The translations under genes and the position numbers were made by a program. Below are positions 1 to 64,000 of a stretch of DNA of 64,000 bases, one piece after another (the first letter of the stretch is position 1; each line of letters begins with the position of its first letter). The notes below the pieces were generated by a model. The model saw nothing but the letters and a program-made list of their open reading frames with translations, searched no databases and was not told the DNA's origin. Source of the stretch: Thiohalorhabdus denitrificans (GTDB taxonomy: Bacteria; Pseudomonadota; Gammaproteobacteria; Thiohalorhabdales; Thiohalorhabdaceae); the NCBI RefSeq assembly GCF_001399755.1, contig NZ_LJCP01000008.1, positions 186,001-250,000 on the forward strand, in the 5' to 3' direction.

Positions 1-1
1 C

Positions 2-601
2 CAGCTGCGGAAGACCCGCGAGGCCCTGTCCGCCAACTACCTGGTGGCCGGGGCCCTCATCTACCTGCTCATGGTGGCCATCTTCCGCCACTGGGGGTAT
101 CCGCTGCTGATCATGACCGCCATCCCGCTCGGCGTCTCCGGGGGCATCCTGGGGCTGCGCCTGCTCAACTGGGCCGGCGCCGCCCTGCCCCTCGTGGGGC
201 TCAACGCCGTGCACCAGCCCTTCGACATGATCGCCATGCTCGGCTTCCTGATCCTCATGGGCACGGTGGTCAACAACCCCATCCTCATCGTCCACCGCGC
301 CGTGGAGAACGCCCGCGAGGCCGGCATGGCCGCGCGCGAGGCGGTGATGGAGGCGGTGGAGTCGCGCCTCCGCCCCATCGCCATGTCCACCATCACCACC
401 ATCTGCGGACTGGCGCCGCTGGTGCTCCTGCCCGGCGAGGGCACGGAGCTCTACCGCGGCGTGGGGGCCATCGTCCTGTTCGGCATTCTGGGCGCGGCGA
501 TCGTCTCCCTCACCTTCCTCCCCGCCCTGACCATGACCGTGCTGGGCTGGCGCACCCGCCTCGCCGGCACGGGCGACGGACGTCCGGGGGAGGCCTCCTG
601 A
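2..601 (+). CDS. RND efflux permease, C-terminal fragment (partial)
   Basis: The reading frame is open from the first bases of the window, so only about the last 199 residues of an inner-membrane RND pump are present. They hold several hydrophobic membrane segments, a loop with GTVVNNPILIVHRAVENAR, and the stretch RLRPIAMSTITTICGLAPL that is typical of the last helices of AcrB/CusA-type permeases. The protein would export a substrate across the envelope using the proton gradient. Substrate and subfamily (HAE or HME) cannot be told because the porter domain lies outside the window. The adaptor gene is presumably upstream, also outside. Confidence 0.85.
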   Translation, partial: QLRKTREALSANYLVAGALIYLLMVAIFRHWGYPLLIMTAIPLGVSGGILGLRLLNWAGAALPLVGLNAVHQPFDMIAMLGFLILMGTVVNNPILIVHRAVENAREAGMAAREAVMEAVESRLRPIAMSTITTICGLAPLVLLPGEGTELYRGVGAIVLFGILGAAIVSLTFLPALTMTVLGWRTRLAGTGDGRPGEAS

Positions 602-647
602 TCCCGGGCGGGCGCCGGCCGTTCCGGCCGGGCCCCGGCCCGGGGGC

Positions 648-2726
648 TCAACCTCCCCCGATGCGGGCCAGGATATGGCGGAGGCTGTCAGCGGTGGGGG
701 GCTTCACCAGGTAGTCGTCGAAGACATCGGTGGGCTGGTCGGGAAACTGGGAGGGGGGGTGGCCCGAAAGGGCCACCAAGGGCGTGGCGCCAAGCTGCTC
801 GCGGAGCCGCCGGGCCACCTCGAAGCCGGACTGGTCGGGCAGCCCGATGTCGATCAGCGCCAGGGCGGGCCGCACGCTGGGCGCCAATTCGAAGGCCTGC
901 TCCCCGGTGGCGGCGTGGCGCCATTCGTAGCCCAGGACCTCCAGCAGGAAGCCCAGCGAGGAGGCCACGTCCGGGTTGTCCTCCACCAGCAGGACGACGC
1001 CCGATCCCTCCGGGGAAGCGCCGGCCTCTTCCCCGGACGCCTCCTCCGACAGGCCCACGGCCGGCAGGCGCACGCGGAATTCGCTCCCCTGGCCCGATCC
1101 GTGGCTGGTGGCCTTTACCTCCCCGCCGTGGAGCTCCACCAGGTTGCGCACCAGGGACAGCCCCAGGCCCAGACCCTGGCAGGCTAGCTGGTCGGGCTGC
1201 CCCCGCTCGAAGATCTCGAACAGGTGCGGAAGGTGCTCCGGGGCGATCCCCTGGCCCGTGTCCTGCACCACCACCTCCGCCTGGTCGTCCCTTGCCGACA
1301 CGTTCAGCCGCACCGTCCCCTCCTCCGGGGTGTACTTTACGGCGTTGTCCAGCAGATTGCCCAGCACTTGGACCAGCCGGACCGGATCCCCCCGCACGCC
1401 CGCGGGCTGGTCCGGAAGCTCCACCTCCAGCCGCTGCCCCTTCCGCTCCGCCTCCGCGGCCACCGACTCCACGGCCTGCTGGGCCACTTGGCGCAGGTCC
1501 AGCTCCTCGTCGCGCAGGCTGATCCGCCCGGTCTTGACCCGGTTCAGGTCCAGCAGGTCCTCGGTGATCCGCGCCAGGTGGGCGCTCTGACGGGAGATGG
1601 TGGCCGCGGCCTCGCGCAGCCGCGGCGGATCCACCCGCTCGCAGTTGTCCTCCAGGTACTCGGCCGTGGTGGCGATGGGCGTCAGGGGATTGCGCAGCTC
1701 ATGGCCGAGGGTAGCGAGGAACACGTCCCGACGGCGGTCCGCCTCGGCCAGGGCGTCCTGCGCCTCACGGCGCCGGGTGATGTCCTCGATGATGCCGATC
1801 ACGCGCTTCGGGCGGCCCTCCCGGTCGGGCACCGAGGTGTCGGTGGCCTGGACCCAGACCGTGCGGCCATCCTCGCGCCGGTAGCGCTTCTCCAGGGTGA
1901 CGGCCGGCACTTCACCCGAGCGGAGCTTCTCCAGGGCCGCCGCCGTCTCTTCCCGATCCTCGGGATGGGTCAGGTCCGCGACGGATACCCCCTGCTCCAC
2001 CAGCCCGCCCGCATCGTAGCCGACGATTCCGGCGAAGGCGGGGTTCACCTCCAGGAGTCGGCCGTCGATGTCCATGATGGCGATGCCCACCCCGGCATGG
2101 CTGAAGGTCTCGCGGAAGCCGGTCTCGCTCTGGCGCAGGCGTTCCTCGGTGTCGGCGCGCTGGAGGCTGGCCGCCAGTACGTTCGCCACCGCCTGCAGGA
2201 AATGCACATCGTGGCGGCTGAAGGTATGGGAGTGCCTGGTAAAGGCCGCGAGGACGCCATAAGGCCCCTCCGGTCCCTGGATCACCACGGTCATGCCGCT
2301 GACCGCACCGTGCTCGCGGAGCAGCTCCGAGGGGGTGAAACGCGTCTCGGCGGCCAGGTCCTCCACGACCACCGGCCGCTCGGTGAGCATGGTGTAACCG
2401 CCGGGAGAGCCGTAGCCGTCGGGCTCGGTGGCGCTGCCCACTAGGCCTTCCCGCCATCCGTTTCCGCTTTTCAGGAGGAGGACCCCCACTTCCGGGTGCC
2501 ATTCCAGGACCTTGGTGAGGTCGGCCTCGAGCAGTTCCCCAAGCATGGCCGTGGCCCGGTCGAAGAGCGCCTGGAGGGAAGCTCGGCGGAGCCCCGCTTC
2601 CCCCAGCTCGGCCACGGCCTCCTGCTGGCGCAGGCGCGCCCGTAGCTCCGCTGTGGAGGGATCCTCTCCGGAGCCGGGCGAACCATCCGTCGGAGGCCCC
2701 GGGGGGGAGGATTCGCTAGCGCTCAT
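648..2726 (-). CDS. Hybrid sensor histidine kinase (GAF-PAS-HisKA-HATPase-receiver)
   Basis: The 692-aa protein is a soluble sensor kinase without obvious membrane segments. It has a GAF-like domain in the N-terminal third, then a PAS/PAC domain (around residues 200-320) and a HisKA helix with the phosphoacceptor motif GHELRNPLTP. A HATPase_c domain follows (NLLDNAVKYTPEEG as N-box, DTGQGIAPEH, GLGLSL). A C-terminal receiver has the phosphoryl Asp in ALIDIGLPDQSG and the conserved Lys in LVKPP. The start was placed at MSASES because the upstream in-frame extension is low in coding character; a weak AGGG lies before it. It converges with the RND gene on its left. The input signal is unknown and no output regulator gene is adjacent. 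Confidence 0.9.
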   Translation of the reverse strand: MSASESSPPGPPTDGSPGSGEDPSTAELRARLRQQEAVAELGEAGLRRASLQALFDRATAMLGELLEADLTKVLEWHPEVGVLLLKSGNGWREGLVGSATEPDGYGSPGGYTMLTERPVVVEDLAAETRFTPSELLREHGAVSGMTVVIQGPEGPYGVLAAFTRHSHTFSRHDVHFLQAVANVLAASLQRADTEERLRQSETGFRETFSHAGVGIAIMDIDGRLLEVNPAFAGIVGYDAGGLVEQGVSVADLTHPEDREETAAALEKLRSGEVPAVTLEKRYRREDGRTVWVQATDTSVPDREGRPKRVIGIIEDITRRREAQDALAEADRRRDVFLATLGHELRNPLTPIATTAEYLEDNCERVDPPRLREAAATISRQSAHLARITEDLLDLNRVKTGRISLRDEELDLRQVAQQAVESVAAEAERKGQRLEVELPDQPAGVRGDPVRLVQVLGNLLDNAVKYTPEEGTVRLNVSARDDQAEVVVQDTGQGIAPEHLPHLFEIFERGQPDQLACQGLGLGLSLVRNLVELHGGEVKATSHGSGQGSEFRVRLPAVGLSEEASGEEAGASPEGSGVVLLVEDNPDVASSLGFLLEVLGYEWRHAATGEQAFELAPSVRPALALIDIGLPDQSGFEVARRLREQLGATPLVALSGHPPSQFPDQPTDVFDDYLVKPPTADSLRHILARIGGG

Positions 2727-2878
2727 CACGGAACCCTTTGGCGGGAATGGAAAACGACCCCTTGCGGCACGGGGGGTGCCCAAAACCCATTAGATGGGGA
2801 AAAACCCGTGAGATCAATAGGCAGGCGCGATCCGCCCCGGTCCAGGTACCCTTGTACGGGCCTGGCCCGGAAAGGGGC

Positions 2879-3787
2879 CTAGGGGCAGTCCTCCCGGGCT
2901 TCCACCTGCCGGGTGCGCGGGATCCGGGCAGGATCCCAGGCTTCCCGGGCCCAGGCCCAGAAGCCGGGCAGGTCCAGGCGCTCCGCGTCGGGGGGGCTCG
3001 GCTGGCCGAGGAAGGAGAACGCCGCCACCAGCCAGGGAACGGGGTCGTCCTCCGGCAAGGCGGGGGCCCGGGTGGCCTTGGAGAGCTTGAGGCCCGTGGG
3101 GGTGGCGGCTACCGGAAAGTGGGCGTATTCGGGGGTGGACAGCCCCAGGCCGCGCTGCAGATGGATCTGCCGGGGCGTGGAATCCAGCAGATCCGCGCCC
3201 CGCACCACGTGGGTGACACCCTGCTCCGCGTCGTCCACCACCACCGCCAGCTGGTAGGCGAACAGACCGTCGGCGCGCCGCACCACAAAGTCCCCCACCT
3301 CCCGCCCCAGATCCTGCTCGAAGGCCCCCTGGACGGCGTCCACGAACCCGACGGACCCGTTTTCGGCACGCACCCGCACCGCGCGGGGTGCCTTGCCGGG
3401 CGGCAGGCCTTCGCGGCAGGTACCGGGGTAGACGGCTCCAAGCCCCCGGGCCCGGGCGGCTTCCCGGATCTCCCGACGGGTGCAGCCGCAGTCGAAGGCC
3501 AGCCCCGCCCGCCGCAGCTCCGTCAGGGCGTCCTGGTAGGCCTCGGCACGCGTGCTCTGGTAAAGTACCGCCCCGTCCCACTCGAAGCCGTAAGCCGCCA
3601 GCGTGCGAAGGATTTTTTCCGCCGCCCCGGGCACCTCCCGGGGGGGGTCCAGGTCCTCCATGCGCACCAGCCAGCGCCCACCCGCCGCCCGGGCCCACAG
3701 GTTGCTGGCCAGGGCCGCGATCAGGGAACCGAAGTGCAGGGGACCGGTCGGGGAAGGCGCGAAACGGCCGACGTATCCGTGCTCCAT
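2879..3787 (-). CDS. gluQ: Glutamyl-Q tRNA(Asp) synthetase
   Basis: This 302-aa, truncated glutamyl-tRNA synthetase paralogue attaches glutamate to queuosine-34 of tRNA-Asp in the cytoplasm. The HIGH-like motif is in PSPTGPLHFGS (residues 11-21) and the KMSKS-like motif is GLKLSKATRAP near residue 235. The zinc site is visible as CGC ... VYPGTC. As expected, the anticodon-binding domain of a full GluRS is missing and the length fits the family. The start at MEHGYVGRF was chosen because homologues begin just before the GRFAPSPTG motif; the upstream in-frame MRRRGAGG extension has no support. It is divergent from pilU. Confidence 0.93.
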   Translation of the reverse strand: MEHGYVGRFAPSPTGPLHFGSLIAALASNLWARAAGGRWLVRMEDLDPPREVPGAAEKILRTLAAYGFEWDGAVLYQSTRAEAYQDALTELRRAGLAFDCGCTRREIREAARARGLGAVYPGTCREGLPPGKAPRAVRVRAENGSVGFVDAVQGAFEQDLGREVGDFVVRRADGLFAYQLAVVVDDAEQGVTHVVRGADLLDSTPRQIHLQRGLGLSTPEYAHFPVAATPTGLKLSKATRAPALPEDDPVPWLVAAFSFLGQPSPPDAERLDLPGFWAWAREAWDPARIPRTRQVEAREDCP

Positions 3788-3969
3788 GCCCCCAATGATG
3801 CCCCCGGCCCCCCGCCGCCTCAAGCGGGCGGAGGGCCGGAGGCCGGAGCACCGAATGGGGCGAGGACCTCCCGCACCCTGGGAACGGGCGGCGCATGCCG
3901 CCGATTAATTCAAAAAACGAAAGCCTGACCCCCAACGCCGTGGCCCCCTTTTCCCACGAGGAGTCGCGT

Positions 3970-5133
3970 ATGGCCGTATTCTCCATGGAAGCCCTGCTGA
4001 AGCTCATGGTGCAGAACCAGGGCAGCGACCTGTTCCTGAGCGTGGGCGCCCCGCCCGCCATGAAGATCGACGGCGAGATGCGCCGGTTCAAGGCCGAGAA
4101 CCTGTCCCCCGAGGACACGGACCAGCTCGCCCGTGAGATCCTGGAAACCGAGCAGGCCTGGGAGGAGTTCCGCACCAAGGGCGGCGCCAACCTCGCCCTG
4201 TCCTACGACCACATCGGGCGCTTCCGGGCCAACGTCTTCCGCCAGCGCCACAGCGTCGGCATGGTGATCCGCCGCATCAACACCGAGGTCCCCACCTTCG
4301 AGGAGCTCAACCTCCCCGAGGCCCTCAAGGACATCGCCTCCTACAGCCGCGGCCTGGTGTTCGTGATCGGTGCCACCGGCTCCGGCAAGTCCACCACCCT
4401 GGCCTCCATGATCGACTACCGGAACCGCAACCACGCCGGGCACATCCTCACCCTCGAGGACCCCATCGAGTTCGTCCACGACCACAAGCAGTCCCTGGTG
4501 AACCAGCGCGAGATCGGCATGGACGCCGAGGACTGGGAATCGGCCCTGAACGACGCCCTGCGGCAAGCTCCGGACGTGGTGCTGGTGGGCGAGATCCGCA
4601 ACCGGGAATCCATGGAGCACGCCCTGCACCTGGCCGACACCGGCCACCTGACGCTGGCCACCCTGCACTCCACCAACGCCGCCCAGACCCTGGACCGCAT
4701 CCGCAACATGTTCCCCGAGGACCGCCACGATCAGATCCTCCAGGACCTGTCTCTCAACCTGCGCGCCATCGTCGGCCAGCGCCTTGCCCGGCGGCCGGAA
4801 GGCGGGCGCGCCGGTGTGGTGGAGATCTTCGTGAACACGCCCCGCGCCGCCGATTTCATCATCGGCGAGCAGTTCGGCGCCCTGAAGGATGTCATGGAGG
4901 AGGACCAGCAGTTCGGCATGCAGAGCTTCGACGAGGCGGCCATCCAGCTCTACAAGGAGGGCAAGATCGACGCCGAGGAGGCCATGCGCCAGGGGGATTC
5001 CGCCAACAACGTGCGCATCGCCATCAAGAACCACGAGCGCGAGCAGCAGGGCGGCGCGGCAGAGGGGGAGGAGAGCGGCCCCGAGATCCCGGACTTCGAG
5101 ATCCAGGAGGAGGACCCGGATTCCGAGGGGTGA
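3970..5133 (+). CDS. pilU: PilT/PilU-family twitching motility ATPase
   Basis: The 387-aa hexameric GspE-type ATPase is predicted to power retraction of type IV pili at the inner membrane. It has an N-terminal PAS-like domain (SDLFLSVGAPPAMKIDG), a Walker A motif GATGSGKST (about residues 134-142), an Asp box with TLEDPIEF, a Walker B region APDVVLVGEIRN and a His box HLTLATLHSTNAA. The acidic C-terminal tail (EEDPDSEG) and overall length favour PilU over PilT, so this is assigned as the accessory retraction ATPase. The ATG follows GAGGAG; an in-frame upstream start at 3895 is less likely. pilT is not next to it here. Confidence 0.88.
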   Translation: MAVFSMEALLKLMVQNQGSDLFLSVGAPPAMKIDGEMRRFKAENLSPEDTDQLAREILETEQAWEEFRTKGGANLALSYDHIGRFRANVFRQRHSVGMVIRRINTEVPTFEELNLPEALKDIASYSRGLVFVIGATGSGKSTTLASMIDYRNRNHAGHILTLEDPIEFVHDHKQSLVNQREIGMDAEDWESALNDALRQAPDVVLVGEIRNRESMEHALHLADTGHLTLATLHSTNAAQTLDRIRNMFPEDRHDQILQDLSLNLRAIVGQRLARRPEGGRAGVVEIFVNTPRAADFIIGEQFGALKDVMEEDQQFGMQSFDEAAIQLYKEGKIDAEEAMRQGDSANNVRIAIKNHEREQQGGAAEGEESGPEIPDFEIQEEDPDSEG

Positions 5134-5238
5134 TGCGCCCCATCCGGAGCGCCTCCCACCGGTTCTCCCTAATGGACTTTCCGGAGGCGAGGGGTTATGC
5201 CCGGATAAGGGACCTTGGCATCACGAGAGGAGTCTGTC

Positions 5239-5376
5239 ATGGGACGCACCTACTGGACCCGCTTTTCCGCCTTTGCCCTTGTGCTCGTCCTGGCATTGGC
5301 CGGCTGCAACACCATGGAGGGAGCTGGCGAGGACGTCGAGGACGCCGGCGAGGCTACCCAGGACGCGGCCGATTGA
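5239..5376 (+). CDS. Entericidin A/B-like small lipoprotein
   Basis: This is a 45-aa lipoprotein. A hydrophobic signal sequence ends in a lipobox (LALAGC, Cys23). The mature part is a short acidic helix, CNTMEGAGEDVEDAGEA, which matches the entericidin pattern. Family members are tiny outer-membrane-associated lipoproteins linked to stress or a toxin/antidote pair in E. coli. Here there is only one copy and no partner. A clear AGGAG precedes the ATG. The role is not determined; identification rests on the Cys-N-T-M-x-G-x-G-x-D core. Confidence 0.85.
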   Translation: MGRTYWTRFSAFALVLVLALAGCNTMEGAGEDVEDAGEATQDAAD

Positions 5377-5388
5377 GGGCCCTGCCGG

Positions 5389-8079
5389 CTAGCGCCGCAC
5401 CCGCCCCCTGAGCAGGGCCTTCTCCCCCTCCACGAGCAGGAACAGGGCCACGCCGAAGGCCAGAATGCGGGCCCAATCCTGCCCGCCGATGGGGGCCGTC
5501 CCGAACAGGTACTGGAACGGCGTGCTGTAGGTAAACAGACCCTGCAGGACCACCAGCACCGCCACGGCCACCAGCACCGCCCGCCCTCCCTGCAGGCCCT
5601 GGCGCGTGACCACGGGCTCCAGGATGAAGCGGCTGTTGAAGAGGTAGAAGACCTGGCCCATCACCAGGGTATTGATGGCCACGGTCCGCTCCACCTCCTT
5701 GCCGGCGCCGTGGAGCTCCATCCACAGGAAGTGGCCGAAGGTCCCCGCCACCAGCAGCACCGACACGAACCCAACCCGCCAGATCAAGAAGCCCGAAAGC
5801 AGGGGCGCGTCCGCCGGGCGCGGACGGCGCTGCATCACCCCCGGCTCGGTGGGCTCGAAGGCCAGGGCCAGCGCCAGGGTCACCGCCGTGACCATGTTCA
5901 CCCACAAGGCCTGCACGGGCGTCACCGGCAGGGTAACGCCGAGGAGGATGGCCGTTACGATGGTGAAGGCCTGGCCGCCGTTGGTGGGCAGCAGGAAGAG
6001 GATGGCCTTCTGCAGGTTGTCGTAGACGGTGCGCCCCTCCTCCACCGCGGAGGCGATGGAGGCGAAGTTGTCGTCCGCCAGCACCATCTCCGAGGCCTCC
6101 TTGGAAGCCTCCGTGCCCTTCATCCCCATGGCTACCCCGATGTCCGCCCGCTTGAGCGCCGGGGAATCGTTGACCCCGTCCCCGGTCATGGCCACCACCT
6201 CGCCGTTGGCCTGGAGGGCCTGCACCAGGCGCAGTTTGTGGCGCGGTGAGGCACGGGCGAACACGTCCACTTCCCGTACCATGTCCCGCAGGCGGTCGTC
6301 GTCGCTTTCCTCGATCTGGCGCCCGGCCACCGCGTCCCGGGCGTTGAGGCCCAGCTGGCCGGCGATGGCCCGGGCCGTGACGGCGTGGTCCCCCGTGATC
6401 ATCTTCACCCGGATGCCCGCCCCCCGGCAGGCGGCCACCGAACGGATCGCCTCGTCCCGCGGCGGGTCAATGAGGCCCACCACCGCCAGCAGGGTAAGCC
6501 CCCCCGCCTCCACGTTGTCGAACTCCAGCAGGCTCTTTTCGGGGGACGCGTGGCCGGCCGCTATGGCCAACAGGCGTTGCCCCTGCCCGGCGATCTCGTC
6601 CATGCGCCGATGCCAGGCCGCCGCGTCGAGGGGACGGTCGCCGCCCGTGGCCCGCTCCCGGGTGCACAGCTCCAGGACCCGCTCCGGGGCCCCCTTGACG
6701 TAGATGTAGCCGTGGCCCTCGTGATCGTGGTGGAGGGTGGCCATGAAGTTGTGAGCGGAATCGAAGGGGATCACGTCGTCCCGCGGGTAGCGCTCGTTCA
6801 CCTGCCGCTGGTCCATGCCCGCCTTCAGGGCCACGGTGACCAGGGCCGTTTCCGTGGGGTCCCCCTCGGGCCACCAGCCGTCCTCCCCCTCGTGCAGCCA
6901 GGCATCATTGCACAGCAGCCCCGCCCGAAGGGCTTCGGCAAGCACGGGCTCGGTATAGGGATCCACGTCCCCGCCGTCCCGGGTGAAGCTGCCATGGGGG
7001 GCGTAGCCCACCCCGCCCACCTCCACCTCGCCATCCGCGGTAACCAGGCTCTTCACCGTCATCTCGTTGCGGGTGAGCGTGCCGGTCTTGTCGGAGCAGA
7101 TGGTGGTGACCGCGCCCAGGGTCTCCACCGCCGGCAGGCGGCGGATGATGGCGTTGCGCCCGGCCATGCGCTGCACGCCGATGGCCAGGGTGATGGTCAT
7201 GATGGCCGGCAGGCCCTCGGGGATGGCGGCCACCGCCAGGCTCACCGCCGCCATGAACATGTCGGGCCCGGAGTAGCCCCGCACTACCAGCCCGAAGGCG
7301 AAGGTAAAGGCCGCCAGGACCAGGATGGCCACCGATAAGTGGCGGGCGAAGCGGCCGACCTGGCGGAGTAGCGGGGTCTGTACGCTCTCCACCTGGCTCA
7401 CCATGCGGGAGATGCGGCCAATCTGGGTGCGCCCACCGGTGGCCACCACCACCCCGCGCCCCTGCCCGGCGGCCACCAGGGTCCCGGAATAGGCCATGCC
7501 GGCGCGGTCGGCCAGCTCCGCCTCCGGAGCCACGGGGGCGGTGCCCTTCTCCACCGGCTCCGACTCCCCGGTGAGGACCGCCTCGTCCACCCGCAGATTG
7601 TGGGCCCGGACCAGCCGCAGGTCCGCGGCTACCCGGTCCCCCGCGCCGAGGAGGAGGACATCGCCCGGCACCACCTGCTCGGCGGGCAGGGTCTGCTGCC
7701 GCCCGTCCCGCAGCACCTGCGCCCGGGGGCTGAGCATGCCGCGGATGGCGTCCAGGGCCCGCTCCGCCTTGCCCTCCTGGAAAAATCCAATGACGGCGTT
7801 GATCAGGACCACGCCCAGAATCACGCCGGTGTCCACCCCCTTCCCCAGGAAGGCGGTGCCCACCGCCGCGACGATCAGGATGTAGATGAACAGGTTGTGG
7901 AACTGGCGGAGGAAGCGCAGGACGGCGCCGGCGCTTTCCTGTTCTGGGATGCGGTTCGGGCCGTGCTCCTGGAAGCGGGAGCGAGCGGTTCCGGAATCGA
8001 GGCCTTCGGGGGAGGTCTCCAGGTCGCGGAGCACCTCCTCCACCCTCCGGGCGTGCCAAGCATTCTCGGCGTTCGCCAA
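5389..8079 (-). CDS. Cation-transporting P-type ATPase (P2-like)
   Basis: The 896-aa integral membrane ATPase has the N-terminal cation-ATPase domain, the TGES loop (170-173), the phosphorylation motif DKTGTLT (Asp330), PEGLP in M4 (287-291) and the hinge GDGVNDSPALKRADIGVAMG. PEGLP is shared with Ca2+ pumps of the SERCA/PMR1 type. However, M6 reads NMVTAVTLALALAFEPTE, so the acidic residue expected after NLVT in Ca2+ pumps is Ala. The transported ion (Ca2+, Mn2+, Na+ or another cation) is therefore uncertain. It is divergent from the nuclease gene across about 200 bases, and its 3' end faces the entericidin gene. Confidence 0.92.
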   Translation of the reverse strand: MANAENAWHARRVEEVLRDLETSPEGLDSGTARSRFQEHGPNRIPEQESAGAVLRFLRQFHNLFIYILIVAAVGTAFLGKGVDTGVILGVVLINAVIGFFQEGKAERALDAIRGMLSPRAQVLRDGRQQTLPAEQVVPGDVLLLGAGDRVAADLRLVRAHNLRVDEAVLTGESEPVEKGTAPVAPEAELADRAGMAYSGTLVAAGQGRGVVVATGGRTQIGRISRMVSQVESVQTPLLRQVGRFARHLSVAILVLAAFTFAFGLVVRGYSGPDMFMAAVSLAVAAIPEGLPAIMTITLAIGVQRMAGRNAIIRRLPAVETLGAVTTICSDKTGTLTRNEMTVKSLVTADGEVEVGGVGYAPHGSFTRDGGDVDPYTEPVLAEALRAGLLCNDAWLHEGEDGWWPEGDPTETALVTVALKAGMDQRQVNERYPRDDVIPFDSAHNFMATLHHDHEGHGYIYVKGAPERVLELCTRERATGGDRPLDAAAWHRRMDEIAGQGQRLLAIAAGHASPEKSLLEFDNVEAGGLTLLAVVGLIDPPRDEAIRSVAACRGAGIRVKMITGDHAVTARAIAGQLGLNARDAVAGRQIEESDDDRLRDMVREVDVFARASPRHKLRLVQALQANGEVVAMTGDGVNDSPALKRADIGVAMGMKGTEASKEASEMVLADDNFASIASAVEEGRTVYDNLQKAILFLLPTNGGQAFTIVTAILLGVTLPVTPVQALWVNMVTAVTLALALAFEPTEPGVMQRRPRPADAPLLSGFLIWRVGFVSVLLVAGTFGHFLWMELHGAGKEVERTVAINTLVMGQVFYLFNSRFILEPVVTRQGLQGGRAVLVAVAVLVVLQGLFTYSTPFQYLFGTAPIGGQDWARILAFGVALFLLVEGEKALLRGRVRR

Positions 8080-8283
8080 GATCCGTCCCTCCGCCTGCTG
8101 CCACGCATGTCCGTGGGGCCGCCCGCCCGGTGGTGCCTCCAGGCGGGCACCCCTTTATAGCACCAGCCACGATGTCCTTGGGAGGGCCGGGGCAACCGCT
8201 CCGGTCTGGAATTGCCGAGGGGACACCCGTACCCTGTGCCGATCCCCGGCGAGCCGGCCGGGGACCGGAACGGAGGGATCCCA

Positions 8284-9906
8284 ATGCGCTGGCCAACGGC
8301 CTGGGAACGGCTCGCCGCCGCCCTGCTGGCCGGGCTGCTCTTGCCCGCCCCCGCGGCGGCCCTGGAGTGCTCCGGAGAGCACGCCAGCCCGGCGGAGGTG
8401 AAGGGACTGGAGGGGGAGGCACCGCCGCCGGGCGAGGCGGTGACCGTACGCGGCCGCATCGGCGGCGCCTTCCTCGGCGAGGATCGCCTCGACGGCTTCT
8501 TCCTCCAGGCCCGTACGGACGGACGCCCCGCCGGGGTGTTCGTCTACACCCCCGAGTCCGAGCCCGGCTGGGCGGAGATCCTGCGTGCGGACCGGCGGGT
8601 GGTGGTGCGCGCCCGCACCGACCGCTACCGGGGCCGCATCCAGCTCCACCGGGTGAAGGCGGTGGCCGACTGCGGGGAGGCCCCCGTGGAGCCCATCGCC
8701 CTGGATTGGCCGCCCCAGGGTGGGCTGGAGGCGCTGGCCGGAGTCCGGATGCGCCTCATCGAGCCCCTGACCGTTACCGGCCTCCACGAGCTGGCCCGCT
8801 ACGGCAGCCTCCACTTGGCCGCCGAGCGGCTCTTCCATCCCAACACCGCGCCTCCCGGCGATCCGGAAGCCCCTGTGCTCATCCTGGACGACGGCGCCTA
8901 CGCCCGCGACCCCCACCCGGTCCCCCACCTGGGCCCGGAGGGGACCCGGCGGGTGGGCGCTCGCGTCGTCGACCTCACCGGCGTCCTGACCCACGCCTTC
9001 GAGGCCTGGCGTCTGCACCCCACCCAGCCCCCCGACTTCGAGGTCTCCAACCCCCGCCCCGACCCCCCCGAAGCGCCCGGGGACACGGAGCGCCGCGTGG
9101 GCTTCGTGAACCTCGGCAACTACTTCGTCACCACCGGCCGGCGCGGCGCGGATTCCGCGGCGGCCCGACGGCGGCAGGAGCAGGCCCTGCGCCGGCTGGT
9201 GGCCGGTGTCGGAGCGGACGTTCTGGCGGTGGTGGAGCTGGAGAACCGCCCCGGCGCACTGGCGGCCCTGGCGGAACGGGTAGGCGGGGAGTCCTACCGG
9301 GCCGTGGAGGGACCGGAGCGGTTGGGGAAGGACGTCATCCGCAATGCCCTCCTCTACCGCCCCGACCGGGTCCGCCCCGTGGGGCCGCCGCGGGTGGCCC
9401 GCGACGAGGCCTTCGTGCGCCCGCCCCTGGCCCAGCGCTTCCGCAGCGAGGAAGGCCACGGCTTCACGGTGGTGGTCGCCCACTTCAAGAGCAAAGGGGG
9501 ATGCCCCGAGACGGGGGACGTGGACCGGGGCGAGGGGTGCTGGAGCGACCGCCGCCTCCGGGAGGCCCGGGCCCTGGCCGAGTGGGCCGCCGAGCTGCCC
9601 GGGCCCGTGCTCCTGGCCGGGGACCTCAACGCCTACGGCCGGGAGGCCCCCATCCGCCACCTGCGCCGGGCCGGCTTCCGGGACCTCTTGCGCGCCACTC
9701 TCCCCCCCGGAAAGCGCTATACCTACGTCTACCGCGGCCGCAGCGGCTACCTGGACCACCTGCTGCTGCGCGGCGGCCCGGAGGCGAAAGCCGGCCACTG
9801 GGCGGTCAACGCCGACGAGCCCCGGAACGTCCCCGCACCGGATACGGTCTGGCGGGCCACGGACCACGACCCCGTCTGGGTGGACCTCTCCGCCTCCGAA
9901 CCGTGA
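8284..9906 (+). CDS. Secreted ExeM/NucH-like nuclease (OB-fold + EEP domain)
   Basis: The 540-aa exported protein has a signal peptide (hydrophobic segment ending PAPAAALE). An OB-like domain (YhcR/ExeM type, EAVTVRGRIGGAF) occupies roughly residues 40-260. An endonuclease/exonuclease/phosphatase domain follows, with FVNLGNYF, AVVELENR, RNALLYRP, VVVAHFKSKGG, LLAGDLNAYGRE and RATDHDPVW near the end. These supply the metal-binding Glu/Asp and the catalytic Asp/His pair of EEP nucleases. Homologues degrade extracellular DNA for nutrient scavenging or biofilm remodelling. The ATG follows GGAGGG. It stands alone, convergent with the DUF1244 gene. Confidence 0.88.
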   Translation: MRWPTAWERLAAALLAGLLLPAPAAALECSGEHASPAEVKGLEGEAPPPGEAVTVRGRIGGAFLGEDRLDGFFLQARTDGRPAGVFVYTPESEPGWAEILRADRRVVVRARTDRYRGRIQLHRVKAVADCGEAPVEPIALDWPPQGGLEALAGVRMRLIEPLTVTGLHELARYGSLHLAAERLFHPNTAPPGDPEAPVLILDDGAYARDPHPVPHLGPEGTRRVGARVVDLTGVLTHAFEAWRLHPTQPPDFEVSNPRPDPPEAPGDTERRVGFVNLGNYFVTTGRRGADSAAARRRQEQALRRLVAGVGADVLAVVELENRPGALAALAERVGGESYRAVEGPERLGKDVIRNALLYRPDRVRPVGPPRVARDEAFVRPPLAQRFRSEEGHGFTVVVAHFKSKGGCPETGDVDRGEGCWSDRRLREARALAEWAAELPGPVLLAGDLNAYGREAPIRHLRRAGFRDLLRATLPPGKRYTYVYRGRSGYLDHLLLRGGPEAKAGHWAVNADEPRNVPAPDTVWRATDHDPVWVDLSASEP

Positions 9907-9958
9907 GAGCCTGGAAGACCGGGGCAGGCCTGGCGACCCGGCACCGAGTGGCGTAGGC

Positions 9959-10276
9959 CTAGTTGCCGGCCTCCGTGTTGGCGTGCCGGGGCTTGGTGGC
10001 CTCGAACTGCCGCTTCTGCTCCTCCGTGGCCTCCCGCTGGTACCGCTCCTTCCATTCCCCGTAGGGCATGCCGTAGATGACCTCGCGGGCCCGGTCGTAG
10101 TCCATGGCCACATCCCGTGCCTGGGCCTCGGCCAGATACCACTTGGCCAGACAGTTGCGGCAGAAACCGGCCAGGTTCATGAGGTCGATGTTCTGGACAT
10201 CCGTGCGCTCCTGCAAGTGCTTGACCAGGCCCCGGAACGCCGCGGCCTCCACCTCCAGACGTGTCTGCTCGTCCAT
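9959..10276 (-). CDS. DUF1244 family protein
   Basis: This 105-aa cytoplasmic protein is all-helical in appearance. It has the family signature LMNLAGFCRNCLAKWY (two Cys separated by two residues) and VIYGMPYGEWKERYQ. The length is normal for DUF1244. The function is unknown; the FCRNC pair may bind a metal. The start at MDEQTRLEV is the only sensible ATG. Confidence 0.85.
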   Translation of the reverse strand: MDEQTRLEVEAAAFRGLVKHLQERTDVQNIDLMNLAGFCRNCLAKWYLAEAQARDVAMDYDRAREVIYGMPYGEWKERYQREATEEQKRQFEATKPRHANTEAGN

Positions 10277-10679
10277 GACAGCCTCCCAAAATGTCTTACC
10301 CGGATACGCTCAGGCCTCGCAGGCCTTCCAACAGATCCCATTATCCCGCATTGCTCGGTATCCCGCCCAGGGGCGGTAGCCCCCGGAGCGGCCCCGCCCT
10401 GGACCCATGCCAGATTTTCCGGACAAAGAATTGATTCAGTTTGCTTTACAGTTTTCCCCGACAAACTTGAGAAAATGAGGCCTTCCTACCGACAAAAATC
10501 ATGACAACCGATTCTCCCCTTTTTTCTTGGTTTTCGTTGTGTCTACACTGACCTCCAGCGAAAAACACGAATGGCTGGCAGGCCCTTTCCAGTTCCGTTG
10601 CGACGCCGACCAGCACCCTTCATCCCCGGTCCGGGACCTGCCCTTGGATCCTCCAGCGCCGCCGCCCGAGGAGCCGTCC
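10277..10679. other. 403-base divergent intergenic region with an AT-rich core
   Basis: No coding frame with support was found between the divergent DUF1244 and phosphoribosyltransferase genes. The stretch from about 10,420 to 10,560 is clearly richer in A+T than its surroundings and holds a TTTACAG heptamer at 10,445-10,451. It probably carries the promoter of the downstream fusion gene, but I could not fix a convincing -35/-10 or -24/-12 pair. Confidence 0.5.
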
Positions 10680-11675
10680 ATGCACTACAAAAACGTATCC
10701 GATCTGAGCCGGGACCTCTTACACAGTTCTCCGCGGATACCGAAAGATGTGGACCTGATGGTCGGCGTACCGCGGAGCGGCATGTTGGCGGCAAGCCTGC
10801 TCGCCACCCACAGGAACCTGCCCCTGATCGATATCGACGGCTTCCTTCGCGGGGCGGCCCCCTGGTTCGGTGACACCAAGGTCCTGCCCCCCCACCTACG
10901 GTTCGGAAGTAGCTGGGAGGCCCGCCGGGCCCTGGTCCTGGACGATTCCATCCTGAGCGGGGGCTCCATGGCCAGGGTGACCGAACGCCTCAAGGCCTCC
11001 GGCCTCCGGGAGCGGTGCCTGACGGCCGCCGTCTACTACGACCCCGCCTCCCGCTACGACCTGGACTTGGGCCTGGTCCCCCTCGACCCCCCCCGGGTCT
11101 TCGAATGGAACCTCATGCACAAGGACCTCCTGAACCATTCCTGCGTGGACATCGACGGCGTCCTGTGCCGGGACCCGACCCCCGAGGAGAACGACGACGG
11201 ACCCCGGTACCGGGCGTTTCTGGAGGAGGTACCGGCCTGGCACGTCCCGAGCCAGACCATCGGGTATCTGGTTACGAGCCGCCTGGAGTGCTACCGGGAA
11301 ATCACCGAACGGTGGCTGCGGAACAACGGGATCCGGTTCAATCACCTGTACATGATGGATGTGGATTCCGCGGAGGAAAGGCGGCGCCGGGGAAACCACG
11401 CCAGCCTGAAAGGCCGAATCTACAAGCGGCTTGACGCCAGGCTGTTCATCGAGAGCTCCCACCAGCAGGCCATGGAGATCTGCCGGACCTCCGGCAAGGC
11501 CACCCTTTCCTACGAGAAGGGGGAAATCCTGTGTCCCGGAGGCATCCGGGCGGCGGTTGCCAACGGCCGGGAAGGGGCTCGGCAAGGCGGCTGGACCCGC
11601 CACATCCCCGAACCGGTGAAATTCCTGTACCGAAAATGCTTTCCCCCCTTCGGCATGGCCCGGCACGGCCCCTAG
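10680..11675 (+). CDS. Phosphoribosyltransferase-HAD fusion protein
   Basis: This is a 331-aa two-domain protein. Residues about 1-145 form a type I phosphoribosyltransferase: VGVPRSGMLAASLLA resembles the PPi loop and ALVLDDSILSGGS is the PRPP-binding loop. Residues about 155-300 begin with HSCVDIDGVLCRDP, a HAD motif I (DxDGVL). They continue with YLVTSRLECYREITERWL (motif II-like) and LFIESSHQQAMEI, where the usual late HAD Asp pair is replaced by Glu-Ser. It may act on a ribosyl-phosphate intermediate and then dephosphorylate the product. Related fusions occur in surface-glycan loci and near stress-response operons. The substrate is unknown. The ATG at 10,680 was preferred because the upstream extension has no PRTase similarity. 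Confidence 0.7.
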   Translation: MHYKNVSDLSRDLLHSSPRIPKDVDLMVGVPRSGMLAASLLATHRNLPLIDIDGFLRGAAPWFGDTKVLPPHLRFGSSWEARRALVLDDSILSGGSMARVTERLKASGLRERCLTAAVYYDPASRYDLDLGLVPLDPPRVFEWNLMHKDLLNHSCVDIDGVLCRDPTPEENDDGPRYRAFLEEVPAWHVPSQTIGYLVTSRLECYREITERWLRNNGIRFNHLYMMDVDSAEERRRRGNHASLKGRIYKRLDARLFIESSHQQAMEICRTSGKATLSYEKGEILCPGGIRAAVANGREGARQGGWTRHIPEPVKFLYRKCFPPFGMARHGP

Positions 11676-11737
11676 GTTGCCGGGCTCTTCCCCTGCCTAC
11701 CTGGCCCCAGAACCGGGCCACGCCCAAGGAGGTTTCC

Positions 11738-12055
11738 ATGCGGAGCAACGAAATGGCACTGGCGGCGCTCCTGACGGGCCTTTTGGCCCTGCCGGCCGCG
11801 CAGGCTCGGGCCGAGGCACCCATCACCGCGGGCGAGGTGATGGGCAACAACTGCCTCACCTGCCACGGCAGCAAGGGCCAGGGACCGGGATCCATGCCCT
11901 CCATCCGGGACTTCACCGAGGAGGGGCTGGTCAACAAGATGACGTCCTTCCGGGAAGGGCGGGACGACGACGCCACGGTCATGGACCGGCACGCCGCCGG
12001 GTACACCGACGAGCAAATCCGGGCCATCGCCGCCTACATCGCCAACCTGGATTGA
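11738..12055 (+). CDS. fccA: Flavocytochrome c sulfide dehydrogenase, cytochrome subunit
   Basis: This 105-aa periplasmic class I cytochrome c has a signal peptide ending near QARAEA and one haem site, CLTCH (Cys39, Cys42, His43). A Met in the following MPSIRDF or ATVMDRHAAGYTDEQI segment could serve as the distal ligand. It is placed directly before fccB, 12 bases apart, with a perfect AAGGAGG ribosome site. It should accept electrons from the FAD subunit during sulfide oxidation and pass them to other cytochromes. It is the short monohaem version; some purple sulfur bacteria have a dihaem subunit. Confidence 0.88.
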   Translation: MRSNEMALAALLTGLLALPAAQARAEAPITAGEVMGNNCLTCHGSKGQGPGSMPSIRDFTEEGLVNKMTSFREGRDDDATVMDRHAAGYTDEQIRAIAAYIANLD

Positions 12056-12067
12056 GGGGGACCCGTT

Positions 12068-13381
12068 ATGCCTGAAAAACCTTCCGCGAATGGCGTCTGG
12101 ACACGGCGCCGGGTCCTGCAGGCCGGGGGCGCGGCCGGCCTGTGGATGGCGCTCGGCGGACCCACCGTTGGGGCCGCGGCACGCTCCGCCTCGAAGCGGG
12201 TGGTGGTGGTCGGCGGCGGCGCGGGGGGCGCCACCTGCGCCAAGTACCTGCGCAAGTACGACCCCTCCATCCACGTGACCCTGGTGGAGCGCGATCCCCG
12301 CTACTACACCTGCTTCGGGGGCAACTGGTACCTGGGCGGGTTCCGCGAGCTGGATAGTCTGGGCCACGGCTATGAGGGCCTGGAGAAGGAGCATGGGGTC
12401 AAGGTGGTCCAGGACACGGTCACCGGCTGGGACCCCGAGAAGGGCCGCGTGGAGCTGTCCGAGGGCGACGCCTTGGACTTCGACCGCCTGGTGGTCTCTC
12501 CCGGCATCGACATCCGCTGGGAGGAGGTGGAAGGCCTGGACGAGGAGGACGCCGAGCAGGTGCCCCACGCCTGGGTGGGGGGTGAGCAGTACCGCATCCT
12601 GCGGAACCAGATCGAGGACATGGAGGACGGCGGGACCGTGGCCATCTGCCCGCCCGCCGACCCCTTCCGCTGCCCGCCCGGCCCCTACGAGCGGGCCAGC
12701 CTCGTGGCCCACTACCTCAAGGAGCACAAACCCCGCTCCAAGGTCCTGATCCTGGACGCCAAGGACAAGTTCTCCAAGCAGGGTCTGTTCGAGGAGGGCT
12801 GGGCCGAGCTCTACGGCGACCTGATCGAGTGGGTGCCCGGTTCGGAGGGCGGCGTGATCCACCGCGTGGAGCCCGGGGCGCGCAAGGTCCTGACCCAGGA
12901 AGGCTTCGAGGAGCACGAGGTGGACGTGCTCAACGTGATCCCGCCCCAGCACGCGGGTCGGGTCGCCCGGGATATGGGCCTCACCGACGACTCCGGGTGG
13001 TGCCCGGTGGACCAGCGCACCTTCGAATCCACGGTCCAGCCGGGCGTCCACGTCATCGGCGATGCGGCCATCGCCGGGGACATGCCCAAGTCCGGCTTCG
13101 CTGCCAACAACCAGGGCAAGATGACGGCGGCGGCCATCGTCTCCCAGTTCCGGGGCCACGACGTGCCGAATCCCTCCCTGGTGAACACCTGCTACAGCCT
13201 GGTGGGCCCGGAGTACGGCATCAGCGTGGCCGCGGTCTATCGCTACGAGGACGGGGAGCTACGCAGCATCGAGGACGCCGGCGGCGTGAGCCCCAGCGAT
13301 GCCGACAGCTTCTTCCGCATGCGCGAGGCCCGCTACACCCGCGGCTGGTACGAAGCCATCACCGACGACATCTTCGGCTGA
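12068..13381 (+). CDS. fccB: Flavocytochrome c sulfide dehydrogenase, FAD subunit
   Basis: The 437-aa periplasmic flavoprotein oxidises sulfide to sulfur or polysulfide. It has a Tat-type leader ([13 protein letters not shown]), the dinucleotide-binding motif [17 protein letters not shown] and the RYYTCFGGN segment, which carries the Cys used for covalent FAD attachment in the family. [19 protein letters not shown] and NTCYSLV carry the redox Cys pair, and [17 protein letters not shown] is the second FAD motif. Length and order match FccB/SoxF. The Tat leader suggests export folded, with FccA carried separately by Sec. A nearby TcDH-like gene makes sulfur from its oxidation a possible second source of substrate. 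Confidence 0.93.
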
Positions 13382-13408
13382 GCCGAGGGCAACGGGGGAA
13401 GGGGCCGC

Positions 13409-13741
13409 TCAGCCGCTTTCCCCGCTCCACTTGTAGCTCTCCACCACCCCATCCTCGCGGAATTGGATCTCCAGGGTCTGGAGCCGGGCGTCCGACAGCC
13501 CCGGCAGGGTGCCCCGGCCGTGGTAGTAAAGCCATTCCTCCAGACGCGTGCCGTCCGGCTGGACGGACTGCCCCGTGCTGACCGGCTCCCCGAGCCAGCG
13601 CCGCACCTCTGTGCGCTGGGTCTCCCCCACCTCGACCCGCTCCTCGAAAGTCGCCAGGTCGAAGTCCTTGCCGATATCCACGGCGGCGCAGCCGCCCAGC
13701 AGCGCCACCGCCCCGAGTACGCCCACGATCCGCATGCGCAT
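13409..13741 (-). CDS. SmpA/OmlA (BamE-like) lipoprotein
   Basis: A 110-aa lipoprotein with lipobox LLGGCAA. The mature part resembles the SmpA/OmlA fold: VEVGETQRTEVRRWLGEPVSTG followed by a strand ending LEIQFREDGVVESYKW. Such proteins sit in the periplasmic leaflet of the outer membrane. It is too diverged to be called BamE itself. The ATG at 13,741 has AGGGAGG upstream; a second ATG six bases later is possible. It converges with fccB. Confidence 0.75.
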   Translation of the reverse strand: MRMRIVGVLGAVALLGGCAAVDIGKDFDLATFEERVEVGETQRTEVRRWLGEPVSTGQSVQPDGTRLEEWLYYHGRGTLPGLSDARLQTLEIQFREDGVVESYKWSGESG

Positions 13742-13769
13742 TGCCGCCTCCCTTTCCTGGCCTTCTTGG

Positions 13770-14021
13770 TCATGCCCCCGACAGGGGCGGCCGCCCCTTC
13801 CCCGGGCCGGCGTCGTACAGCCGCAGCGCCCAGCGGCCCGTGGCCTCCTCCCGGCGCAGGATGTAGATCCCCCCGTCCCCGGCACGCACCTTGAGATACA
13901 GGTAGCCGCTGCCGGGCCAACGGTCGAGCACCACCGCCACCTCCTGGCGGCGTCCCCCGAGAAAGAAGGCCCGGGGCGCCTCCTCCGGCCCGGCGCCGGG
14001 CTCCACGGTGACCTCTTGCAT
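13770..14021 (-). CDS. Small DUF6504-like protein
   Basis: This 83-aa protein has a predicted beta-rich core: FFLGGRRQEVAVVLDRWPGSGYLYLKVRAGDGGIY, then RWALRLYD. The pattern of a rewritten base domain ending in WxLxLYD resembles the DUF6504 family, but I could not check by search. The ribosome site is weak. It lies 28 bases before the SmpA-like gene in the same direction, so the two may be cotranscribed. Function unknown. Confidence 0.55.
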   Translation of the reverse strand: MQEVTVEPGAGPEEAPRAFFLGGRRQEVAVVLDRWPGSGYLYLKVRAGDGGIYILRREEATGRWALRLYDAGPGKGRPPLSGA

Positions 14022-14101
14022 CGGGCCACCCCGTCAAGCGGAATCCAGCGACCCAGGATCCTACAGAAACGGCCGTAGCCCAACCCGGGAAGGGAGCCGC
14101 C

Positions 14102-14665
14102 TCAATTCTTCGCCCCGCCCGACCGCTTGAGGAAGTGACGGATCAGCTCATGCCCCGCCCGGGAGGCCCATTCCCGCTCGCCGAGGGCCTTGCCGAGAAA
14201 CCGGCCGTCCCGTCCGATCAGGTAGGTCTGGGGGAAGGCCGTGACGTTGTATCGATTGCGCACCTCTCCGTCGGGATCGAGAAGCACGGGGAAGGATATT
14301 CCCAGCTTCTCGGCCATGGCGCGCACCTTGTCCGGGCCGCCCCGGTCCACGTTCACCCCGATGACCGTCAGGCCCCGGTCGCCGTATTCCTGCCAGAGGC
14401 TCTCCAGGGCCGGCATCTCGTCCCGGCAGGGCTTGCACCACGTGGCCCAGAAGTTAAGCAGAATAAGGTCCCCCTCGTAGCGTTCGAGGGCACGCATTTC
14501 CCCTTCCGGGCCGGGCAGGGCGAAGTCGGGAGCGGCGACCCGAGTACGTGGCTTATCGATGTTCAGCTCCTGGATCCAGCGCTCTGCCTCGCCCGTGGCG
14601 CTGCCCGCCCAGGCAAGCAAGAGGATCATCAGCGGCGCCCAACCAAGCCTCACCCGAAAGCGCAT
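14102..14665 (-). CDS. TlpA-like periplasmic thiol-disulfide oxidoreductase
   Basis: The 187-aa protein has an N-terminal signal/anchor (LMILLLAWAGSATG) and a thioredoxin fold with active-site WATWCKPC, the TlpA/ResA insertion and a cis-Pro in VTAFPQTYLIG. It would keep periplasmic cysteines reduced, for example for haem attachment to c-type cytochromes or for copper delivery. Its start overlaps the stop of the upstream cytochrome gene by one base (TGATG), so translation is coupled. It is the last gene of the long minus-strand metal/cytochrome operon. Confidence 0.88.
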   Translation of the reverse strand: MRFRVRLGWAPLMILLLAWAGSATGEAERWIQELNIDKPRTRVAAPDFALPGPEGEMRALERYEGDLILLNFWATWCKPCRDEMPALESLWQEYGDRGLTVIGVNVDRGGPDKVRAMAEKLGISFPVLLDPDGEVRNRYNVTAFPQTYLIGRDGRFLGKALGEREWASRAGHELIRHFLKRSGGAKN

Positions 14666-14991
14666 CAATCTTCCCCGTTTTTGGCGTGCTTGCGGAGATA
14701 CGTGACCACCCGCTCCCGGTCCGTGCCCGTGAGGGCCTTCATGCCGCGCTCTTCCCTGCGCTGGTCCATGAGCTCGAGGTAATGCCGCCACTGGTCGTAA
14801 GTATGGCGCTCCGGATGGGGAAGGGCGTGGCAGCGGCTGCACTGGTTGCGGAAGGCCGCTCCTTCGGCGGATTCCGCCTCGGGAATGGGCGTGCCCGCCC
14901 CCGGTCCCTGGCAACCCCCCGCGACCAGGAGTCCAGCCAAAATCACGGGCGCCGCCGCCGTCCCCGGTTGTCGCCTAGAAGCCGAGCGCAT
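14665..14991 (-). CDS. Small c-type cytochrome lipoprotein
   Basis: A 108-aa protein with a signal ending in a lipobox (LLVAGGCQG) and one haem-binding site, CSRCHALPHPERH. The Met in RGMKALTGTDRERVVTYLRKH is a likely distal ligand. It is anchored in the periplasm and could carry electrons from a copper oxidoreductase to the respiratory chain. Its 5' end overlaps the upstream barrel gene by 17 bases and its stop overlaps the TlpA start. Confidence 0.82.
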   Translation of the reverse strand: MRSASRRQPGTAAAPVILAGLLVAGGCQGPGAGTPIPEAESAEGAAFRNQCSRCHALPHPERHTYDQWRHYLELMDQRREERGMKALTGTDRERVVTYLRKHAKNGED

Positions 14992-16162
14992 CGGCCGCCC
15001 CTCCGGGTTGTTCCCGCCCCGAGCCGTCCTGGTAGCGCACGCTGGCCCGGGTGGGTAGCTCGAAGTAGTAGGTGGCCATGACCCGATAAGACTCCTGCAT
15101 CTGCGGCCCGTTGAGGTCCTGATACACCGGAACCGAGCCCTGCAGATCCACGATGTGCATCGGCGCGGGCTGCCATTGGAAGCCCCCGGTGAGCCGGGCG
15201 CTGGTGCCCCCGTAATGGTCCGGATCGTAGAGCGGGGTCAGGTAGGGGGATTCGCCGTCTCCCCGGACGGCACGACCCGAATCCCCCCGCTCGATGGCGT
15301 CCGCCTCTCCCGCAATGTCCTGGCTGTGCTCGGCGTTGAGCTGGAGCTGGAGCACCGTGTCCGAGCGCACCTGGTACATGGCGTAGAGGTCCAGGTTGGC
15401 CCGGTCTCCCAGGCGGTAGCCCCGCTCGTTGTCGTGGACCCGGGCAGTGTAGGTGGCGTTGGCGCCCCACCAGTAGGGGGAGCGGGAGCCCTGGTAGAGC
15501 AGTCCGAGGATGGGGTCCCATGTGCCGGAACCGAGCTGCATGCCGTAGGGAAGCAGCTCGTCCCGCCGGGCGGGCATGGGATGGTCCCGGTTCCGCTCGC
15601 CGATGGATCCGGTGGGCAGGCTCAGCCCGGCCAAGAGGGAAACCTGACGGGTGGGGATGAGCGGGTCATCGTAGTGGAGGCGGTATTTCGTCATGAGCAT
15701 GGTGTCCCCCATGCCCTCGGAGTGCATGGTGAAACCGTCGGTACCGAGCCGGCTCTCCATCATGGCGTTTAGCTCCATGGGCATGCGGTTCTGCTGCCAC
15801 ATGAACATGAGCCCGGCGAAGAAATCGTCCGTGAAGCTGTAGCCCGCGGCGAGGTTCACCATGGTCATGTCCATGGAGGTGGGCACCGCCATGTAGCCGC
15901 CGGCCTGGGGACTTCCCAGCAGCTCGTCGGAGGACACTTCGTCGGTTCCGTCGCGCAGGCCGTCCATGTGCATGAACATGGGGCTGACCTTGAACCGGAA
16001 CTCGTAGGTGGCGGGAACCCCGCCCCCGGGAATGTTCATGGGCATGTTGCCGCCGCACTTGGCGCAGCACAGTCCCACGTAGGCCTGGGCCGCCGGGCTG
16101 GCCAGGGCCAGCGCCAGGCCGGCCCCGGCCCAGGTACGCAACCCGCTACTCCCCTTTCGCAT
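14975..16162 (-). CDS. Outer-membrane beta-barrel transporter-like protein, Met/Cys-rich N-terminus
   Basis: The 395-aa protein has a signal peptide (ALASPAAQA) and then an unusual segment with CCAKCGGNMPMNIPGGG and many Met residues (FMHMDGLRDG, MDMTMVN, MFMWQQNRMPMELNAMME). The rest has alternating strands and ends in a C-terminal Phe, like a beta-barrel of the COG4313/PF13557 kind. Cys and Met clusters are soft-metal ligands, so binding or export of Cu(I) is a reasonable guess. The operon has no TolC/CusC gene; whether this barrel takes that role is unknown. A GGAGG site precedes the ATG. Confidence 0.65.
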   Translation of the reverse strand: MRKGSSGLRTWAGAGLALALASPAAQAYVGLCCAKCGGNMPMNIPGGGVPATYEFRFKVSPMFMHMDGLRDGTDEVSSDELLGSPQAGGYMAVPTSMDMTMVNLAAGYSFTDDFFAGLMFMWQQNRMPMELNAMMESRLGTDGFTMHSEGMGDTMLMTKYRLHYDDPLIPTRQVSLLAGLSLPTGSIGERNRDHPMPARRDELLPYGMQLGSGTWDPILGLLYQGSRSPYWWGANATYTARVHDNERGYRLGDRANLDLYAMYQVRSDTVLQLQLNAEHSQDIAGEADAIERGDSGRAVRGDGESPYLTPLYDPDHYGGTSARLTGGFQWQPAPMHIVDLQGSVPVYQDLNGPQMQESYRVMATYYFELPTRASVRYQDGSGREQPGGAADALGF

Positions 16163-16203
16163 CACCTTCCTCCCCGTCGCCGCCCGGTCCGTAGCGCCCC
16201 CCC

Positions 16204-16596
16204 TCAATAGATATCCACTTGCCGCTGGAGCCAGCGTATGTAGGCCAGGACCTCCCGCGCCTTCTCCCCGTCCATGTGGGGCTGCGGGGGCATGTCTCCG
16301 AACTCCCACAGGTGCTGCTCGGTGCCCTCCTGGATCACCCGCACCAGGCGCTCGTCGCCGTGCTTATTGGGATCGTAGTAGGGATGCAGAAGGGGCGGAC
16401 CTTGACCCGTGCCGACGCCCTTGCGGCCGTGGCAGCCCACGCAGCTCGTGCGGAACAGCTCCTGTCCCTGCCGGTATCGCTCCGGTACCTCTACCCCGGG
16501 GGGCTTTACCTGGGCGCCCCCCGAATCCCCGGCCCCGCCGCAGGCGGCCAGGGCCAACGCCGCTACGGGCAGCACCATCATTCCGGCTCTTGCCAT
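16204..16596 (-). CDS. Class I cytochrome c lipoprotein
   Basis: The 130-aa protein has a lipobox (ALAACGG) and a single haem motif, CVGCHGRKGVGTGQGPPLLHP. A Met in EFGDMPPQPHMDGEKAREVLAYIRWL is the likely distal ligand. The layout is that of a soluble-type cytochrome c tethered to the membrane. It lies between an RND permease and a barrel protein in the same transcription unit, an odd setting for a cytochrome; see the copper/cytochrome finding. Confidence 0.85.
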   Translation of the reverse strand: MARAGMMVLPVAALALAACGGAGDSGGAQVKPPGVEVPERYRQGQELFRTSCVGCHGRKGVGTGQGPPLLHPYYDPNKHGDERLVRVIQEGTEQHLWEFGDMPPQPHMDGEKAREVLAYIRWLQRQVDIY

Positions 16597-16607
16597 GCCG
16601 TGCCTCC

Positions 16608-19600
16608 TCAGGTTTCCAGGGCCCGCCCCTTGGGCCGCAGCCGGTTAAGGTTGCGGCGGGCGATGAGGTAGAACCAGGTGGGCACCACCACCAGGTTGAG
16701 CAGGGTGGAGGTGACCAGCCCGCCGATCAGGACCCAGGCCAGGGGCTGCTCCATCTCCTTGCCCACCGGCGAGCCCAGCACCAGCGGCAGGACCGCCAGG
16801 GCGGTGGTGGCCGCCGTCATCAGGATCGGCCCCATGCGCTCGCGCGCGCCAAGCCGGGTCAGCTCGTCCGGATCCGTGACGCCTTCCTCCATCAGGCTCT
16901 GGTAGCGCGCGATCAGCAGCAGGCCGTTGCGGGTGGCGATGCCGAACAGGGCCACGAAGCCGATCAGGGAGGAGACGTTCAGGGTGATGCCGGTGGCCAT
17001 CAGCGCCACCACCCCGCCGATCAGGGCCAGGGGCAGGTTGAGCATGACCAGCCCGGCCAGGCGAACGTTCTTCAGGGCCTGCAGGAGCATGACGAAGACC
17101 AGAAGCAGCACCAGGATCCCGGCCCACACCAGGCGCTGGGTGGCCCGCTGCTGGCCCTCGTACCCGCCGCTGATCTCCATGGAGTAGCCGGCGGGCATGT
17201 CCAGGCCCGCCAACTTGGTCTGGGCGTCATTGATTACGCTGTTGAGGTCACGCTCCTGGACATTCCAGGACACGGTGGCCCGGCGCATGCCGTCCTGGTG
17301 GCGGATGAAGAATGGCTCGTCGCCAACCTTCAGATCCGCCACCTCCCCGAGCGGTACCAGACCGCCGCCGGCCGCCTCCAGCGGCAGCTCGCGCAGGTCC
17401 TCCAGGGAATCGCGCGCCGATTCCTGGAAGCGCAGAAGAAGGTCGAAGCTGCGCGAGCCTTCGAACACCCGGGAGACCCGTAGGCCGTTCAAAGAAGCCT
17501 CCACGCTGCGCGCCACCTGCGCGGGACGCAGCCCGTAGCGGCTGGCCGCCTCGCGGTCCACCTCTACGCGTAGCCCGGGGACCTGGAGCAGCTGGGAGGT
17601 GCGCAGGTCCACCACCCCGGATACATCGTCAAGGCGGTCCCGGGCCCGGGCGGCGAGGTCCTCGAGGCGCTGGAGGTCCGGGCCGTAGAAGTCCACCACC
17701 ACCTGGGACTGCACGCCGGTCAGCAGCTCGTACATGCGGTGCTCGATGAACTGACCCACGTTCACGGTCAGCCCCGGGAAGTCGGCCATGGTCTCGCGCA
17801 GCGAGGCCATCAGCGCGGGGCTGTTCTCCGCACCCTCCTTCAACCGGATATCGAACTCGCTGAAGTTCACCGGCATGGCGTCCTCGTCGAGGCGGGAGCG
17901 TCCGGCGCGGTGGGTCACCGTGGCGATCTCCGGGTGGCGCTCGCGCAGCACCCGCTGGATGGCGTCGCCGGTGCGCAAGTTCTCCTGCAGGGAGGTCCCC
18001 GGCGGCTGGGTGGCGGCGATGACGATGTTGCCCTCGTGGAAGGCGGGCAGGAAGGAACGGCCCAGGTTGGGGATGACGGCGATGGCCGCCACCACCAGCA
18101 AGACCACCACGCCCAGCACCAGGTGGGGCAGCCGCAGGCATCCGCCCAGGATGCGGACATAGCCCCGGTCCAGGGTGCGGATGGTCCAGCCCATGTCTCC
18201 CGTGAGGGCCCGGTCACGCCGGGCCAGGAACAGATAGGCGAGCACCGGGGTCAGGGTCACCGCCACGGCCAGCGAGGCCAGCAGGGACAGGATGTAGGCC
18301 GTGGCCAGGGGGCTGAAGATGCGGTTCTCGATGCCCACCAGGAAGAACACCGGCACGAACACCAAAGCCACGATGAAGGTGGCGTAGACCACGGGGCTGC
18401 GCACCTCCACGGTAGCGTCCAGGACCACCCGAGCGGCGGGGGCCGGCTCCTCGCGCCCGCGGTTCTCCCGCAGCCGGCGGAAGATGTTCTCCACGGTGAT
18501 GACGGCGTCGTCCACCAGCTCGCCCACAGCGATGGTCAAGCCACCCAGCACCAGGGTGTTGATGCTCACGCCGAACAGCCACAGCACCACCAGCGCCGTG
18601 AGGATGGACAGCGGCACCGCGACGAAGGCGATCAGCGAGGGCGTCCAGCGCAGCAGGAAGCCGAGCAGCACCAGCATGACGATGAGCAGGGCCTGCCAGA
18701 CCGCCGTACCCATGTTGCCCAGGGCGTCCTCGATGTAGCTCGCCTGGCTGAAGGTGGTGTCGATCAGGCCCGTGCCCTCCGGCAACGCCGGCTCGAAGTC
18801 CCGCAGGGTCTCCATAACCCGGCGGTCGGTGCCCAGGGTATCGGCGCCGTACTGCTTGGAGACGGTGGAGACCACCGCCGGCTCGCCGTTTACCCGGGCC
18901 TCGCCGCGCTTGATGGCCGCCCCCAGCTCCGTGGATCCCAGGTCGCCCAGGGTGACGGGGACGCCGTCGCGCATGGTGACCGGCACCGCCCCGATGTCCT
19001 CGGGGTCGGAGACCAGGGCGTCGGCGCTGACCGTGTACTCCTGCTGGCTGCTGGGGTACAGGAAGGCCCCGGGGCGCAGGGCGTTCGCCTGGCCAACCGC
19101 CGCCATAACGTCCTGCATGGGGACCTGGAGCTGGGCGAGGCGCTGGGGATCAATCAGCATCTGGTACTGCTTGCGGTCGCCGCCCTGGCTGACCACGGAG
19201 GCCACCCCATCCCGGCCCAGCAGGCGGAAGCGGAGCTCCCAGTCCGCCAGGGTACGCAGCTCCTTGGCCGGGAAGCCGGACACGCCGCCGGGCCGGTCGG
19301 TCTGTCCCGCACTACCCTGCCCCGCCTCTGCGGTACCGTGCTGATGGCCGTCCTCGCCTTCCGCCTGGCCATGGTCATGCTCATGGTCGCCCCCTCCGTC
19401 CCCGCCATGGCCGCCCTCCTCGTGGGCGTGCGCCACCGAGCCGGCCAGGTTCGCCTGGGGGTCGTTGCCGGCCGCCGCGGAGCGAGCCTCCGGTCCCTTG
19501 TCGGCGGAGGAGCCCACCAGGGCGAACTTGTGCAGCCAGCTGATGGCCGAGGTAACCGGCATGGGCTCCGGCGCCTGGACACCCTCGGGCAGGTCGCCGC

Positions 19601-19952
19601 GCACCAGCTGGAGACGCTTCTGGACCAGCTGATTGGCGTCCCAGATGTCGGTTCCCCACTCGAAGACCACCGTCACCTTGGACAGGCCCACCGAGGACTC
19701 CGAGCGCACCTCCGCCACCTTGGCGGTACCCAGCAGGGAGGACTCCAGGGGCAGGGTGACCAGCCGCTCCACGTCCTCCGCCGGGAAGCCCGGGGCCTCG
19801 GTCTGGATCACCACCTGGGGCGGCGCGAATTCCGGGAATACGTCCAGCGGCATGCGGGTGGTGGCGAACCCGGCCAGCACCAGCAGGGCCAAGCTTCCCA
19901 GGATTACCGAGAGGCGATTGCCCAGCGCCCAGCCAACCAATTTCCGGATCAT
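16608..19952 (-). CDS. Heavy-metal RND permease with His-rich periplasmic insertion
   Basis: The 1114-aa proton-driven inner-membrane pump has the N-terminal RND pattern (DVFPEFAPPQVVIQTEAPGF), TM4 with VGELVDDAVITVENIFRRL (Asp pair for proton relay) and a normal C-terminal half. Its first porter region contains an insertion at about residues 150-225 with at least eight His (AHAHEE, GDHEHDHG, DGHQHG). The insertion is absent from ordinary CusA and probably binds metal. It sits 33 bases downstream of its adaptor gene. It differs enough from the second permease here that the two should have different substrates or work in series. Confidence 0.88.
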   Translation of the reverse strand: MIRKLVGWALGNRLSVILGSLALLVLAGFATTRMPLDVFPEFAPPQVVIQTEAPGFPAEDVERLVTLPLESSLLGTAKVAEVRSESSVGLSKVTVVFEWGTDIWDANQLVQKRLQLVRGDLPEGVQAPEPMPVTSAISWLHKFALVGSSADKGPEARSAAAGNDPQANLAGSVAHAHEEGGHGGDGGGDHEHDHGQAEGEDGHQHGTAEAGQGSAGQTDRPGGVSGFPAKELRTLADWELRFRLLGRDGVASVVSQGGDRKQYQMLIDPQRLAQLQVPMQDVMAAVGQANALRPGAFLYPSSQQEYTVSADALVSDPEDIGAVPVTMRDGVPVTLGDLGSTELGAAIKRGEARVNGEPAVVSTVSKQYGADTLGTDRRVMETLRDFEPALPEGTGLIDTTFSQASYIEDALGNMGTAVWQALLIVMLVLLGFLLRWTPSLIAFVAVPLSILTALVVLWLFGVSINTLVLGGLTIAVGELVDDAVITVENIFRRLRENRGREEPAPAARVVLDATVEVRSPVVYATFIVALVFVPVFFLVGIENRIFSPLATAYILSLLASLAVAVTLTPVLAYLFLARRDRALTGDMGWTIRTLDRGYVRILGGCLRLPHLVLGVVVLLVVAAIAVIPNLGRSFLPAFHEGNIVIAATQPPGTSLQENLRTGDAIQRVLRERHPEIATVTHRAGRSRLDEDAMPVNFSEFDIRLKEGAENSPALMASLRETMADFPGLTVNVGQFIEHRMYELLTGVQSQVVVDFYGPDLQRLEDLAARARDRLDDVSGVVDLRTSQLLQVPGLRVEVDREAASRYGLRPAQVARSVEASLNGLRVSRVFEGSRSFDLLLRFQESARDSLEDLRELPLEAAGGGLVPLGEVADLKVGDEPFFIRHQDGMRRATVSWNVQERDLNSVINDAQTKLAGLDMPAGYSMEISGGYEGQQRATQRLVWAGILVLLLVFVMLLQALKNVRLAGLVMLNLPLALIGGVVALMATGITLNVSSLIGFVALFGIATRNGLLLIARYQSLMEEGVTDPDELTRLGARERMGPILMTAATTALAVLPLVLGSPVGKEMEQPLAWVLIGGLVTSTLLNLVVVPTWFYLIARRNLNRLRPKGRALET

Positions 19953-19985
19953 GTCGCTTTCTTCCCTTCCGAGCCTTCGGCCGCG

Positions 19986-21143
19986 TTAATGGTGCATGTC
20001 GCCGCCGGGGCCGCCGGTGGTCAGCCTGCGTCCCTCAAGCATGTAGGCACCCCCCACCACCACCTTTTCCCCGGCGGAGACGCCTTCGGAGATTCGAATC
20101 CGGTCTCCCACCCGCTGGCCGACCTCCACCACCCGGCGCTCGAACACGTCCCGTTGGCGCTGAACGAACAGGTAGGGCCGTTCTCCTCCGGCGTTCAGCA
20201 GGGCATCAGCGGGAACCCAGACTCCCTGCTTGTGCTCCAGCTCCACTTTCACCGTCACCGGCTCATCCAGCGCGGCATGCGCCGGCACCTCCTCGAGGCT
20301 GACGAAGAACCGTCCCCTGCGGTCCTCCTCGACCAGGGGCCGCACGGTGGCCACCGTCCCAGCCGCCGTGGTGGCGAGCTCGCCCTTGCCCCACTGGACC
20401 TGCACGCTCTGGCCTTCCCGGAGCGCCGAGAGGAACCGGGGGTAGGTGCGGGCCTCCACCCAGAGCCCCTCGAAGGGCACCATTCGGGCGATGGGGGCCC
20501 CGGTGACAACGAACTGGCCCATGGCCTTGCCGCCGCCCACGTTGATCAGCTCCCCCGGGCGCACCATCACCTCGGTAACGATGCCGTCGAAAGGGGCGAA
20601 GAAATCGAGGGTCTCCTTGACCACCTCCTTCTCCTTTTCGAGACGCTTCACCTGTTTCTCGCTGAGCCCCCACCACTCCAGGTTCTTCCGGGCATCCTCC
20701 ATGTAGTCACCCAGGTTCCCCAGCGCCCGGATCTGCTCTTGCTGGACCTGGCTTCCCAGCAGGGCCAGATGCTGCTCCTGCTGGAGGATGAACTGGGGGC
20801 TGTAGATGCTCGCCAGCCCTTCGCCCTGGCGCACCGCCTGGCCCCGCCGTACCCAGAGGTCCCGGACCTCGCCGCTGGTGTTGGCGTTGACCTCCTGGAT
20901 GCGGGAGGGCCGGGCCCGCACCCGCCCGTCGGTGCGGAGGGTCATGGCCCGCCGCTCCGCCACGGCCTTGGCGGTATCGAGCAGGCCGGCCATCTCCGCG
21001 CTGGCCTGGCGGATGCCCACAACCCAGGAGTCGGGCTGGTCGGCGCCGTCCTCCGCGAACTGCTGATGCTCTGCATGCCCCAGGGCCAGGGTCGGGGCCC
21101 CGGCCAGAAGACATGCGGTGATCAGAACTTTGCGCGCTCTCAT
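19986..21143 (-). CDS. RND periplasmic adaptor (CusB/HlyD-like)
   Basis: The 385-aa protein has a signal peptide (LLAGAPTLALG), a His near the mature N-terminus (HAEHQQF), a barrel-sandwich domain (GEVRDLWVRRGQAVRQGEGL), a helical hairpin around NLEWWGLSEKQVKRLEKEKE, a beta-barrel and a membrane-proximal domain. It ends in MHH. The WWGLS segment is shared with the other CusB-like adaptors here. It should dock the permease encoded next (16,608-19,952). It may also hand metal to the pump through the terminal His/Met residues. Confidence 0.87.
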   Translation of the reverse strand: MRARKVLITACLLAGAPTLALGHAEHQQFAEDGADQPDSWVVGIRQASAEMAGLLDTAKAVAERRAMTLRTDGRVRARPSRIQEVNANTSGEVRDLWVRRGQAVRQGEGLASIYSPQFILQQEQHLALLGSQVQQEQIRALGNLGDYMEDARKNLEWWGLSEKQVKRLEKEKEVVKETLDFFAPFDGIVTEVMVRPGELINVGGGKAMGQFVVTGAPIARMVPFEGLWVEARTYPRFLSALREGQSVQVQWGKGELATTAAGTVATVRPLVEEDRRGRFFVSLEEVPAHAALDEPVTVKVELEHKQGVWVPADALLNAGGERPYLFVQRQRDVFERRVVEVGQRVGDRIRISEGVSAGEKVVVGGAYMLEGRRLTTGGPGGDMHH

Positions 21144-21215
21144 CGCACCACCCCGTTTGCCAGGAGCCGGGAACCGGCCATCCTTCCCGGCCTCGCCGTT
21201 GCTTTTCTCGGCTGA

Positions 21216-22229
21216 TTAGGGCCGTCCATGGCTTTCCCCGGAGCCGCCCGCCGCGCCGCCTCCTCCCTGGTGGACGGACTGGCCAGGTCCCGCGGGAGTC
21301 CCCGGCTGACCGGGCTGACCAGGCTGGCTGGGCCCGGCAGGGGCTCCCGGCTGGCCGGGAGGTCCCTCCGGGGCCCCCTCGCCCGAGCGCGGATCACCGG
21401 TGGGGCCCCTCTGGCCGCCGCGCTGCTCCCACCGCGAAACCGGCTCGGAGCGCAGGGATACGGCGACGCCCACCCGCATGCCCGGGACCAGCCCCGACCC
21501 CACGGCGTCTTTCCGGGTCTCCACCACCACCCGGTGGCGCCCCGAACCCTCCACGGCCTGCGGATAGACCCCCACCACCTCGCCCTCAAGGACCCCGGCG
21601 GCCGCGTGCACATGGGCGGGATCCCCCGCCGCCATCCGGCGGGCCTCGGTACCCGGGACCTGTGCCTCAACCAGTACCCGGTCCGGGTCGGCCAGGGACA
21701 GGGCAGGCATGCCCACGGCGGTGAACTGCCCCACCTGCACGCCGGCATTGACCACCTGGCGCTTGACCACGTCCAAGCCCAGCACCACCCCGTCGAAGGG
21801 CGCCTCCAGGGCGATCTCCTCGAGAGGCTCCCCGTCGAGCTCCAGCTCCTCGATCTCCTTTTTGCTCAGCCCCCGCCATCGAAGGATCAGACGATTGCGG
21901 GCCATGGTCTGCTCGCTCTGATAGGAGAGCCGCTGGAAGTCGGAGTTGCGGTAGGTGGACAGGTAGCTGCTCTGCACGGTGCGCAGCTCCGCGCTCTCGA
22001 ACCAGACCAGGGGGTCCCCGGACTGGACCTGCGATCCCCGTGTGATGTCCGCCAGGTCGGTGATCTGCGCGTTGACCCGGATGCTCACCGAGCTCTGCCC
22101 CCGCTCATCGAATACCACCTGGCCGGGGTACCGTCGGGCGTCGTCCAGCGAGCCTCCGGCAGCGACTCCCGAAAAGAGGAGAAGAGGGAGCAGGAACCGG
22201 CGAAGGCGGAGCCCAAGGTAGGCTGTCAT
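21216..22229 (-). CDS. RND periplasmic adaptor with collagen-like Gly/Pro/Gln tail
   Basis: The 337-aa protein has a signal peptide and the adaptor core: SSVSIRVNAQITDLADITRG, hairpin RWRGLSKKEIEELELDG, barrel-sandwich and beta-barrel. A membrane-proximal domain is not evident. Instead the last about 70 residues are low-complexity, with GQPGAPAG and PGQPGTPAGPG repeats and a final GESHGRP. The tail may be a flexible tether or an interaction arm. It sits just downstream of the CusA-like permease and upstream of a second adaptor, so the operon holds more adaptors than permeases. It could serve either pump. Confidence 0.75.
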   Translation of the reverse strand: MTAYLGLRLRRFLLPLLLFSGVAAGGSLDDARRYPGQVVFDERGQSSVSIRVNAQITDLADITRGSQVQSGDPLVWFESAELRTVQSSYLSTYRNSDFQRLSYQSEQTMARNRLILRWRGLSKKEIEELELDGEPLEEIALEAPFDGVVLGLDVVKRQVVNAGVQVGQFTAVGMPALSLADPDRVLVEAQVPGTEARRMAAGDPAHVHAAAGVLEGEVVGVYPQAVEGSGRHRVVVETRKDAVGSGLVPGMRVGVAVSLRSEPVSRWEQRGGQRGPTGDPRSGEGAPEGPPGQPGAPAGPSQPGQPGQPGTPAGPGQSVHQGGGGAAGGSGESHGRP

Positions 22230-22251
22230 GACGTTCTCCTCTGGCTGGGGC

Positions 22252-25200
22252 TCATGCCGTGGATCCGGATTCCGGATCGTCCCGGCTTGGTGGCTCGCCC
22301 GGGAGCCCCCGCGACTCGAGCCAGGTATAGGCCACCGGCACCACCAGCAGCACCAGCAGCAGGGCGCTCAGGGCGCCGCCGATCATGGGCGCCGCGATGC
22401 GGTGCATCACCTCGGAGCCGGTTCCGCTCACGTACATCAGCGGCATCAGCGCCAAGACCACGGTGAGCACGGTCATCATCACCGGACGCAGGCGCATCAC
22501 CGCCCCTTCGCGGATGGCCGCGTACAGGTCGCTCCCGTCGCGCAGTCGCCCTTCCTCCCGTCGCCGCCGGATGGCGTGGTCGATGTAGAACATCATCACC
22601 ATGGCGGTCTCCGCGGCCACGCCCGCGAGGGCGATCAGGCCCACGCCGACCGCCACGCTGAGCCGGTAGTCGAGGAGGTACAGCAGCCACACGGCCCCGA
22701 TGAGGGAGAAGGGAATGGCTCCGAGGATGAGCAGGGACTTGCGCAGGTCGCGGAACACCAGCTGGTAGAGCAGCAGCACGATCAGCAGGGTCACCGGGAT
22801 GATGTAGTAGAAGCTCTGCAGCGATTGCTGGAAATACTGGTAGCTTCCCGTCCATTCCATGTAGACGTTGTCGGGGAGGTCCACCTCCTCCGCAAGCACC
22901 TGCTTGGCCTCCTCGACGAAGGCGACGGGGTCGCGGTCGCGGTCGCCGAGGTCGATGTAGACATAGTTCGCCTTGAAGCCGTCCTCGCTCTTGATGACGT
23001 TCGGGTCGCGGGTAACCTCCACGTCCGCGACACTGTCGAGCGGGATGTAGCCGCCCTCGCCGAAGGGCACCAGGGTGCTCTCCTGCAGGCGCTGGACGCC
23101 GTCCCGCACCCCTGGCCGATACCGAACCATTACCGGGTAGCGCTCGCGCCCCTCCACGGTCCAGGTCAGGTTGGCGCCGCCCACGGCGGTACGCAGGGTC
23201 TCCTGGACATCGTCCACATTGAGGCCGTAGCGACCCGCCTGCCGGCGGTTGATGTCGACGTCGGTGAAGTAGCCGAAGGTGGTGCGGTCGGCGTAGACGT
23301 TGTCCGCGCCCTCGATCCCCTGCAGGGCTTCCTCGATCTGCGCCCCCACCCGGTCCAGCTGGCGCAGGTCGTCGCCGTGGAGCTTGATCCCCAACGGGGT
23401 GCGCACGCCGGTGCTTAGCATGTCGATGCGGCCGCGGATGGGCATGGTCCAGCTGTCCACCAGGCCCGGGACGGAGACCTTGTCCTCCATCTCCGCCTGG
23501 AGCTTCTCCGGGGTCATGCCGTCGCGCCACTGGTCCCGGGGCTTGAGGGTGATGATGGTCTCGATCATGGACAGCGGCGCCGGATCGGTAGCCGTGTCCG
23601 CCCGCCCGGCCTTGCCGAACACCTTTTCCACCTCGGGGATCTCCATCAGGGCGCGGTCCTGGTTCTGCATGACCCGCCCGATCTCGGTGATGCTCACCCC
23701 GGGATTGGTGGTGGGCATGTACATCAGGGAGCCCTCGAACAGCGGCGGCATGAACTCCTTGCCCAGGCGCGTGGCCGGGAAGGCCGTGGCCACGCCCAGC
23801 ACCACCACCGCCAGGATCACCCCCCAGCGGCGGTTCAGACAGCCGCGCAGCACGGGGGTGTAGGCACGGATCAGGGCGGCACTGATGGGGTTGCTGCCCT
23901 CTGGACGGATGCGGCCGCGCACCAGGTCGGCGGTGAGGGCTACGATCAGGGTGATGGACAGCACCGCCGCGATGGCCATGGCCAGGGTCTTGGTCCACAC
24001 CAGCGGGCTGAACAGCCGGCCGGCCTCCCCCGGAAGCAGCAGCAACGGCAGGAAGGAGACGGTGAGCACCAGCAGGGACACGAAGATGGGCGCCGCCACC
24101 TCTTTCATGCCGGCGAGCACCGCCTGCAGCCGCACCTCCCGATCCTCCGGACGATCCAGGCGCTCCAGGTGCTTGTGGGCGTTCTCCACCATGACGATGG
24201 CGGCATCCACCATGGCGCCGATGGCCAGGGCAATCCCACCCAGGGACATGATGTTGAGGGTCAAGTCCATCCACCGGATGAAGGCGAAGCTGATGAGCAG
24301 CGCCGCCGGCAGGGTCAGTAGCACCACCAGGGTGCTGCGCGCGTGCCAAAGGAACAGCAGGATCACGGCGGCCACCACCAGCGCCTCATGCCACAGCACC
24401 TCGCCGAGGGTGGCCACGGAGCGCTCGATCAGGGGCTCACGGTCGTAGACCGGCTCGATGGTCACGCCATCGGGAAGCTGGTCGCGCACCTCGGCGATTT
24501 TGTCCTGGACGCGCTGCAGGATGCTCCAGGCATCCCCCTGGTGCTGCATGACCACGATGCCCCCCGCCACCTGGCCCTGGCCGTTCAGATCCGTGATGCC
24601 CCGGCGCTGATCCGCCCCAACCTGGATGGTGCCGAGCTGGCCCAGGGTCACGGGCACCCCACGGTCGGTGCGGCGCACCGGGACCTTCGCCAGGTCCTCC
24701 GTGCCCTGGACATACCCCAGACCCCGGATCAGGTTCTCGTGGCCGCCGCGCTCGATCAGGCGTCCGCCCTCGTCGCTGTTGCTGCCTTTAACCGCCTGCA
24801 CCACCTGGTCCAGGCCGATGTCGAAGGCACGCAACCGGTTGGGGTCCAGTTCCACCTGGTACTGGCGCACGTAGCCGCCCACGCTGGCCACCTCCGAGAC
24901 CCCCTGAACCCCCTCCAGGGCGTAGCGCAGGTACCAGTCCTGCAAGGTGCGCAGCTCCGACAGGTCGTGGCGGTCCGACTTCAGGGCGTACTGGTAGATC
25001 CAGCCCACCCCGGTGGCGTCCGGACCGAGGCTGACCTCGGCGCGCTCCGGAAGGTCGTCCTTGACCTGGTCGAGGTACTCCAGGACCCGCGATCGGGCCC
25101 AGTAGAGATCGGTGTCGCCATCGAACAGGACGTAGACCAGGGAATAGCCGAAGGCGGAATAGCCCCGCACGTCCTTGGCTTGGGGAACGTGGAGCATGGT

Positions 25201-25413
25201 CGAGGAGAGCGGATAGGTGACCTGGTCCTCGATGACACCGGGGGACTGGCCGGGCCACTTGGCGTAGATGATGACCTGGGTGTCGGAAACGTCCGGGATG
25301 GCATCGAAGGAGACTTGGCGCAGGGACAGAATGCCGATGCCGATGGCCGCCAGGACCAACAGGTACACGGCGGTGCGCCGGTACGTAGCGAATTCCAGGA
25401 TGCGGTTGATCAT
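22252..25413 (-). CDS. CusA-like Cu(I)/Ag(I) RND permease
   Basis: The 1053-aa permease is close to the CusA group: IPDVSDTQVIIYAKWPGQSP near the N-terminus, GAMVDAAIVMVENAHKHLE in TM4 (the Ala after Asp is normal for CusA), GKAGRADTATDPAPLSM and RIDMLSTGVRTPLGIKL in the porter domain, and FIALAGVAAE-like VGLIALAGVAAETAMVM in TM11. CusA pumps export monovalent copper or silver from the periplasm or cytoplasm. Met residues in the porter segments fit metal binding, but the exact ligand set needs an alignment. It is flanked by adaptor genes on both sides. Confidence 0.9.
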   Translation of the reverse strand: MINRILEFATYRRTAVYLLVLAAIGIGILSLRQVSFDAIPDVSDTQVIIYAKWPGQSPGVIEDQVTYPLSSTMLHVPQAKDVRGYSAFGYSLVYVLFDGDTDLYWARSRVLEYLDQVKDDLPERAEVSLGPDATGVGWIYQYALKSDRHDLSELRTLQDWYLRYALEGVQGVSEVASVGGYVRQYQVELDPNRLRAFDIGLDQVVQAVKGSNSDEGGRLIERGGHENLIRGLGYVQGTEDLAKVPVRRTDRGVPVTLGQLGTIQVGADQRRGITDLNGQGQVAGGIVVMQHQGDAWSILQRVQDKIAEVRDQLPDGVTIEPVYDREPLIERSVATLGEVLWHEALVVAAVILLFLWHARSTLVVLLTLPAALLISFAFIRWMDLTLNIMSLGGIALAIGAMVDAAIVMVENAHKHLERLDRPEDREVRLQAVLAGMKEVAAPIFVSLLVLTVSFLPLLLLPGEAGRLFSPLVWTKTLAMAIAAVLSITLIVALTADLVRGRIRPEGSNPISAALIRAYTPVLRGCLNRRWGVILAVVVLGVATAFPATRLGKEFMPPLFEGSLMYMPTTNPGVSITEIGRVMQNQDRALMEIPEVEKVFGKAGRADTATDPAPLSMIETIITLKPRDQWRDGMTPEKLQAEMEDKVSVPGLVDSWTMPIRGRIDMLSTGVRTPLGIKLHGDDLRQLDRVGAQIEEALQGIEGADNVYADRTTFGYFTDVDINRRQAGRYGLNVDDVQETLRTAVGGANLTWTVEGRERYPVMVRYRPGVRDGVQRLQESTLVPFGEGGYIPLDSVADVEVTRDPNVIKSEDGFKANYVYIDLGDRDRDPVAFVEEAKQVLAEEVDLPDNVYMEWTGSYQYFQQSLQSFYYIIPVTLLIVLLLYQLVFRDLRKSLLILGAIPFSLIGAVWLLYLLDYRLSVAVGVGLIALAGVAAETAMVMMFYIDHAIRRRREEGRLRDGSDLYAAIREGAVMRLRPVMMTVLTVVLALMPLMYVSGTGSEVMHRIAAPMIGGALSALLLVLLVVPVAYTWLESRGLPGEPPSRDDPESGSTA

Positions 25414-25476
25414 CGCTACCTCGATGGTGCCGAGCCGGGGCGCACCCCGGACCGGAAAAGGGGCCCGGGAAGGGTC

Positions 25477-26904
25477 TCAGTGATGGTGGCCGCCCCCGCC
25501 GCCCGATTGCGCCATGGAAACCTCTGCGTCCAGGAAGTACTGCCCCTGGACCACCACCTCCTCCCCGGCCTGGAGGCCTTCCTCGACCACCAGCCGGCCC
25601 TCCGCTAGGTCCCCGAGCCGTACTTGCCGCGCCTGGTACTGGCGAGGGCCCGTACGGACGAACACCCGGGCGCCCTCCCCGGTACGGATCACCGCCCCCT
25701 CGGGGATGGAGAGCACGGGCCGCGCCTCCCACTCGGGCAGGGGCTCTATCTCCTTCTGGCCCATGGTGGCGGCGCTGCCCTCCGGCCGCTGCCGGGCGCT
25801 ATCACGGTCCGTGCTAACCGGTTCCGCTTCCCCCTCTGCATCCGTAACCAGGATCGGATCCTCCGGCTTGCTGCGGTCGCCTTCCACCGGCACGCGGAAC
25901 TCCACGTCGGCGTACATGCCCGGCATCAGGTCAAGCTCCTCGTTGGGCAGCACGACGCGCGCGATCCGGGTGCGCTGGCCCATGCGCATGTCCGGATAGA
26001 CGTAGGTCACCGGGGCCTCATAGACCCGGTTGGGCAGGCCGTGCACCTGGACGCGGGCCGTCATCCCCTCCCGCACCCGATCCATTTGGGAGCCGAGAAG
26101 CTCGGCCTGGACCCACATGGTCTCCAGGCGGGCCACCTGGGCTACCACATCGCCGATGGCGGTGAACTGGCCGCCACGCACACCGGCGTTGATTAAAGAG
26201 TTGTGCTGCACCGGCTGCTGGGTCACCACGCCGGTGACCGGCGACTCGATGGGCATGGTTTTGGGTACCTCACCCCGGTCCTGCATCTCCCGAATCTCGC
26301 CGTCCGTTAGGCCCCGCCAGAGCAGAGTCACCCGGGAGGTGACATCCAGGTTCTCGAAATCGTGACCAAGGCGGGCGATATCCTGCTGGGCCCGCAATCC
26401 GGCCAGGTAGTCCTCGGCGACGCGGATCAGGTTGGGGCTGTGGAGCTCCATGAGGACCTCGCCCTCCTCCACCAGCTGGCCCTCGAAGAACTCGTTGTAG
26501 ACCTCCACCTCGCCGTTGACCCGCGCGGTTACGTCCACCACGTTGCGCGGGTCGTAGGTCAGCTCCGCCACGGTTTGCACCCGCTTGTGCAGCGGGGCCT
26601 CCACAGCCGGGGCGGATTGCACGCCGAGGATGCGCTTTTCCTGCTCGGAGAGGGCTACCGTGGGGGCCTGATGGCCTTGGGGGTGCCCGGCTTCACCCTG
26701 ACCCTCATGGTCCACGTAGCCTTCGGCATCCCCTTCGTGTTCTTCCTGAGAATGAACCTGGCCCGACGCCTCCTCCTGCTGCGGTCCCTCATGCTGATGC
26801 CCCTCCTGGGCCCGGGCAGAAGTCCCCCCAGCCACCAGCAGGAGCGTCCCCAGGGCCATCGCGGCACGGGACGGAATCAGAGCGGCTTGACTATTCCTTC
26901 GCAT
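25477..26904 (-). CDS. CusB-like adaptor with His-rich ends
   Basis: The 475-aa protein has a signal peptide (TLLLVAGGTSARAQ), then a His/Glu/Gln-rich mature N-terminus with GHQHEG, VHSQEEHEG, YVDHEG and GHPQGHQ. Next come a CusB core (NVVDVTARVNGEVEVYNEFFEGQ, WRGLTDGEIREMQ) and a C-terminal GGGGGHHH. His tails at both ends point to metal binding and hand-over to the CusA-like pump encoded 63 bases downstream. An extra acidic loop (GEAEPVSTDRDSARQRPEG) interrupts the beta-barrel region. Its start overlaps the end of the preceding adaptor by 14 bases. Confidence 0.87.
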   Translation of the reverse strand: MRRNSQAALIPSRAAMALGTLLLVAGGTSARAQEGHQHEGPQQEEASGQVHSQEEHEGDAEGYVDHEGQGEAGHPQGHQAPTVALSEQEKRILGVQSAPAVEAPLHKRVQTVAELTYDPRNVVDVTARVNGEVEVYNEFFEGQLVEEGEVLMELHSPNLIRVAEDYLAGLRAQQDIARLGHDFENLDVTSRVTLLWRGLTDGEIREMQDRGEVPKTMPIESPVTGVVTQQPVQHNSLINAGVRGGQFTAIGDVVAQVARLETMWVQAELLGSQMDRVREGMTARVQVHGLPNRVYEAPVTYVYPDMRMGQRTRIARVVLPNEELDLMPGMYADVEFRVPVEGDRSKPEDPILVTDAEGEAEPVSTDRDSARQRPEGSAATMGQKEIEPLPEWEARPVLSIPEGAVIRTGEGARVFVRTGPRQYQARQVRLGDLAEGRLVVEEGLQAGEEVVVQGQYFLDAEVSMAQSGGGGGHHH

Positions 26905-28309
26905 GACTGGCCTCGTTCCAGCGCCATTCGCTGTCCGGATCCACCATGAACCGGGCCCGGGCGGCGATCTCGGTGCCCGGAGCGAGCCCATCCAGGATCA
27001 CCGTCCGCCCGTCCCGGTGGGCCCCGGTGTCCACCCGCTGGAACCGGAACCGATCCGATCCCTTCCGGATCAGGACGTAGGACCGCCCGTGCCGCTGCAG
27101 GACGGCCTCCTGGGGCACCCAGAGGCGCTCGGGCACCTCCACCTCCAGGGCCACCTGGACGAACATGTTGGGCAAAAGCTCCAGGTCCTCGTTGGGAAGC
27201 TCGATGAGAACCCGCTTGCGGCGGGTCTCGGTATCGACATCAGCGAAAACGTAGTCGACCTTGCCGGAATACACCGTGTCGCCGCCGGTCTCCTGCACCT
27301 GAATCCGTGCCTCGGTGCCCTCCACACCCTTCTTGCCGGCGCCGAGCTGGGCCACCTCGTCCTCCAGGGCGAAGTCCGCCACCACCCAGATGGGCGACAG
27401 CTTCGCGACGCTCACCACGGTGCTGCCCACTAGCACCCAGCCCTGCATCTCCCGCGCCCCGGCATTCACCAAGCCACCCCGGTTGACCTCGGTATCCACC
27501 ACGTAACCGCTGATGGGCGACGGGATCACATAGTCCCTGTTGACCTCCTCGGTCTCCTCCAGATGTTTGATCTCCTTATCGGAAAGGCCCCACCACCGCA
27601 TATTCTCCCGGCTGTCCTCGATGAACTTGTCCGGGTCAAAGGAATAGGACAGGCGGCCATCGTTGCTCAGGTTGACTAGATGGGTGTACTGGGCCAGCAC
27701 CCGCTCGGGCGCGAACAGATTGAGCAAGGGGGCACCCTTCTCGAGACTCTGTCCCTGGAAGATGAACTGGTCCTGCACCAGGCCGCTGCTCTGGATATTG
27801 ACGTCCTGCACGCTGGTGGGGTCGTACCTTACGGTGCCCTCCCCCTTCAGGGTCAGGTGATCCGTGCCGGCCCGTACCGTAAGTGTGGGCGCGGCGGTAG
27901 CCTGCACCAGTTCCCGGGCCTTCCCTTCGATGCGGCCGGGATCCTCGGGCCGGATTACGCGGGTGCGCTCCTTCACCAGCTCCAGGTGCCGCTCCCGGCC
28001 CTGACCGGATTCCGTAAGTCCCTTGAGCCGCTTTTGCTCCTCCTCGGACGTTTTCCGACTGGGCTGGCCGGGCTGTCCTGATTGCACCGACTGCCCCGGT
28101 TGTACGGGCGGCTGACCCGGCTGGCCTGGCTGCGCCTGCGTGCGGCCGGAAGCGTTGGCATTGGGCGGGGATGCACCCGCTTCACCAGGGGCGGGAGACA
28201 CCTGCGCCAACCGGGGGAGGACCGGAGGCAACTCATCGGAAGCGAGCGCCCCGGAAGGGACCATCGGAGGCAGTAACGCTAGCAAGGCGAGCCGCGGGCA
28301 GAACTTCAT
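26891..28309 (-). CDS. RND adaptor with Pro/Gly/Gln linker (first gene of operon)
   Basis: The 472-aa protein has a signal peptide (ALLALLPPMVPSGALAS) and a low-complexity linker with QPGQPGQPPVQPGQSVQSGQ. The charged segment EEEQKRLKGLTESGQGRERHLELVKERTRV follows, then the adaptor core with NMRWWGLSDKEIKHLEETEE and VDYVFADVDTETRRKRVLIELPNEDLELLPNMFVQV. The start at MKFCPRLAL was chosen for the signal peptide; the in-frame extension upstream is not protein-like. It opens the 14-kb minus-strand operon, beyond the terminator of the TcDH-like gene, so it needs its own promoter in 28,310-28,450. Confidence 0.82.
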   Translation of the reverse strand: MKFCPRLALLALLPPMVPSGALASDELPPVLPRLAQVSPAPGEAGASPPNANASGRTQAQPGQPGQPPVQPGQSVQSGQPGQPSRKTSEEEQKRLKGLTESGQGRERHLELVKERTRVIRPEDPGRIEGKARELVQATAAPTLTVRAGTDHLTLKGEGTVRYDPTSVQDVNIQSSGLVQDQFIFQGQSLEKGAPLLNLFAPERVLAQYTHLVNLSNDGRLSYSFDPDKFIEDSRENMRWWGLSDKEIKHLEETEEVNRDYVIPSPISGYVVDTEVNRGGLVNAGAREMQGWVLVGSTVVSVAKLSPIWVVADFALEDEVAQLGAGKKGVEGTEARIQVQETGGDTVYSGKVDYVFADVDTETRRKRVLIELPNEDLELLPNMFVQVALEVEVPERLWVPQEAVLQRHGRSYVLIRKGSDRFRFQRVDTGAHRDGRTVILDGLAPGTEIAARARFMVDPDSEWRWNEASHAKE

Positions 28310-28453
28310 GCTGAGCAAGGCCCCTTCCCTGGGCTGCGAATGGAACGACACCGAGGAGATGAATCCGCCATCGACTGATGACTCTTGGAAATTCTCATCC
28401 AGATATGGAGCTGCAATTCGGCAAATACCAACGGATCCGTCCAAAGGCTTTCT

Positions 28454-28489
28454 CAAAAAAACCGGAACGGGGCGGCTGCCCCGCTCCGG
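28454..28489 (-). terminator. Rho-independent terminator after the TcDH-like gene
   Basis: On the minus strand a 12-bp stem (CCGGAGCGGGGC / GCCCCGTTCCGG, one G-U pair) with a four-base loop is followed by seven T. It lies 10-45 bases past the stop of the gene at 28,499, so it separates that transcript from the RND operon. Confidence 0.9.
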
Positions 28490-28498
28490 GTGCGACTC

Positions 28499-29971
28499 TT
28501 ATACCGACAGACTCCGCGCCAGCTTGGCCTCCTCCCAGTCGTGCGGGATGTTGACGTGGTCGTGGTGGCCGTTCGGCGAGGGCTGCCGGAGGACAATCTT
28601 TCCGGTGTCCGCCTCGAACACCACCAGTCCCGACTGACCGCCCTGGTGCCCGCTATACACCGTGGTCATGTACTTGTCGTCATGGGTCGGCTCCACGGTG
28701 TGCGGATCGGGCCCGATGTCGAGCTCGTAGTCGATCTTCCACTTGCCGTCGTTGGGCACGCGGACCACCTTTCCCCGGTTCGGGCGGCGTGCCCAGGCGG
28801 TGAAGAAGAAGGCCCGCTCGTCGGCGTGGTTGGCCATGTGGAAGGGCAGGTGGGTACGCCCGAAGCCCTCGATATAGGCGATCTTCTTCCACTTCCGGGG
28901 ATCCGGGTTGGTGGAATCGTAGACGGCCACGTTGTTCTGCAGAACGTTGTTACAGGCCAGGAAATACTTGCCGCTAGTGCTGAAGCCCGCCTCGTGCATG
29001 GGCGACAGGGCCGAGGGCACGTTGAACTGCCAGGTGTAGCCCGTCTGGCGAATCAGCGGGAAATTGTTCGGCGCCCCCTTGGGCGTGGCGAGCAGGGCGA
29101 TGGGCTCCCAGTTCTTGGTGTCCAGGATGCAGCACAGGCCCTGCCGCCGGATCAGCACGCTGGCCAGATGCTCCTCCGGGTGCCAGGTGATGGCGTCCAC
29201 AAAGCAGGAGGTGGGGTCCGCCGGCATGAGCTCCTCGCCCATGAGCGCCTCGTGGGTGATCTTGGCGCCCTTCATACCCTGGTAGTCGAACTTCCCGGTG
29301 TTGGAGTCGGGGAAGATGCGGCTGACGTTCAGGGTCTTTCCGGTGGGGTCGTAGTCGAACTTGAAGGCCGCCACCACCTCGGTGTCGTCGTCGGTGGTGG
29401 TTACCAGGGCGATGTCCTTCTGGCCGTCGGCGAAGGAAACCAAGCCCTTGTTCTTGCCCACTCCGATGGAGGTGTGGACGCCAAGGCCCATGCCGAGCTT
29501 GTCCGAGATGTCGGTAACCACCTCGATGCGGTTCTGGTCATCCTTGCCGTGGTAGCGCAGCTTCCACATGCGCATATCGCCCCGGTTGCGCCATTCCGGT
29601 GAGTTCTCGTTGACGTAGGGGGCGCCGGGGCGCTGGTTGGTCAGGAAGAAGTCGAACCCTTCCCGCGGCTTTTCGGACGGCATGGAGCAGATGTGGTGCG
29701 GGATCGGGGCGTCCATTCCCGTCAGCATCATGGGTAGCCAGGCGAGGGTCTCGCCCACGGCCGGGTCCACGACCTGCACCAGGCCGGAGTATTTGCCGGG
29801 CAGGGCGCAGATGTTGCCGTCCAGCGTGCTCATGTCGAAGTTCCCGACGTCCCGGGATTCCTCCGCCTTCATGGAGGCCGCACGACCGCCGCCCGCGCTG
29901 AGCAGCCCCGCGCTGCCGACCAGTCCGGCCGCTCCGGCGGAACGGAAGAAATCGCGTCGCTTCATGGTCAT
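28499..29971 (-). CDS. Thiocyanate dehydrogenase-like copper beta-propeller enzyme
   Basis: The 490-aa periplasmic enzyme has a Tat leader (KRRDFFRSAGAAGLVG). The rest is a beta-propeller related to the N-terminal domain of nitrous oxide reductase: PHHICSM (His92/His93) parallels the His pair of the NosZ CuZ site. Further His are well placed: His166, His326 (SPMHEAGF), His374/378/382, His424/430, His442 and His469/470/472. It stops at residue 490 and lacks the CuA cupredoxin domain, so it is not NosZ. The features fit thiocyanate dehydrogenase of Thioalkalivibrio, a trinuclear copper enzyme that turns SCN- plus water into cyanate and sulfur with two electrons to cytochrome c. Copper genes next door agree. 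Assignment is from motifs and context, without a search. Confidence 0.68.
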   Translation of the reverse strand: MTMKRRDFFRSAGAAGLVGSAGLLSAGGGRAASMKAEESRDVGNFDMSTLDGNICALPGKYSGLVQVVDPAVGETLAWLPMMLTGMDAPIPHHICSMPSEKPREGFDFFLTNQRPGAPYVNENSPEWRNRGDMRMWKLRYHGKDDQNRIEVVTDISDKLGMGLGVHTSIGVGKNKGLVSFADGQKDIALVTTTDDDTEVVAAFKFDYDPTGKTLNVSRIFPDSNTGKFDYQGMKGAKITHEALMGEELMPADPTSCFVDAITWHPEEHLASVLIRRQGLCCILDTKNWEPIALLATPKGAPNNFPLIRQTGYTWQFNVPSALSPMHEAGFSTSGKYFLACNNVLQNNVAVYDSTNPDPRKWKKIAYIEGFGRTHLPFHMANHADERAFFFTAWARRPNRGKVVRVPNDGKWKIDYELDIGPDPHTVEPTHDDKYMTTVYSGHQGGQSGLVVFEADTGKIVLRQPSPNGHHDHVNIPHDWEEAKLARSLSV

Positions 29972-30019
29972 GATTCGTGCTCCTTTTCGCTGGATGCGAG
30001 CGTTGTCCCTGAATCGCTC

Positions 30020-30676
30020 CTAGGAGGAGGCGATGAACTGGGAGATTTCCTTCTGCCGGGCGTCATCGGCCCAGTTCTGGGTGCTCAGGTAGTTCTTCAC
30101 GATGGTGCCGTCCTGCTTCACCAGGAAGGTGGCGGGGGCGTTGCGCAGCCCCAGGGCTTGCACCGCGTAGGACTTCTTATCCAGGTAGGTGTCGACGCGA
30201 TTCACCCCCAGGTCCTGCCGGAGCGCGCGGATGGTGCGGTTCACCGAGGCCATGGGGGTGTCCGGGGTGAGCTTGCCGCCCACGCTACCCAGGTGGATGG
30301 CGACCACCCGCAGGCCCGGGTTTTCCTGCTCCAGGCGGTCCAGGGCCTTCAGCTCTTCCAGGGCTTTCTCGTTGTGGGCCATGAAGAAATTGAGGACCAC
30401 CGGCTTGTCCCCACTGCTCAGCACCTGTCGGAGAGTGGTTTCCTCTCCGTCCAGGGTCTCCAGCGGCAGGTCCATGGGCACCTGATCTCCTTCGCCCTTG
30501 GTCTCGATGAACACCTCCCCGCCCACCTCTTCGGCGGTGGGGAACGCCCCGCCGGACTTCTTATTCGGGTTCGTGAACTGGTCGTCCGCGACCCCGATCG
30601 TCGTCCCCCCCAGGAACGCCAAGGCGAGCGCGGCTGCCGCCGACAGCAACGCCTTTCGAAAGTGATTGCTTCGCAT
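30020..30676 (-). CDS. TlpA-like thioredoxin-fold protein without active-site cysteines
   Basis: The 218-aa exported protein has a signal peptide (ALALAFLGGTTIGVA) and a redoxin-like fold with PMDLPLETLDGEETTLRQVLSSGDKPVVLNFF. Where WCxxC should stand it reads MAHNEKALEEL, and there is no Cys in the whole mature chain. The cis-Pro loop is kept (LRNAPATFLVKQDG). It is therefore not a redox enzyme but may bind or fold a partner. It is first in the sigma-54 transcript, 48 bases before the TcDH-like gene, so a role as copper chaperone or maturation factor for that enzyme is likely. A strong AGGAGG precedes the ATG. Confidence 0.8.
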   Translation of the reverse strand: MRSNHFRKALLSAAAALALAFLGGTTIGVADDQFTNPNKKSGGAFPTAEEVGGEVFIETKGEGDQVPMDLPLETLDGEETTLRQVLSSGDKPVVLNFFMAHNEKALEELKALDRLEQENPGLRVVAIHLGSVGGKLTPDTPMASVNRTIRALRQDLGVNRVDTYLDKKSYAVQALGLRNAPATFLVKQDGTIVKNYLSTQNWADDARQKEISQFIASS

Positions 30677-30781
30677 GATGCCCCCTCCTACGAGGTTGAA
30701 AGTTCCACCACCCGGCTCGGGCGGCTTGCCATGCCACAGGGACCGCGGTGCGTGTCCCCGGTCCTTTCCACACGTTTAATT

Positions 30782-30796
30782 GCAACCCCCGTACCA
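30782..30796 (-). promoter_or_regulatory. Sigma-54 (-24/-12) promoter of the TcDH-like operon
   Basis: Read on the minus strand the element is TGGTACG-GGGG-TTGC, one base off the consensus TGGCACG-N4-TTGC, with the exact GG-N10-GC spacing. It lies about 106 bases before the start codon at 30,676. It needs an AAA+ enhancer-binding protein; paired dyads upstream and an NtrC-family gene nearby supply both parts. Confidence 0.85.
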
Positions 30797-30857
30797 AGCG
30801 AATAAAGTTTAAAAAACAGGTTATTGGCGAGTTACTCCTGCAAACTGCAGGGGTCCT

Positions 30858-30894
30858 GTTCCACCCCGAAACAAGGCCTGTTCCAGGCTGAAAC
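30858..30894 (-). promoter_or_regulatory. Tandem upstream activator dyads of the TcDH-like operon
   Basis: There are two 15-bp dyads: GTTCCA-CCC-CGAAAC at 30,858-30,872 and GTTCCA-GGC-TGAAAC at 30,880-30,894. They start 22 bases apart, two helical turns, and lie 62-98 bases upstream of the -24 element. The same dyad occurs twice upstream of the porin gene at 37,452-37,486. Consensus of the four is GTTYCA-N3-YGRAAC. Confidence 0.82.
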
Positions 30895-30972
30895 GACCCA
30901 GCCATCCGGCGGGGCTTCGGCAACGGACAAGACAGACCCGTCCGGCGAAAGACGGGCGGGAGGGGAAGACGC

Positions 30973-31002
30973 AAAAAGGCCCGGGCGGTTGCCCGGGCCT
31001 TT
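30973..31002 (-). terminator. Rho-independent terminator of the two-component operon
   Basis: A 12-bp perfect stem AAAGGCCCGGGC / GCCCGGGCCTTT closes a four-base loop. On the minus strand it continues as a T run. It lies 20-49 bases past the stop at 31,022 and ends the histidine kinase/regulator transcript before the sigma-54 control region. Confidence 0.88.
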
Positions 31003-31021
31003 CCGGTGGGGTCCTAGGGGC

Positions 31022-31666
31022 TCAGTCCGTGCTGATAAGCTCCGTGGCGCGAAGATTCCGGAACACCGGACCGGGCGCGGAGCCGCTCAGAAGGGCCAGG
31101 CGGCGGTCGCTATTGGATCGGTGACTCCCGCCTTCCTCGTAGCTAAGAACGCATTCCCCGTCGACCCAGACCACCGGGAACGCCCCCACGTGGCGCAGGT
31201 GCAGGCGGATCCACTGGTCCCGGGAGAGGGCCACCTGCTCCGCAGCCAGCTCCTCTTCCTCCTCCCCCTGGAACCGCACCAGGGCCACCCGTTGTTCGGG
31301 CCAATCCACCGTAACGGCGAGGATCTCGTCGCTCTCGGGATCCTCGCCATGGATCAGGGCCAGGCCCCCCCGCCCCCCTTCCCCGGGACCGGAACGCAGG
31401 ACCGTCTCCGCCATCAGGTTCTGAAAGGTATGGCCCCCATAGACGAATAAACCGTGGGGGTGGGGATAGGGCTCCGAGGCGGTACCGCCGGTGGCCGCTT
31501 CTCGACGCACCAACGCCTGTTCTTCGGCCACCCTGTCCAGTGCCCAGGCGCCGAAATGCGGATGGCCCAGGGCCTCCAGCTCCGTTTCGCTCATGGGGCC
31601 GAACCAGGCATCCACAAACGGCCAATCATAGGCCTCGGGCTGTTCCGTCACGTGCTCCGTCTCCAT
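31022..31666 (-). CDS. ConA/LamG-like domain protein, unknown function
   Basis: The 214-aa acidic cytoplasmic protein has no signal peptide. The core resembles a concanavalin-type beta-sandwich: GLFVYGGHTFQNLMAETVL, GGLALIHGEDPESDEILAVTVDW, VALVRFQ, RDQWIRLHLRHVG, FPVVWVDGECVL, and a last strand with FRNLRATEL. Such domains bind sugars or other ligands. It follows the regulator gene by 38 bases and shares its terminator, so it may assist or modulate that two-component system. The start METEHVTE has GAGGAG upstream. I do not recognise a named family. Confidence 0.6.
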   Translation of the reverse strand: METEHVTEQPEAYDWPFVDAWFGPMSETELEALGHPHFGAWALDRVAEEQALVRREAATGGTASEPYPHPHGLFVYGGHTFQNLMAETVLRSGPGEGGRGGLALIHGEDPESDEILAVTVDWPEQRVALVRFQGEEEEELAAEQVALSRDQWIRLHLRHVGAFPVVWVDGECVLSYEEGGSHRSNSDRRLALLSGSAPGPVFRNLRATELISTD

Positions 31667-31704
31667 GGGAGTGTCTCCTCGACTATGGTCCCCATTGCCT
31701 TCCG

Positions 31705-33111
31705 CTACTCCAGGCCGTAGCGCTTCATCTTCCTCCACAGCGTGGTCCGGCCGATGCCCAGGTTGCGGGCGGTCCGTGTCAGGTTGTGGCCCGTCTGCTC
31801 CAGTGCCCGCTTGATGGTGGCGATCTCCTGATCCTCCAGGGTTTCCACACCTTCACCGCCTGGGCCACCGGCCCCCACTGCCTCAGCGGGCTCGCTCACA
31901 AGGGCGGTACCTTCCGTTACCTCTTCGGGGAGGTCCGCCACTGTGACCCTGGGAATAGCGGCCTCGGCGAAGGCAGTCACCTGCTCCATCACCGCCTGGA
32001 GCTGACGCACGTTGCCCGGAAACGGGAAGGCCCGTAGCGCCTCCAGGGCGTCCTCGTCGAACCCCCGCAGGGGTTTGCCGTACTTCTCCGCGTACTCCCG
32101 AAGGAAGTGCTCCGCCAGCCAGCGGATGTCCTCCGGACGGTCGCGCAGGGGCGGCAAATGGAACCGGACCCCGTTCAGGCGGTAGTACAGGTCTTCCCGC
32201 AGGGACATGGGACGGCCGTCACCGGCGTACCCCTCCTCGCCCGTGGCGGCCACCACCCGAATATCCACCTTCCGCTCGCGGTTGGAGCCCACCCGGCGGA
32301 TGGCGGAGTCCTGCAGAACGCCCAGGAGCTTGGCCTGCAGGGCCTCGGGCATGGAGCCTACCTCGTCCAGGAAGATGGTCCCCCCATGGGCCGCTTCGAA
32401 CAGGCCCTCCTTGTCCGCCGACGCCCCGGTGAAGCTGCCCCGCACGTGCCCGAACAGCTCGCTCTCCAGCAGCGCTTCCGGCAGCCCGGCACAGTTGATA
32501 TTGATGAACGGACCGTTGGCCCGGGGGCTCTGGTTGTGGATCTCCCGGGCCAACAGGGTCTTTCCGGTGCCCGTCTCGCCCGTAATGAGGATGCCGAGAT
32601 CCGTCTTCGCGGCCTGCGTCATGCGCGACCAGATCTTCCGCATCCCTTGGCTCTGGAAGTGAAAACCTTCGGAGGTCGCGACCTCCTGATCCTGGTCGAA
32701 GGGGAACAGGGAGTCGGCGGAGGCGACGATGTTGCTCCGGAGCTTTTCCAGCAGCTCCTCCTGGTCGTAGGGTTTGGTGAGGTAATCGACGGCCCCGATG
32801 CGCATGGCCTCCACCGCGGACTCGATGGTGCCGTAGGCGGTAATTAGGATGACGGGGAGGGAGCGGTCCCGCTTGCGGATCTCCTTCAGCAGCTCCAGCC
32901 CCGACATGTCCTCCATCTTGAGGTCCGCCAGGACCCCTTCCACCGGGCGCTCTTCCAGGTGGCGAAGCGCGGTTCGCCCTCCATCCGCCTCCAGGGGGTT
33001 GAAGCCGGCCGCCTCCAGGAGCAGCACCAGGCTCTCCCGCATGGGGGCGTGGTCATCGACGACCAGAATGTTATCCGGCGAGGTTTCCGGAGACCGTTGA
33101 CCGCTGGACAT
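31705..33111 (-). CDS. NtrC-family sigma-54 response regulator
   Basis: The 468-aa protein has a receiver (Asp63 in VLADLKMEDMSG), a linker and an AAA+ domain with Walker A GETGTGKT (178-185). The sigma-54 contact loop is GSFTGA (225-230; Ser replaces the usual Ala), Walker B is GGTIFLDEVGSM, and the Fis-type C-terminal helix-turn-helix is TARNLGIGRTTLWRKMKRYGL. It activates sigma-54 RNA polymerase after phosphorylation. It lies between two transcripts that both have sigma-54 promoters and identical tandem dyads, so those are its likely targets. The start overlaps the kinase gene by 41 bases and follows GGAGG. Confidence 0.93.
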   Translation of the reverse strand: MSSGQRSPETSPDNILVVDDHAPMRESLVLLLEAAGFNPLEADGGRTALRHLEERPVEGVLADLKMEDMSGLELLKEIRKRDRSLPVILITAYGTIESAVEAMRIGAVDYLTKPYDQEELLEKLRSNIVASADSLFPFDQDQEVATSEGFHFQSQGMRKIWSRMTQAAKTDLGILITGETGTGKTLLAREIHNQSPRANGPFININCAGLPEALLESELFGHVRGSFTGASADKEGLFEAAHGGTIFLDEVGSMPEALQAKLLGVLQDSAIRRVGSNRERKVDIRVVAATGEEGYAGDGRPMSLREDLYYRLNGVRFHLPPLRDRPEDIRWLAEHFLREYAEKYGKPLRGFDEDALEALRAFPFPGNVRQLQAVMEQVTAFAEAAIPRVTVADLPEEVTEGTALVSEPAEAVGAGGPGGEGVETLEDQEIATIKRALEQTGHNLTRTARNLGIGRTTLWRKMKRYGLE

Positions 33112-35656
33112 GCGCTTCCTCCGTGAGGGGAAGAATCAGGGCGACGGTGGTGCCCGACCCCGGGACGCTGGACACCTCCACCCGCCCTCCTTGGCTCTCC
33201 ACGACCTGCTTGACGATGGCCAGTCCAAGGCCGGATCCCGAGGCGTTGGTGGTGAAGAAGGGCTCGAAAATGTCCTCCATTTGTTCCGGTTCAATGCCCC
33301 GCCCGTCGTCCTCCACGGCGAGCCGGAGCTCGCCGTCCAGAGACGTTCCGCAGAGCCGGATACGCCCCGCATCGCCGCAGGCCTTCACGGCATTCAGGAA
33401 CAGGTTCCAGAGGGCCTGCCGAAGGCGGTCGGAATCCATCCTGCACATGGGGAGAGCCGGAGGGGCATCCACCAACAGCTGGATGTCCGCGTCCTGGCCG
33501 GCGAGGTGGGCCTGGGCCTCTTCCTCCACCGAGGCCAGGAGGCGGCGCGGATCGCTTTCGCGCAGCATCTCCCCCGCCGGGCGGGCGAAATCCAGGAAGT
33601 CGCTGGCGGTCTTCTCCAGGCGCCGGGCCTCCTCCTCGAGGATGCGCAGGGCCCGGTCGCGCGCGTGCTCCCCGGTACCGGGGCTGTTCAGGATCTTCAG
33701 GCAATTGGACATGGCTCCCAGGGGATTGCGGATCTCGTGGGCGATCCCCGCGGACATCTGGCCGATGGCTGCCAGCTTCTCCGAGCGGATCTTTTCCCGC
33801 TGCGTCCGCTGGAGCTGCTCGTTTGTCGCGCTCAGCTCCTGGATGAGAAAGGCGTCTTGCAGGGCCATGCCAGCGTGCATGGCCAGAAGCTGCGCTTTGG
33901 CCATGGTCTCCCCGGAGAAGGGGACGTCCATATTGCGGCACAGGACAAGGAGCCCAAGCACCCCATCGCGCCCCTCCACGGGGAAAATGGCGCCCTGCCG
34001 GCACGGCCCGCCCCCCTGGGCAAACAGGCCCCGCAGCTTGGGGTGTACCGTCAGGTCCACCGCCTCCGGCCTGTTCCGCCGCAGCACCCGTTCCAGGGGG
34101 CCGCTATGCTCCTCGAGGGGCCATTCCCCGAGCCGCCCCTCCATGGGCGAAAATTCCGGGTGGCAGCACGCGTACCGACGCAGACTGTCCTCCTGCGCAT
34201 CCGCCAGCCAGATGGCGGCCGCCTCCGCCTTGAGCAACCGAGCTCCGTCCCGGCAGACCACATTCAAAATGTCCCGTACGTCCCCCGCCGAGTTGATCAT
34301 CGAGACGATGGTTTGCATGGTGTCCTGCACCCCGCCTTCCCAGACCGTCTCCCGGTAGAGGATGGCCCCGGCAAGGGCCTGGGAGGCCCCGTCCACCATG
34401 CTCAGGATCTCCCCCATCCGGTCCTGGCCGGGATCCTCGGCCTCCCCCCAGCAAAGGGAGAGGCGCCCCAGGCGCCGGCCGTGGGCGTGCACGTCCACGC
34501 ACACGCCTCTTCCGGACTCGGCCGCCCGGTTGTCCTGTTCCTGGAAGGCAAGGCGCTCCGCCCCGCTGTCCCCCAGCAGCTCGTCCTTGAGCAAATCGGG
34601 GTTACGCAGCACCGAGGCGTCGATGTAGAAACGTCCGGACACGGGCCCAACCAATCGGCCCACCGCCGTCTCGAAGGTCTCCAGGATCCGCTCCATGTCC
34701 AGCGTTCCCGCCCCGCATTCCGTGATGGTGGTACGGCAGCTCAGGACCCGGTAGCTGAACTCCAGCTGCTCTTGCTGCTCTTGGAGCCGCTCATTGGAGC
34801 GGGACAGGGCATTCTTGACCCCCTGGATCTTGCGCACCGCATAGATGTAGCCAAAGACCAGGAAGGCCAGGATCCCCATGTAGAGCAGGACCTTGACCCC
34901 GTGCCACAGCCACCAATTGATGTCCCACAGGGTGGACAGGGGGAAGAGGAAGGCGCTTTCGGCGAACAGGCCGTGGATAGCCGTAAACACCCCCAGGGAG
35001 AGCTCTCCGCTCCGCCGGTAACCGGCGAAGCAGAGCAGGGCGGCCCCCGTGAACAGGACCCCGGCCGCTCCGTTCAGAAAAATGCTCGCCCAGGTGAACT
35101 CCTGGCTGCGACCCGAGGGGTGAACCATGGCCAGGAATTCCTGGTCAGGGACCCAATAAACCAGTAGAAGGCTTCCCACCAGGGGGACGAGGACCGCGGT
35201 CAGAATCTTCCGCGGCTCCAGATGGTCCAGACGCATCCGCGGCAGGACGGCCAGGTAGGCCGTCAGCATGAGCAGGGCGCCCCAGGCGACCGAGAGGGAG
35301 TGGAGGGCGACGAATCGCTCGGAGCCCGGCTCCGAGATGGCGTGGATCAGGTCGAACAAGCCCATGGCCAGGAAGGCCAGGGTGAAAAACAGCAGCTCAT
35401 TGCGGGGTTGCAGGAAATAGATCCCGCCGGCGGCCACCACCACCAGCAGGGCCACGAGACCACAAAACCCCTCCACAACCCCGTGGGTGAGGGCCAGGAC
35501 ATAGCTCTCGTCCAGGGCCTGCTCCCGAAGACCCAACAGAGCGATCGGGGGCAACAGCAGGACCAGGGCCACACCCCAGGTCAGCACCCACCGGTGCCTG
35601 GGATCCAGCCGCCAGCCTTCCCCGGACTCCTCGGGCAGAAGGAAGTTGGTCTGCAC
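33071..35656 (-). CDS. Membrane sensor histidine kinase, partner of the NtrC-like regulator
   Basis: The 861-aa kinase starts with about eight membrane helices of MASE type (THGVVEGFCGLVALL, LAFLAMGLFDLIHAIS, then five more). A coiled coil follows (NALSRSNERLQEQQEQL), then two GAF-like regions, a HisKA helix with GIAHEIRNPLGAM and a HATPase_c with DDGRGIEPEQ and GSGLGLAIVKQVVE. The signal may be sensed by the membrane part or by the GAF regions. I chose the GTG at 35,656, which has AGGAG seven bases before it; an ATG at 35,773 has no ribosome site. The 41-base overlap with the regulator shows they form one unit. Confidence 0.88.
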   Translation of the reverse strand: MQTNFLLPEESGEGWRLDPRHRWVLTWGVALVLLLPPIALLGLREQALDESYVLALTHGVVEGFCGLVALLVVVAAGGIYFLQPRNELLFFTLAFLAMGLFDLIHAISEPGSERFVALHSLSVAWGALLMLTAYLAVLPRMRLDHLEPRKILTAVLVPLVGSLLLVYWVPDQEFLAMVHPSGRSQEFTWASIFLNGAAGVLFTGAALLCFAGYRRSGELSLGVFTAIHGLFAESAFLFPLSTLWDINWWLWHGVKVLLYMGILAFLVFGYIYAVRKIQGVKNALSRSNERLQEQQEQLEFSYRVLSCRTTITECGAGTLDMERILETFETAVGRLVGPVSGRFYIDASVLRNPDLLKDELLGDSGAERLAFQEQDNRAAESGRGVCVDVHAHGRRLGRLSLCWGEAEDPGQDRMGEILSMVDGASQALAGAILYRETVWEGGVQDTMQTIVSMINSAGDVRDILNVVCRDGARLLKAEAAAIWLADAQEDSLRRYACCHPEFSPMEGRLGEWPLEEHSGPLERVLRRNRPEAVDLTVHPKLRGLFAQGGGPCRQGAIFPVEGRDGVLGLLVLCRNMDVPFSGETMAKAQLLAMHAGMALQDAFLIQELSATNEQLQRTQREKIRSEKLAAIGQMSAGIAHEIRNPLGAMSNCLKILNSPGTGEHARDRALRILEEEARRLEKTASDFLDFARPAGEMLRESDPRRLLASVEEEAQAHLAGQDADIQLLVDAPPALPMCRMDSDRLRQALWNLFLNAVKACGDAGRIRLCGTSLDGELRLAVEDDGRGIEPEQMEDIFEPFFTTNASGSGLGLAIVKQVVESQGGRVEVSSVPGSGTTVALILPLTEEAHVQRSTVSGNLAG

Positions 35657-35857
35657 CGGGTCGCTCCTGGAAGCCGCCGCGCCTTTGAAGACTGCGGACC
35701 GCGGCAAGCGCCTACCCTGCCGAGCTAGGCTTGTAAGGGGTATAAAGGTGTATGGGTTCCATTTAACCCCCATCCACGGGATCTGTTAAGGGAACGTCCC
35801 GAATGGCCTTAAGTGACCACCCAAGTCCCGGCCACCAACCGGAAACCGGGATCGCCC
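35657..35857. other. Intergenic region between porin and kinase genes
   Basis: About 200 bases between the porin stop and the kinase GTG. It should hold the kinase promoter and the end of the porin transcript. A TTTATACC stretch near 35,740 (minus strand) could be a -10, but no sigma-54 element or GTTYCA dyad was found, so the regulator may not control its own operon. Confidence 0.4.
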
Positions 35858-37252
35858 TCAGAAGCTGGCGTTGACCATGCCATAGAGGAAGTTCGGGTCC
35901 TCGTCGGATTCGATCCTTCCCAGGTCGTGCATGCCGTCGTCGCTGAAGAACTTGGAATACCCCAGCAGCAGAACCGCCCTGGGGTGCGCCTTGTAGGCCA
36001 CGGTCAGGTCGACCTCGTTGCCTAGGGCGTCATCGGTGCCGCCCGGTGCATCGGCCAGAGCGAAGTTATGCCCCTTGAGCCACACCCCTAGCCGCTTGGC
36101 GGGCTTGAGATGCAGCGACAGGTGGGCATCGCGGAGACCATGGCCGTTGGTATTGGCATCGGGGGAGATCAGGAAGTAGTCCATGTACCCGTAATAGGGA
36201 TGGTTGGTGGAGTAGAGGGTGCTGAAGGCCTCATAGTCCCCAGTAGAGGCGTCCCTGTCACCGGACAGGTAGTCCACCCCGCCCCAAACCAACGGCCGGC
36301 CCGGGACATTTCCCAGGCCGTACCCCAGGTAGCCGGCGGCCATGTAGGCGTCGATGTCCTGGCCGGCCCGGCTGGGGCCCATATCCCCGCGCTGCAGATA
36401 CCCCTCCAGCCGCCAGTACAGCCCCGGGTCCTTGGGGTACTTCAGGGTCCGGCCCAGAAAGGGGCTCAGGAAGCTGCCCCCGGAATCGGTGCGCGCCAGG
36501 AAGAACCCACCGGTGTGGCGCTCCGAAGCGGGCAGGCCGCCTGGCCCGTGCTCCAGCCGGGAGGCGGAGAACGGGGTTCCTTGGAGGTCATCGTCGTAGA
36601 CGTAGGTAAGCTCCAGCCGGCTGGCCGGCACCAGGGCGTCGTTGCGGAAATGGGCCACGTAGGCTTGCTGGTCGGCGTCGGCATCCCCCACCGGCAAGGG
36701 CCCACCTGCGTTGCCACCGTAGTCCTCCCCCGCCAGCTGCAGGGCGAACAGGCTCACCTGGTGGTTCCCAGCGGACCAGCGCAGGCGCCCGCCATCAAAG
36801 GAGCGGGCCCGGTTGGACCAGCGGAAATCCCCGATCAAGCGATGGTCGGCCAGGTGCTGTTCGAACCGCCCGAGCCGAAGGTCGAGCTGGTCATTGAGCG
36901 GCCAGTCCAGGAAGGCTTGGTGCAGGGACTGGTTGGCGGGCGTGCGGTTGAAATCCACCGCCGCGCCCGTGTCGTTGTCCCCGAAAACCCCTACCTTCTG
37001 GGGCTGCAGGAAGATCCGGAAGCCGTTATCGGCCTGAAAATCGAGGTTCAGCCTGGCCCGATAGTTGGTGAACCGGGGCAGGTCCTCGTTGGCGGGAAAG
37101 GGTGGGCTCTGGTGACGGATGCGAAGCTGGGCCCCAACCTCCAGCGCGGTGTCGCCATCCTCTATGGTCACCCCGGCCTCCGCCGGGGACGGCAGCAGGA
37201 AACCGGCGGCAAGCGCCGACATCCCGCAGAGCAGTTTCCGGTGATTCCCCAT
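35858..37252 (-). CDS. Outer-membrane porin, alginate-export (AlgE)-like barrel
   Basis: The 464-aa protein has a signal peptide (AGFLLPSPAEA) and a long run of beta-strands. RFTNYRARLNLDFQADNGFRIFLQPQ and LRLGRFEQHLADHRLIGDFRWSNRARSFDG are typical of the alginate-export barrel family, and it ends in Phe. Such barrels are channels for anions. The gene has its own sigma-54 promoter and the same tandem dyads as the TcDH-like operon, so it is probably induced together with it. It could admit thiocyanate or another anionic substrate into the periplasm. The ATG follows GAGGAGG. Confidence 0.8.
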   Translation of the reverse strand: MGNHRKLLCGMSALAAGFLLPSPAEAGVTIEDGDTALEVGAQLRIRHQSPPFPANEDLPRFTNYRARLNLDFQADNGFRIFLQPQKVGVFGDNDTGAAVDFNRTPANQSLHQAFLDWPLNDQLDLRLGRFEQHLADHRLIGDFRWSNRARSFDGGRLRWSAGNHQVSLFALQLAGEDYGGNAGGPLPVGDADADQQAYVAHFRNDALVPASRLELTYVYDDDLQGTPFSASRLEHGPGGLPASERHTGGFFLARTDSGGSFLSPFLGRTLKYPKDPGLYWRLEGYLQRGDMGPSRAGQDIDAYMAAGYLGYGLGNVPGRPLVWGGVDYLSGDRDASTGDYEAFSTLYSTNHPYYGYMDYFLISPDANTNGHGLRDAHLSLHLKPAKRLGVWLKGHNFALADAPGGTDDALGNEVDLTVAYKAHPRAVLLLGYSKFFSDDGMHDLGRIESDEDPNFLYGMVNASF

Positions 37253-37348
37253 GGTGCCGCCCTCCTCGCCAGCGAACGGAACGGTGTCCCCGATACCCCG
37301 GACCGGCCAGGGGCCGGCTGGGCAAATGCAGGGTCACCAAACGCTTCT

Positions 37349-37363
37349 GCAACCGCTGTACCA
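37349..37363 (-). promoter_or_regulatory. Sigma-54 (-24/-12) promoter of the porin gene
   Basis: Read on the minus strand: TGGTACA-GCGG-TTGC, with exact GG-N10-GC spacing. It lies 97 bases before the porin start codon and 89 bases downstream of the nearer dyad. The TGGTAC half is identical to that of the TcDH-like operon promoter. Confidence 0.82.
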
Positions 37364-37451
37364 GGAGCCGGACAGCAAGTGACAACGGGGAAATGCTGGC
37401 TGTCGCCCGGCCTTGCGAAGGGCCGGGTCTATCCTTCCTCGATCGACGGGA

Positions 37452-37486
37452 GTTCCAGGGTGGAACAGTCCGTTTCAGGCTGAAAC
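37452..37486 (-). promoter_or_regulatory. Tandem upstream activator dyads of the porin gene
   Basis: Two 15-bp dyads, GTTCCA-GGG-TGGAAC (37,452-37,466) and GTTTCA-GGC-TGAAAC (37,472-37,486), start 20 bases apart. Both are perfect inverted repeats. They match the pair upstream of the TcDH-like operon and lie 89-123 bases above the porin -24 element. Confidence 0.82.
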
Positions 37487-37514
37487 AGCGGGAGGGGGGA
37501 GCGCGTCAACGGGT

Positions 37515-37898
37515 TTAAATCGCCTGGAGCTCCGGCAGGGGAGGTAAACGGGACCTACCCCCGGAAGGGATATCGGGGCACGCGTTGCCCAAGGACTGGC
37601 TGCTCACCCAGACGGGATGGGTGCTGAACTTCACCCGCACCTCGACGCTGTCCTCCTTGCCTCTTCGGAGCACGGTCACCGGCTGGCAGTGGGAGAACAC
37701 GTGGCACTCACGGCGCTGCACCTCCTGCGCCGTTCGCTCGTCCCCGGAACGGATCGCCCTCATCAGCTCCAGATAGGAGACCTCCGAGAAGCACGCCGAA
37801 TAGCCCGGGGCCATCTTCTTCTCCACGGGCTCAGCGCCCAGGGAGATGGAGGGGGCCACACAGAGCAACATGGCCAGGAGATGCTTTCGCATGGTCAT
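37515..37898 (-). CDS. Small secreted Cys-containing protein, unknown function
   Basis: The 127-aa protein has a signal peptide (LLAMLLCVAPSISLGA). The mature chain has four Cys (SACFSE, RRECHVFSHCQPV, GNACPDI) that could form two disulfides, and a Pro/Leu-rich end. No family was recognised. It lies upstream of the porin in the same direction, but the porin has its own promoter. GGGG before ATGACCATG is the only ribosome-site-like sequence. Confidence 0.6.
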   Translation of the reverse strand: MTMRKHLLAMLLCVAPSISLGAEPVEKKMAPGYSACFSEVSYLELMRAIRSGDERTAQEVQRRECHVFSHCQPVTVLRRGKEDSVEVRVKFSTHPVWVSSQSLGNACPDIPSGGRSRLPPLPELQAI

Positions 37899-38160
37899 TT
37901 CCCCAGCTTCACGAAGCCAACGGGATAGATTATTTAGACCATGCCGCCAGCGGTTTTATGCATGCCTGCAAAAAACCCTGGATTACCCCCTAACCACCCG
38001 ACAAAAGATACAGGCTTCTCAACCCTTTGGGGTTTTGGGGCTCTCTCTTACGAACTATCTCCAGAGGCGCGCCCCAACGCCCGAAAGCGGCAGCCCGGTT
38101 CCTGCGCCGCAGGGCTTTCGCCCCTGCCCCTCCCGGTACCTCGGCAGGCGCAGGCGGGAA

Positions 38161-38637
38161 CTACCCCGCCGACTCCATCTGGGTCTGCAGGTAGTTCTGG
38201 AGGCCCACCTTGTCGATAAGCTCGAGCTGGGTCTCCAGGAAGTCCACGTGCTCCTCCTCGTCGTCCAGGATGCGCTGGAACAGGTCCTTGGAGACCTCGT
38301 CACCGTTTTCGCGGCAGTAGACGATGGCCTCGCGCAGCAGCGGGATGGCGTCCTGCTCCAGGCCCAGGTCGTTGCGCAGCTGCTCCTGGACGTCCTCGCC
38401 CACCCGCAGCTTACCGAGGTCCTGGAGGTTGGGGAGCCCCTCGAGGAACAGCACGCGGTCCATGAGCTCCTCGGCGTGGCGCATCTCCTCGATGCTCTCC
38501 TTGCGGGTCACCTCCGCCAGTTTCTTCAGGCCCCAGTCCTCGCACATCTTGGCGTGCATGAAGTACTGGTTGATAGCGGTGAGCTCGTTGGTGAGCACCC
38601 GGTTCAGGTATTCGATGACCTTGGCGTCGCCTTTCAT
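38161..38637 (-). CDS. bfr: Bacterioferritin
   Basis: The 158-aa four-helix protein is nearly collinear with E. coli Bfr ([26 protein letters not shown]). It has the haem-ligand Met52 in [12 protein letters not shown], the diiron residues Glu18, Glu51, His54, Glu94 and the [12 protein letters not shown] motif, and ends in LQTQMESAG. It stores iron as a 24-mer with haem at subunit interfaces. It lies alone between the small secreted protein and the sodium channel gene. Confidence 0.95.
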
Positions 38638-38822
38638 GGGGACCAGCTCCTTTATCGGATCCGAACATCGCGCCCGGGGGGTTCCCGGGCGACGACCAGC
38701 CGTGGCGAATGATTCCGGCTATCGCGGAAAAGGGTATAACTTCCGGAGTCATCCAGGAAACCGCGGTTTCCCGCTAGCTGGAGCGCGCTGCCGCCGTTTC
38801 CGGTCACCGCCTCGGAGCCGGC

Positions 38823-39677
38823 TCAGTCCCGGTCCTCGGTTCGCTGCCCGCCACCAGCCATCTCCCGGCGCAGAAGCCGCAGCTCCTCCCGCAGGGACGC
38901 CAGCTCCTCCTCGATGGCGGCCCGCTCCCGGGCCCCGATCTCGCTGATCTCCTCGCGCTCCTCCTCCCATTCGGCGGCGTGCAGCTTCTGCATGGAGTCC
39001 ACGATGAGGGCCATGAACAGGTTGAGCACAGCGAAGCTGGTGATAACGATAAAGGGCACGAAGAACAGCCAGGCGGAGGGGTACACCTCCATCACCGGGC
39101 GGACGATGGCCTCCGACCAGCTCTCCAGTGTCATGATCTGGAACAGGGTGTACATGGAGATGCCGATGTTCCCGAAGTCGTCGGGAAACTGTTCACCGTA
39201 GAGGCGAGTGGCCATGACCCCGGCGACGTAGAAGATGAGCAGCAGCACGGCGATGATAGAGGTCATGCCCGGCAGGGCCGCCAGAAGCGAGCCCACCACC
39301 GAGCGCATCTGGGGCACCACCGTGGTCAGGCGCAGCACCCGCAGCACCCGGAGGGCGCGCAGGACGGCAAACTGCTCCCCGGCGGGGATTACGGAGACCC
39401 CCACCACCAGGAAATCGAAAACGTTCCAGCCCGAGCGCCAGAAGGCACCGCGGAAGGCCGCCAGCTTGGCGGTGATCTCCAGCACGAACACCGCCACCAC
39501 CAGGCGGTCGATGACATACAGAAGCCCGCCGGCGGCCTCCACGGCCCGCTCGGAGGTCTGCAGGCCCAGGGTGACGGCGTTGATCAGAATGAGGGCGGTG
39601 ATGACCCGCTGCACGCGGGCCGACTCGACCCAGCTGCCCAGCTGGGCCCGCCAGTTGGGTCGGGTAAGGGTCGTCAT
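38823..39677 (-). CDS. NavBac-type voltage-gated sodium channel
   Basis: The 284-aa protein has six membrane segments. S4 carries regularly spaced Arg (VLRALRVLRVLRLTTVVPQMR). The selectivity filter is LESWSEA, as in NavAb/NaChBac (TLESWS). After S6 comes an acidic neck (EWEEEREEISEIGARERAAIEEEL) and a coiled coil that should tetramerise the channel. It would admit Na+ on depolarisation; in salt-dependent bacteria such channels support motility and pH homeostasis. The second Met was taken as start because GGAGAG lies just before it. Confidence 0.92.
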   Translation of the reverse strand: MTTLTRPNWRAQLGSWVESARVQRVITALILINAVTLGLQTSERAVEAAGGLLYVIDRLVVAVFVLEITAKLAAFRGAFWRSGWNVFDFLVVGVSVIPAGEQFAVLRALRVLRVLRLTTVVPQMRSVVGSLLAALPGMTSIIAVLLLIFYVAGVMATRLYGEQFPDDFGNIGISMYTLFQIMTLESWSEAIVRPVMEVYPSAWLFFVPFIVITSFAVLNLFMALIVDSMQKLHAAEWEEEREEISEIGARERAAIEEELASLREELRLLRREMAGGGQRTEDRD

Positions 39678-39786
39678 GCGACTCTCCATAATCTAGGGAA
39701 GGGCTCCGGCGGACGCCGGAGCGCGCGGGATGATACCGCAGCAAGGGGCGGCCTCCCCACCCCGCGGGGGCAAAGGGGACAGCCCC

Positions 39787-41841
39787 TCAGAAGCCCACCT
39801 CCACCCCGGCATAGGCGGTGCGGCCCGGGGCGGGCTCGAAATAGCCGGGCCCCGCGTTCACGCGGACGTTCGCCACGTAGTCGGTGTCGGCCAGGTTCTC
39901 CACCCCGCCGTACAGGGTCAGGAGCCGCTCCCCCGGCAGGGCCCAGCGCCAGCCGGCGCGCAGGTCCGCCACCGTATACCCGTCCACCTCCACCGTGTTT
40001 CCGTTGTCGGCGTAGGTGGGCCCAGCGTAGCGCAGTCCGGCCTCGGCGAACCCCCGCTCGCCGGCGCGGCGCAGGATCAGGCCGCCATGGTAGGGGGGAA
40101 GCCCCGGTATCTCGTTGCTGGCGTAGTCGTTGCCCGCGCGGTCGCGGAAATCGGTGAAGCGGTAGTCCGCCAGCGTGAGCGCCGCGCGCAGGCTCCAACC
40201 AGCGGCGGGCTCCAGCTCCACCCCGGCCTCCACGCCCTCCCGGCGGGTGGCCCCGGCGTTCTCGTAGAAGGTGCGGCCGTCCCGCTCGAAGGGCACCAGC
40301 TCGTCGCGCACCCGCACCGAGAACAGCGCCACTTCGTAGGTCCCCAGGGCGCCCACGGGTCCGCGCACCCCCACCTCCCGGTTCACCGCCCGCTGCGGCT
40401 CCAGGTCCGGGTTGAAGCCGCCCCCGCCGGCCGGGTCGGCCAGCTCCACGAAGGTGGGGCTCTCGAAGGCGGTGGTCACGTTGGCGTAGAAGGTGTGGGC
40501 GCCAACCGCGTGGGTCAACCCCAGGCCGGCGCTGGACTCGGTGAAGGTGCGGGCCCCGGAGTCGTCCACCGGGCCGGCGAGGTGATCGTCGATGGCCAGG
40601 CGCAGGCGGTCGGCCCGCAGGCCGAGGGTAAGCCCGGTGGCCTCGGTGACAGCCGCCCCCACCCGGCCGAACAGGCCCGCGGCGGTGGCGGTCTGGCGCT
40701 CGTCCACCGTCTGCTCCCGGACCGTGCGCTCTTCGTCCACCACGTGGCGCACCCGGTCGTCCTCCTGGCGATCCACGTCGACCCCCACCACCCCCTCCAC
40801 CGGCACAGCTCCCCAGGTGCCCTCATCGGCGTACTCCAGCCGCGTACCGTAGAACCACCGCTGGTAGCCCACCCGGTTCTCGGCGGCCGGCTCCCCGTCC
40901 TGCTCGAAGTAGAACGGCAGCTGCTGCTCGAAATCGCGCCGGCTGGCGAAGGCGCGCGCCGTGAGCTCGCCGGGCAGGCTCGCCGGGTCGGTCCACACCG
41001 CGCCGAGGTCCTGCTGGTCAACGCTCTGGCCGGCGTCCAGCGTGACGGCGTCGGGATCGGCCTGACCGGGATCGGCCTCCAACTCCTCCCGGGTCAGGCC
41101 GCCGGGGTCCTCGGCGAAGGGAGTGTCCATCGCCCCGGCGATGAGGCGCAGCTCGCGGCCGCCGGCGAAGCGCCGCGTGGCGCTGCCCCGGGCCAGGTAC
41201 TTCTCAGCCGCGCTCTGCTCCCTGTGACCCTCCTCGCTGAAGCCGGTGATGGAGGCGTGGTAGCCCCAGTCGCCGCGGGTGCCGCCGGCCCGCACGTTGG
41301 CCTTGCGCATGGCGTGGGAGCCCGCCTGCAGACGCACCACCGGGCTGCGCTCCATGGCGAAGCCCTCGGCGGTGCGCAGGTCGATGACCCCGCCGGTGGC
41401 GTTGCCGTAGAGCACGGAGGCCGGCCCGCGCCGCACCTCCACCGATTCCACGGCGTCCAGGTCCACGGTGTCCACCTGGGACTGGCCGTCGGGAAGGGTG
41501 AGCGGCAGGCCGTCCTGGCGCAGCCGCAGGCCCCGGATGCCGAAGGCGGCGCGCGCGCCGAAGCCCCGCGAGGAGACGCGCAGCCCCTGGGCGAAGTTGT
41601 GGCGGTTCTGGAAGTACAGGCCGGGCACCGCCTCCAGGCCCTCGTCCAGGGTCAGGCCGGGCCGTCCGGCGCGCCGCTCCGCCCCTTCCACGCGGGTGAC
41701 CGCCGCCGGCGTCTCCGCCAGCGGCCGCTCCAGGCGCGGCGCGGTCACCGTCACCGGCTCCAGGGTCTCCTCCTCGGCGCCGACGGTAGGCGCCGCCAGG
41801 AGCCCTGCCATCAGGACTCTGAACGGTATGCGAGTTCTCAC
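39787..41841 (-). CDS. TonB-dependent outer-membrane receptor
   Basis: The 684-aa receptor has a signal peptide (VLMAGLLAAPTVGA) and a TonB box-like ETLEPVTVTAPR. The plug domain contains SSRGFGARAAFGIRGLRLRQDGLPLTLPDG and VEVRRGPASVLYGNATGGVIDL. The barrel ends in YAGVEVGF with terminal Phe. It resembles siderophore or ferric-dicitrate receptors of the FecA group, but the ligand is unknown. The GTG at 41,841 was chosen since GGAGGAAA precedes it and a signal peptide follows at once; the longer ATG form at 42,009 would bury the signal peptide. No riboswitch was seen upstream. Confidence 0.88.
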   Translation of the reverse strand: MRTRIPFRVLMAGLLAAPTVGAEEETLEPVTVTAPRLERPLAETPAAVTRVEGAERRAGRPGLTLDEGLEAVPGLYFQNRHNFAQGLRVSSRGFGARAAFGIRGLRLRQDGLPLTLPDGQSQVDTVDLDAVESVEVRRGPASVLYGNATGGVIDLRTAEGFAMERSPVVRLQAGSHAMRKANVRAGGTRGDWGYHASITGFSEEGHREQSAAEKYLARGSATRRFAGGRELRLIAGAMDTPFAEDPGGLTREELEADPGQADPDAVTLDAGQSVDQQDLGAVWTDPASLPGELTARAFASRRDFEQQLPFYFEQDGEPAAENRVGYQRWFYGTRLEYADEGTWGAVPVEGVVGVDVDRQEDDRVRHVVDEERTVREQTVDERQTATAAGLFGRVGAAVTEATGLTLGLRADRLRLAIDDHLAGPVDDSGARTFTESSAGLGLTHAVGAHTFYANVTTAFESPTFVELADPAGGGGFNPDLEPQRAVNREVGVRGPVGALGTYEVALFSVRVRDELVPFERDGRTFYENAGATRREGVEAGVELEPAAGWSLRAALTLADYRFTDFRDRAGNDYASNEIPGLPPYHGGLILRRAGERGFAEAGLRYAGPTYADNGNTVEVDGYTVADLRAGWRWALPGERLLTLYGGVENLADTDYVANVRVNAGPGYFEPAPGRTAYAGVEVGF

Positions 41842-42047
41842 ACCTTTCCTCCGGATAGCCCGAGCCGGGCTTGTGCCGTCGCCCAGCTCTGCAAGGTCTC
41901 CACGATGCAGCAACGGGGAATCTCCAGGAACTCTCGAAGGCCTGCCGGAGCACCGCAGCGCCTTGCCGTGGGCGCCCGTCTCCTGGAGGATCCCGGGCAG
42001 GCATTCCATTGGCGAGGGGGAGCGGACTCCGTGAAAGGTTATGGCCC

Positions 42048-42530
42048 ATGACCGGGTGGGGAAAAGCCCTTGGCCGGGGGTCGGCCCTGGCCGTCTGGCT
42101 GGTGCTGGGGGCCGACGCGGCCCATGGCGGGGGCGTCCCCCTGCCAGATCCGGCCTGGGGGATGCGGGGAGCCCAGTGCGGCCCGGAGGAGCCCACCGCG
42201 GTCCGAGTTTCGGGGGGCGGGGGCAAGGCGGCGGGCTTCGAGCTTGGCGATCTGGAAGGGGCCGGTAGCGGTACCCGGATCGTGGTGGGAGCCGGCACGA
42301 GGCCCACCGGCGGATACCGTCTGGAGCTCGGGGAGCCGCCGGCTTCCCAGCGGGGCCGAACCTTGGTGGTGCGGGTGGCGGTCCGCCCGCCTCCGGAAGG
42401 CGCCATGGTGACCCAGGCCCTCACCCGGCCTTGCGGCGTGCTGCGAATTCCGGGAACGGGCGGCTTTGACCGCGTCGAGGTGCGCCTGAACGAGCGCGCC
42501 TGGCGCTTCCCTCTCGGCGACGGGGCCTGA
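42048..42530 (+). CDS. Secreted PrcB-like domain protein
   Basis: The 160-aa protein has a signal peptide (LAVWLVLGADAAHGG). Its C-terminal part resembles the PrcB C-terminal domain: TRPTGGYRLELGEPP, VRVAVRPPPEGAMVTQALTRPCGVLRIP and a last strand VEVRLNERAW. In spirochaetes PrcB is a subunit of a protease complex; in proteobacteria the domain is a small secreted protein of unknown role. It is divergent from the TonB receptor gene. Confidence 0.6.
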   Translation: MTGWGKALGRGSALAVWLVLGADAAHGGGVPLPDPAWGMRGAQCGPEEPTAVRVSGGGGKAAGFELGDLEGAGSGTRIVVGAGTRPTGGYRLELGEPPASQRGRTLVVRVAVRPPPEGAMVTQALTRPCGVLRIPGTGGFDRVEVRLNERAWRFPLGDGA

Positions 42531-42669
42531 TTGGCCGGGAACCCCAGGGGCGGGTAGCCGTCTCACAGGAACAGGCTCCGGCCGCGGTCGCGCATCGGGA
42601 AGCCCCTCCCCTCCGGGTGTGCGGCCGGGACCTGGGGCCTCCTTACAGGCCTCCGCGAAGGAGAGGAAC

Positions 42670-42936
42670 ATGGCCGGCGGCTGGACCAAGGACGGCGACA
42701 TCCAGCAGCAGATCGAGGACACCGTGGAGGACGAGCTCCTCCGGGTCCGCAGCCAGCTCCCCGAGGGGGAGAGCCTGCGACACTGCGAGGAATGCGAGGC
42801 GGAGATCCCCCAGGCCCGCCGGGAGGCCGTCCCGGGGGTCCGGCTGTGCGTCCCCTGCCAGTCCGAGCGGGACGCGGAGCAGCGCCCCCACAGCTATTTC
42901 AACCGTCGCGGCAGCAAGGACAGCCAGCTGCGCTGA
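42670..42936 (+). CDS. DksA/TraR-type zinc-finger protein
   Basis: The 88-aa protein has the C4 zinc finger CEECEAEIPQARREAVPGVR...CVPC (CxxC-N17-CxxC) preceded by a short helix. The acidic coiled-coil tip of true DksA is missing, so it resembles E. coli YbiI. It may bind RNA polymerase or have another regulatory role. The ATG follows GGAGAGGA. Confidence 0.82.
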   Translation: MAGGWTKDGDIQQQIEDTVEDELLRVRSQLPEGESLRHCEECEAEIPQARREAVPGVRLCVPCQSERDAEQRPHSYFNRRGSKDSQLR

Positions 42937-42969
42937 GGCTCGGGCGCTCCTCCCCCTCGGACCTCCCCC

Positions 42970-44192
42970 TCAGCCCGCCTTTCGGGGCACCAGACTGCGA
43001 AATCGTCGCTTGGCCCAGCTCCCGCCAATGTTCCAGCCCCCCTGCATGATCCCTACCGGGGTGCGAGGGTTGAAGGCGCGCAGGCCCCACCGCTCCCGCC
43101 GGTGGGTCATCCATTTCCGCTTGTAGGGTTCGTCGCCGATCAGGTAATCCACCTCCCGGACACCATCCCCGTCCAGGACCCGCTCCATGAGCCGGGCGGT
43201 GAGGATAGTCCCCGGAGAGAAGGCCTTCAGATCCTCGTCGAAGCAGAGATTGTGGATGTAGACCGTGCCCCCGTGCACCGCCCACAGCTGCGCGGCGGCG
43301 GGCGTCCCCCCCAGCCAGGCCACGCCCAGGCGAAGCCTCCCGCGCTCGGCACAGTGGCGCATCCATTCCGCGGTGAGATGGAAGTTGGGGTCCGGCCCCT
43401 TCCAGCTCCGGTTCCAGACCCGTTCGTAGGCGGAAACCCCCTCCTCCAGATCCCGGAGAGAGTCGTAGATGGTCAGCCGGGCCCCGGGCTGGCGCAGGAA
43501 CTGCCGGGTCTTGCGGCGCACGGTGTTCCTGAGAGACGAAGGCCGGCCCGCCATGTACGCCTCGTACGTCACCCCCTCCGTCGGCAGGTACCAGTTCCCG
43601 AAGCAGTAGTATTCCTGCACCCACCAGCCCCGGTCCGTGAGGGCATCACGGAGGGACCGGTACCACGGACGGGTGGGATCCATCTTGTCCAGACCGATGA
43701 CGTCCCAGCGGGGACGCTCCGCGCTGACGGTGTCCACGAAGGACTCGGCCAGATCCGTTGCCTCCCGGAGGGGCTGGTGGCGGATGGGGCCGTAGACCGG
43801 GGAATGGGGATGGGAGAATTCCTCCAACCGCCGGCAGGGGGGGCCCCGGTGGCCCGCATGGGGAACGAAGCGACGGGCCCGGCGGAGCCGTCGTGGGTAC
43901 GCACGGTATAGAGCACCGGGGTCCCGGCCAGGTCGACGGCGCGGCTCAGGTTCAAAAACCAGGCGGGCTCCAGGAACAGCTCCGTCTCGCCCTGCGCGTT
44001 ACCCTGCTGGCCCGCCCCCGCCAGGGTGGCCCGCCAGTCCGGTTCCCGGTACCCCCGAATCCCGACCCCTTCCTGCGGTGGGACATACCGGGCGACCGTG
44101 TCCACACCGGTCCCGGCCAGGGATCCCTCCGCCTCCAGCAAGCCGCTTTTTTCAAGGCGGACCGCCGTTTGGTCTTCGGAAGAAGTTTCCAT
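42970..44192 (-). pseudogene. FemAB/BioF2-like GNAT acyltransferase, frameshifted
   Basis: Two minus-strand frames together form one 407-aa GNAT protein. The first (44,192 to about 43,845) starts at METSSEDQT after GGGGAGG and carries EPAWFLNLSRAVDLAGTPVLYTV and FPMRATGAPP. The second (about 43,835 to 42,970) continues CRRLEEFSHPHSPVYGP and has the acceptor/CoA fold (GVAWLGGTPAAAQLWAVHGGTVYIHNLCFDED, DYLIGDEPYKRKWM). They are joined if the run of seven G at 43,837-43,843 had one more base. Related proteins modify polysaccharide or peptidoglycan precursors. It is a real lesion, phase variation or a sequencing error. Confidence 0.75.
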
Positions 44193-44502
44193 GAGCCTCC
44201 CCATTCCCTTTGGATATGAATGTTTTTTCCCAAAATTTGCAAAGAGTCTTGTCCTTTCCACAAATGCAACCTTGATACCAGACAAAAAACACCGAAAATT
44301 CAATAAAATAAAAACCCGATAACAGTATTGAAAAAATGGCGGTTTCCGATCTGTAAAGGCCGTTGACAACTCGGCGCGTTCGCACTGTCCGAAACCCCAA
44401 AAGCTGTAAAAGAGGCCGACACTCATTACGGACCGTTGCGGCCCGTGCGCCATCTCGTTTATAGGGGTGGATGTACCGCATAGGATCGAAAGGAGGCCCG
44501 CT
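44193..44502. other. AT-rich divergent control region, no gene
   Basis: About 310 bases between the GNAT gene (minus) and the YrhK-like gene (plus). It is much richer in A+T than the flanks, especially 44,220-44,345. It has no supported coding frame. It holds the putative sigma-54 element at 44,266-44,280 and two CTGTAAA heptamers at 44,351 and 44,404. Confidence 0.6.
44266..44280 (-). promoter_or_regulatory. Putative sigma-54 promoter of the GNAT gene
   Basis: Minus strand TGGTATC-AAGG-TTGC with exact GG-N10-GC spacing, followed by A. It lies 74 bases before the ATG at 44,192. An AT-rich stretch just upstream is typical of sigma-54 promoters that need DNA bending. There is no GTTYCA dyad here, so a different activator would be used. 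Confidence 0.6.
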
Positions 44503-44802
44503 GTGGCCCGAAAGCATGTAGAGGAGTTCAAGGGTCAGGAGGGGGAGCCCGAGCTTGCCATTCGCCTCGGCCGGGAGGAGCTGCTCATCCGCAACCGCTA
44601 CCAGGCCGCCAGCATGATCAACGATTTCCTCATCGGGCTGTGGTTCCTGCTGGGAAGCATCGCCTTTCTCTGGCAGGCCTGGCAGGAGGTGGGGGTCTGG
44701 CTGTTCATCCTGGGCAGCGCCCAGCTGCTCGTTCGCCCCCTGATAAGGCTCTCCCACCGGCTCCACCTGAAGTCCGTGCCGCCGGGCCGGTGGGAGATGT
44801 AG
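44503..44802 (+). CDS. YrhK-like small membrane protein
   Basis: The 99-aa protein has a charged N-terminus (ARKHVEEFKGQEGEPELAIRLGREEL) and two membrane helices (FLIGLWFLLGSIAFLWQ and VGVWLFILGSAQLLVRPL). These match the YrhK domain pattern (RNRYQAASMINDFLIG). It starts with GTG after a strong AGGAGG, six bases apart. The function of the family is unknown. Confidence 0.78.
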   Translation: MARKHVEEFKGQEGEPELAIRLGREELLIRNRYQAASMINDFLIGLWFLLGSIAFLWQAWQEVGVWLFILGSAQLLVRPLIRLSHRLHLKSVPPGRWEM

Positions 44803-44867
44803 GGGGACGCGGGTCGGCCCGAAATGGGGTGTCCGGATCTGGACAGGAGGATTTTGGGGAGGGGACG

Positions 44868-45281
44868 CTACTCGAGGCGATCCGGAAGCACGGTGCAGAC
44901 TACCGAGCGCCGGTGGCGCGGCCCGTCGAACTCGCAGAGGAACAGGCCCTGCCAGGTGGACAGGCCCAGGCGGCCGTCGATCAGGGGGATGGTCTCGGAG
45001 GGGCCCACCAGGCCGGACTTCAGGTGAGAGTCGCCGTTGCCGTCCTGGGCGTCGTGCTCCCACACCCCGCGCGGAATCGTGTCACGGAGCAGCCGGACCA
45101 CATCGCGGGGGACGCTGTCGTCCCAGTTCTCCTGGATCATGATCCCCGCCGTGGCCCCCTGCACGTAAACCGACACCAGGCCGTCGGGGGCCCCGCATTC
45201 CCGCACCACGCCCTCCACCTGAGGGGTGATGTCCACCAGCTCCTCGCGCTCGTGGGTGGCGACCTCGATGATGCGGCGCAT
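44868..45281 (-). CDS. YjbQ / UPF0047 family protein
   Basis: The 137-aa protein has the family motifs GLVSVYVQGATAGIMIQENWD, GNGDSHLKSGLVGPSETIPLIDGRLGLSTWQ and LFLCEFDGPRHRR. Members form trimers with a His-lined pocket, and some have weak thiamine-phosphate synthase activity; the main cellular role is unknown. Length is normal. It converges with the YrhK-like gene and is divergent from the third RND operon. Confidence 0.88.
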   Translation of the reverse strand: MRRIIEVATHEREELVDITPQVEGVVRECGAPDGLVSVYVQGATAGIMIQENWDDSVPRDVVRLLRDTIPRGVWEHDAQDGNGDSHLKSGLVGPSETIPLIDGRLGLSTWQGLFLCEFDGPRHRRSVVCTVLPDRLE

Positions 45282-45417
45282 GGCTATCTCCCTTCGCGGC
45301 TTGCCCGCCGGCCAGGATAGCAGGGGGGCCAGCTGCCCCAGAAACGACCCCGCCCCAAGCATTTGACCGCTCGGTAAGCCCCCCGTGAGAATGAAGTCCC
45401 GGACACCGGAGACTCCC

Positions 45418-46494
45418 ATGCCCCGCATCCCCCGACGCCCCCTCGTCATCGCTGCCGTGCTCCTCGTCGCGGCGGCGTGGATCCTCTCGGGCCTGCTCAC
45501 CCGCCCCGGCCCCGAGCCCGAGAGCCGGGAAGAGCCCCAGCCGATGACCGTGGGCGTGGCCGAGCGCCGCGCCGAACCGGTGGAGGAGCTCCTGGTCCTC
45601 CAGGGGGACGTGGAGCCGGACCGCCAAATGGTGGTCCGCGCCGAGACCTCCGGGCAGGTGGCCGAATGGGCCGTGCCCCGCGGCGCCCGGGTGGAGGAGG
45701 GGGACCTCCTGGCGCGGCTGAAGATGGACGATCGGGAGGCCCAGCTCCGCCGGGCCGAGGCCCGGCTCGCCGGCGCCAAGAGCGACTACGAGGCCACCAA
45801 AGCCATGGCCGAGGACAACTTCATCGGCGAGCTGAACGTCGCCGTGAAGGAGGCGGAGCTGGAGGCCGCCCGGGCCGAGGTGGAGGCGGTACGCCTCGAC
45901 ATCGAGCACACCCGCATCAAGGCCCCCATGACCGGCACCGTCAACCGCCGCATCGCCGAGCGCGGCGACTTCCTGGGGGTAGGGGGGGAGGTGGCGGAGA
46001 TCGTGGTCAATGACCCGCTCCTGGCCGTGGTGCAGGTGCCCCAGCACCGCGAGGGCGACGTGGAGCCGGGGCAGGAGGCGCGCATCCGCTTCCTGGACGG
46101 CCGCCGCGCCAAGGGCGAGGTGACCTTCGTCGCCCCGCTGGCCGACCCCGCCACCCGCACCTTCCGCCTGGAGGCCACCTTCCCCAACCCCGACGGCGAC
46201 CTGCCCTCCGGGATCAGCGCCGAGGTGGTGATCCCGGTGGCGGAGAGGAAGGCCCACCGCGTCTCCCCCTCCCTCCTGGTCCTGAACGACGACGGGCGGC
46301 TCGGGCTGCGGGCCGTGGAGGACGGCGAGGTGGTCTTTCACGAGGTGGAGATCGTCCGCGCCGACGAGCAGGGGGTCTGGGTCACCGGCCCGCCGGATGA
46401 GCTGACCCTCATCACCGTGGGCGGCGGCTTCGTGCGAGCCGGGGAAACGGTGCGCACCGAGGCGGCCCCCGCCCCCGGCGAGGGCGGTCCGTGA
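45418..46494 (+). CDS. RND periplasmic adaptor (AcrA/MexA type)
   Basis: The 358-aa membrane-fusion protein has an N-terminal anchor (PLVIAAVLLVAAAWILSGLL), a lipoyl-like domain (SGQVAEWAVPRGARVEEGDLLARL), a helical hairpin (AQLRRAEARLAGAKSDYEATKAM), KAPMTGTVNRRIAERGDFL and a beta-barrel. It overlaps the permease gene by four bases (GTGA), so the pair forms a two-gene pump operon. No outer-membrane channel gene is next to it. Confidence 0.9.
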   Translation: MPRIPRRPLVIAAVLLVAAAWILSGLLTRPGPEPESREEPQPMTVGVAERRAEPVEELLVLQGDVEPDRQMVVRAETSGQVAEWAVPRGARVEEGDLLARLKMDDREAQLRRAEARLAGAKSDYEATKAMAEDNFIGELNVAVKEAELEAARAEVEAVRLDIEHTRIKAPMTGTVNRRIAERGDFLGVGGEVAEIVVNDPLLAVVQVPQHREGDVEPGQEARIRFLDGRRAKGEVTFVAPLADPATRTFRLEATFPNPDGDLPSGISAEVVIPVAERKAHRVSPSLLVLNDDGRLGLRAVEDGEVVFHEVEIVRADEQGVWVTGPPDELTLITVGGGFVRAGETVRTEAAPAPGEGGP

Positions 46495-49400
46495 GGGCGC
46501 TCATCGCCGCCGCGGTGGGCCGGGCCCGGGCGGTCCTCCTCCTGCTGGGCATCCTGCTGGTGCTGGGCACCGTCTCCTACGCCACCATCCCCAAGGAGGC
46601 CAGTCCGGAGATCGACATCCCCATCTACTTCGTCACCGTCCCCTACCCCGGCATCACCTCCGAGGACGCCGAGCGCATCCTGCTCCGCCCGTTGGAGCGG
46701 GAGCTGCAGTCGGTAGCCGGGCTGGACGAGATGCGCTCCTGGGCCGGGGAAGGCTTCGCCATGCTGCGGCTCGACTTCGACCCCGGCTGGGACAGCGGGC
46801 GGGCCCAGGCCGACGTGCGGGAGCAGGTGGACCAGACGGAGCCGGAGCTCCCCGAGGAGGCCGAGGAGCCCCAGGTCTCGGAGGTGGACGTGTCGCTGTT
46901 CCCGGTGCTCACCGCCACCCTCTCCGGCCCCGTGGACGAGCGCACCCTGCTGGAGACGGCCCGCGACCTGCGCGACCGCCTGGAATCCCGTCCGGGCATC
47001 CTGGAGGTGGACATCGGCGGCGAGCGCGAGGACGTCATGGAGATCCTCGTGGATCCCCTGATCATGGAGTCCTACAACCTCTCCTACGCCGAGCTCACCT
47101 CCGCCATCCAGCGCAACAACCTCCTGGTCACCGCGGGCAGCATGGACACCGGCGCCGGACGCATCTCGGTCAAGGTACCCGGCACCATCGAGGGCCCCGA
47201 CGCGGTGGAGAACATCGCCCTGCGCAGCCACGAGGGCACGGTGGTGCGCGTGGGGGACGTGGCCGAGGTGCGGCAGACCTACAAGGACCCGGACAGCTTC
47301 GCCCGCATCGACGGCAATCCGGCGCTGTCCCTGGAGATTCGCAAGCGCAGCGGGGCCAACATCCTGGAGGTGGTGGGCGAGGCCCGGGCGGTCATCGAGG
47401 AGGCCCGCCAGCAGGCCCCCGAGGCCCTGGAGGTGCGCTACCTGCAGGACGCCGCCGAGGACGTGGCCGACTTCCTCGGCGACCTGGAGAACAACGTCAT
47501 CACCGCCGTCCTCCTGGTGGTGCTGGTGATCGTCGCCGCCCTCGGGGTGCGCGCCTCCCTGCTGGTGGCGGTGGCCATCCCCGGCGCCTTCCTCGGCGGG
47601 ATCCTGGCCCTCGACCTGCTCGGCTTCACCCTCAACCTGGTGGTGCTGTTCTCCCTCATCCTGGTGGTGGGGATGCTGGTGGACGGTGCCGTGGTGGTGG
47701 CCGAGCTGGCCGACCGTCACCTCGCCGCGGGCCAGCCGCGCCGGGCCGCCTACCGCGACGCCGCGGCGCGCATGGCCTGGCCGGTGACCACCGCCATCGC
47801 CACCACCCTGGCGGTCTTCTTCCCCATGCTCTTCTGGCCCGGCGTGGTGGGCGAGTTCATCGTCTACCTGCCGGCCACGGTCATCCTCACCCTGCTGCTG
47901 TCCCTGGCCATGGCGCTGATCTTCGTCCCCACTCTGGGCTCGGTGGCGGGCCCCCGGCGGGCCCTCAACCCCGTGCTGACGCGCCAGATCCGGGCCGCCG
48001 AGGCGGGCCGCTGGGAGGAGCTGGGCCGGGTCAACCGGGCCTACGTGGACGCCCTGGCCGTCGCCTGCCGCCGGCCGGGCCGGACCCTCCTGGTGGTGGC
48101 CGCGGCCACCGCCGCCGTCTACGCCGCCTGGGCGGCCCATGGCCGCGGCGTCTCCTTCTTCCCCGACATCGAGCCCCGCTTCGCCCAGATCCAGATCCAG
48201 GCGCGGGGCGACCTCTCGGTGTGGGAGGCGGACGACCTGGTCCGCCGCGTCGAGGAGCGCATCGCCGGCACCGAGGGCATCAAGACGCGCTACGCCCGTA
48301 CGCTGGTCTCCCAGCAGCGGCGCCTGGAGGGCGACCTCGCCGAGGACGTCATCGGCATCATCCAGCTGGAGCTCACCGACTGGCGCACCCGGGCGCCCGC
48401 CTCGGAGGTCCTGCAGGAGCTGCGCGGGCGGATCACCGACATCCCCGGCCTGAAGATCCAGGTCCGCGAGCAGGAACGCGGCCCCACCTCGGGCAAGCCG
48501 GTGGTGGTGGAGGTCCAGGGCGAGGACGAGGGACAGCTGAAGGCGGCGGTGGAGGAGGTGCGCCAGCGCATGGCCGAGGTGGGCGGCTTCACGGACGTGG
48601 AGGACGACCGCCCGCCGCCGGGGGTGGAGGTGGAGCTGCGGGTGGACCGCGAGGAGGCGGCCCGCCACGGGGTGGACATCGCCCTGCTCGGCCAGGGCCT
48701 GCAGACCCTCACCGAGGGCACCCTGCTGGGCACCTACCACCCCGAATTCACCGACGAGGCGGTGGACATCCGGCTGCGCCTGCCCACGGACGCCCGCCAC
48801 CTGCAGCAGCTCGCCACCCTGCGCCTGCCCACGGAGCGGGGCCTGGTTCCCCTGCGCAACTTCGCCGAGCTGGAGCCGGTCCCGGCCACCGGCCTCATTA
48901 AGCGCCGGGACGCCAACCGGGCCCACACCGTGGAGGCGGACGTAGCCAGTGGCGAGCTGGTGGACGAGCGTCTATCCGCCCTGGAGGAGGCCCTGGCGGA
49001 GGACCCCCTGCCCGGGGAGGTGGACTACGCCTTCCGGGGCGAGCGGGAGGACATGGCGGAGTCCACGGGCTTCCTGACGCGGGCCTTCTACCTCGCCCTT
49101 GGCCTGATGGTGGTGATCCTGGTGACCCAGTTCAATCGCTTCACCCAGGCCGGCCTGGTGCTGTCCGCCATCCTGTTCTCCACCGCCGGGGTCCTGGTGG
49201 GGCTGCTCCTGCGGGGCGAGCCCTTCGGCATCGTCATGAGCGGCATCGGCACCCTGGCCCTGGCGGGGATCGTGGTGAACAACAACATCGTCCTCATCGA
49301 CACCTACAACGTGCTGCGCCGGGACCACGACCTGGCGCCCCTGGAGGCCGCCCTGCGCACCGGCGCCCAGCGCGCCCGGCCGGTGATCCTCACCGCCGTG

Positions 49401-49622
49401 ACCACCATCCTGGGGCTGGCGCCCATGGTCTTCGGCCTCACCATCGACTTCGTGGGCCGCGACTTCCACATCGGCGCCCCCTCCACCCAGTTCTGGACCC
49501 AGCTGGCCACCGCCATCAGCGGCGGGCTGCTGCTGGCCACCCCCCTGACCCTGTTCTTCACCCCCGCCATGCTGGTCTGGCTCGACCGGCGCCGGGACGG
49601 GGACCAAACCGCCCCCGCCTGA
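46491..49622 (+). CDS. RND efflux permease with altered TM4 Asp pair
   Basis: The 1043-aa inner-membrane pump has the usual RND layout: TIPKEASPEIDIP after TM1, a duplicated porter domain, and VVVNNNIVLIDTYNVLRRDH in the C-terminal half. TM4 reads VVGMLVDGAVVVAELADRH, so the second Asp of the AcrB proton-relay pair is Gly399 while Asp398 remains. The start is GTG, overlapping the adaptor stop. It belongs to the non-metal (HAE-type) branch, but the substrate cannot be told. It is translationally coupled to the adaptor. Confidence 0.9.
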   Translation: MRALIAAAVGRARAVLLLLGILLVLGTVSYATIPKEASPEIDIPIYFVTVPYPGITSEDAERILLRPLERELQSVAGLDEMRSWAGEGFAMLRLDFDPGWDSGRAQADVREQVDQTEPELPEEAEEPQVSEVDVSLFPVLTATLSGPVDERTLLETARDLRDRLESRPGILEVDIGGEREDVMEILVDPLIMESYNLSYAELTSAIQRNNLLVTAGSMDTGAGRISVKVPGTIEGPDAVENIALRSHEGTVVRVGDVAEVRQTYKDPDSFARIDGNPALSLEIRKRSGANILEVVGEARAVIEEARQQAPEALEVRYLQDAAEDVADFLGDLENNVITAVLLVVLVIVAALGVRASLLVAVAIPGAFLGGILALDLLGFTLNLVVLFSLILVVGMLVDGAVVVAELADRHLAAGQPRRAAYRDAAARMAWPVTTAIATTLAVFFPMLFWPGVVGEFIVYLPATVILTLLLSLAMALIFVPTLGSVAGPRRALNPVLTRQIRAAEAGRWEELGRVNRAYVDALAVACRRPGRTLLVVAAATAAVYAAWAAHGRGVSFFPDIEPRFAQIQIQARGDLSVWEADDLVRRVEERIAGTEGIKTRYARTLVSQQRRLEGDLAEDVIGIIQLELTDWRTRAPASEVLQELRGRITDIPGLKIQVREQERGPTSGKPVVVEVQGEDEGQLKAAVEEVRQRMAEVGGFTDVEDDRPPPGVEVELRVDREEAARHGVDIALLGQGLQTLTEGTLLGTYHPEFTDEAVDIRLRLPTDARHLQQLATLRLPTERGLVPLRNFAELEPVPATGLIKRRDANRAHTVEADVASGELVDERLSALEEALAEDPLPGEVDYAFRGEREDMAESTGFLTRAFYLALGLMVVILVTQFNRFTQAGLVLSAILFSTAGVLVGLLLRGEPFGIVMSGIGTLALAGIVVNNNIVLIDTYNVLRRDHDLAPLEAALRTGAQRARPVILTAVTTILGLAPMVFGLTIDFVGRDFHIGAPSTQFWTQLATAISGGLLLATPLTLFFTPAMLVWLDRRRDGDQTAPA

Positions 49623-49762
49623 GCCCGGCCCCGGACCGCCTCACCCCTCCCCTGCGCCCCAATGCGCCGGGCCCGGCTTTGACCGGGCCCGGCCCCAACT
49701 GGATAATCCGCCACCTCTTCCCCCCTGCCCAGCGGGCTTTGAAAACCGAGCCTGCAACGCCC

Positions 49763-50011
49763 ATGAGCAGCCCCGACGCCCAGCCGACCCCCGCCGAGAT
49801 CGAGGAACGCGAGCGCCTCGCCGAGGTGAAGTCCCGCCTGCAGCGCGCCCTGGGCGCCCTTGACAGCTACGCACGGGAGATCCAGGAGCTGAAGGAATAC
49901 CTGTGGGACAGCCGTGGGGACATGGACCACGCGGAGAAGGTGGCCGCCCGGGAGCAGGTCCAGCAGTCGGTGCGCACCGGCGAGCTCACCCCCTTCGTGC
50001 AGGACGGATAA
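49763..50011 (+). CDS. Stand-alone HelD-like N-terminal coiled-coil protein
   Basis: The 82-aa, almost all-helical protein runs IEERERLAEVKSRLQRALGALDSYAREIQELKEYLWDSRGDMDHAEK and then REQVQQSVRTGE. The segment LKEYLWDSRGDMDHAEK followed by R-x-x-V-x-x-x-x-x-TGE closely resembles the antiparallel coil at the start of HelD/HelR-type helicases, which enters RNA polymerase. Here no helicase follows; a terminator comes next. It may be a remnant or a small polymerase-binding factor. Identification is by remembered pattern, not by search. It lies 140 bases after the RND gene in the same direction. Confidence 0.5.
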   Translation: MSSPDAQPTPAEIEERERLAEVKSRLQRALGALDSYAREIQELKEYLWDSRGDMDHAEKVAAREQVQQSVRTGELTPFVQDG

Positions 50012-50090
50012 ACCGCCCCAGCTTTTCCGTGGCCTGCTTTCCCTCCCTTTTGCAGCTTCCCACAACCGCCCGTCTATTGCCTTGGCAAAG

Positions 50091-50121
50091 CCGCCCGAAG
50101 GGCGGTTCCCTTTCCTTTTCC
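50091..50121 (+). terminator. Probable Rho-independent terminator
   Basis: The stem CCGCCC / GGGCGG with a GAA loop is followed by a T-rich tract (TTCCCTTTCCTTTT). It lies 80 bases past the HelD-like coil gene. Confidence 0.65.
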
Positions 50122-50676
50122 GGCTTCCTGTTCCGCAACGAGAACGCAAGCACATTGCAAGGAATTCCTTATATACAAAACTACTTATTTAAATACTATT
50201 ATTGAATTTTGCCCGATAATCCTTTACCAAATACACCGCCCGGAAAGCTGAAAGAGGTTCACTTCTATACCGCTTTCCAGGCCCGTTTCTTTGCCCCGCA
50301 CATCCCGAAACGGGGGGATAAGGGATGCCTCAATCTTTCTGCAGAGCAGCTGGAACCCTTTTCCAACGTTTGTTTTCCAAAACCCTCCCCTTGCCTACGG
50401 AATCCGGCCCATGGAAGGGCCTCCATCCCACAAGAGGACCCGGTTTATTCCCCGTACTCCAGGGCCTATCCCGGGAACGGTCTCGCAACTTCAGACATCT
50501 TTTCCTGAATTCGGAGGAAACTGCGGGGATATCGGACAAGCGGATGACAACCCATATAAAAATGGTATCATTCGCCCTCCATTTAAACCCGACCCCAAAA
50601 ATCAGAAATTCACACGCAGGCCCGGTCGAGCTGACCGGGTCCCGGCGGCCCGGATTCAGAAGGCAGGAGGCCTAGC
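50122..50676. other. AT-rich leader of the GTPase/roadblock operon, no gene
   Basis: About 550 bases without a supported gene. The part 50,150-50,230 is very AT-rich (TTATTTAAATACTATTATTG), in contrast to the rest of the window. An open frame at 50,325-50,675 has no protein-like composition and was rejected. The region must hold the promoter of the operon starting at 50,677, but no element could be fixed with confidence. Confidence 0.5.
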
Positions 50677-51684
50677 ATGCCGAAGGAAATCCGAGTGGGA
50701 ACGAGGGGCCTGCGGGAGGACGCCCTCCGCACGCTGCCGCTGTTCCTCCAACGGGTCGCCCTGGAGAAGGAAGGGGAATGGCGGCTCGTATCCGGGGAGG
50801 AGGCGGCCGACGTCCTGCTGGTGGACATCGACCGGGCTGACCCCCCCGGAGGGTCCGGGACCGCGGCCGCGCAGGATGAAATCCCCGTGGTTGCCGTGTC
50901 CGATGACCCCGGCCGGTTGCCCCCGGGGCGCCCCGGGCTGGTGTACCCCCTCCGGGCGCAGGAGCTCGGGCGAGCCCTGCTCCGAAGCACGGGGGCGGAG
51001 CCCTCGGAAAGCCCGGAATCGGAAACGCCTGCCGAACCTGCCCAGCCTGCCCCCGGAGCCAAGGGCAATCCCCCGGCCGGGCCCTGCAGCCGGAAGGTGG
51101 CCGAGCTCATCGAGCCGCTGCGCAGGGAGCAGGCGGGCACGGATCTCCGCCTGGATCTGGAGGACGGCCACTACCTGGCCGCCAGCCCGGAGAAGGGCTA
51201 CTTCGTGACCACCCTCCATATCGGGGGATTCGCTCACCAGTGCCCCGGCCTAGCGGAAAAGGAATGGCAACCCATTCGGGGGGGCCTGCCCGAGGGCCAA
51301 GGACCGCGCAGGTCCATGGCCCAGCTGGAATGGCTCCTGGCCTATTTCGGGGCGCGCGACGGACTGCTGCCCCAGATACCCCGGGACGCCGGATTCACCC
51401 TCCAGGCCTGGCCCGACTATCAGGTGGTTCCCATGGCGGCCAACAAGCCCCGGGTCTGGGCCTATCTGAAGGGACATGCGGCGGACGCCGGGACCATCGC
51501 CGCGGCGACGGGCGTGGATTGGGGGGAGGTGGTCGGCTCCCTCAACGCCGGATGGCTCGCGGGGGCGGTCCGCTCCGCCCCGGTGACCACCCCCAGCCCG
51601 GCCGGGAGCAAGGACGGTACCGCCAAGGCCGAGATCATCGGCAAGATCCAACAGCGCCTCGGGCTCCAGCCGGGCGGCGAGTAG
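50677..51684 (+). CDS. Pseudo-receiver protein of the GTPase/roadblock operon
   Basis: The 335-aa cytoplasmic protein has three parts. Residues 1-110 look like a receiver fold (ADVLLVDIDRAD, IPVVAVS, LVYPLRAQELGRAL) but lack a clear phosphorylation set. A Pro/Glu-rich linker follows. The middle (RKVAELIEPLRREQAGTDLRLDLEDGHYLAASPEKGYFVTTLHIGGF) is of unknown fold. The end (AGTIAAATGVDWGEVVGSLNAGWLAGAV) looks like a winged helix. It is first in an operon with a small GTPase and two roadblock proteins, so it may be an effector or regulator of that switch. No named family recognised. Confidence 0.6.
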   Translation: MPKEIRVGTRGLREDALRTLPLFLQRVALEKEGEWRLVSGEEAADVLLVDIDRADPPGGSGTAAAQDEIPVVAVSDDPGRLPPGRPGLVYPLRAQELGRALLRSTGAEPSESPESETPAEPAQPAPGAKGNPPAGPCSRKVAELIEPLRREQAGTDLRLDLEDGHYLAASPEKGYFVTTLHIGGFAHQCPGLAEKEWQPIRGGLPEGQGPRRSMAQLEWLLAYFGARDGLLPQIPRDAGFTLQAWPDYQVVPMAANKPRVWAYLKGHAADAGTIAAATGVDWGEVVGSLNAGWLAGAVRSAPVTTPSPAGSKDGTAKAEIIGKIQQRLGLQPGGE

Positions 51685-51701
51685 CCAGGAGGAGGAACCA
51701 C

Positions 51702-52229
51702 TTGTCCGAAATCAAACTGGTCTTCGCCGGGCCCACGGGAGCGGGGAAGACCGAGGCCATCTCCCAGATCAGCGAGAAGCCGCCGCTCAGCACGGACCTC
51801 TCCGCCTCGGACGAGGTGGCTCTGCAGAAGGCGACCACCACCGTGGCCATGGACTTCGGGGAGCTGACCCTGCCGGGCGGGGAGAAGCTCCACCTCTACG
51901 GGACCCCCGGCCAGGAGCGGTTCGCCCATATGTGGCCCATTCTGGCCCGCGGCAGCCTGGGGATCATCCTGCTCATCGATCACACGGCCAACGATCCGGC
52001 CGGGGATCTGGAGCTCTACCTCCGCTCCTTCCGCCCCCTCATCGAGGAAACCGCGATCGTGATCGGAGTGACGCGCAGCGACCTCGCCCCCGAGGTAGAC
52101 GCGCAGCCTTATCACGACCGGCTGGCGGAGCAAGGGCTCGATTACCCCGTGCTGTTCGTGGACCCGAGGGACCAGCAGGACGTCCTCATGATGCTGGACA
52201 CGCTGTTGGCCCTGCTGGAATTCCAATAA
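51702..52229 (+). CDS. Small Ras-like GTPase (MglA/COG2229 type)
   Basis: The 175-aa GTPase has the P-loop GPTGAGKT near the N-terminus, a switch region ending TTTVAMDFGEL, G3 as LYGTPGQERFAHMW (Gly in place of the usual Asp of DxxG) and G4 as GVTRSDL (TRSD instead of NKxD). Such proteins pair with roadblock proteins as bacterial counterparts of MglA/MglB and control polarity, motility or surface structures. It starts with TTG after a perfect AGGAGG and is followed 42 bases later by the first roadblock gene. Confidence 0.85.
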   Translation: MSEIKLVFAGPTGAGKTEAISQISEKPPLSTDLSASDEVALQKATTTVAMDFGELTLPGGEKLHLYGTPGQERFAHMWPILARGSLGIILLIDHTANDPAGDLELYLRSFRPLIEETAIVIGVTRSDLAPEVDAQPYHDRLAEQGLDYPVLFVDPRDQQDVLMMLDTLLALLEFQ

Positions 52230-52270
52230 AGCCCCTCTAGGACCCCCCCCACACCCAAGAGGACAAGCCA

Positions 52271-52651
52271 TTGAGCACTGTGGCCGAGCACGAGGGCTAC
52301 CAGGCCCGCCTGAAAGAGCTTCTTGAATCCCAGACCGAGGTGACGGGCGCCGTCATTTCCACCGAGGACGGGCACGCCCTGGCCGGCTACAGCCGGCGTG
52401 AGCTCTCGGGCGAGCGCATCGCCGCCATGAGCAGCTCTTTGGTGGGCCTGGGCGGCACCATGGCGCACACCGTGGGCCAGGGCGAAAACGAGTTCGTCAT
52501 CGTCCAGAACAACGACGGCTACGTGGCCACCTTGCGCATCGACAACCGGCACCTGCTGACCGTGGCGGCCAAGGCGGGCATCAATCTGGGCATGCTGCTG
52601 ACCCTCAGCCGCAATACCGCCAAGGACCTGGCCGCGATCGTGGGCAAATAA
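52271..52651 (+). CDS. Roadblock/LC7 domain protein
   Basis: The 126-aa protein has the roadblock fold: helix, then VTGAVISTEDGHALAGYSRRELSGERIAAMSSSLVGLG, ENEFVIVQNNDGYVATLRID and a last helix GINLGMLLTLSRNTAKDLAAI. Such dimers act as GTPase regulators; MglB is the GAP of MglA. It starts with TTG after AGAGGA. The Gly-Ala-Val-Ile-Ser motif is well preserved. Confidence 0.85.
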   Translation: MSTVAEHEGYQARLKELLESQTEVTGAVISTEDGHALAGYSRRELSGERIAAMSSSLVGLGGTMAHTVGQGENEFVIVQNNDGYVATLRIDNRHLLTVAAKAGINLGMLLTLSRNTAKDLAAIVGK

Positions 52652-52752
52652 CCCCGCCCGAACCGGAGCCAACGGCCCCAGCTGTGAAGGGGCAGATGCA
52701 TACCCCGAGGGGAGGGCCTTCCCCAGCCCATGCCACATAGGAGGAAGCACCA

Positions 52753-53163
52753 ATGGCGAGCACTCTCAACGATGTCGTCGCGGACATGCTGGAACAGGTG
52801 GACGAGGCCCTGGGCGTGGCCGTAGTGGACCTGAACTCCGGCCTGCTGCTGTCCGTGGCGCACAACGTGCCCTATTTCACCCAGAGCTACCTAGACGCGG
52901 TGGCCGCGGCCGCCGTGGACATGTTCCGGGGCAAGACGGTCAGCAACGTGGAGAACCTGATCGCCCAGCAGCGCGGCGAGGAGCCAAAGCGCCACGTCCA
53001 GGAAGTGCAGATGGGCACCACCCATACCCACCACGTCATGTCCATAGTCCCCGACAAGCCCGACGCCCTGCTGGTTCTGATCACTAGCAAGAAGGCTAAC
53101 CTGGGCATGGCCTGGGCGGCGATGAAGAACAACCTGCCCAAGGTGGCGCCCTACTGCCCGTAG
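52753..53163 (+). CDS. Second roadblock-like protein
   Basis: The 136-aa protein is predicted to have the same alpha/beta layout as the gene before: TLNDVVADMLEQVDEALGVAVVDLNSGLLLSVAHN, a central helix with YLDAVAAAAVDMFRGKTV, and HHVMSIVPDKPDALLVLITSKKANLGMAWAAMKNNLP. It may dimerise with the first roadblock protein or form a separate partner of the GTPase. ATG after AGGAGG. Its stop lies 21 bases from the stop of the converging kinase/phosphoesterase gene, with a hairpin between. Confidence 0.75.
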   Translation: MASTLNDVVADMLEQVDEALGVAVVDLNSGLLLSVAHNVPYFTQSYLDAVAAAAVDMFRGKTVSNVENLIAQQRGEEPKRHVQEVQMGTTHTHHVMSIVPDKPDALLVLITSKKANLGMAWAAMKNNLPKVAPYCP

Positions 53164-53173
53164 GGCGGCGAGC

Positions 53174-53196
53174 GAGCGGGCCCTTAGCGCCCGCTC
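53174..53196. terminator. Hairpin between convergent genes
   Basis: A perfect 8-bp stem GAGCGGGC / GCCCGCTC with a seven-base loop overlaps the end of the kinase/phosphoesterase gene. It has no T run, so it may act as a weak bidirectional terminator. Confidence 0.4.
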
Positions 53197-54764
53197 CGCA
53201 GTCGATCAAGGAGGGGCCGGGGGAATCCCTGCCCCTCCATTTCGTCGATCACCGGATCCACGTCGTAATCCACCCGCCGATGGGACAGTTCGCCCGTTTC
53301 CGGATGGAACAGGGCGAAGGCCGCACCCGGCTTTCCGTCCCGGGGCTGGCCCACCGACCCCGGACAGACGAGGCAGTGCCGCCATTCTCGCAGTTCCTGC
53401 CCCGGATCCCCCGAGAACCCGTCCCTACCCTTCGCCGTCCGGTAATAGGTGCCCTGAATGTGGGTGTGCCCGTGGAAGCAAATGGGCACACCGCGATCCT
53501 GGAGCTCGTCCAAGTTGGCCTCGTAGGTCATATGGTAGACGTAGCCGTTGAAAAAGGTCGGATCGCGCGGCGCGCCGTGCAGCGCCAGCCAGTCCTCCCC
53601 CTCCAGGCAGCAGGGCAGACCGTCCAGCCAGCCCTTGGCCTCCTCGCCCAGCACCCCGCGGGTCCACTCGATCACCCAGTAGGCGGTATTGGAAAACCCC
53701 TTCCGGGACTGGCTATTGGCCGCGGCATGGTCGTGGTTGCCCTTTAGGAGAGTCAGCCCGGAGTCGCGCAGGAGCTCGATGCATCCCTGGGGATGGGGGC
53801 CGTAGCCGACCACATCGCCGAGGACGATGCCCCGGGTAATCCCCTCCGCCTTCAGGTACGCCAGCACCGCCTCCAGGGCCGGGCGGTTGGCGTGGACGTC
53901 GGCGAGGATCGCCAGGAGGTCGGATCCGGTACGCTCGGTGCTTCCGGTCGCCTCCGGGGCGGCCATCCGGGCCCGGAAGGAGGGATGCCCGGACTGGATC
54001 CCCTCCACCAGGGCCGTGCGCCGCTCCGCCTGCTCCGCGTTCGCCACGAACAGGCGGTTGAGCCGCTGGGCCAGGACCCGCAGCCAGTGGGGATCGCCGA
54101 AATGCCGCAGGATCCCCCGCCCCAGCTCCTGCCCCAGGGCGGTCAGCCCCTCCGTCCCCAGCCCCAGGGGCAGGCGGATCCAGTAGCCCAGCGCCTCGGC
54201 GAGGGACCGGAAGTCGTCCCAGTCGTAGGTGTCGTCATCGAGGTAGAACAGCCGTCCTTGGCGGTCCCGGCCGAAGTTCGACAGGCCTTCGTCGAGGCGC
54301 TTCCCCGGCCCCGTGGCCGCCTCCAGATAGACCCCCAGCAGGCGCGCCAGCAGCCGGTACTGGTCCTCACCGCTCAGGACCGGGAGCTCCTGATGCAGCG
54401 GTTCAAGCAGGGGGGCGACGTTGCCGATCCGGTTCTCGCCGTCCACCCGGGCCAGGAACCAGGTCTTGGCGGGATGATGCAGTCCCAGGGCCCGCTCGCT
54501 GTCCAGGGCGTGACGGACCCAGCGCCGGGCGGTGTCCCAATCCAGGTCCAGATCCAGCCGGACCTTGGCCACGCGCCCGTCCCCGCACACCACGCCGGTG
54601 CCCGGACGGCCCGTGAAAAACTCCCCGCGACCGAGCGGCTCGGGGGCCTGCTTGCCCATCAGCTCGGCGACCACCGCCTCGGCGTACGCCTCCCCGGGGA
54701 CGACCGCGCCCACCACCTCGACGCGCTCCACCCCGGGGCCGGGAAAGGGCTCAAATTCGGTCAT
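53184..54764 (-). CDS. Kinase-like / PP2A-type metallophosphoesterase fusion
   Basis: The 526-aa cytoplasmic protein has two enzyme-like halves. Residues 1-240 have protein-kinase-like traits: VAKVRL (Lys67), DEGLSNFG (Asp158 and Asn163, like the catalytic loop) and YLDDDTYDWDD (Asp176-178, like DFG). Residues 280-526 form a calcineurin-type phosphoesterase: LADVHANRPALEAVL (Asp289, His291), GDVVGYGPHP, GNHDHA, HGAPRDPTFFNGY and FHGHTHIQG. It could reversibly phosphorylate one target, by analogy with bifunctional kinase/phosphatases. It converges on the GTPase/roadblock operon. The kinase call is by motif only. Confidence 0.75.
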   Translation of the reverse strand: MTEFEPFPGPGVERVEVVGAVVPGEAYAEAVVAELMGKQAPEPLGRGEFFTGRPGTGVVCGDGRVAKVRLDLDLDWDTARRWVRHALDSERALGLHHPAKTWFLARVDGENRIGNVAPLLEPLHQELPVLSGEDQYRLLARLLGVYLEAATGPGKRLDEGLSNFGRDRQGRLFYLDDDTYDWDDFRSLAEALGYWIRLPLGLGTEGLTALGQELGRGILRHFGDPHWLRVLAQRLNRLFVANAEQAERRTALVEGIQSGHPSFRARMAAPEATGSTERTGSDLLAILADVHANRPALEAVLAYLKAEGITRGIVLGDVVGYGPHPQGCIELLRDSGLTLLKGNHDHAAANSQSRKGFSNTAYWVIEWTRGVLGEEAKGWLDGLPCCLEGEDWLALHGAPRDPTFFNGYVYHMTYEANLDELQDRGVPICFHGHTHIQGTYYRTAKGRDGFSGDPGQELREWRHCLVCPGSVGQPRDGKPGAAFALFHPETGELSHRRVDYDVDPVIDEMEGQGFPRPLLDRLRSGR

Positions 54765-54983
54765 GAGGGTCCATCTTTACTCCGCTGTTCGCGGTTCCGG
54801 GCCTGCATTCTCCCTTTTTTAATCTACCAGGGACAGGGCTCGCGAGGCCCATGCTGCTGGAGCTTTTTCCCTGCGCGGATGGGGCCCGGCGGACGGAGCC
54901 CATCGACTGTTGCCAACCCCTGTGCACCGATCGATAATCCTACCTGGGATTCCCTTCCCAAGGGCCATTTCGGGGGTAGCGCC

Positions 54984-55286
54984 ATGCAAGGAGCCATCCG
55001 TTCCCACGCCGGTCCCGTGCTGCTGACGGCCCTGCTGGGCCTTCTCTGCGCGGGACCCGCCCTCGCCGAAGAATCCGGCGGCGGCAACCCTTTCCTCGCC
55101 GAGGCGGGCGGGGAGAACGGGGACGACAAGGCCGACAAGGCGAACGGGGCCGAGGACAGCGGCGAGCGCGGCTCCGAGGACCGCTGCGGCGGCGGCTGGG
55201 CCGGCAAGGCCGACTCCGACCCCATGGAGCCGGACCCCGATGAGCAGATGGGCAAGTGCGGCCGCTGCTTCGGCGGGGACGAGTAG
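54984..55286 (+). CDS. Acidic Cys-containing secreted small protein
   Basis: The 100-aa protein has a signal peptide (LTALLGLLCAGPALA). The mature chain is low-complexity and acidic (GGNPFLAEAGGENGDDKADKANG) and ends with DRCGGGWAG and MGKCGRCFGGDE. There is no CxxCH, so it is not a cytochrome. The KCGRC motif could bind a metal or form a disulfide. It is one base from the next gene and is clearly part of the GMC dehydrogenase operon, in the place where a cytochrome subunit is often found. Function unknown. Confidence 0.65.
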   Translation: MQGAIRSHAGPVLLTALLGLLCAGPALAEESGGGNPFLAEAGGENGDDKADKANGAEDSGERGSEDRCGGGWAGKADSDPMEPDPDEQMGKCGRCFGGDE

Positions 55287-55287
55287 C

Positions 55288-55839
55288 ATGCGGCGCCGGC
55301 GCTTCCTGCAGGGGGCGCTGGCGGGCCTCGGCGCCTGGCTGGGGCGGCCGGTGCTGGCGCCCGGGGCCCGGGCCGCGCCGCAGGAAGGATCCGGGCCGGA
55401 CGGCTGGGAGGTTCTGGAAGCCGCCCTGGACCGCCTCCTGCCCGCCGACGGGGACGGCCCCGGCGCCCGGGACATCGGCGCCGCAGACTACCTGCGCACT
55501 ACCCTCAACGGGCCGCGCATCGACCCCGAAGACCGGGACTTCCTTCTCCAGGGCGCCGACTGGCTGGACGACGCCGCCCGCAAGGAGGCCGGCGCTCCCT
55601 TTCCCGACCTGCCGCCCGTCAAGCAGGACGCCGTCCTGACCACCATCGCCCGTAGCGACGCCGGCGACCGCTGGCTGGCGCGGCTTCTGGATCATCTGTT
55701 CGAGGCCCTGCTCGCCGACCCCATCTACGGCGGCAACGCTGGCGGCCGGGGCTGGGCCTGGCTGGAGCACCGGCCCGGCTTTCCCCGCCCCCCCGCCAGC
55801 AAGACCTATCCCCGCCTGGCCGAACGGTGGTACGCATGA
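55288..55839 (+). CDS. Gluconate 2-dehydrogenase subunit 3-like protein
   Basis: The 183-aa protein has a Tat leader (RRRRFLQGALAGLGAW) and the family body (LEAALDRLLPADGDGPGARDIGAADYL, ending GWAWLEHRPGFPRPPASKTYPRL). In homologous dehydrogenases this gamma subunit binds the flavoprotein and carries it out through the Tat system. Its stop overlaps the start of the GMC gene (ATGA), which itself has no signal peptide, consistent with piggyback export. Confidence 0.85.
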   Translation: MRRRRFLQGALAGLGAWLGRPVLAPGARAAPQEGSGPDGWEVLEAALDRLLPADGDGPGARDIGAADYLRTTLNGPRIDPEDRDFLLQGADWLDDAARKEAGAPFPDLPPVKQDAVLTTIARSDAGDRWLARLLDHLFEALLADPIYGGNAGGRGWAWLEHRPGFPRPPASKTYPRLAERWYA

Positions 55840-57518
55840 GCGCCGAGCCCGACTTCGACGTCTGCGTGGTGGGCAGCGGGGCCGGCGGCGCCCCGGTGGC
55901 CCTGGCCCTGGCCGAGGCCGGCTACTCGGTGGTGGTGCTAGAGAAGGGCCCGCGCTTCACCGAGGAGGATTTCTACAAGGACGAGTTGGCCTGCTGCCGG
56001 CGGGACGTGTTCACCCCGAGCCTCCGGGACGAGCGCCACGTCATCGCCCCGGAGCGGGGCTCCCCCACCAGCACCGCCGACTCCGGCGTCAGCTGGTGGA
56101 ACGGCAACTGCGTGGGCGGGGCCACCAACTTCATGAGCGGCTACTTCCACCGCCAGAAGCCCGTGGACTTCCGCCTGCGCTCCGAATTCGGCCCCGTGGA
56201 CGGGGCGGACGTGCGCGACTGGCCCATCGGCTACGAGGACCTGGAGCCCTACTACGCGCGGGTGGAGCGGGAGGTGGGCGTCTCCGGACGGGTCACCGAC
56301 CACCCCGCCGCCGAGCCCCGCTCCACCGACGACTTCCCCCATCCCCCCACCGCCGAGCACGCCGTGGCCGGCTGGATCGACGACGCCGCCCGGGAGCAGG
56401 GCCTGCACCCCTTCCCCGTGCCCCGCGCCATCCTGCCGGCCCCCGCCGGCGGCCGGCAGGGCTGCAGCTACAGCGGCTACTGCGGCGGCTACGGCTGCCC
56501 CACCGGTGCCAAGGGCAGCAGCCGGGCCGCCCTGCTCGACCGGGCCGAGGCCACCGGCCGCTGCGAGGTCCGCGACCGCTGCCACGTCCACCGCCTGGAG
56601 AGCGACGCACGCGGCCGGGTCACCGCCGCCGAATACTTCCACTACCCCGACCCCGAGGGGCGGCCGCGCACGGTGACGGCGCGCTCCTTCGCCGTGGCCT
56701 GCCAGCCGGTGGAGACCGCCCGGCTGCTGCTGACCTCCCCGGGGCCCGCCCACCCCGACGGCCTCGCCAACGGCAACGGCCTGGTGGGCCGCTACCTGCT
56801 GTTCTCCGCCGGCGGCACCGGCGGCGGGCTGCTCGCCTACGACGACCTGGACTCCGGACGGGCCTCGGAGCTGGCGGTGGAGGGTCCCTTCGTCAATCGG
56901 GCGGTGCAGGACTGGTACACCCTGGAGGCGGACGAGGTGGGCGGGCGAGCCAAGGGGGGCACCGTGGACTTCCTGCTGGCCCACAACAACCCCATCGCCC
57001 GGGCGTCGGGCACCAAGCGCGACGCCGAAGGCGGCCTGGTGTGGGGCCGGGCCCTCAAGCGGCGCCTGAAGGAGCGCTTCACCGAGGGCCGGCAGGTGCG
57101 CTTCGAGGTGTTCTGCGACTGGCAGCCCCTGGCGGACAGCCGCGTGACCCTCGACCCGGAGGAGACCGACCGCTGGGGCCGCCCGGTAGCCCGCGTCCAC
57201 CTCGCCCACCACCCCCGGGACCTGGCCGTGGGCCGCCACATCGCCCGGGGCACGGCGGAGGTACTGCGCGGGCTGGGGGCGCGGGACGTGGACTGGTCGG
57301 TGAGCGCCAACCCGCCGGTGAACCTGGTGGCCGGCGGCTGCCGCTTCGGAACCGACCCCGCGGAGGCCGTCCTCGACCCCGACTGCCGCGCCTTCGGGGC
57401 CGACAACCTCTACATCACCGACGCCAGCTTCATGCCCACCGGCGGCAGCGTCCCCTTCACCTGGACCATCTACGCCAACGCCTTCCGCGTGGCCGACCGC
57501 ATCCGGGAGAGCCTGTAG
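55836..57518 (+). CDS. GMC-family membrane dehydrogenase, FAD subunit
   Basis: The 563-aa flavoprotein has the FAD motif CVVGSGAGGAPVALALAEAGYSVVVLEKG and the GMC signature VSWWNGNCVGGATNFMSGYFHR. The C-terminal PTGGSVPFTWTIYANAFRVADRI includes the catalytic His/Asn region of related enzymes in altered form. It also has GCSYSGYCGGYGCPTGAKGSS, a Cys triad (C-x5-C-x4-C) like the one that binds a 3Fe-4S cluster in FAD-glucose dehydrogenase. It should oxidise a sugar, alcohol or related compound in the periplasm. The substrate is unknown. Confidence 0.82.
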   Translation: MSAEPDFDVCVVGSGAGGAPVALALAEAGYSVVVLEKGPRFTEEDFYKDELACCRRDVFTPSLRDERHVIAPERGSPTSTADSGVSWWNGNCVGGATNFMSGYFHRQKPVDFRLRSEFGPVDGADVRDWPIGYEDLEPYYARVEREVGVSGRVTDHPAAEPRSTDDFPHPPTAEHAVAGWIDDAAREQGLHPFPVPRAILPAPAGGRQGCSYSGYCGGYGCPTGAKGSSRAALLDRAEATGRCEVRDRCHVHRLESDARGRVTAAEYFHYPDPEGRPRTVTARSFAVACQPVETARLLLTSPGPAHPDGLANGNGLVGRYLLFSAGGTGGGLLAYDDLDSGRASELAVEGPFVNRAVQDWYTLEADEVGGRAKGGTVDFLLAHNNPIARASGTKRDAEGGLVWGRALKRRLKERFTEGRQVRFEVFCDWQPLADSRVTLDPEETDRWGRPVARVHLAHHPRDLAVGRHIARGTAEVLRGLGARDVDWSVSANPPVNLVAGGCRFGTDPAEAVLDPDCRAFGADNLYITDASFMPTGGSVPFTWTIYANAFRVADRIRESL

Positions 57519-57522
57519 CCGG

Positions 57523-57551
57523 CCTGAAGGACCCTCTCCCGGGTCCTCAGG
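57523..57551. terminator. Hairpin between convergent GMC and SelO genes
   Basis: CCTGAAGGACCC / GGGTCCTCAGG stem with a six-base loop and one bulged A. It overlaps the selO stop codon and could end both transcripts, though it lacks a T run. Confidence 0.4.
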
Positions 57552-59052
57552 TCCCGCAGAAGGTCTGCTCCACCACCTCCTCCGGCCTGGGCGGCCGGGC
57601 GAGGTGCTCGTAGCCGGGGTGGTCGGCGTAGGGGTCCGCAAGGACGGTGAGCAGGTCGTCGATGGGCCGGAGGTCGCCCTCGTGCATGGCCGCGGCGATG
57701 GCCTCCTCCACGCGGTGGTTGCGGGGGATGTAGGCGGGGTTCACGGCGCGCATGGCGGCGCGGCGCGCTTCGTCGCCGCTGTCCTCGGCGGCCAGGCGGT
57801 CACGCCAGGACCGGGCCCAGGCGTCGAAATCGGCGGGGTCCGCGAACAGCTCGCGCACGGCCTCGTCGTTCTCGGAGGGCTCCCGCCCCAGGTCGGCCAG
57901 GCGGCGGAAGGTGAGGGTGAAGTCCGCCCGCTGCACGGCCATGCGGGCGAGCAGGTCCAGGGCCAGATCCTCGTCGCCGTCGCGCTCCTCCATGAGCCCC
58001 ATCTTGCGGCGCAGGCCGGCGTGGTAGCGGGCGTTCAGGCGATCCTGGAAGGGATCGAGCATCTCGTGGGCGGCGGCCACGGCGGTGTCCGGGTCGTCGG
58101 AGATCAGCGGCAGCAGGGCCTCGGCAAAGCGCGCCAGGTTCCATTGCGCGATCTTCGGCTGCTGGTCGTAGGCGTAGCGGCCGTGTCGGTCGATGGAGCT
58201 GTACACCGTGGCGGGGTGGTAATCGTCCATGAAGGCGCAGGGGCCGTAGTCGATGGTCTCGCCGGCGATGGAGACGTTGTCCGTGTTCATCACGCCGTGA
58301 ATGAAGCCCACCAGCAGCCAGTCGGCGACGAGGTCGGCGGTGCGGTCGGCCACCGCGCCCATCAGCGCCTTGTAGGGCTGCTCGGCTTCGGCCACCTCCG
58401 GGTAGTGGCGCTCGATGACGTAGTCGGCCAGGGCGCGAACGGTGTCCAGGTCGCCGCGCCGGAAGAAGTACTCGAAGGTGCCCACCCGCACGTGGCTGGC
58501 CGCCACGCGCGTGAGCACGCCGCCCGGCTCCACCTGCTGGCGCAGCACCGGATCGCCAGTGGCCACCATGGCCAGGGCTCGGGTGGTGGGGATACCGAGG
58601 GCGGCCATGCCCTCGCTCACCAGGTACTCCCGAATCACCGGCCCGAGGGAGGAGCGGCCATCGCTGCCGCCCCGGGAGAACGGTGTGCGCCCGGAGCCCT
58701 TGAGCTGGAGGTCCCGCCGCACCCCGTCGCGATCCACCACCTCGCCCAGCAGCACGGCCCGGCCGTCGCCGAGCTGGGGCACGAAGTTGCCGAACTGGTG
58801 GCCGGCGTAGGCGAGCGCCAGGGGCTCCGCGCCCTCGGGGACGCGGTTGCCCGCTAGAACCTCCAGCCCCTCCGGGGCGGCCAGGGCCTCGGCATCGAGA
58901 CCGAGCTCCTCGGCAAGATCCGCGTTGAGGCGCAGGAGCTGCGGCTGGGAGACCTCCGTGGGCCCTACCCGGGCGTAGCAGGCCTCCGGCAGGCGGAGGT
59001 AGCTGTTGTCGAGCGCCAGCGGCTCGGCGGCGGTGGTTTCGGCTTGGCTCAA
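57547..59052 (-). CDS. selO: SelO/YdiU protein adenylyltransferase
   Basis: The 501-aa pseudokinase-fold enzyme transfers AMP to Ser, Thr or Tyr of proteins involved in redox balance. Conserved stretches: YAGHQFGNFVPQLGDGRA, DLQLKGSGRTPFSRGGDGR-like LKGSGRTPFSRGGSDGRSSLGPVIREYL, LVGFIHGVMNTDNVSIAGETIDYGPCAFMD, and the C-terminal QTFCGT. Eukaryotic SelO carries selenocysteine near its C-terminus; here it is Cys. The length is typical. It follows the transporter gene by 117 bases in the same direction. Confidence 0.95.
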   Translation of the reverse strand: MSQAETTAAEPLALDNSYLRLPEACYARVGPTEVSQPQLLRLNADLAEELGLDAEALAAPEGLEVLAGNRVPEGAEPLALAYAGHQFGNFVPQLGDGRAVLLGEVVDRDGVRRDLQLKGSGRTPFSRGGSDGRSSLGPVIREYLVSEGMAALGIPTTRALAMVATGDPVLRQQVEPGGVLTRVAASHVRVGTFEYFFRRGDLDTVRALADYVIERHYPEVAEAEQPYKALMGAVADRTADLVADWLLVGFIHGVMNTDNVSIAGETIDYGPCAFMDDYHPATVYSSIDRHGRYAYDQQPKIAQWNLARFAEALLPLISDDPDTAVAAAHEMLDPFQDRLNARYHAGLRRKMGLMEERDGDEDLALDLLARMAVQRADFTLTFRRLADLGREPSENDEAVRELFADPADFDAWARSWRDRLAAEDSGDEARRAAMRAVNPAYIPRNHRVEEAIAAAMHEGDLRPIDDLLTVLADPYADHPGYEHLARPPRPEEVVEQTFCGT

Positions 59053-59169
59053 GGTGATCGCCCCGTTTCCGGGCCACCGTGGCGGCCCGGATCTAATCCC
59101 GAGTAATTGTGTAAGGAATGCACACGAATTGTGCGGGTCCCGGGCGGCGGATTCAATGGGCCGGGGGCG

Positions 59170-60795
59170 TCAGCCGGCGGCCCCCAGGGCCGCCAGGGCC
59201 AGGTGCATGCCCTGCACCAGGACGATCACCAGGATCAGGGCCACGGGATAGACGGAGGAGTACGCCACGATGGGGCGCTCGGAGCTGTCCACGCGGCGGA
59301 TGATGTCCAGGCCGGGGGTGAAGGTCATGCCCCCGCAGATGACCCCGAAGCATTCGCTGACCGGGATGCGCAGCAGGTAGTGGCCGATCAGGAAGCTTCC
59401 GGCCATGGGTACCACGGCCAGCAGGAGGGCGTAGAAGGCGTAGTAGATCGCCTGGAAGTCCAGGGATTCCACGAAGCTCTGCCCCGTCTCCAGGCCCACC
59501 TGGACGAAGAACAGGGCCAGGCCCAGCTCCTTGAGCACCGCCGTGGCGTTGCGCGGGAAGCGGCCAATGAAATTGCCGATCCGGCCGAAGTGGCCGAAGA
59601 TCAGCCCGGCCACCAGCGCGCCGCCGGCGATCCCCAGGGAGAAGTTCCCCAGCCCGGGCAGGGGCACCACCAGGCCGCCGAGGGCGAAGGCCAGGAAGAG
59701 GATGGCGGCCAGGGAGCCGATGTCCACGCGGCGCTGCACGGTGTGGTGCTCGTGGCCCAGGAACAGCTCCAGCTGGTCCAGCTGGTAGGGCGTGCCCACA
59801 GCCACCACCACGTCGCCGTAGGCCAGGGTCTCGTCCTCGTTGGGCACGAACTCCAGGCTGCCGCGCATGACCCGGGTCAGCGAGGCGTTGAAGCGCAGAC
59901 GCAGGCCCAGGTCCCGCAGGGAGCGGTTCACCACCGCGGTGTTCTCCACCACGATGGAGCGGGTATCCAGCTCGGAGTGCTCATCGAAGGACTCCTGCAC
60001 CTCCTCGCCGATGGCGCCGCCCACGGCCTCCACCTCCTCCGGCACGCCCTCCAGCCGCAGGAGGTCGCCCTTCTGCAGGACGGAGCTGCCGCTGGCGGAG
60101 CGCACCGACAGGCCACGCAGGATGCCGGAAACCGCCACGTCGTGCTGCTGGAACAGCTCCACGTCCCGGATCAGCCTGCCGTGGAGCTCCTCGTTATCCA
60201 GCTTGTACACCGCCGCGTGCAGGCGGCTGCGGCCCCGGACCTCCGCCGCCATCTTGTCGCGCAGGAGGCGGACGGCGATGCTGATGAACAGGATCACCCC
60301 CACCAGCCCGAAGGGGTAGCCCACACCGTAGCCGAAGATCACCTCCTGCTCGGGGCTGAACTGGAGGGCGCTGATCAGCGCCGGGCTGGAGGTGAAGGCC
60401 CCGGCGAACAGCCCCAGCCCCACCCCCACGGGGATACCGAACAGGGCGATGACGGCCACCGTGTTGACGCCGGAGATGGCCAGCAGGACCAGGACATTGG
60501 TGATGAAGCGCCGGCCGTGCTGCTTGAAGGCGCGAAAGAAGCTGGGTCCGGCCTCCAGGCCCACGCACAACAGGAACAGGACGATGCCCAGATCGGCGAG
60601 GATGGGCAGCGGGTCGAACTGGTAGAAGTAGCCCGCCACCATGGCGGCGATCAGCACGCCGCTGGAGCCGAAGCCCACACCCTTGATGGTCAGATTGCCG
60701 AAGGCGATGCCGATCAGGACCAGCAGGAAGGTGATGACCAGATCGGACTTCTGGAAGAAGATCTGGATGGGGATCAGGACATCGGCTTCGGGCAT
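59170..60795 (-). CDS. AspT/YidE-type transporter with TrkA-C domains
   Basis: The 541-aa membrane protein has two blocks of about five helices (LVITFLLVLIGIAFGNLTIKG ... and DIGSLAAILFLAFALGGLVV ...). Between them are two cytoplasmic TrkA-C (RCK_C) domains (VAVSGILRG..., VVNRSLRDLGLRLRFNASLTRVMR...). The block motifs GLEAGPSFF and VGLETGQSFVESL, and FTSSPALISALQFSPEQ / GGMTFTPGLDIIRR, are repeated halves typical of the aspartate:alanine exchanger family. It may exchange organic acids or amino acids. MPEADVLIP was taken as start; the long upstream extension is not membrane-like. Confidence 0.88.
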   Translation of the reverse strand: MPEADVLIPIQIFFQKSDLVITFLLVLIGIAFGNLTIKGVGFGSSGVLIAAMVAGYFYQFDPLPILADLGIVLFLLCVGLEAGPSFFRAFKQHGRRFITNVLVLLAISGVNTVAVIALFGIPVGVGLGLFAGAFTSSPALISALQFSPEQEVIFGYGVGYPFGLVGVILFISIAVRLLRDKMAAEVRGRSRLHAAVYKLDNEELHGRLIRDVELFQQHDVAVSGILRGLSVRSASGSSVLQKGDLLRLEGVPEEVEAVGGAIGEEVQESFDEHSELDTRSIVVENTAVVNRSLRDLGLRLRFNASLTRVMRGSLEFVPNEDETLAYGDVVVAVGTPYQLDQLELFLGHEHHTVQRRVDIGSLAAILFLAFALGGLVVPLPGLGNFSLGIAGGALVAGLIFGHFGRIGNFIGRFPRNATAVLKELGLALFFVQVGLETGQSFVESLDFQAIYYAFYALLLAVVPMAGSFLIGHYLLRIPVSECFGVICGGMTFTPGLDIIRRVDSSERPIVAYSSVYPVALILVIVLVQGMHLALAALGAAG

Positions 60796-60968
60796 GAGGG
60801 CCTCGGTTCGCCTGTGGGCGGTGGGGCAAAAAAGCCCGTCACCACCCAGGGTAGCAGGATGGGGGACACGCACCATCCCGGGACGGGGACAAAACCGTGC
60901 CCGCCCTCTTCGGCGCGCACCTCGGAAGGACCCCCGGGCCGGGCTTCGGACAAGGTAAGGAGGCAGCC

Positions 60969-61406
60969 ATGGACCCATTCCTGCAGGCCGCCCTGGAGGA
61001 GGCCGAGGAAGGCTACCGCGAGGGCGGCGTCCCCATCGGCGCCGTCCTCGTACACGGCGACCGCATCCTCGGCCGGGGCCACAACCAACGGGTGCAGCGG
61101 GGTAGCGCCGTCCTGCACGCCGAGACGGCCGCTTTGGAGAACGCCGGCCGCCAGCCGGCCAGTGTCTACCGGGAGTGCGCCCTCTACACCACCCTGTCGC
61201 CCTGCCCCATGTGCTCCGGGGCGGCCCTGCTCTACGGCATTCCCCGGGTGGTGATCGGCGAGAACCGGAACTTCCTGGGCGAGGAAGAGCTGCTGCACTC
61301 CCGGGGGGTAACGGTGGAGGTCCGGCAGGACCCCGCCTGCATCGACCTCATGGTCCGCTTTATCGCGGAAAAGCCGGAACTCTGGAACGAGGATATCGGG
61401 GTGTGA
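60969..61406 (+). CDS. Cytosine deaminase-like nucleoside deaminase (yeast FCY1 type)
   Basis: The 145-aa zinc deaminase has HAETAALENAG (His and catalytic Glu) and CPMCSGAALLYG (two Cys). The C-terminal part, DLMVRFIAEKPELWNEDIGV, closely follows the tail of yeast cytosine deaminase, which closes the active site. It therefore probably converts cytosine to uracil and is not the tRNA-editing TadA, which lacks this tail. ATG after AAGGAGG. Confidence 0.82.
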   Translation: MDPFLQAALEEAEEGYREGGVPIGAVLVHGDRILGRGHNQRVQRGSAVLHAETAALENAGRQPASVYRECALYTTLSPCPMCSGAALLYGIPRVVIGENRNFLGEEELLHSRGVTVEVRQDPACIDLMVRFIAEKPELWNEDIGV

Positions 61407-61471
61407 GGACGGCCGAAATTCGGTAGGGTGACGCGCCTCGCCACCGCCACACCCGACCACGGGGGGAGAAC

Positions 61472-61753
61472 ATGCGCCACAACATCGCCCACGCCCTGAT
61501 CCAGGACGAGAACATCAACTTCGCCGTGGTGTCCGTGGTGGACGCCGCCATCGCCCAGCCGGAGCAGGCCGAGAAGCTCGTCGAGACCCTGCAGGCCGCC
61601 TACGGCTGCCCCGTGGTCCTCATGGGCCAGGACAACCACCAGCTCTTCGGCCGCCAGGACATTGTCGACTTCCTCAACCAGTTCGAGCCGGCCCAGCTGC
61701 CCTGGGAGGAAACCGAGATCGACATCCCCGACCCTTCCCGGGGCGAGGCGTAG
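61472..61753 (+). CDS. Small conserved-looking protein, unknown function
   Basis: The 93-aa soluble protein has an alpha/beta look: INFAVVSVVDAAIAQPEQAEKLVETLQAAYGCPVVLMGQDNHQLFGRQDIVDFLNQF. It ends in an acidic tail. It follows the deaminase by 65 bases, with GGGGAG before the ATG. No family was recognised. Confidence 0.65.
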   Translation: MRHNIAHALIQDENINFAVVSVVDAAIAQPEQAEKLVETLQAAYGCPVVLMGQDNHQLFGRQDIVDFLNQFEPAQLPWEETEIDIPDPSRGEA

Positions 61754-62047
61754 CCCGGAACGCAGGATCAGTGGAGGAAGCTTGCGGGGGAAGGCGGGGG
61801 TAGGAGCGGCTTGGCAGCCGCGACCCGGTTCCGCCGTATTCCAACCGGCGGCTTCATAACTTGAGGCTGGACTACCAGGCCCGGGCAAAATCCGCGGAAG
61901 ATTATCGCCAGGATCCGAAAGCCGCCGATAATCCCGAGTCCCTTTCCCTTTTAACAAGTACGCATTCTTCCCGAGGCAAGCCAGGGAAGCCAATGGCGCC
62001 GGAACTAATAGCAATTGATTGTGGCAAATCGGGCATTCCCAGCAATG
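61754..62047. other. Intergenic region, lower GC, no gene seen
   Basis: About 300 bases between convergent genes. The part 61,890-62,040 is clearly lower in GC than the left part of the window. No start with a ribosome site or protein-like frame was found. A terminator hairpin follows at its right end. Confidence 0.5.
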
Positions 62048-62078
62048 GCAAAGGGGGCGGCAAAGCCGCCCCCTTTGC
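62048..62078. terminator. Strong bidirectional hairpin terminator
   Basis: A perfect 14-bp stem GCAAAGGGGGCGGC / GCCGCCCCCTTTGC with a three-base loop. It lies just past the stop of the Asp-box protein (minus strand) and 295 bases after the small protein gene (plus). Confidence 0.75.
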
Positions 62079-62098
62079 GTCGTTTCTGGCTCAAACGC

Positions 62099-64000
62099 CT
62101 AAGGCACGTAGCAACCATAACTCACGTCGTCCGAGCCCAAGCGGTCGGCACTGGTCCGCTGCACGAAGGAATCTCCCCCGTCCGATGAAATAAACAAGCC
62201 CTGATCTATAGTACCGACATATAACCGCGAGCCGCCGCAAGTGGACACGGCCTGCCCGCTGGAGGGGGAGGCCAGCCCGCTAAAGCTTTGGCCATTGTCC
62301 ACCGACTTCGCCACCTCGGAGGTCATAGTCGCTGCGTAGACAGCACCAGAACTGTCCACGGCCACGCTTTCGGTGCGGCTCTCCGGCAATCCAGCCGCTT
62401 CGGTGCGGGTAGTAAAGGTTGCCCAATCGTCATTGGATACGGATATGCCATCACTATGACTGATATAGACGTTGGTACCGTCTACAGCTATCCCCCCTTG
62501 GGCCCCGTAAACCTTCTCCCCCGTATCTGTGAAGGTGCTACCCCCGTCGGACGATTCATCAATGAAGCCGCTACCGGTAACGGCATAAATTTGGTCACCA
62601 TCTGCGTATACTCCATCTATAAAAAGCTCTTGCAGACCATCATCTTGCGTCATGAGCCGCGCAGTACCGTCATCAGCCAACTCAAGAACACCATCGGTAC
62701 CAACATAAAGCGTGTTTCCACTTATATCGAGGTCACGTATACTCGAAATTTCCCCTAAAATTTTACCCATATTTCTTACTACGAACGTTTCTCCTTTATT
62801 ACGGGTACTAACAATAGAATCATAACCGCTGCTATTGTTAAGTTGAAAATAGAGGGTTCCATTGTCCGCTTTTACAATCTGCCGAAAAGTTCCCTCAGGG
62901 AGTCCCCTCTGTTCCCAGGTTGTGCCCCCGTCGGTGGTTTCGAAGTAGGATGGATAGGCTCCGGCCAGGATACGGCTTCCGAGGGCGGCCACGGCAATGA
63001 CGTGTGTCGAGCTGTCCCAAGAGGCAGGATCATATGAGGTAAAAGTATCTCCAGAATCATGCGATACCGATATACCATCATCAGCCCCGATATACACATC
63101 GGTACCGTTAACTTTTATATCACGAATGTGATTGCTAACCAGGCCCGGGTGGGTGGAGACAGTTCTGCTTGTAAAACTCTCCCCACCGTTGTCTGAAATT
63201 GACAGCCCCCCCTCATCAAAGTAGTACCCAGAAGACCCGGCGTAGAGCCTACCGTTACCGAGGGCAAGAGCTTTTACGTCGTTGTCTGCCAGACCATCCT
63301 CTGTGGTCCTGGTGACGAAGGTGGTTCCACCATCCGTTGATATGGAAAGCCCTTGGCTGGTCGCCGCGTAAAGGGTGGAGCCGTCGACCAAAATGTCTCT
63401 CACATTGTTAGAAACCAGTCCATCGGCTTCCGTAAGGTGGGTGAAGGTGTACCCCTTATCCGCCGACACCGCTACGCCGTCCCCGAGAGTGGCCAAATAA
63501 ACCTTGTTACCATCCAGTTGCACCGCCGATACGCTGGTACTTCCTGTTCCTTCGGGATACCGTTTTTCAAAGGATGCACCACCATTGGTGGATCCATACA
63601 GGCCCTCGTCGGTGGCTATGTAGACCTTGCTGCCCTTCGCATATATATCCTCCACACCAAGGTAGTACCCATCCTCGCCTTTTAGGGTGCGGCCCTTCCA
63701 AGTGGCCCCGTCGTCATTGCTTTTAAACAGCCCTCGCTCGGTTCCGCGGTAGAGCCGCCCATTTGAGGGGTCGAATGTGAATGCTTGGGTTGTTCCCGGA
63801 GGCGCGAAGTTGACAAATGAGTCCGGGGTTTTTCCGATCCCGCGAGATATTCCGCTGCTAGTCGAAACAAACGTGAAGCCATTATCGGAAACGGAATAGG
63901 CCTCCTCCCGTACCGCCTCCCGGTTCCCGGCGTTGTCCTCCGCGTAATAGCGCAGATCCGTATTGCCCAATCCAATCTCAATTGCACTAGCAGAACCGCC
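62099..64000 (-). CDS. Asp-box (BNR) repeat surface protein, partial
   Basis: At least 633 residues are visible on the minus strand; the N-terminus lies beyond the right end. The first residues, LRYYAEDNAGNRE, look like the end of an Ig-like domain. After that come about ten Asp-box repeats (SNDDGATWKG, STNGGASFEK, STDGGTTFVT, SDNGGESFTS, SHDSGDTFTS, TTDGGTTWEQ, SSDGGSTFTD, SVDNGQSFSG, SSDGGDSFVQ), each with strands of the type VYIATDEGLY. These form one or two beta-propellers as in sialidases and photosystem II factors. It is probably exported or cell-surface; no catalytic residues can be named. GC is lower than in neighbours. Confidence 0.8.
   Translation of the reverse strand, partial: GGSASAIEIGLGNTDLRYYAEDNAGNREAVREEAYSVSDNGFTFVSTSSGISRGIGKTPDSFVNFAPPGTTQAFTFDPSNGRLYRGTERGLFKSNDDGATWKGRTLKGEDGYYLGVEDIYAKGSKVYIATDEGLYGSTNGGASFEKRYPEGTGSTSVSAVQLDGNKVYLATLGDGVAVSADKGYTFTHLTEADGLVSNNVRDILVDGSTLYAATSQGLSISTDGGTTFVTRTTEDGLADNDVKALALGNGRLYAGSSGYYFDEGGLSISDNGGESFTSRTVSTHPGLVSNHIRDIKVNGTDVYIGADDGISVSHDSGDTFTSYDPASWDSSTHVIAVAALGSRILAGAYPSYFETTDGGTTWEQRGLPEGTFRQIVKADNGTLYFQLNNSSGYDSIVSTRNKGETFVVRNMGKILGEISSIRDLDISGNTLYVGTDGVLELADDGTARLMTQDDGLQELFIDGVYADGDQIYAVTGSGFIDESSDGGSTFTDTGEKVYGAQGGIAVDGTNVYISHSDGISVSNDDWATFTTRTEAAGLPESRTESVAVDSSGAVYAATMTSEVAKSVDNGQSFSGLASPSSGQAVSTCGGSRLYVGTIDQGLFISSDGGDSFVQRTSADRLGSDDVSYGCYVP

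Follow-up and report, generated by a model that had tools for sequence, protein, structure and literature searches.

The window (the whole 64-kb stretch of DNA analysed here) contains, with a probability that we put at about 85%, a thiocyanate-oxidation locus of the neutrophilic thiocyanate dehydrogenase (TcDH) type. Thiocyanate is a pollutant, and thiocyanate dehydrogenase (EC 1.8.2.7) oxidizes SCN- to cyanate and sulfur with cytochrome c. The enzyme type is known, and the window TcDH is a deep-branching variant of it; new here are the bracketing of TcDH and an adjacent thioredoxin-like gene by a promoter and a terminator, the tandem activator sites, and the presence of two RND sets (Table 1).

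Table 1. Features of the putative thiocyanate-oxidation locus and its surroundings, in window coordinates.
Feature	Position	Strand	Characteristics or basis
fccA-like monohaem cytochrome	11531-12055	+	
fccB, flavocytochrome c sulfide dehydrogenase flavoprotein	12068-13381	+	
Ordinary TlpA-type thioredoxin	14102-14914	-	CKPC present
Small cytochrome c	14665-14991	-	CSRCH
Met-rich outer-membrane-like protein	14975-16309	-	No family match
Monohaem cytochrome c	16204-16596	-	CVGCH; candidate electron acceptor
RND permease 2	16608-19952	-	Orthologue of 'CusA' of published loci; Met triad replaced by A/F/E; His-rich insert
CusB-type adaptor 4	19986-21143	-	
CusB-type adaptor 3	21216-22229	-	
RND permease 1	22252-25413	-	CusA type; copper Met triad intact
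CusB-type adaptor 2	25477-26991	-	His-rich N-terminus
CusB-type adaptor 1	26891-28456	-	
Strong intrinsic terminator	28462-28489	-	Directly after TcDH; 12-bp stem, T7
TcDH homologue	28499-29971	-	490 aa, Tat signal; sequence, active site, fold match
Thioredoxin-like protein, TlpA/ResA fold	30020-30676	-	218 aa, cysteine-free; conservation, model
Sigma-54 promoter of thioredoxin-like/TcDH unit	30781-30796	-	TGGTACG-N4-TTGCA; sole 11/12 match
Upstream activator site GTTTCGGGGTGGAAC	30858-30872	.	Palindrome scan
Upstream activator site GTTTCAGCCTGGAAC	30880-30894	.	Palindrome scan
238-aa protein	31022-31738	-	No Pfam/NCBIfam match; weak relatives near TcDH in L007 and L014
Sigma-54-dependent response regulator	31705-33111	-	GSFTGA; helix-turn-helix LGIGRTTLWRK
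Histidine kinase	33071-35773	-	MASE3-like membrane sensor (conserved His/Met/Asp), GAF, HisKA, HATPase
Outer-membrane porin	35858-37252	-	Pfam Alginate_exp; second regulon member
Sigma-54 promoter-like site TGGTACAGCGGTTGCA before porin	37348-37363	-	10/12; weaker alone
Upstream activator site GTTCCACCCTGGAAC	37452-37466	.	Palindrome scan
Upstream activator site GTTTCAGCCTGAAAC	37472-37486	.	Palindrome scan

A TcDH homologue with all published active-site residues

The 490-aa protein is a TcDH homologue. Its ORF starts with ATG and encodes the N-terminus MTMKRRDFFRSAG, a Tat-type RR motif that, judged by inspection, is followed by an Ala/Gly-rich stretch and fits periplasmic Tat export; the motif PHHICSM lies inside, no CuA domain was found within the 490 residues, and neither Pfam nor NCBIfam has a family for the protein. 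In a sequence search of the PDB, which in the copy used holds solved TcDH structures from two lineages only, the significant matches were exclusively TcDHs (5f75, 5oex, 8q9x and mutants; E 1e-70 to 1e-71, best 1.2e-71), with ~35% identity and residues 52-488 aligned. The AlphaFold model (mean pLDDT 81.5, pTM 0.83) is a seven-bladed propeller of TcDH type, which Foldseek matched to the Thioalkalivibrio paradoxus and P. methylotrophicum TcDH crystal structures with E ~1e-42 and TM 0.83-0.88; the best 20 matches were all TcDH and the next fold appeared only at E 1e-11. When aligned with the 5f75 chain, the window protein is identical at 13 of the 13 published active-site residues (Lys103, His135, His136, Gln156, His206, Glu288, Asp314, His381, His437, His482, His528, Asp529 and Arg544; Fig. 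4 legend of PMC6504805), which correspond to its K60, H92, H93, Q113, H166, E241, D259, H326, H378, H424, H470, D471 and R486, and likewise at all residues lining the TcDH cavity. A distant TcDH homologue elsewhere (L011 of genome G538, match 1501-2904 on the minus strand; 42% identity to T. paradoxus TcDH) carries Gln in place of His482 and keeps the other 12 residues.

An earlier note on this DNA had described a 490-aa Tat-exported protein with PHHICSM and no CuA domain, had likened it to TcDH, and had proposed checking the copper ligands and superposing an AlphaFold model; the protein, its likeness to TcDH, the ligands and the fold all bear this out. The 'NosZ-type' label that it gave to the His pair has to be dropped, the pair being that of TcDH. 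A His-His motif within a propeller sequence might suggest a NosZ-type or other unrelated propeller, but this is extremely improbable, with TcDHs filling the top of both searches, and identity with NosZ is ruled out by its absence from the PDB sequence hits and the 50 best fold matches and by the missing CuA domain.

One position outside this set differs. Tyr164 belongs to the electron route suggested for T. paradoxus TcDH (PMC9456337); the window protein has Asn121 instead, and the other four clade rows aligned also have Asn, so that electron transfer in the neutrophilic clade may take a different course.

Thiocyanate is very probably oxidized for energy by this copper enzyme. The strongest caution against such a reading is that the TcDH of Thiohalobacter FOKN1, a related strain, failed to oxidize thiocyanate when purified (PMC6934394), and we found no active purified TcDH of the neutrophilic clade in the literature searched. 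Taken with the altered residue 164 and the low identity to biochemically characterized TcDH, the inactive enzyme would fit a TcDH-fold copper oxidase whose true substrate is another small compound (sulfur, selenium or cyano) and which uses thiocyanate secondarily or not at all. We consider this unlikely, since the cavity is lined by identical residues, close relatives occur in organisms that grow on thiocyanate (PMC6504805), under thiocyanate feeding the proteome was rich in TcDH and cyanate accumulated (PMC6934394), and the genome has a cyanase.

A deep branch of the neutrophilic clade

Tsallagov et al. (2019; PMC6504805) have described the neutrophilic clade together with its locus, made up of a thioredoxin-like gene, a sigma-54 regulator, a GAF kinase, CusA and two CusB, and the window locus is therefore of a known type. 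On sequence grounds, the window TcDH is a member of this clade, which includes Thiohalobacter and Guyparkeria, and its deepest branch, with 55-68% identity to other members. In a maximum-likelihood tree it groups with those of genome G247 and the Thiotrichales MAG S21.Bin127, with support that is not strong (91/71); this group stands beside all other neutrophilic TcDHs, and the clade is set apart from the Thioalkalivibrio type with support of 100/100.

Whole-genome searches found the TcDH gene in five of 369 genomes of the host's class, to which Guyparkeria also belongs, and in neither of its two congeners. With the window protein as sole query, named genomes yielded no TcDH locus; a profile from the alignment returned 28, among them those of Guyparkeria SCN-R1 and Thiohalobacter thiocyanaticus HRh1, both thiocyanate growers in the clade, as well as Paracoccus thiocyanatus, likewise of the clade, Thiobacillus thioparus, Afipia sp. 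64-13 and Rhodoplanes serenus. Members of the clade occur in bioreactor genomes, Thiobacillus and Afipia among them. The TcDH of a 'Rhizobium' MAG has zero branch length to that of T. thioparus DSM 505 (loci L035 and L032) and represents a misbinned contig or a very recent transfer.

Two promoters with tandem activator sites

The thioredoxin-like gene lies 48 bp upstream of TcDH on the same strand. The sigma-54 promoter, 120 bp ahead of this pair, is the only 11/12 match in the 64 kb, against 0.37 expected. This promoter precedes the pair and, because a strong terminator follows it, the two genes probably form their own transcription unit. The terminator makes a single 20-kb operon doubtful, and co-transcription of the RND genes with TcDH is, given the terminator, unproven.

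The palindrome GTTYC-N5-GRAAC occurs at five sites in the window versus 0.15 expected, and across all 2.87 Mb of the genome tandem pairs are confined to two locations (reversed control, 0), before the thioredoxin-like/TcDH pair and before the anion-porin-like gene. Because the probable binding sites pair up only there genome-wide, the two-component system encoded upstream, a sigma-54 regulator with a GAF kinase, looks dedicated to the TcDH pair and the porin through predicted DNA binding, in line with the dedicated system suggested earlier from the gene neighbourhood. The genome contains rpoN. GSFTGA is kept in all regulators compared and the LGIGRTTLWRK helix wherever the C-terminus is intact; the window regulator is 45-51% and the kinase ~30% identical to those of neutrophilic-type loci. 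In Thioalkalivibrio, the TcDH cluster and its sigma-54 system are induced by thiocyanate (PMC5744179).

Between the regulator and TcDH, the same palindrome recurs in 15/15 loci where the regulator gene can be seen; four of these have it at a greater distance, 1.2-1.3 kb ahead of the thioredoxin-like gene. It occurs in 0/7 regulator-free loci, although their flanks are ample (L007, L014, L021, L034, L036, L038, L039). Behind these counts there are only about three independent gains or losses. A phylogenetically independent test yielded two to three independent pairs, all concordant and too few for significance. Where a promoter is recognizable, the distance from the nearest activator site to the start of the sigma-54 site downstream is 61-85 nt in most loci; no promoter of the TGGTACG-N4-TTGCA form was recognized in L010, L018, L025 or L027. 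The porin of G173, a genome of another family, again has two activator sites and an 11/12 sigma-54 promoter. No promoter or activator site for TcDH is reported in the literature searched, and the GTTYC-N5-GRAAC control code, common to other thiocyanate degraders, appears to be new; with it, thiocyanate regulons can be sought and tested directly at the DNA level.

Other genes and fragments were noted at these loci. In Thiobacillus sp. 65-29 (L016:1900-9000) the interval from regulator to TcDH contains a TonB-type receptor and TonB/ExbB/ExbD-like genes, possibly for uptake of copper or other substrates, along with an activator site at 2529. A C-terminal TcDH fragment of Guyparkeria SCN-R1 (L015:12293-12607) is preceded by a pair of activator sites of its own. 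The window itself encodes a TonB-dependent receptor (39787-42009, minus strand) whose best NCBIfam match, PqqU, is below the cut-off.

RND pumps and cytochromes

From ~28.4 kb down to 14.1 kb follow the copper RND/cytochrome neighbours that the earlier note had pointed out; they encode two RND permeases along with four CusB-type adaptors, and a pair of small cytochromes c. The order partner-TcDH-B-B-A1-B-B-A2 is common to the window, G247 and S21.Bin127, and G247 has a cytochrome after permease 2 that is 49% identical to the window monohaem cytochrome. Linkage of the RND genes to TcDH is conserved in relatives despite the terminator in the window. Permease 1 has the M573/M623/M672 triad of Escherichia coli CusA, to which it is 45% identical. 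In permease 2, and without exception in its orthologues from published-type loci, these positions are occupied by Ala/Phe/Glu; the solved structure nearest to permease 2 is ZneA. Because the copper Met triad is replaced, we question the 'copper' label of this permease type, which, as 'Cus copper transport' in the published locus, rested on 31% identity (PMC6504805). The substrate of a permease labelled a copper transporter but lacking the copper site becomes a testable question, and the deep-branching variant separates the two permease types. A third adaptor/permease pair, of another type and on the opposite strand, lies at 45385-49622 (+).

A pair of RND sets, of which one keeps the CusA triad, amid Met- and His-rich proteins could also be expected if the island served mainly copper or heavy-metal resistance and the propeller were a copper-binding or copper-oxidizing protein rather than a metabolic enzyme. 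This is very unlikely: the mapped regulon comprises the TcDH pair and the porin, leaving the pumps outside and beyond a terminator, permease 2 lacks the copper triad, and regulator, TcDH and thioredoxin-like gene are linked across classes. The suggestion that the whole island serves thiocyanate oxidation finds only partial support. The conserved RND-TcDH linkage speaks for it; the terminator that splits TcDH from the RND genes speaks against it, as does fccAB, which is nearby as previously indicated, on the opposite strand, and has no GTTYC-N5-GRAAC site. Membership of fccAB in the regulon, suggested by proximity only, is unsupported.

A cysteine-free thioredoxin-like candidate partner

A thioredoxin-like gene directly precedes TcDH in every locus long enough to show it, and its 218-aa product in the window contains no cysteine. 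The model (pLDDT 81) matches ResA and TlpA, including the TlpA-ScoI copper-delivery complex (TM to target 0.64-0.81). Among 19 homologues, invariant residues include G63, P67, D69, R178, P181 and W202 within the domain and G43, F45, P46, A48, V51, G52, G53 and V55 in an N-terminal arm with the conserved sequence G-x-F-P-T-A-E-x-V-G-G-x-V-F. Strict conservation of this arm despite low modelling confidence suggests a partner-binding peptide. Published speculation has the protein as a sulfur acceptor; a copper-loading factor is an equal candidate.

We raise the possibility, with the odds against it, that neutrophilic TcDH works only with this cysteine-free TlpA-fold partner, through copper loading or sulfur acceptance via the N-terminal arm, and that the pair and the anion porin form a two-promoter thiocyanate regulon whose GTTYC-N5-GRAAC enhancer code is common to alpha-, beta- and gammaproteobacteria. 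The partner hypothesis is worth testing because a requirement of this kind, if true, would account for the inactive purified FOKN1 enzyme.

Proposed pathway

In the scheme that we infer, from TcDH activity, signal and DNA binding to partner role and electron acceptor, thiocyanate would enter the periplasm through the anion porin, and the membrane kinase, sensing the substrate or a copper/redox cue, would phosphorylate the sigma-54 activator. Bound at the tandem palindromes, the activator would switch on the porin and thioredoxin-like/TcDH promoters; the partner would aid TcDH in one of its two candidate roles, and permease 1 would handle Cu(I). Cyanase would convert cyanate to ammonia and CO2, and Sox proteins would share in oxidizing the sulfur. 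The cyanase, which the earlier note had proposed looking for in the rest of the genome, is encoded beside glnA, ntrC and nitrite-assimilation genes; its control by GTTYC-N5-GRAAC was rejected, as the locus has no such site. The genome contains soxB and no dsrA above the cut-off, the single weak match being a nitrite reductase ORF beside cyanase.

Elsewhere in the window are genes for a gluconate dehydrogenase subunit-3-like protein and, next, a GMC oxidoreductase (55240-57518, plus strand) and for a BNR/sortilin-like propeller protein (62099-63970, minus strand); a BNR-repeat gene also adjoins some Thioalkalivibrio TcDH clusters.

Comparison with known loci

The locus of T. paradoxus and T. 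thiocyanoxidans (PMC5328954, PMC5744179) shares with the window the TcDH active-site residues, a GAF kinase with a sigma-54 regulator, and fccAB nearby, but its TcDH is only ~35% identical, it has copCD and an ABC transporter where the window has RND sets, and cyanase activity is reported absent from these organisms. S21.Bin127 (L014) and G247 are closer, with 66-68% TcDH identity and the same gene order, though with no kinase, regulator or activator sites nearby. The HRh1 and SCN-R1 loci (PMC6504805) resemble the window in a TcDH that is 56-58% identical, a cysteine-free thioredoxin-like gene directly upstream, the sigma-54 regulator and GAF histidine kinase, and a cyanase in the genome. Their one permease and two adaptors are orthologous to permease 2 and adaptors 3 and 4, but whereas CusA and two CusB lie upstream of TcDH there, the window orthologues lie downstream and are duplicated with a second type. 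Unlike these loci, the window has an additional permease that carries the Cu(I) Met triad, two more adaptors, two cytochromes c beyond the permeases, and a porin that, with its own promoter, belongs to the regulon.
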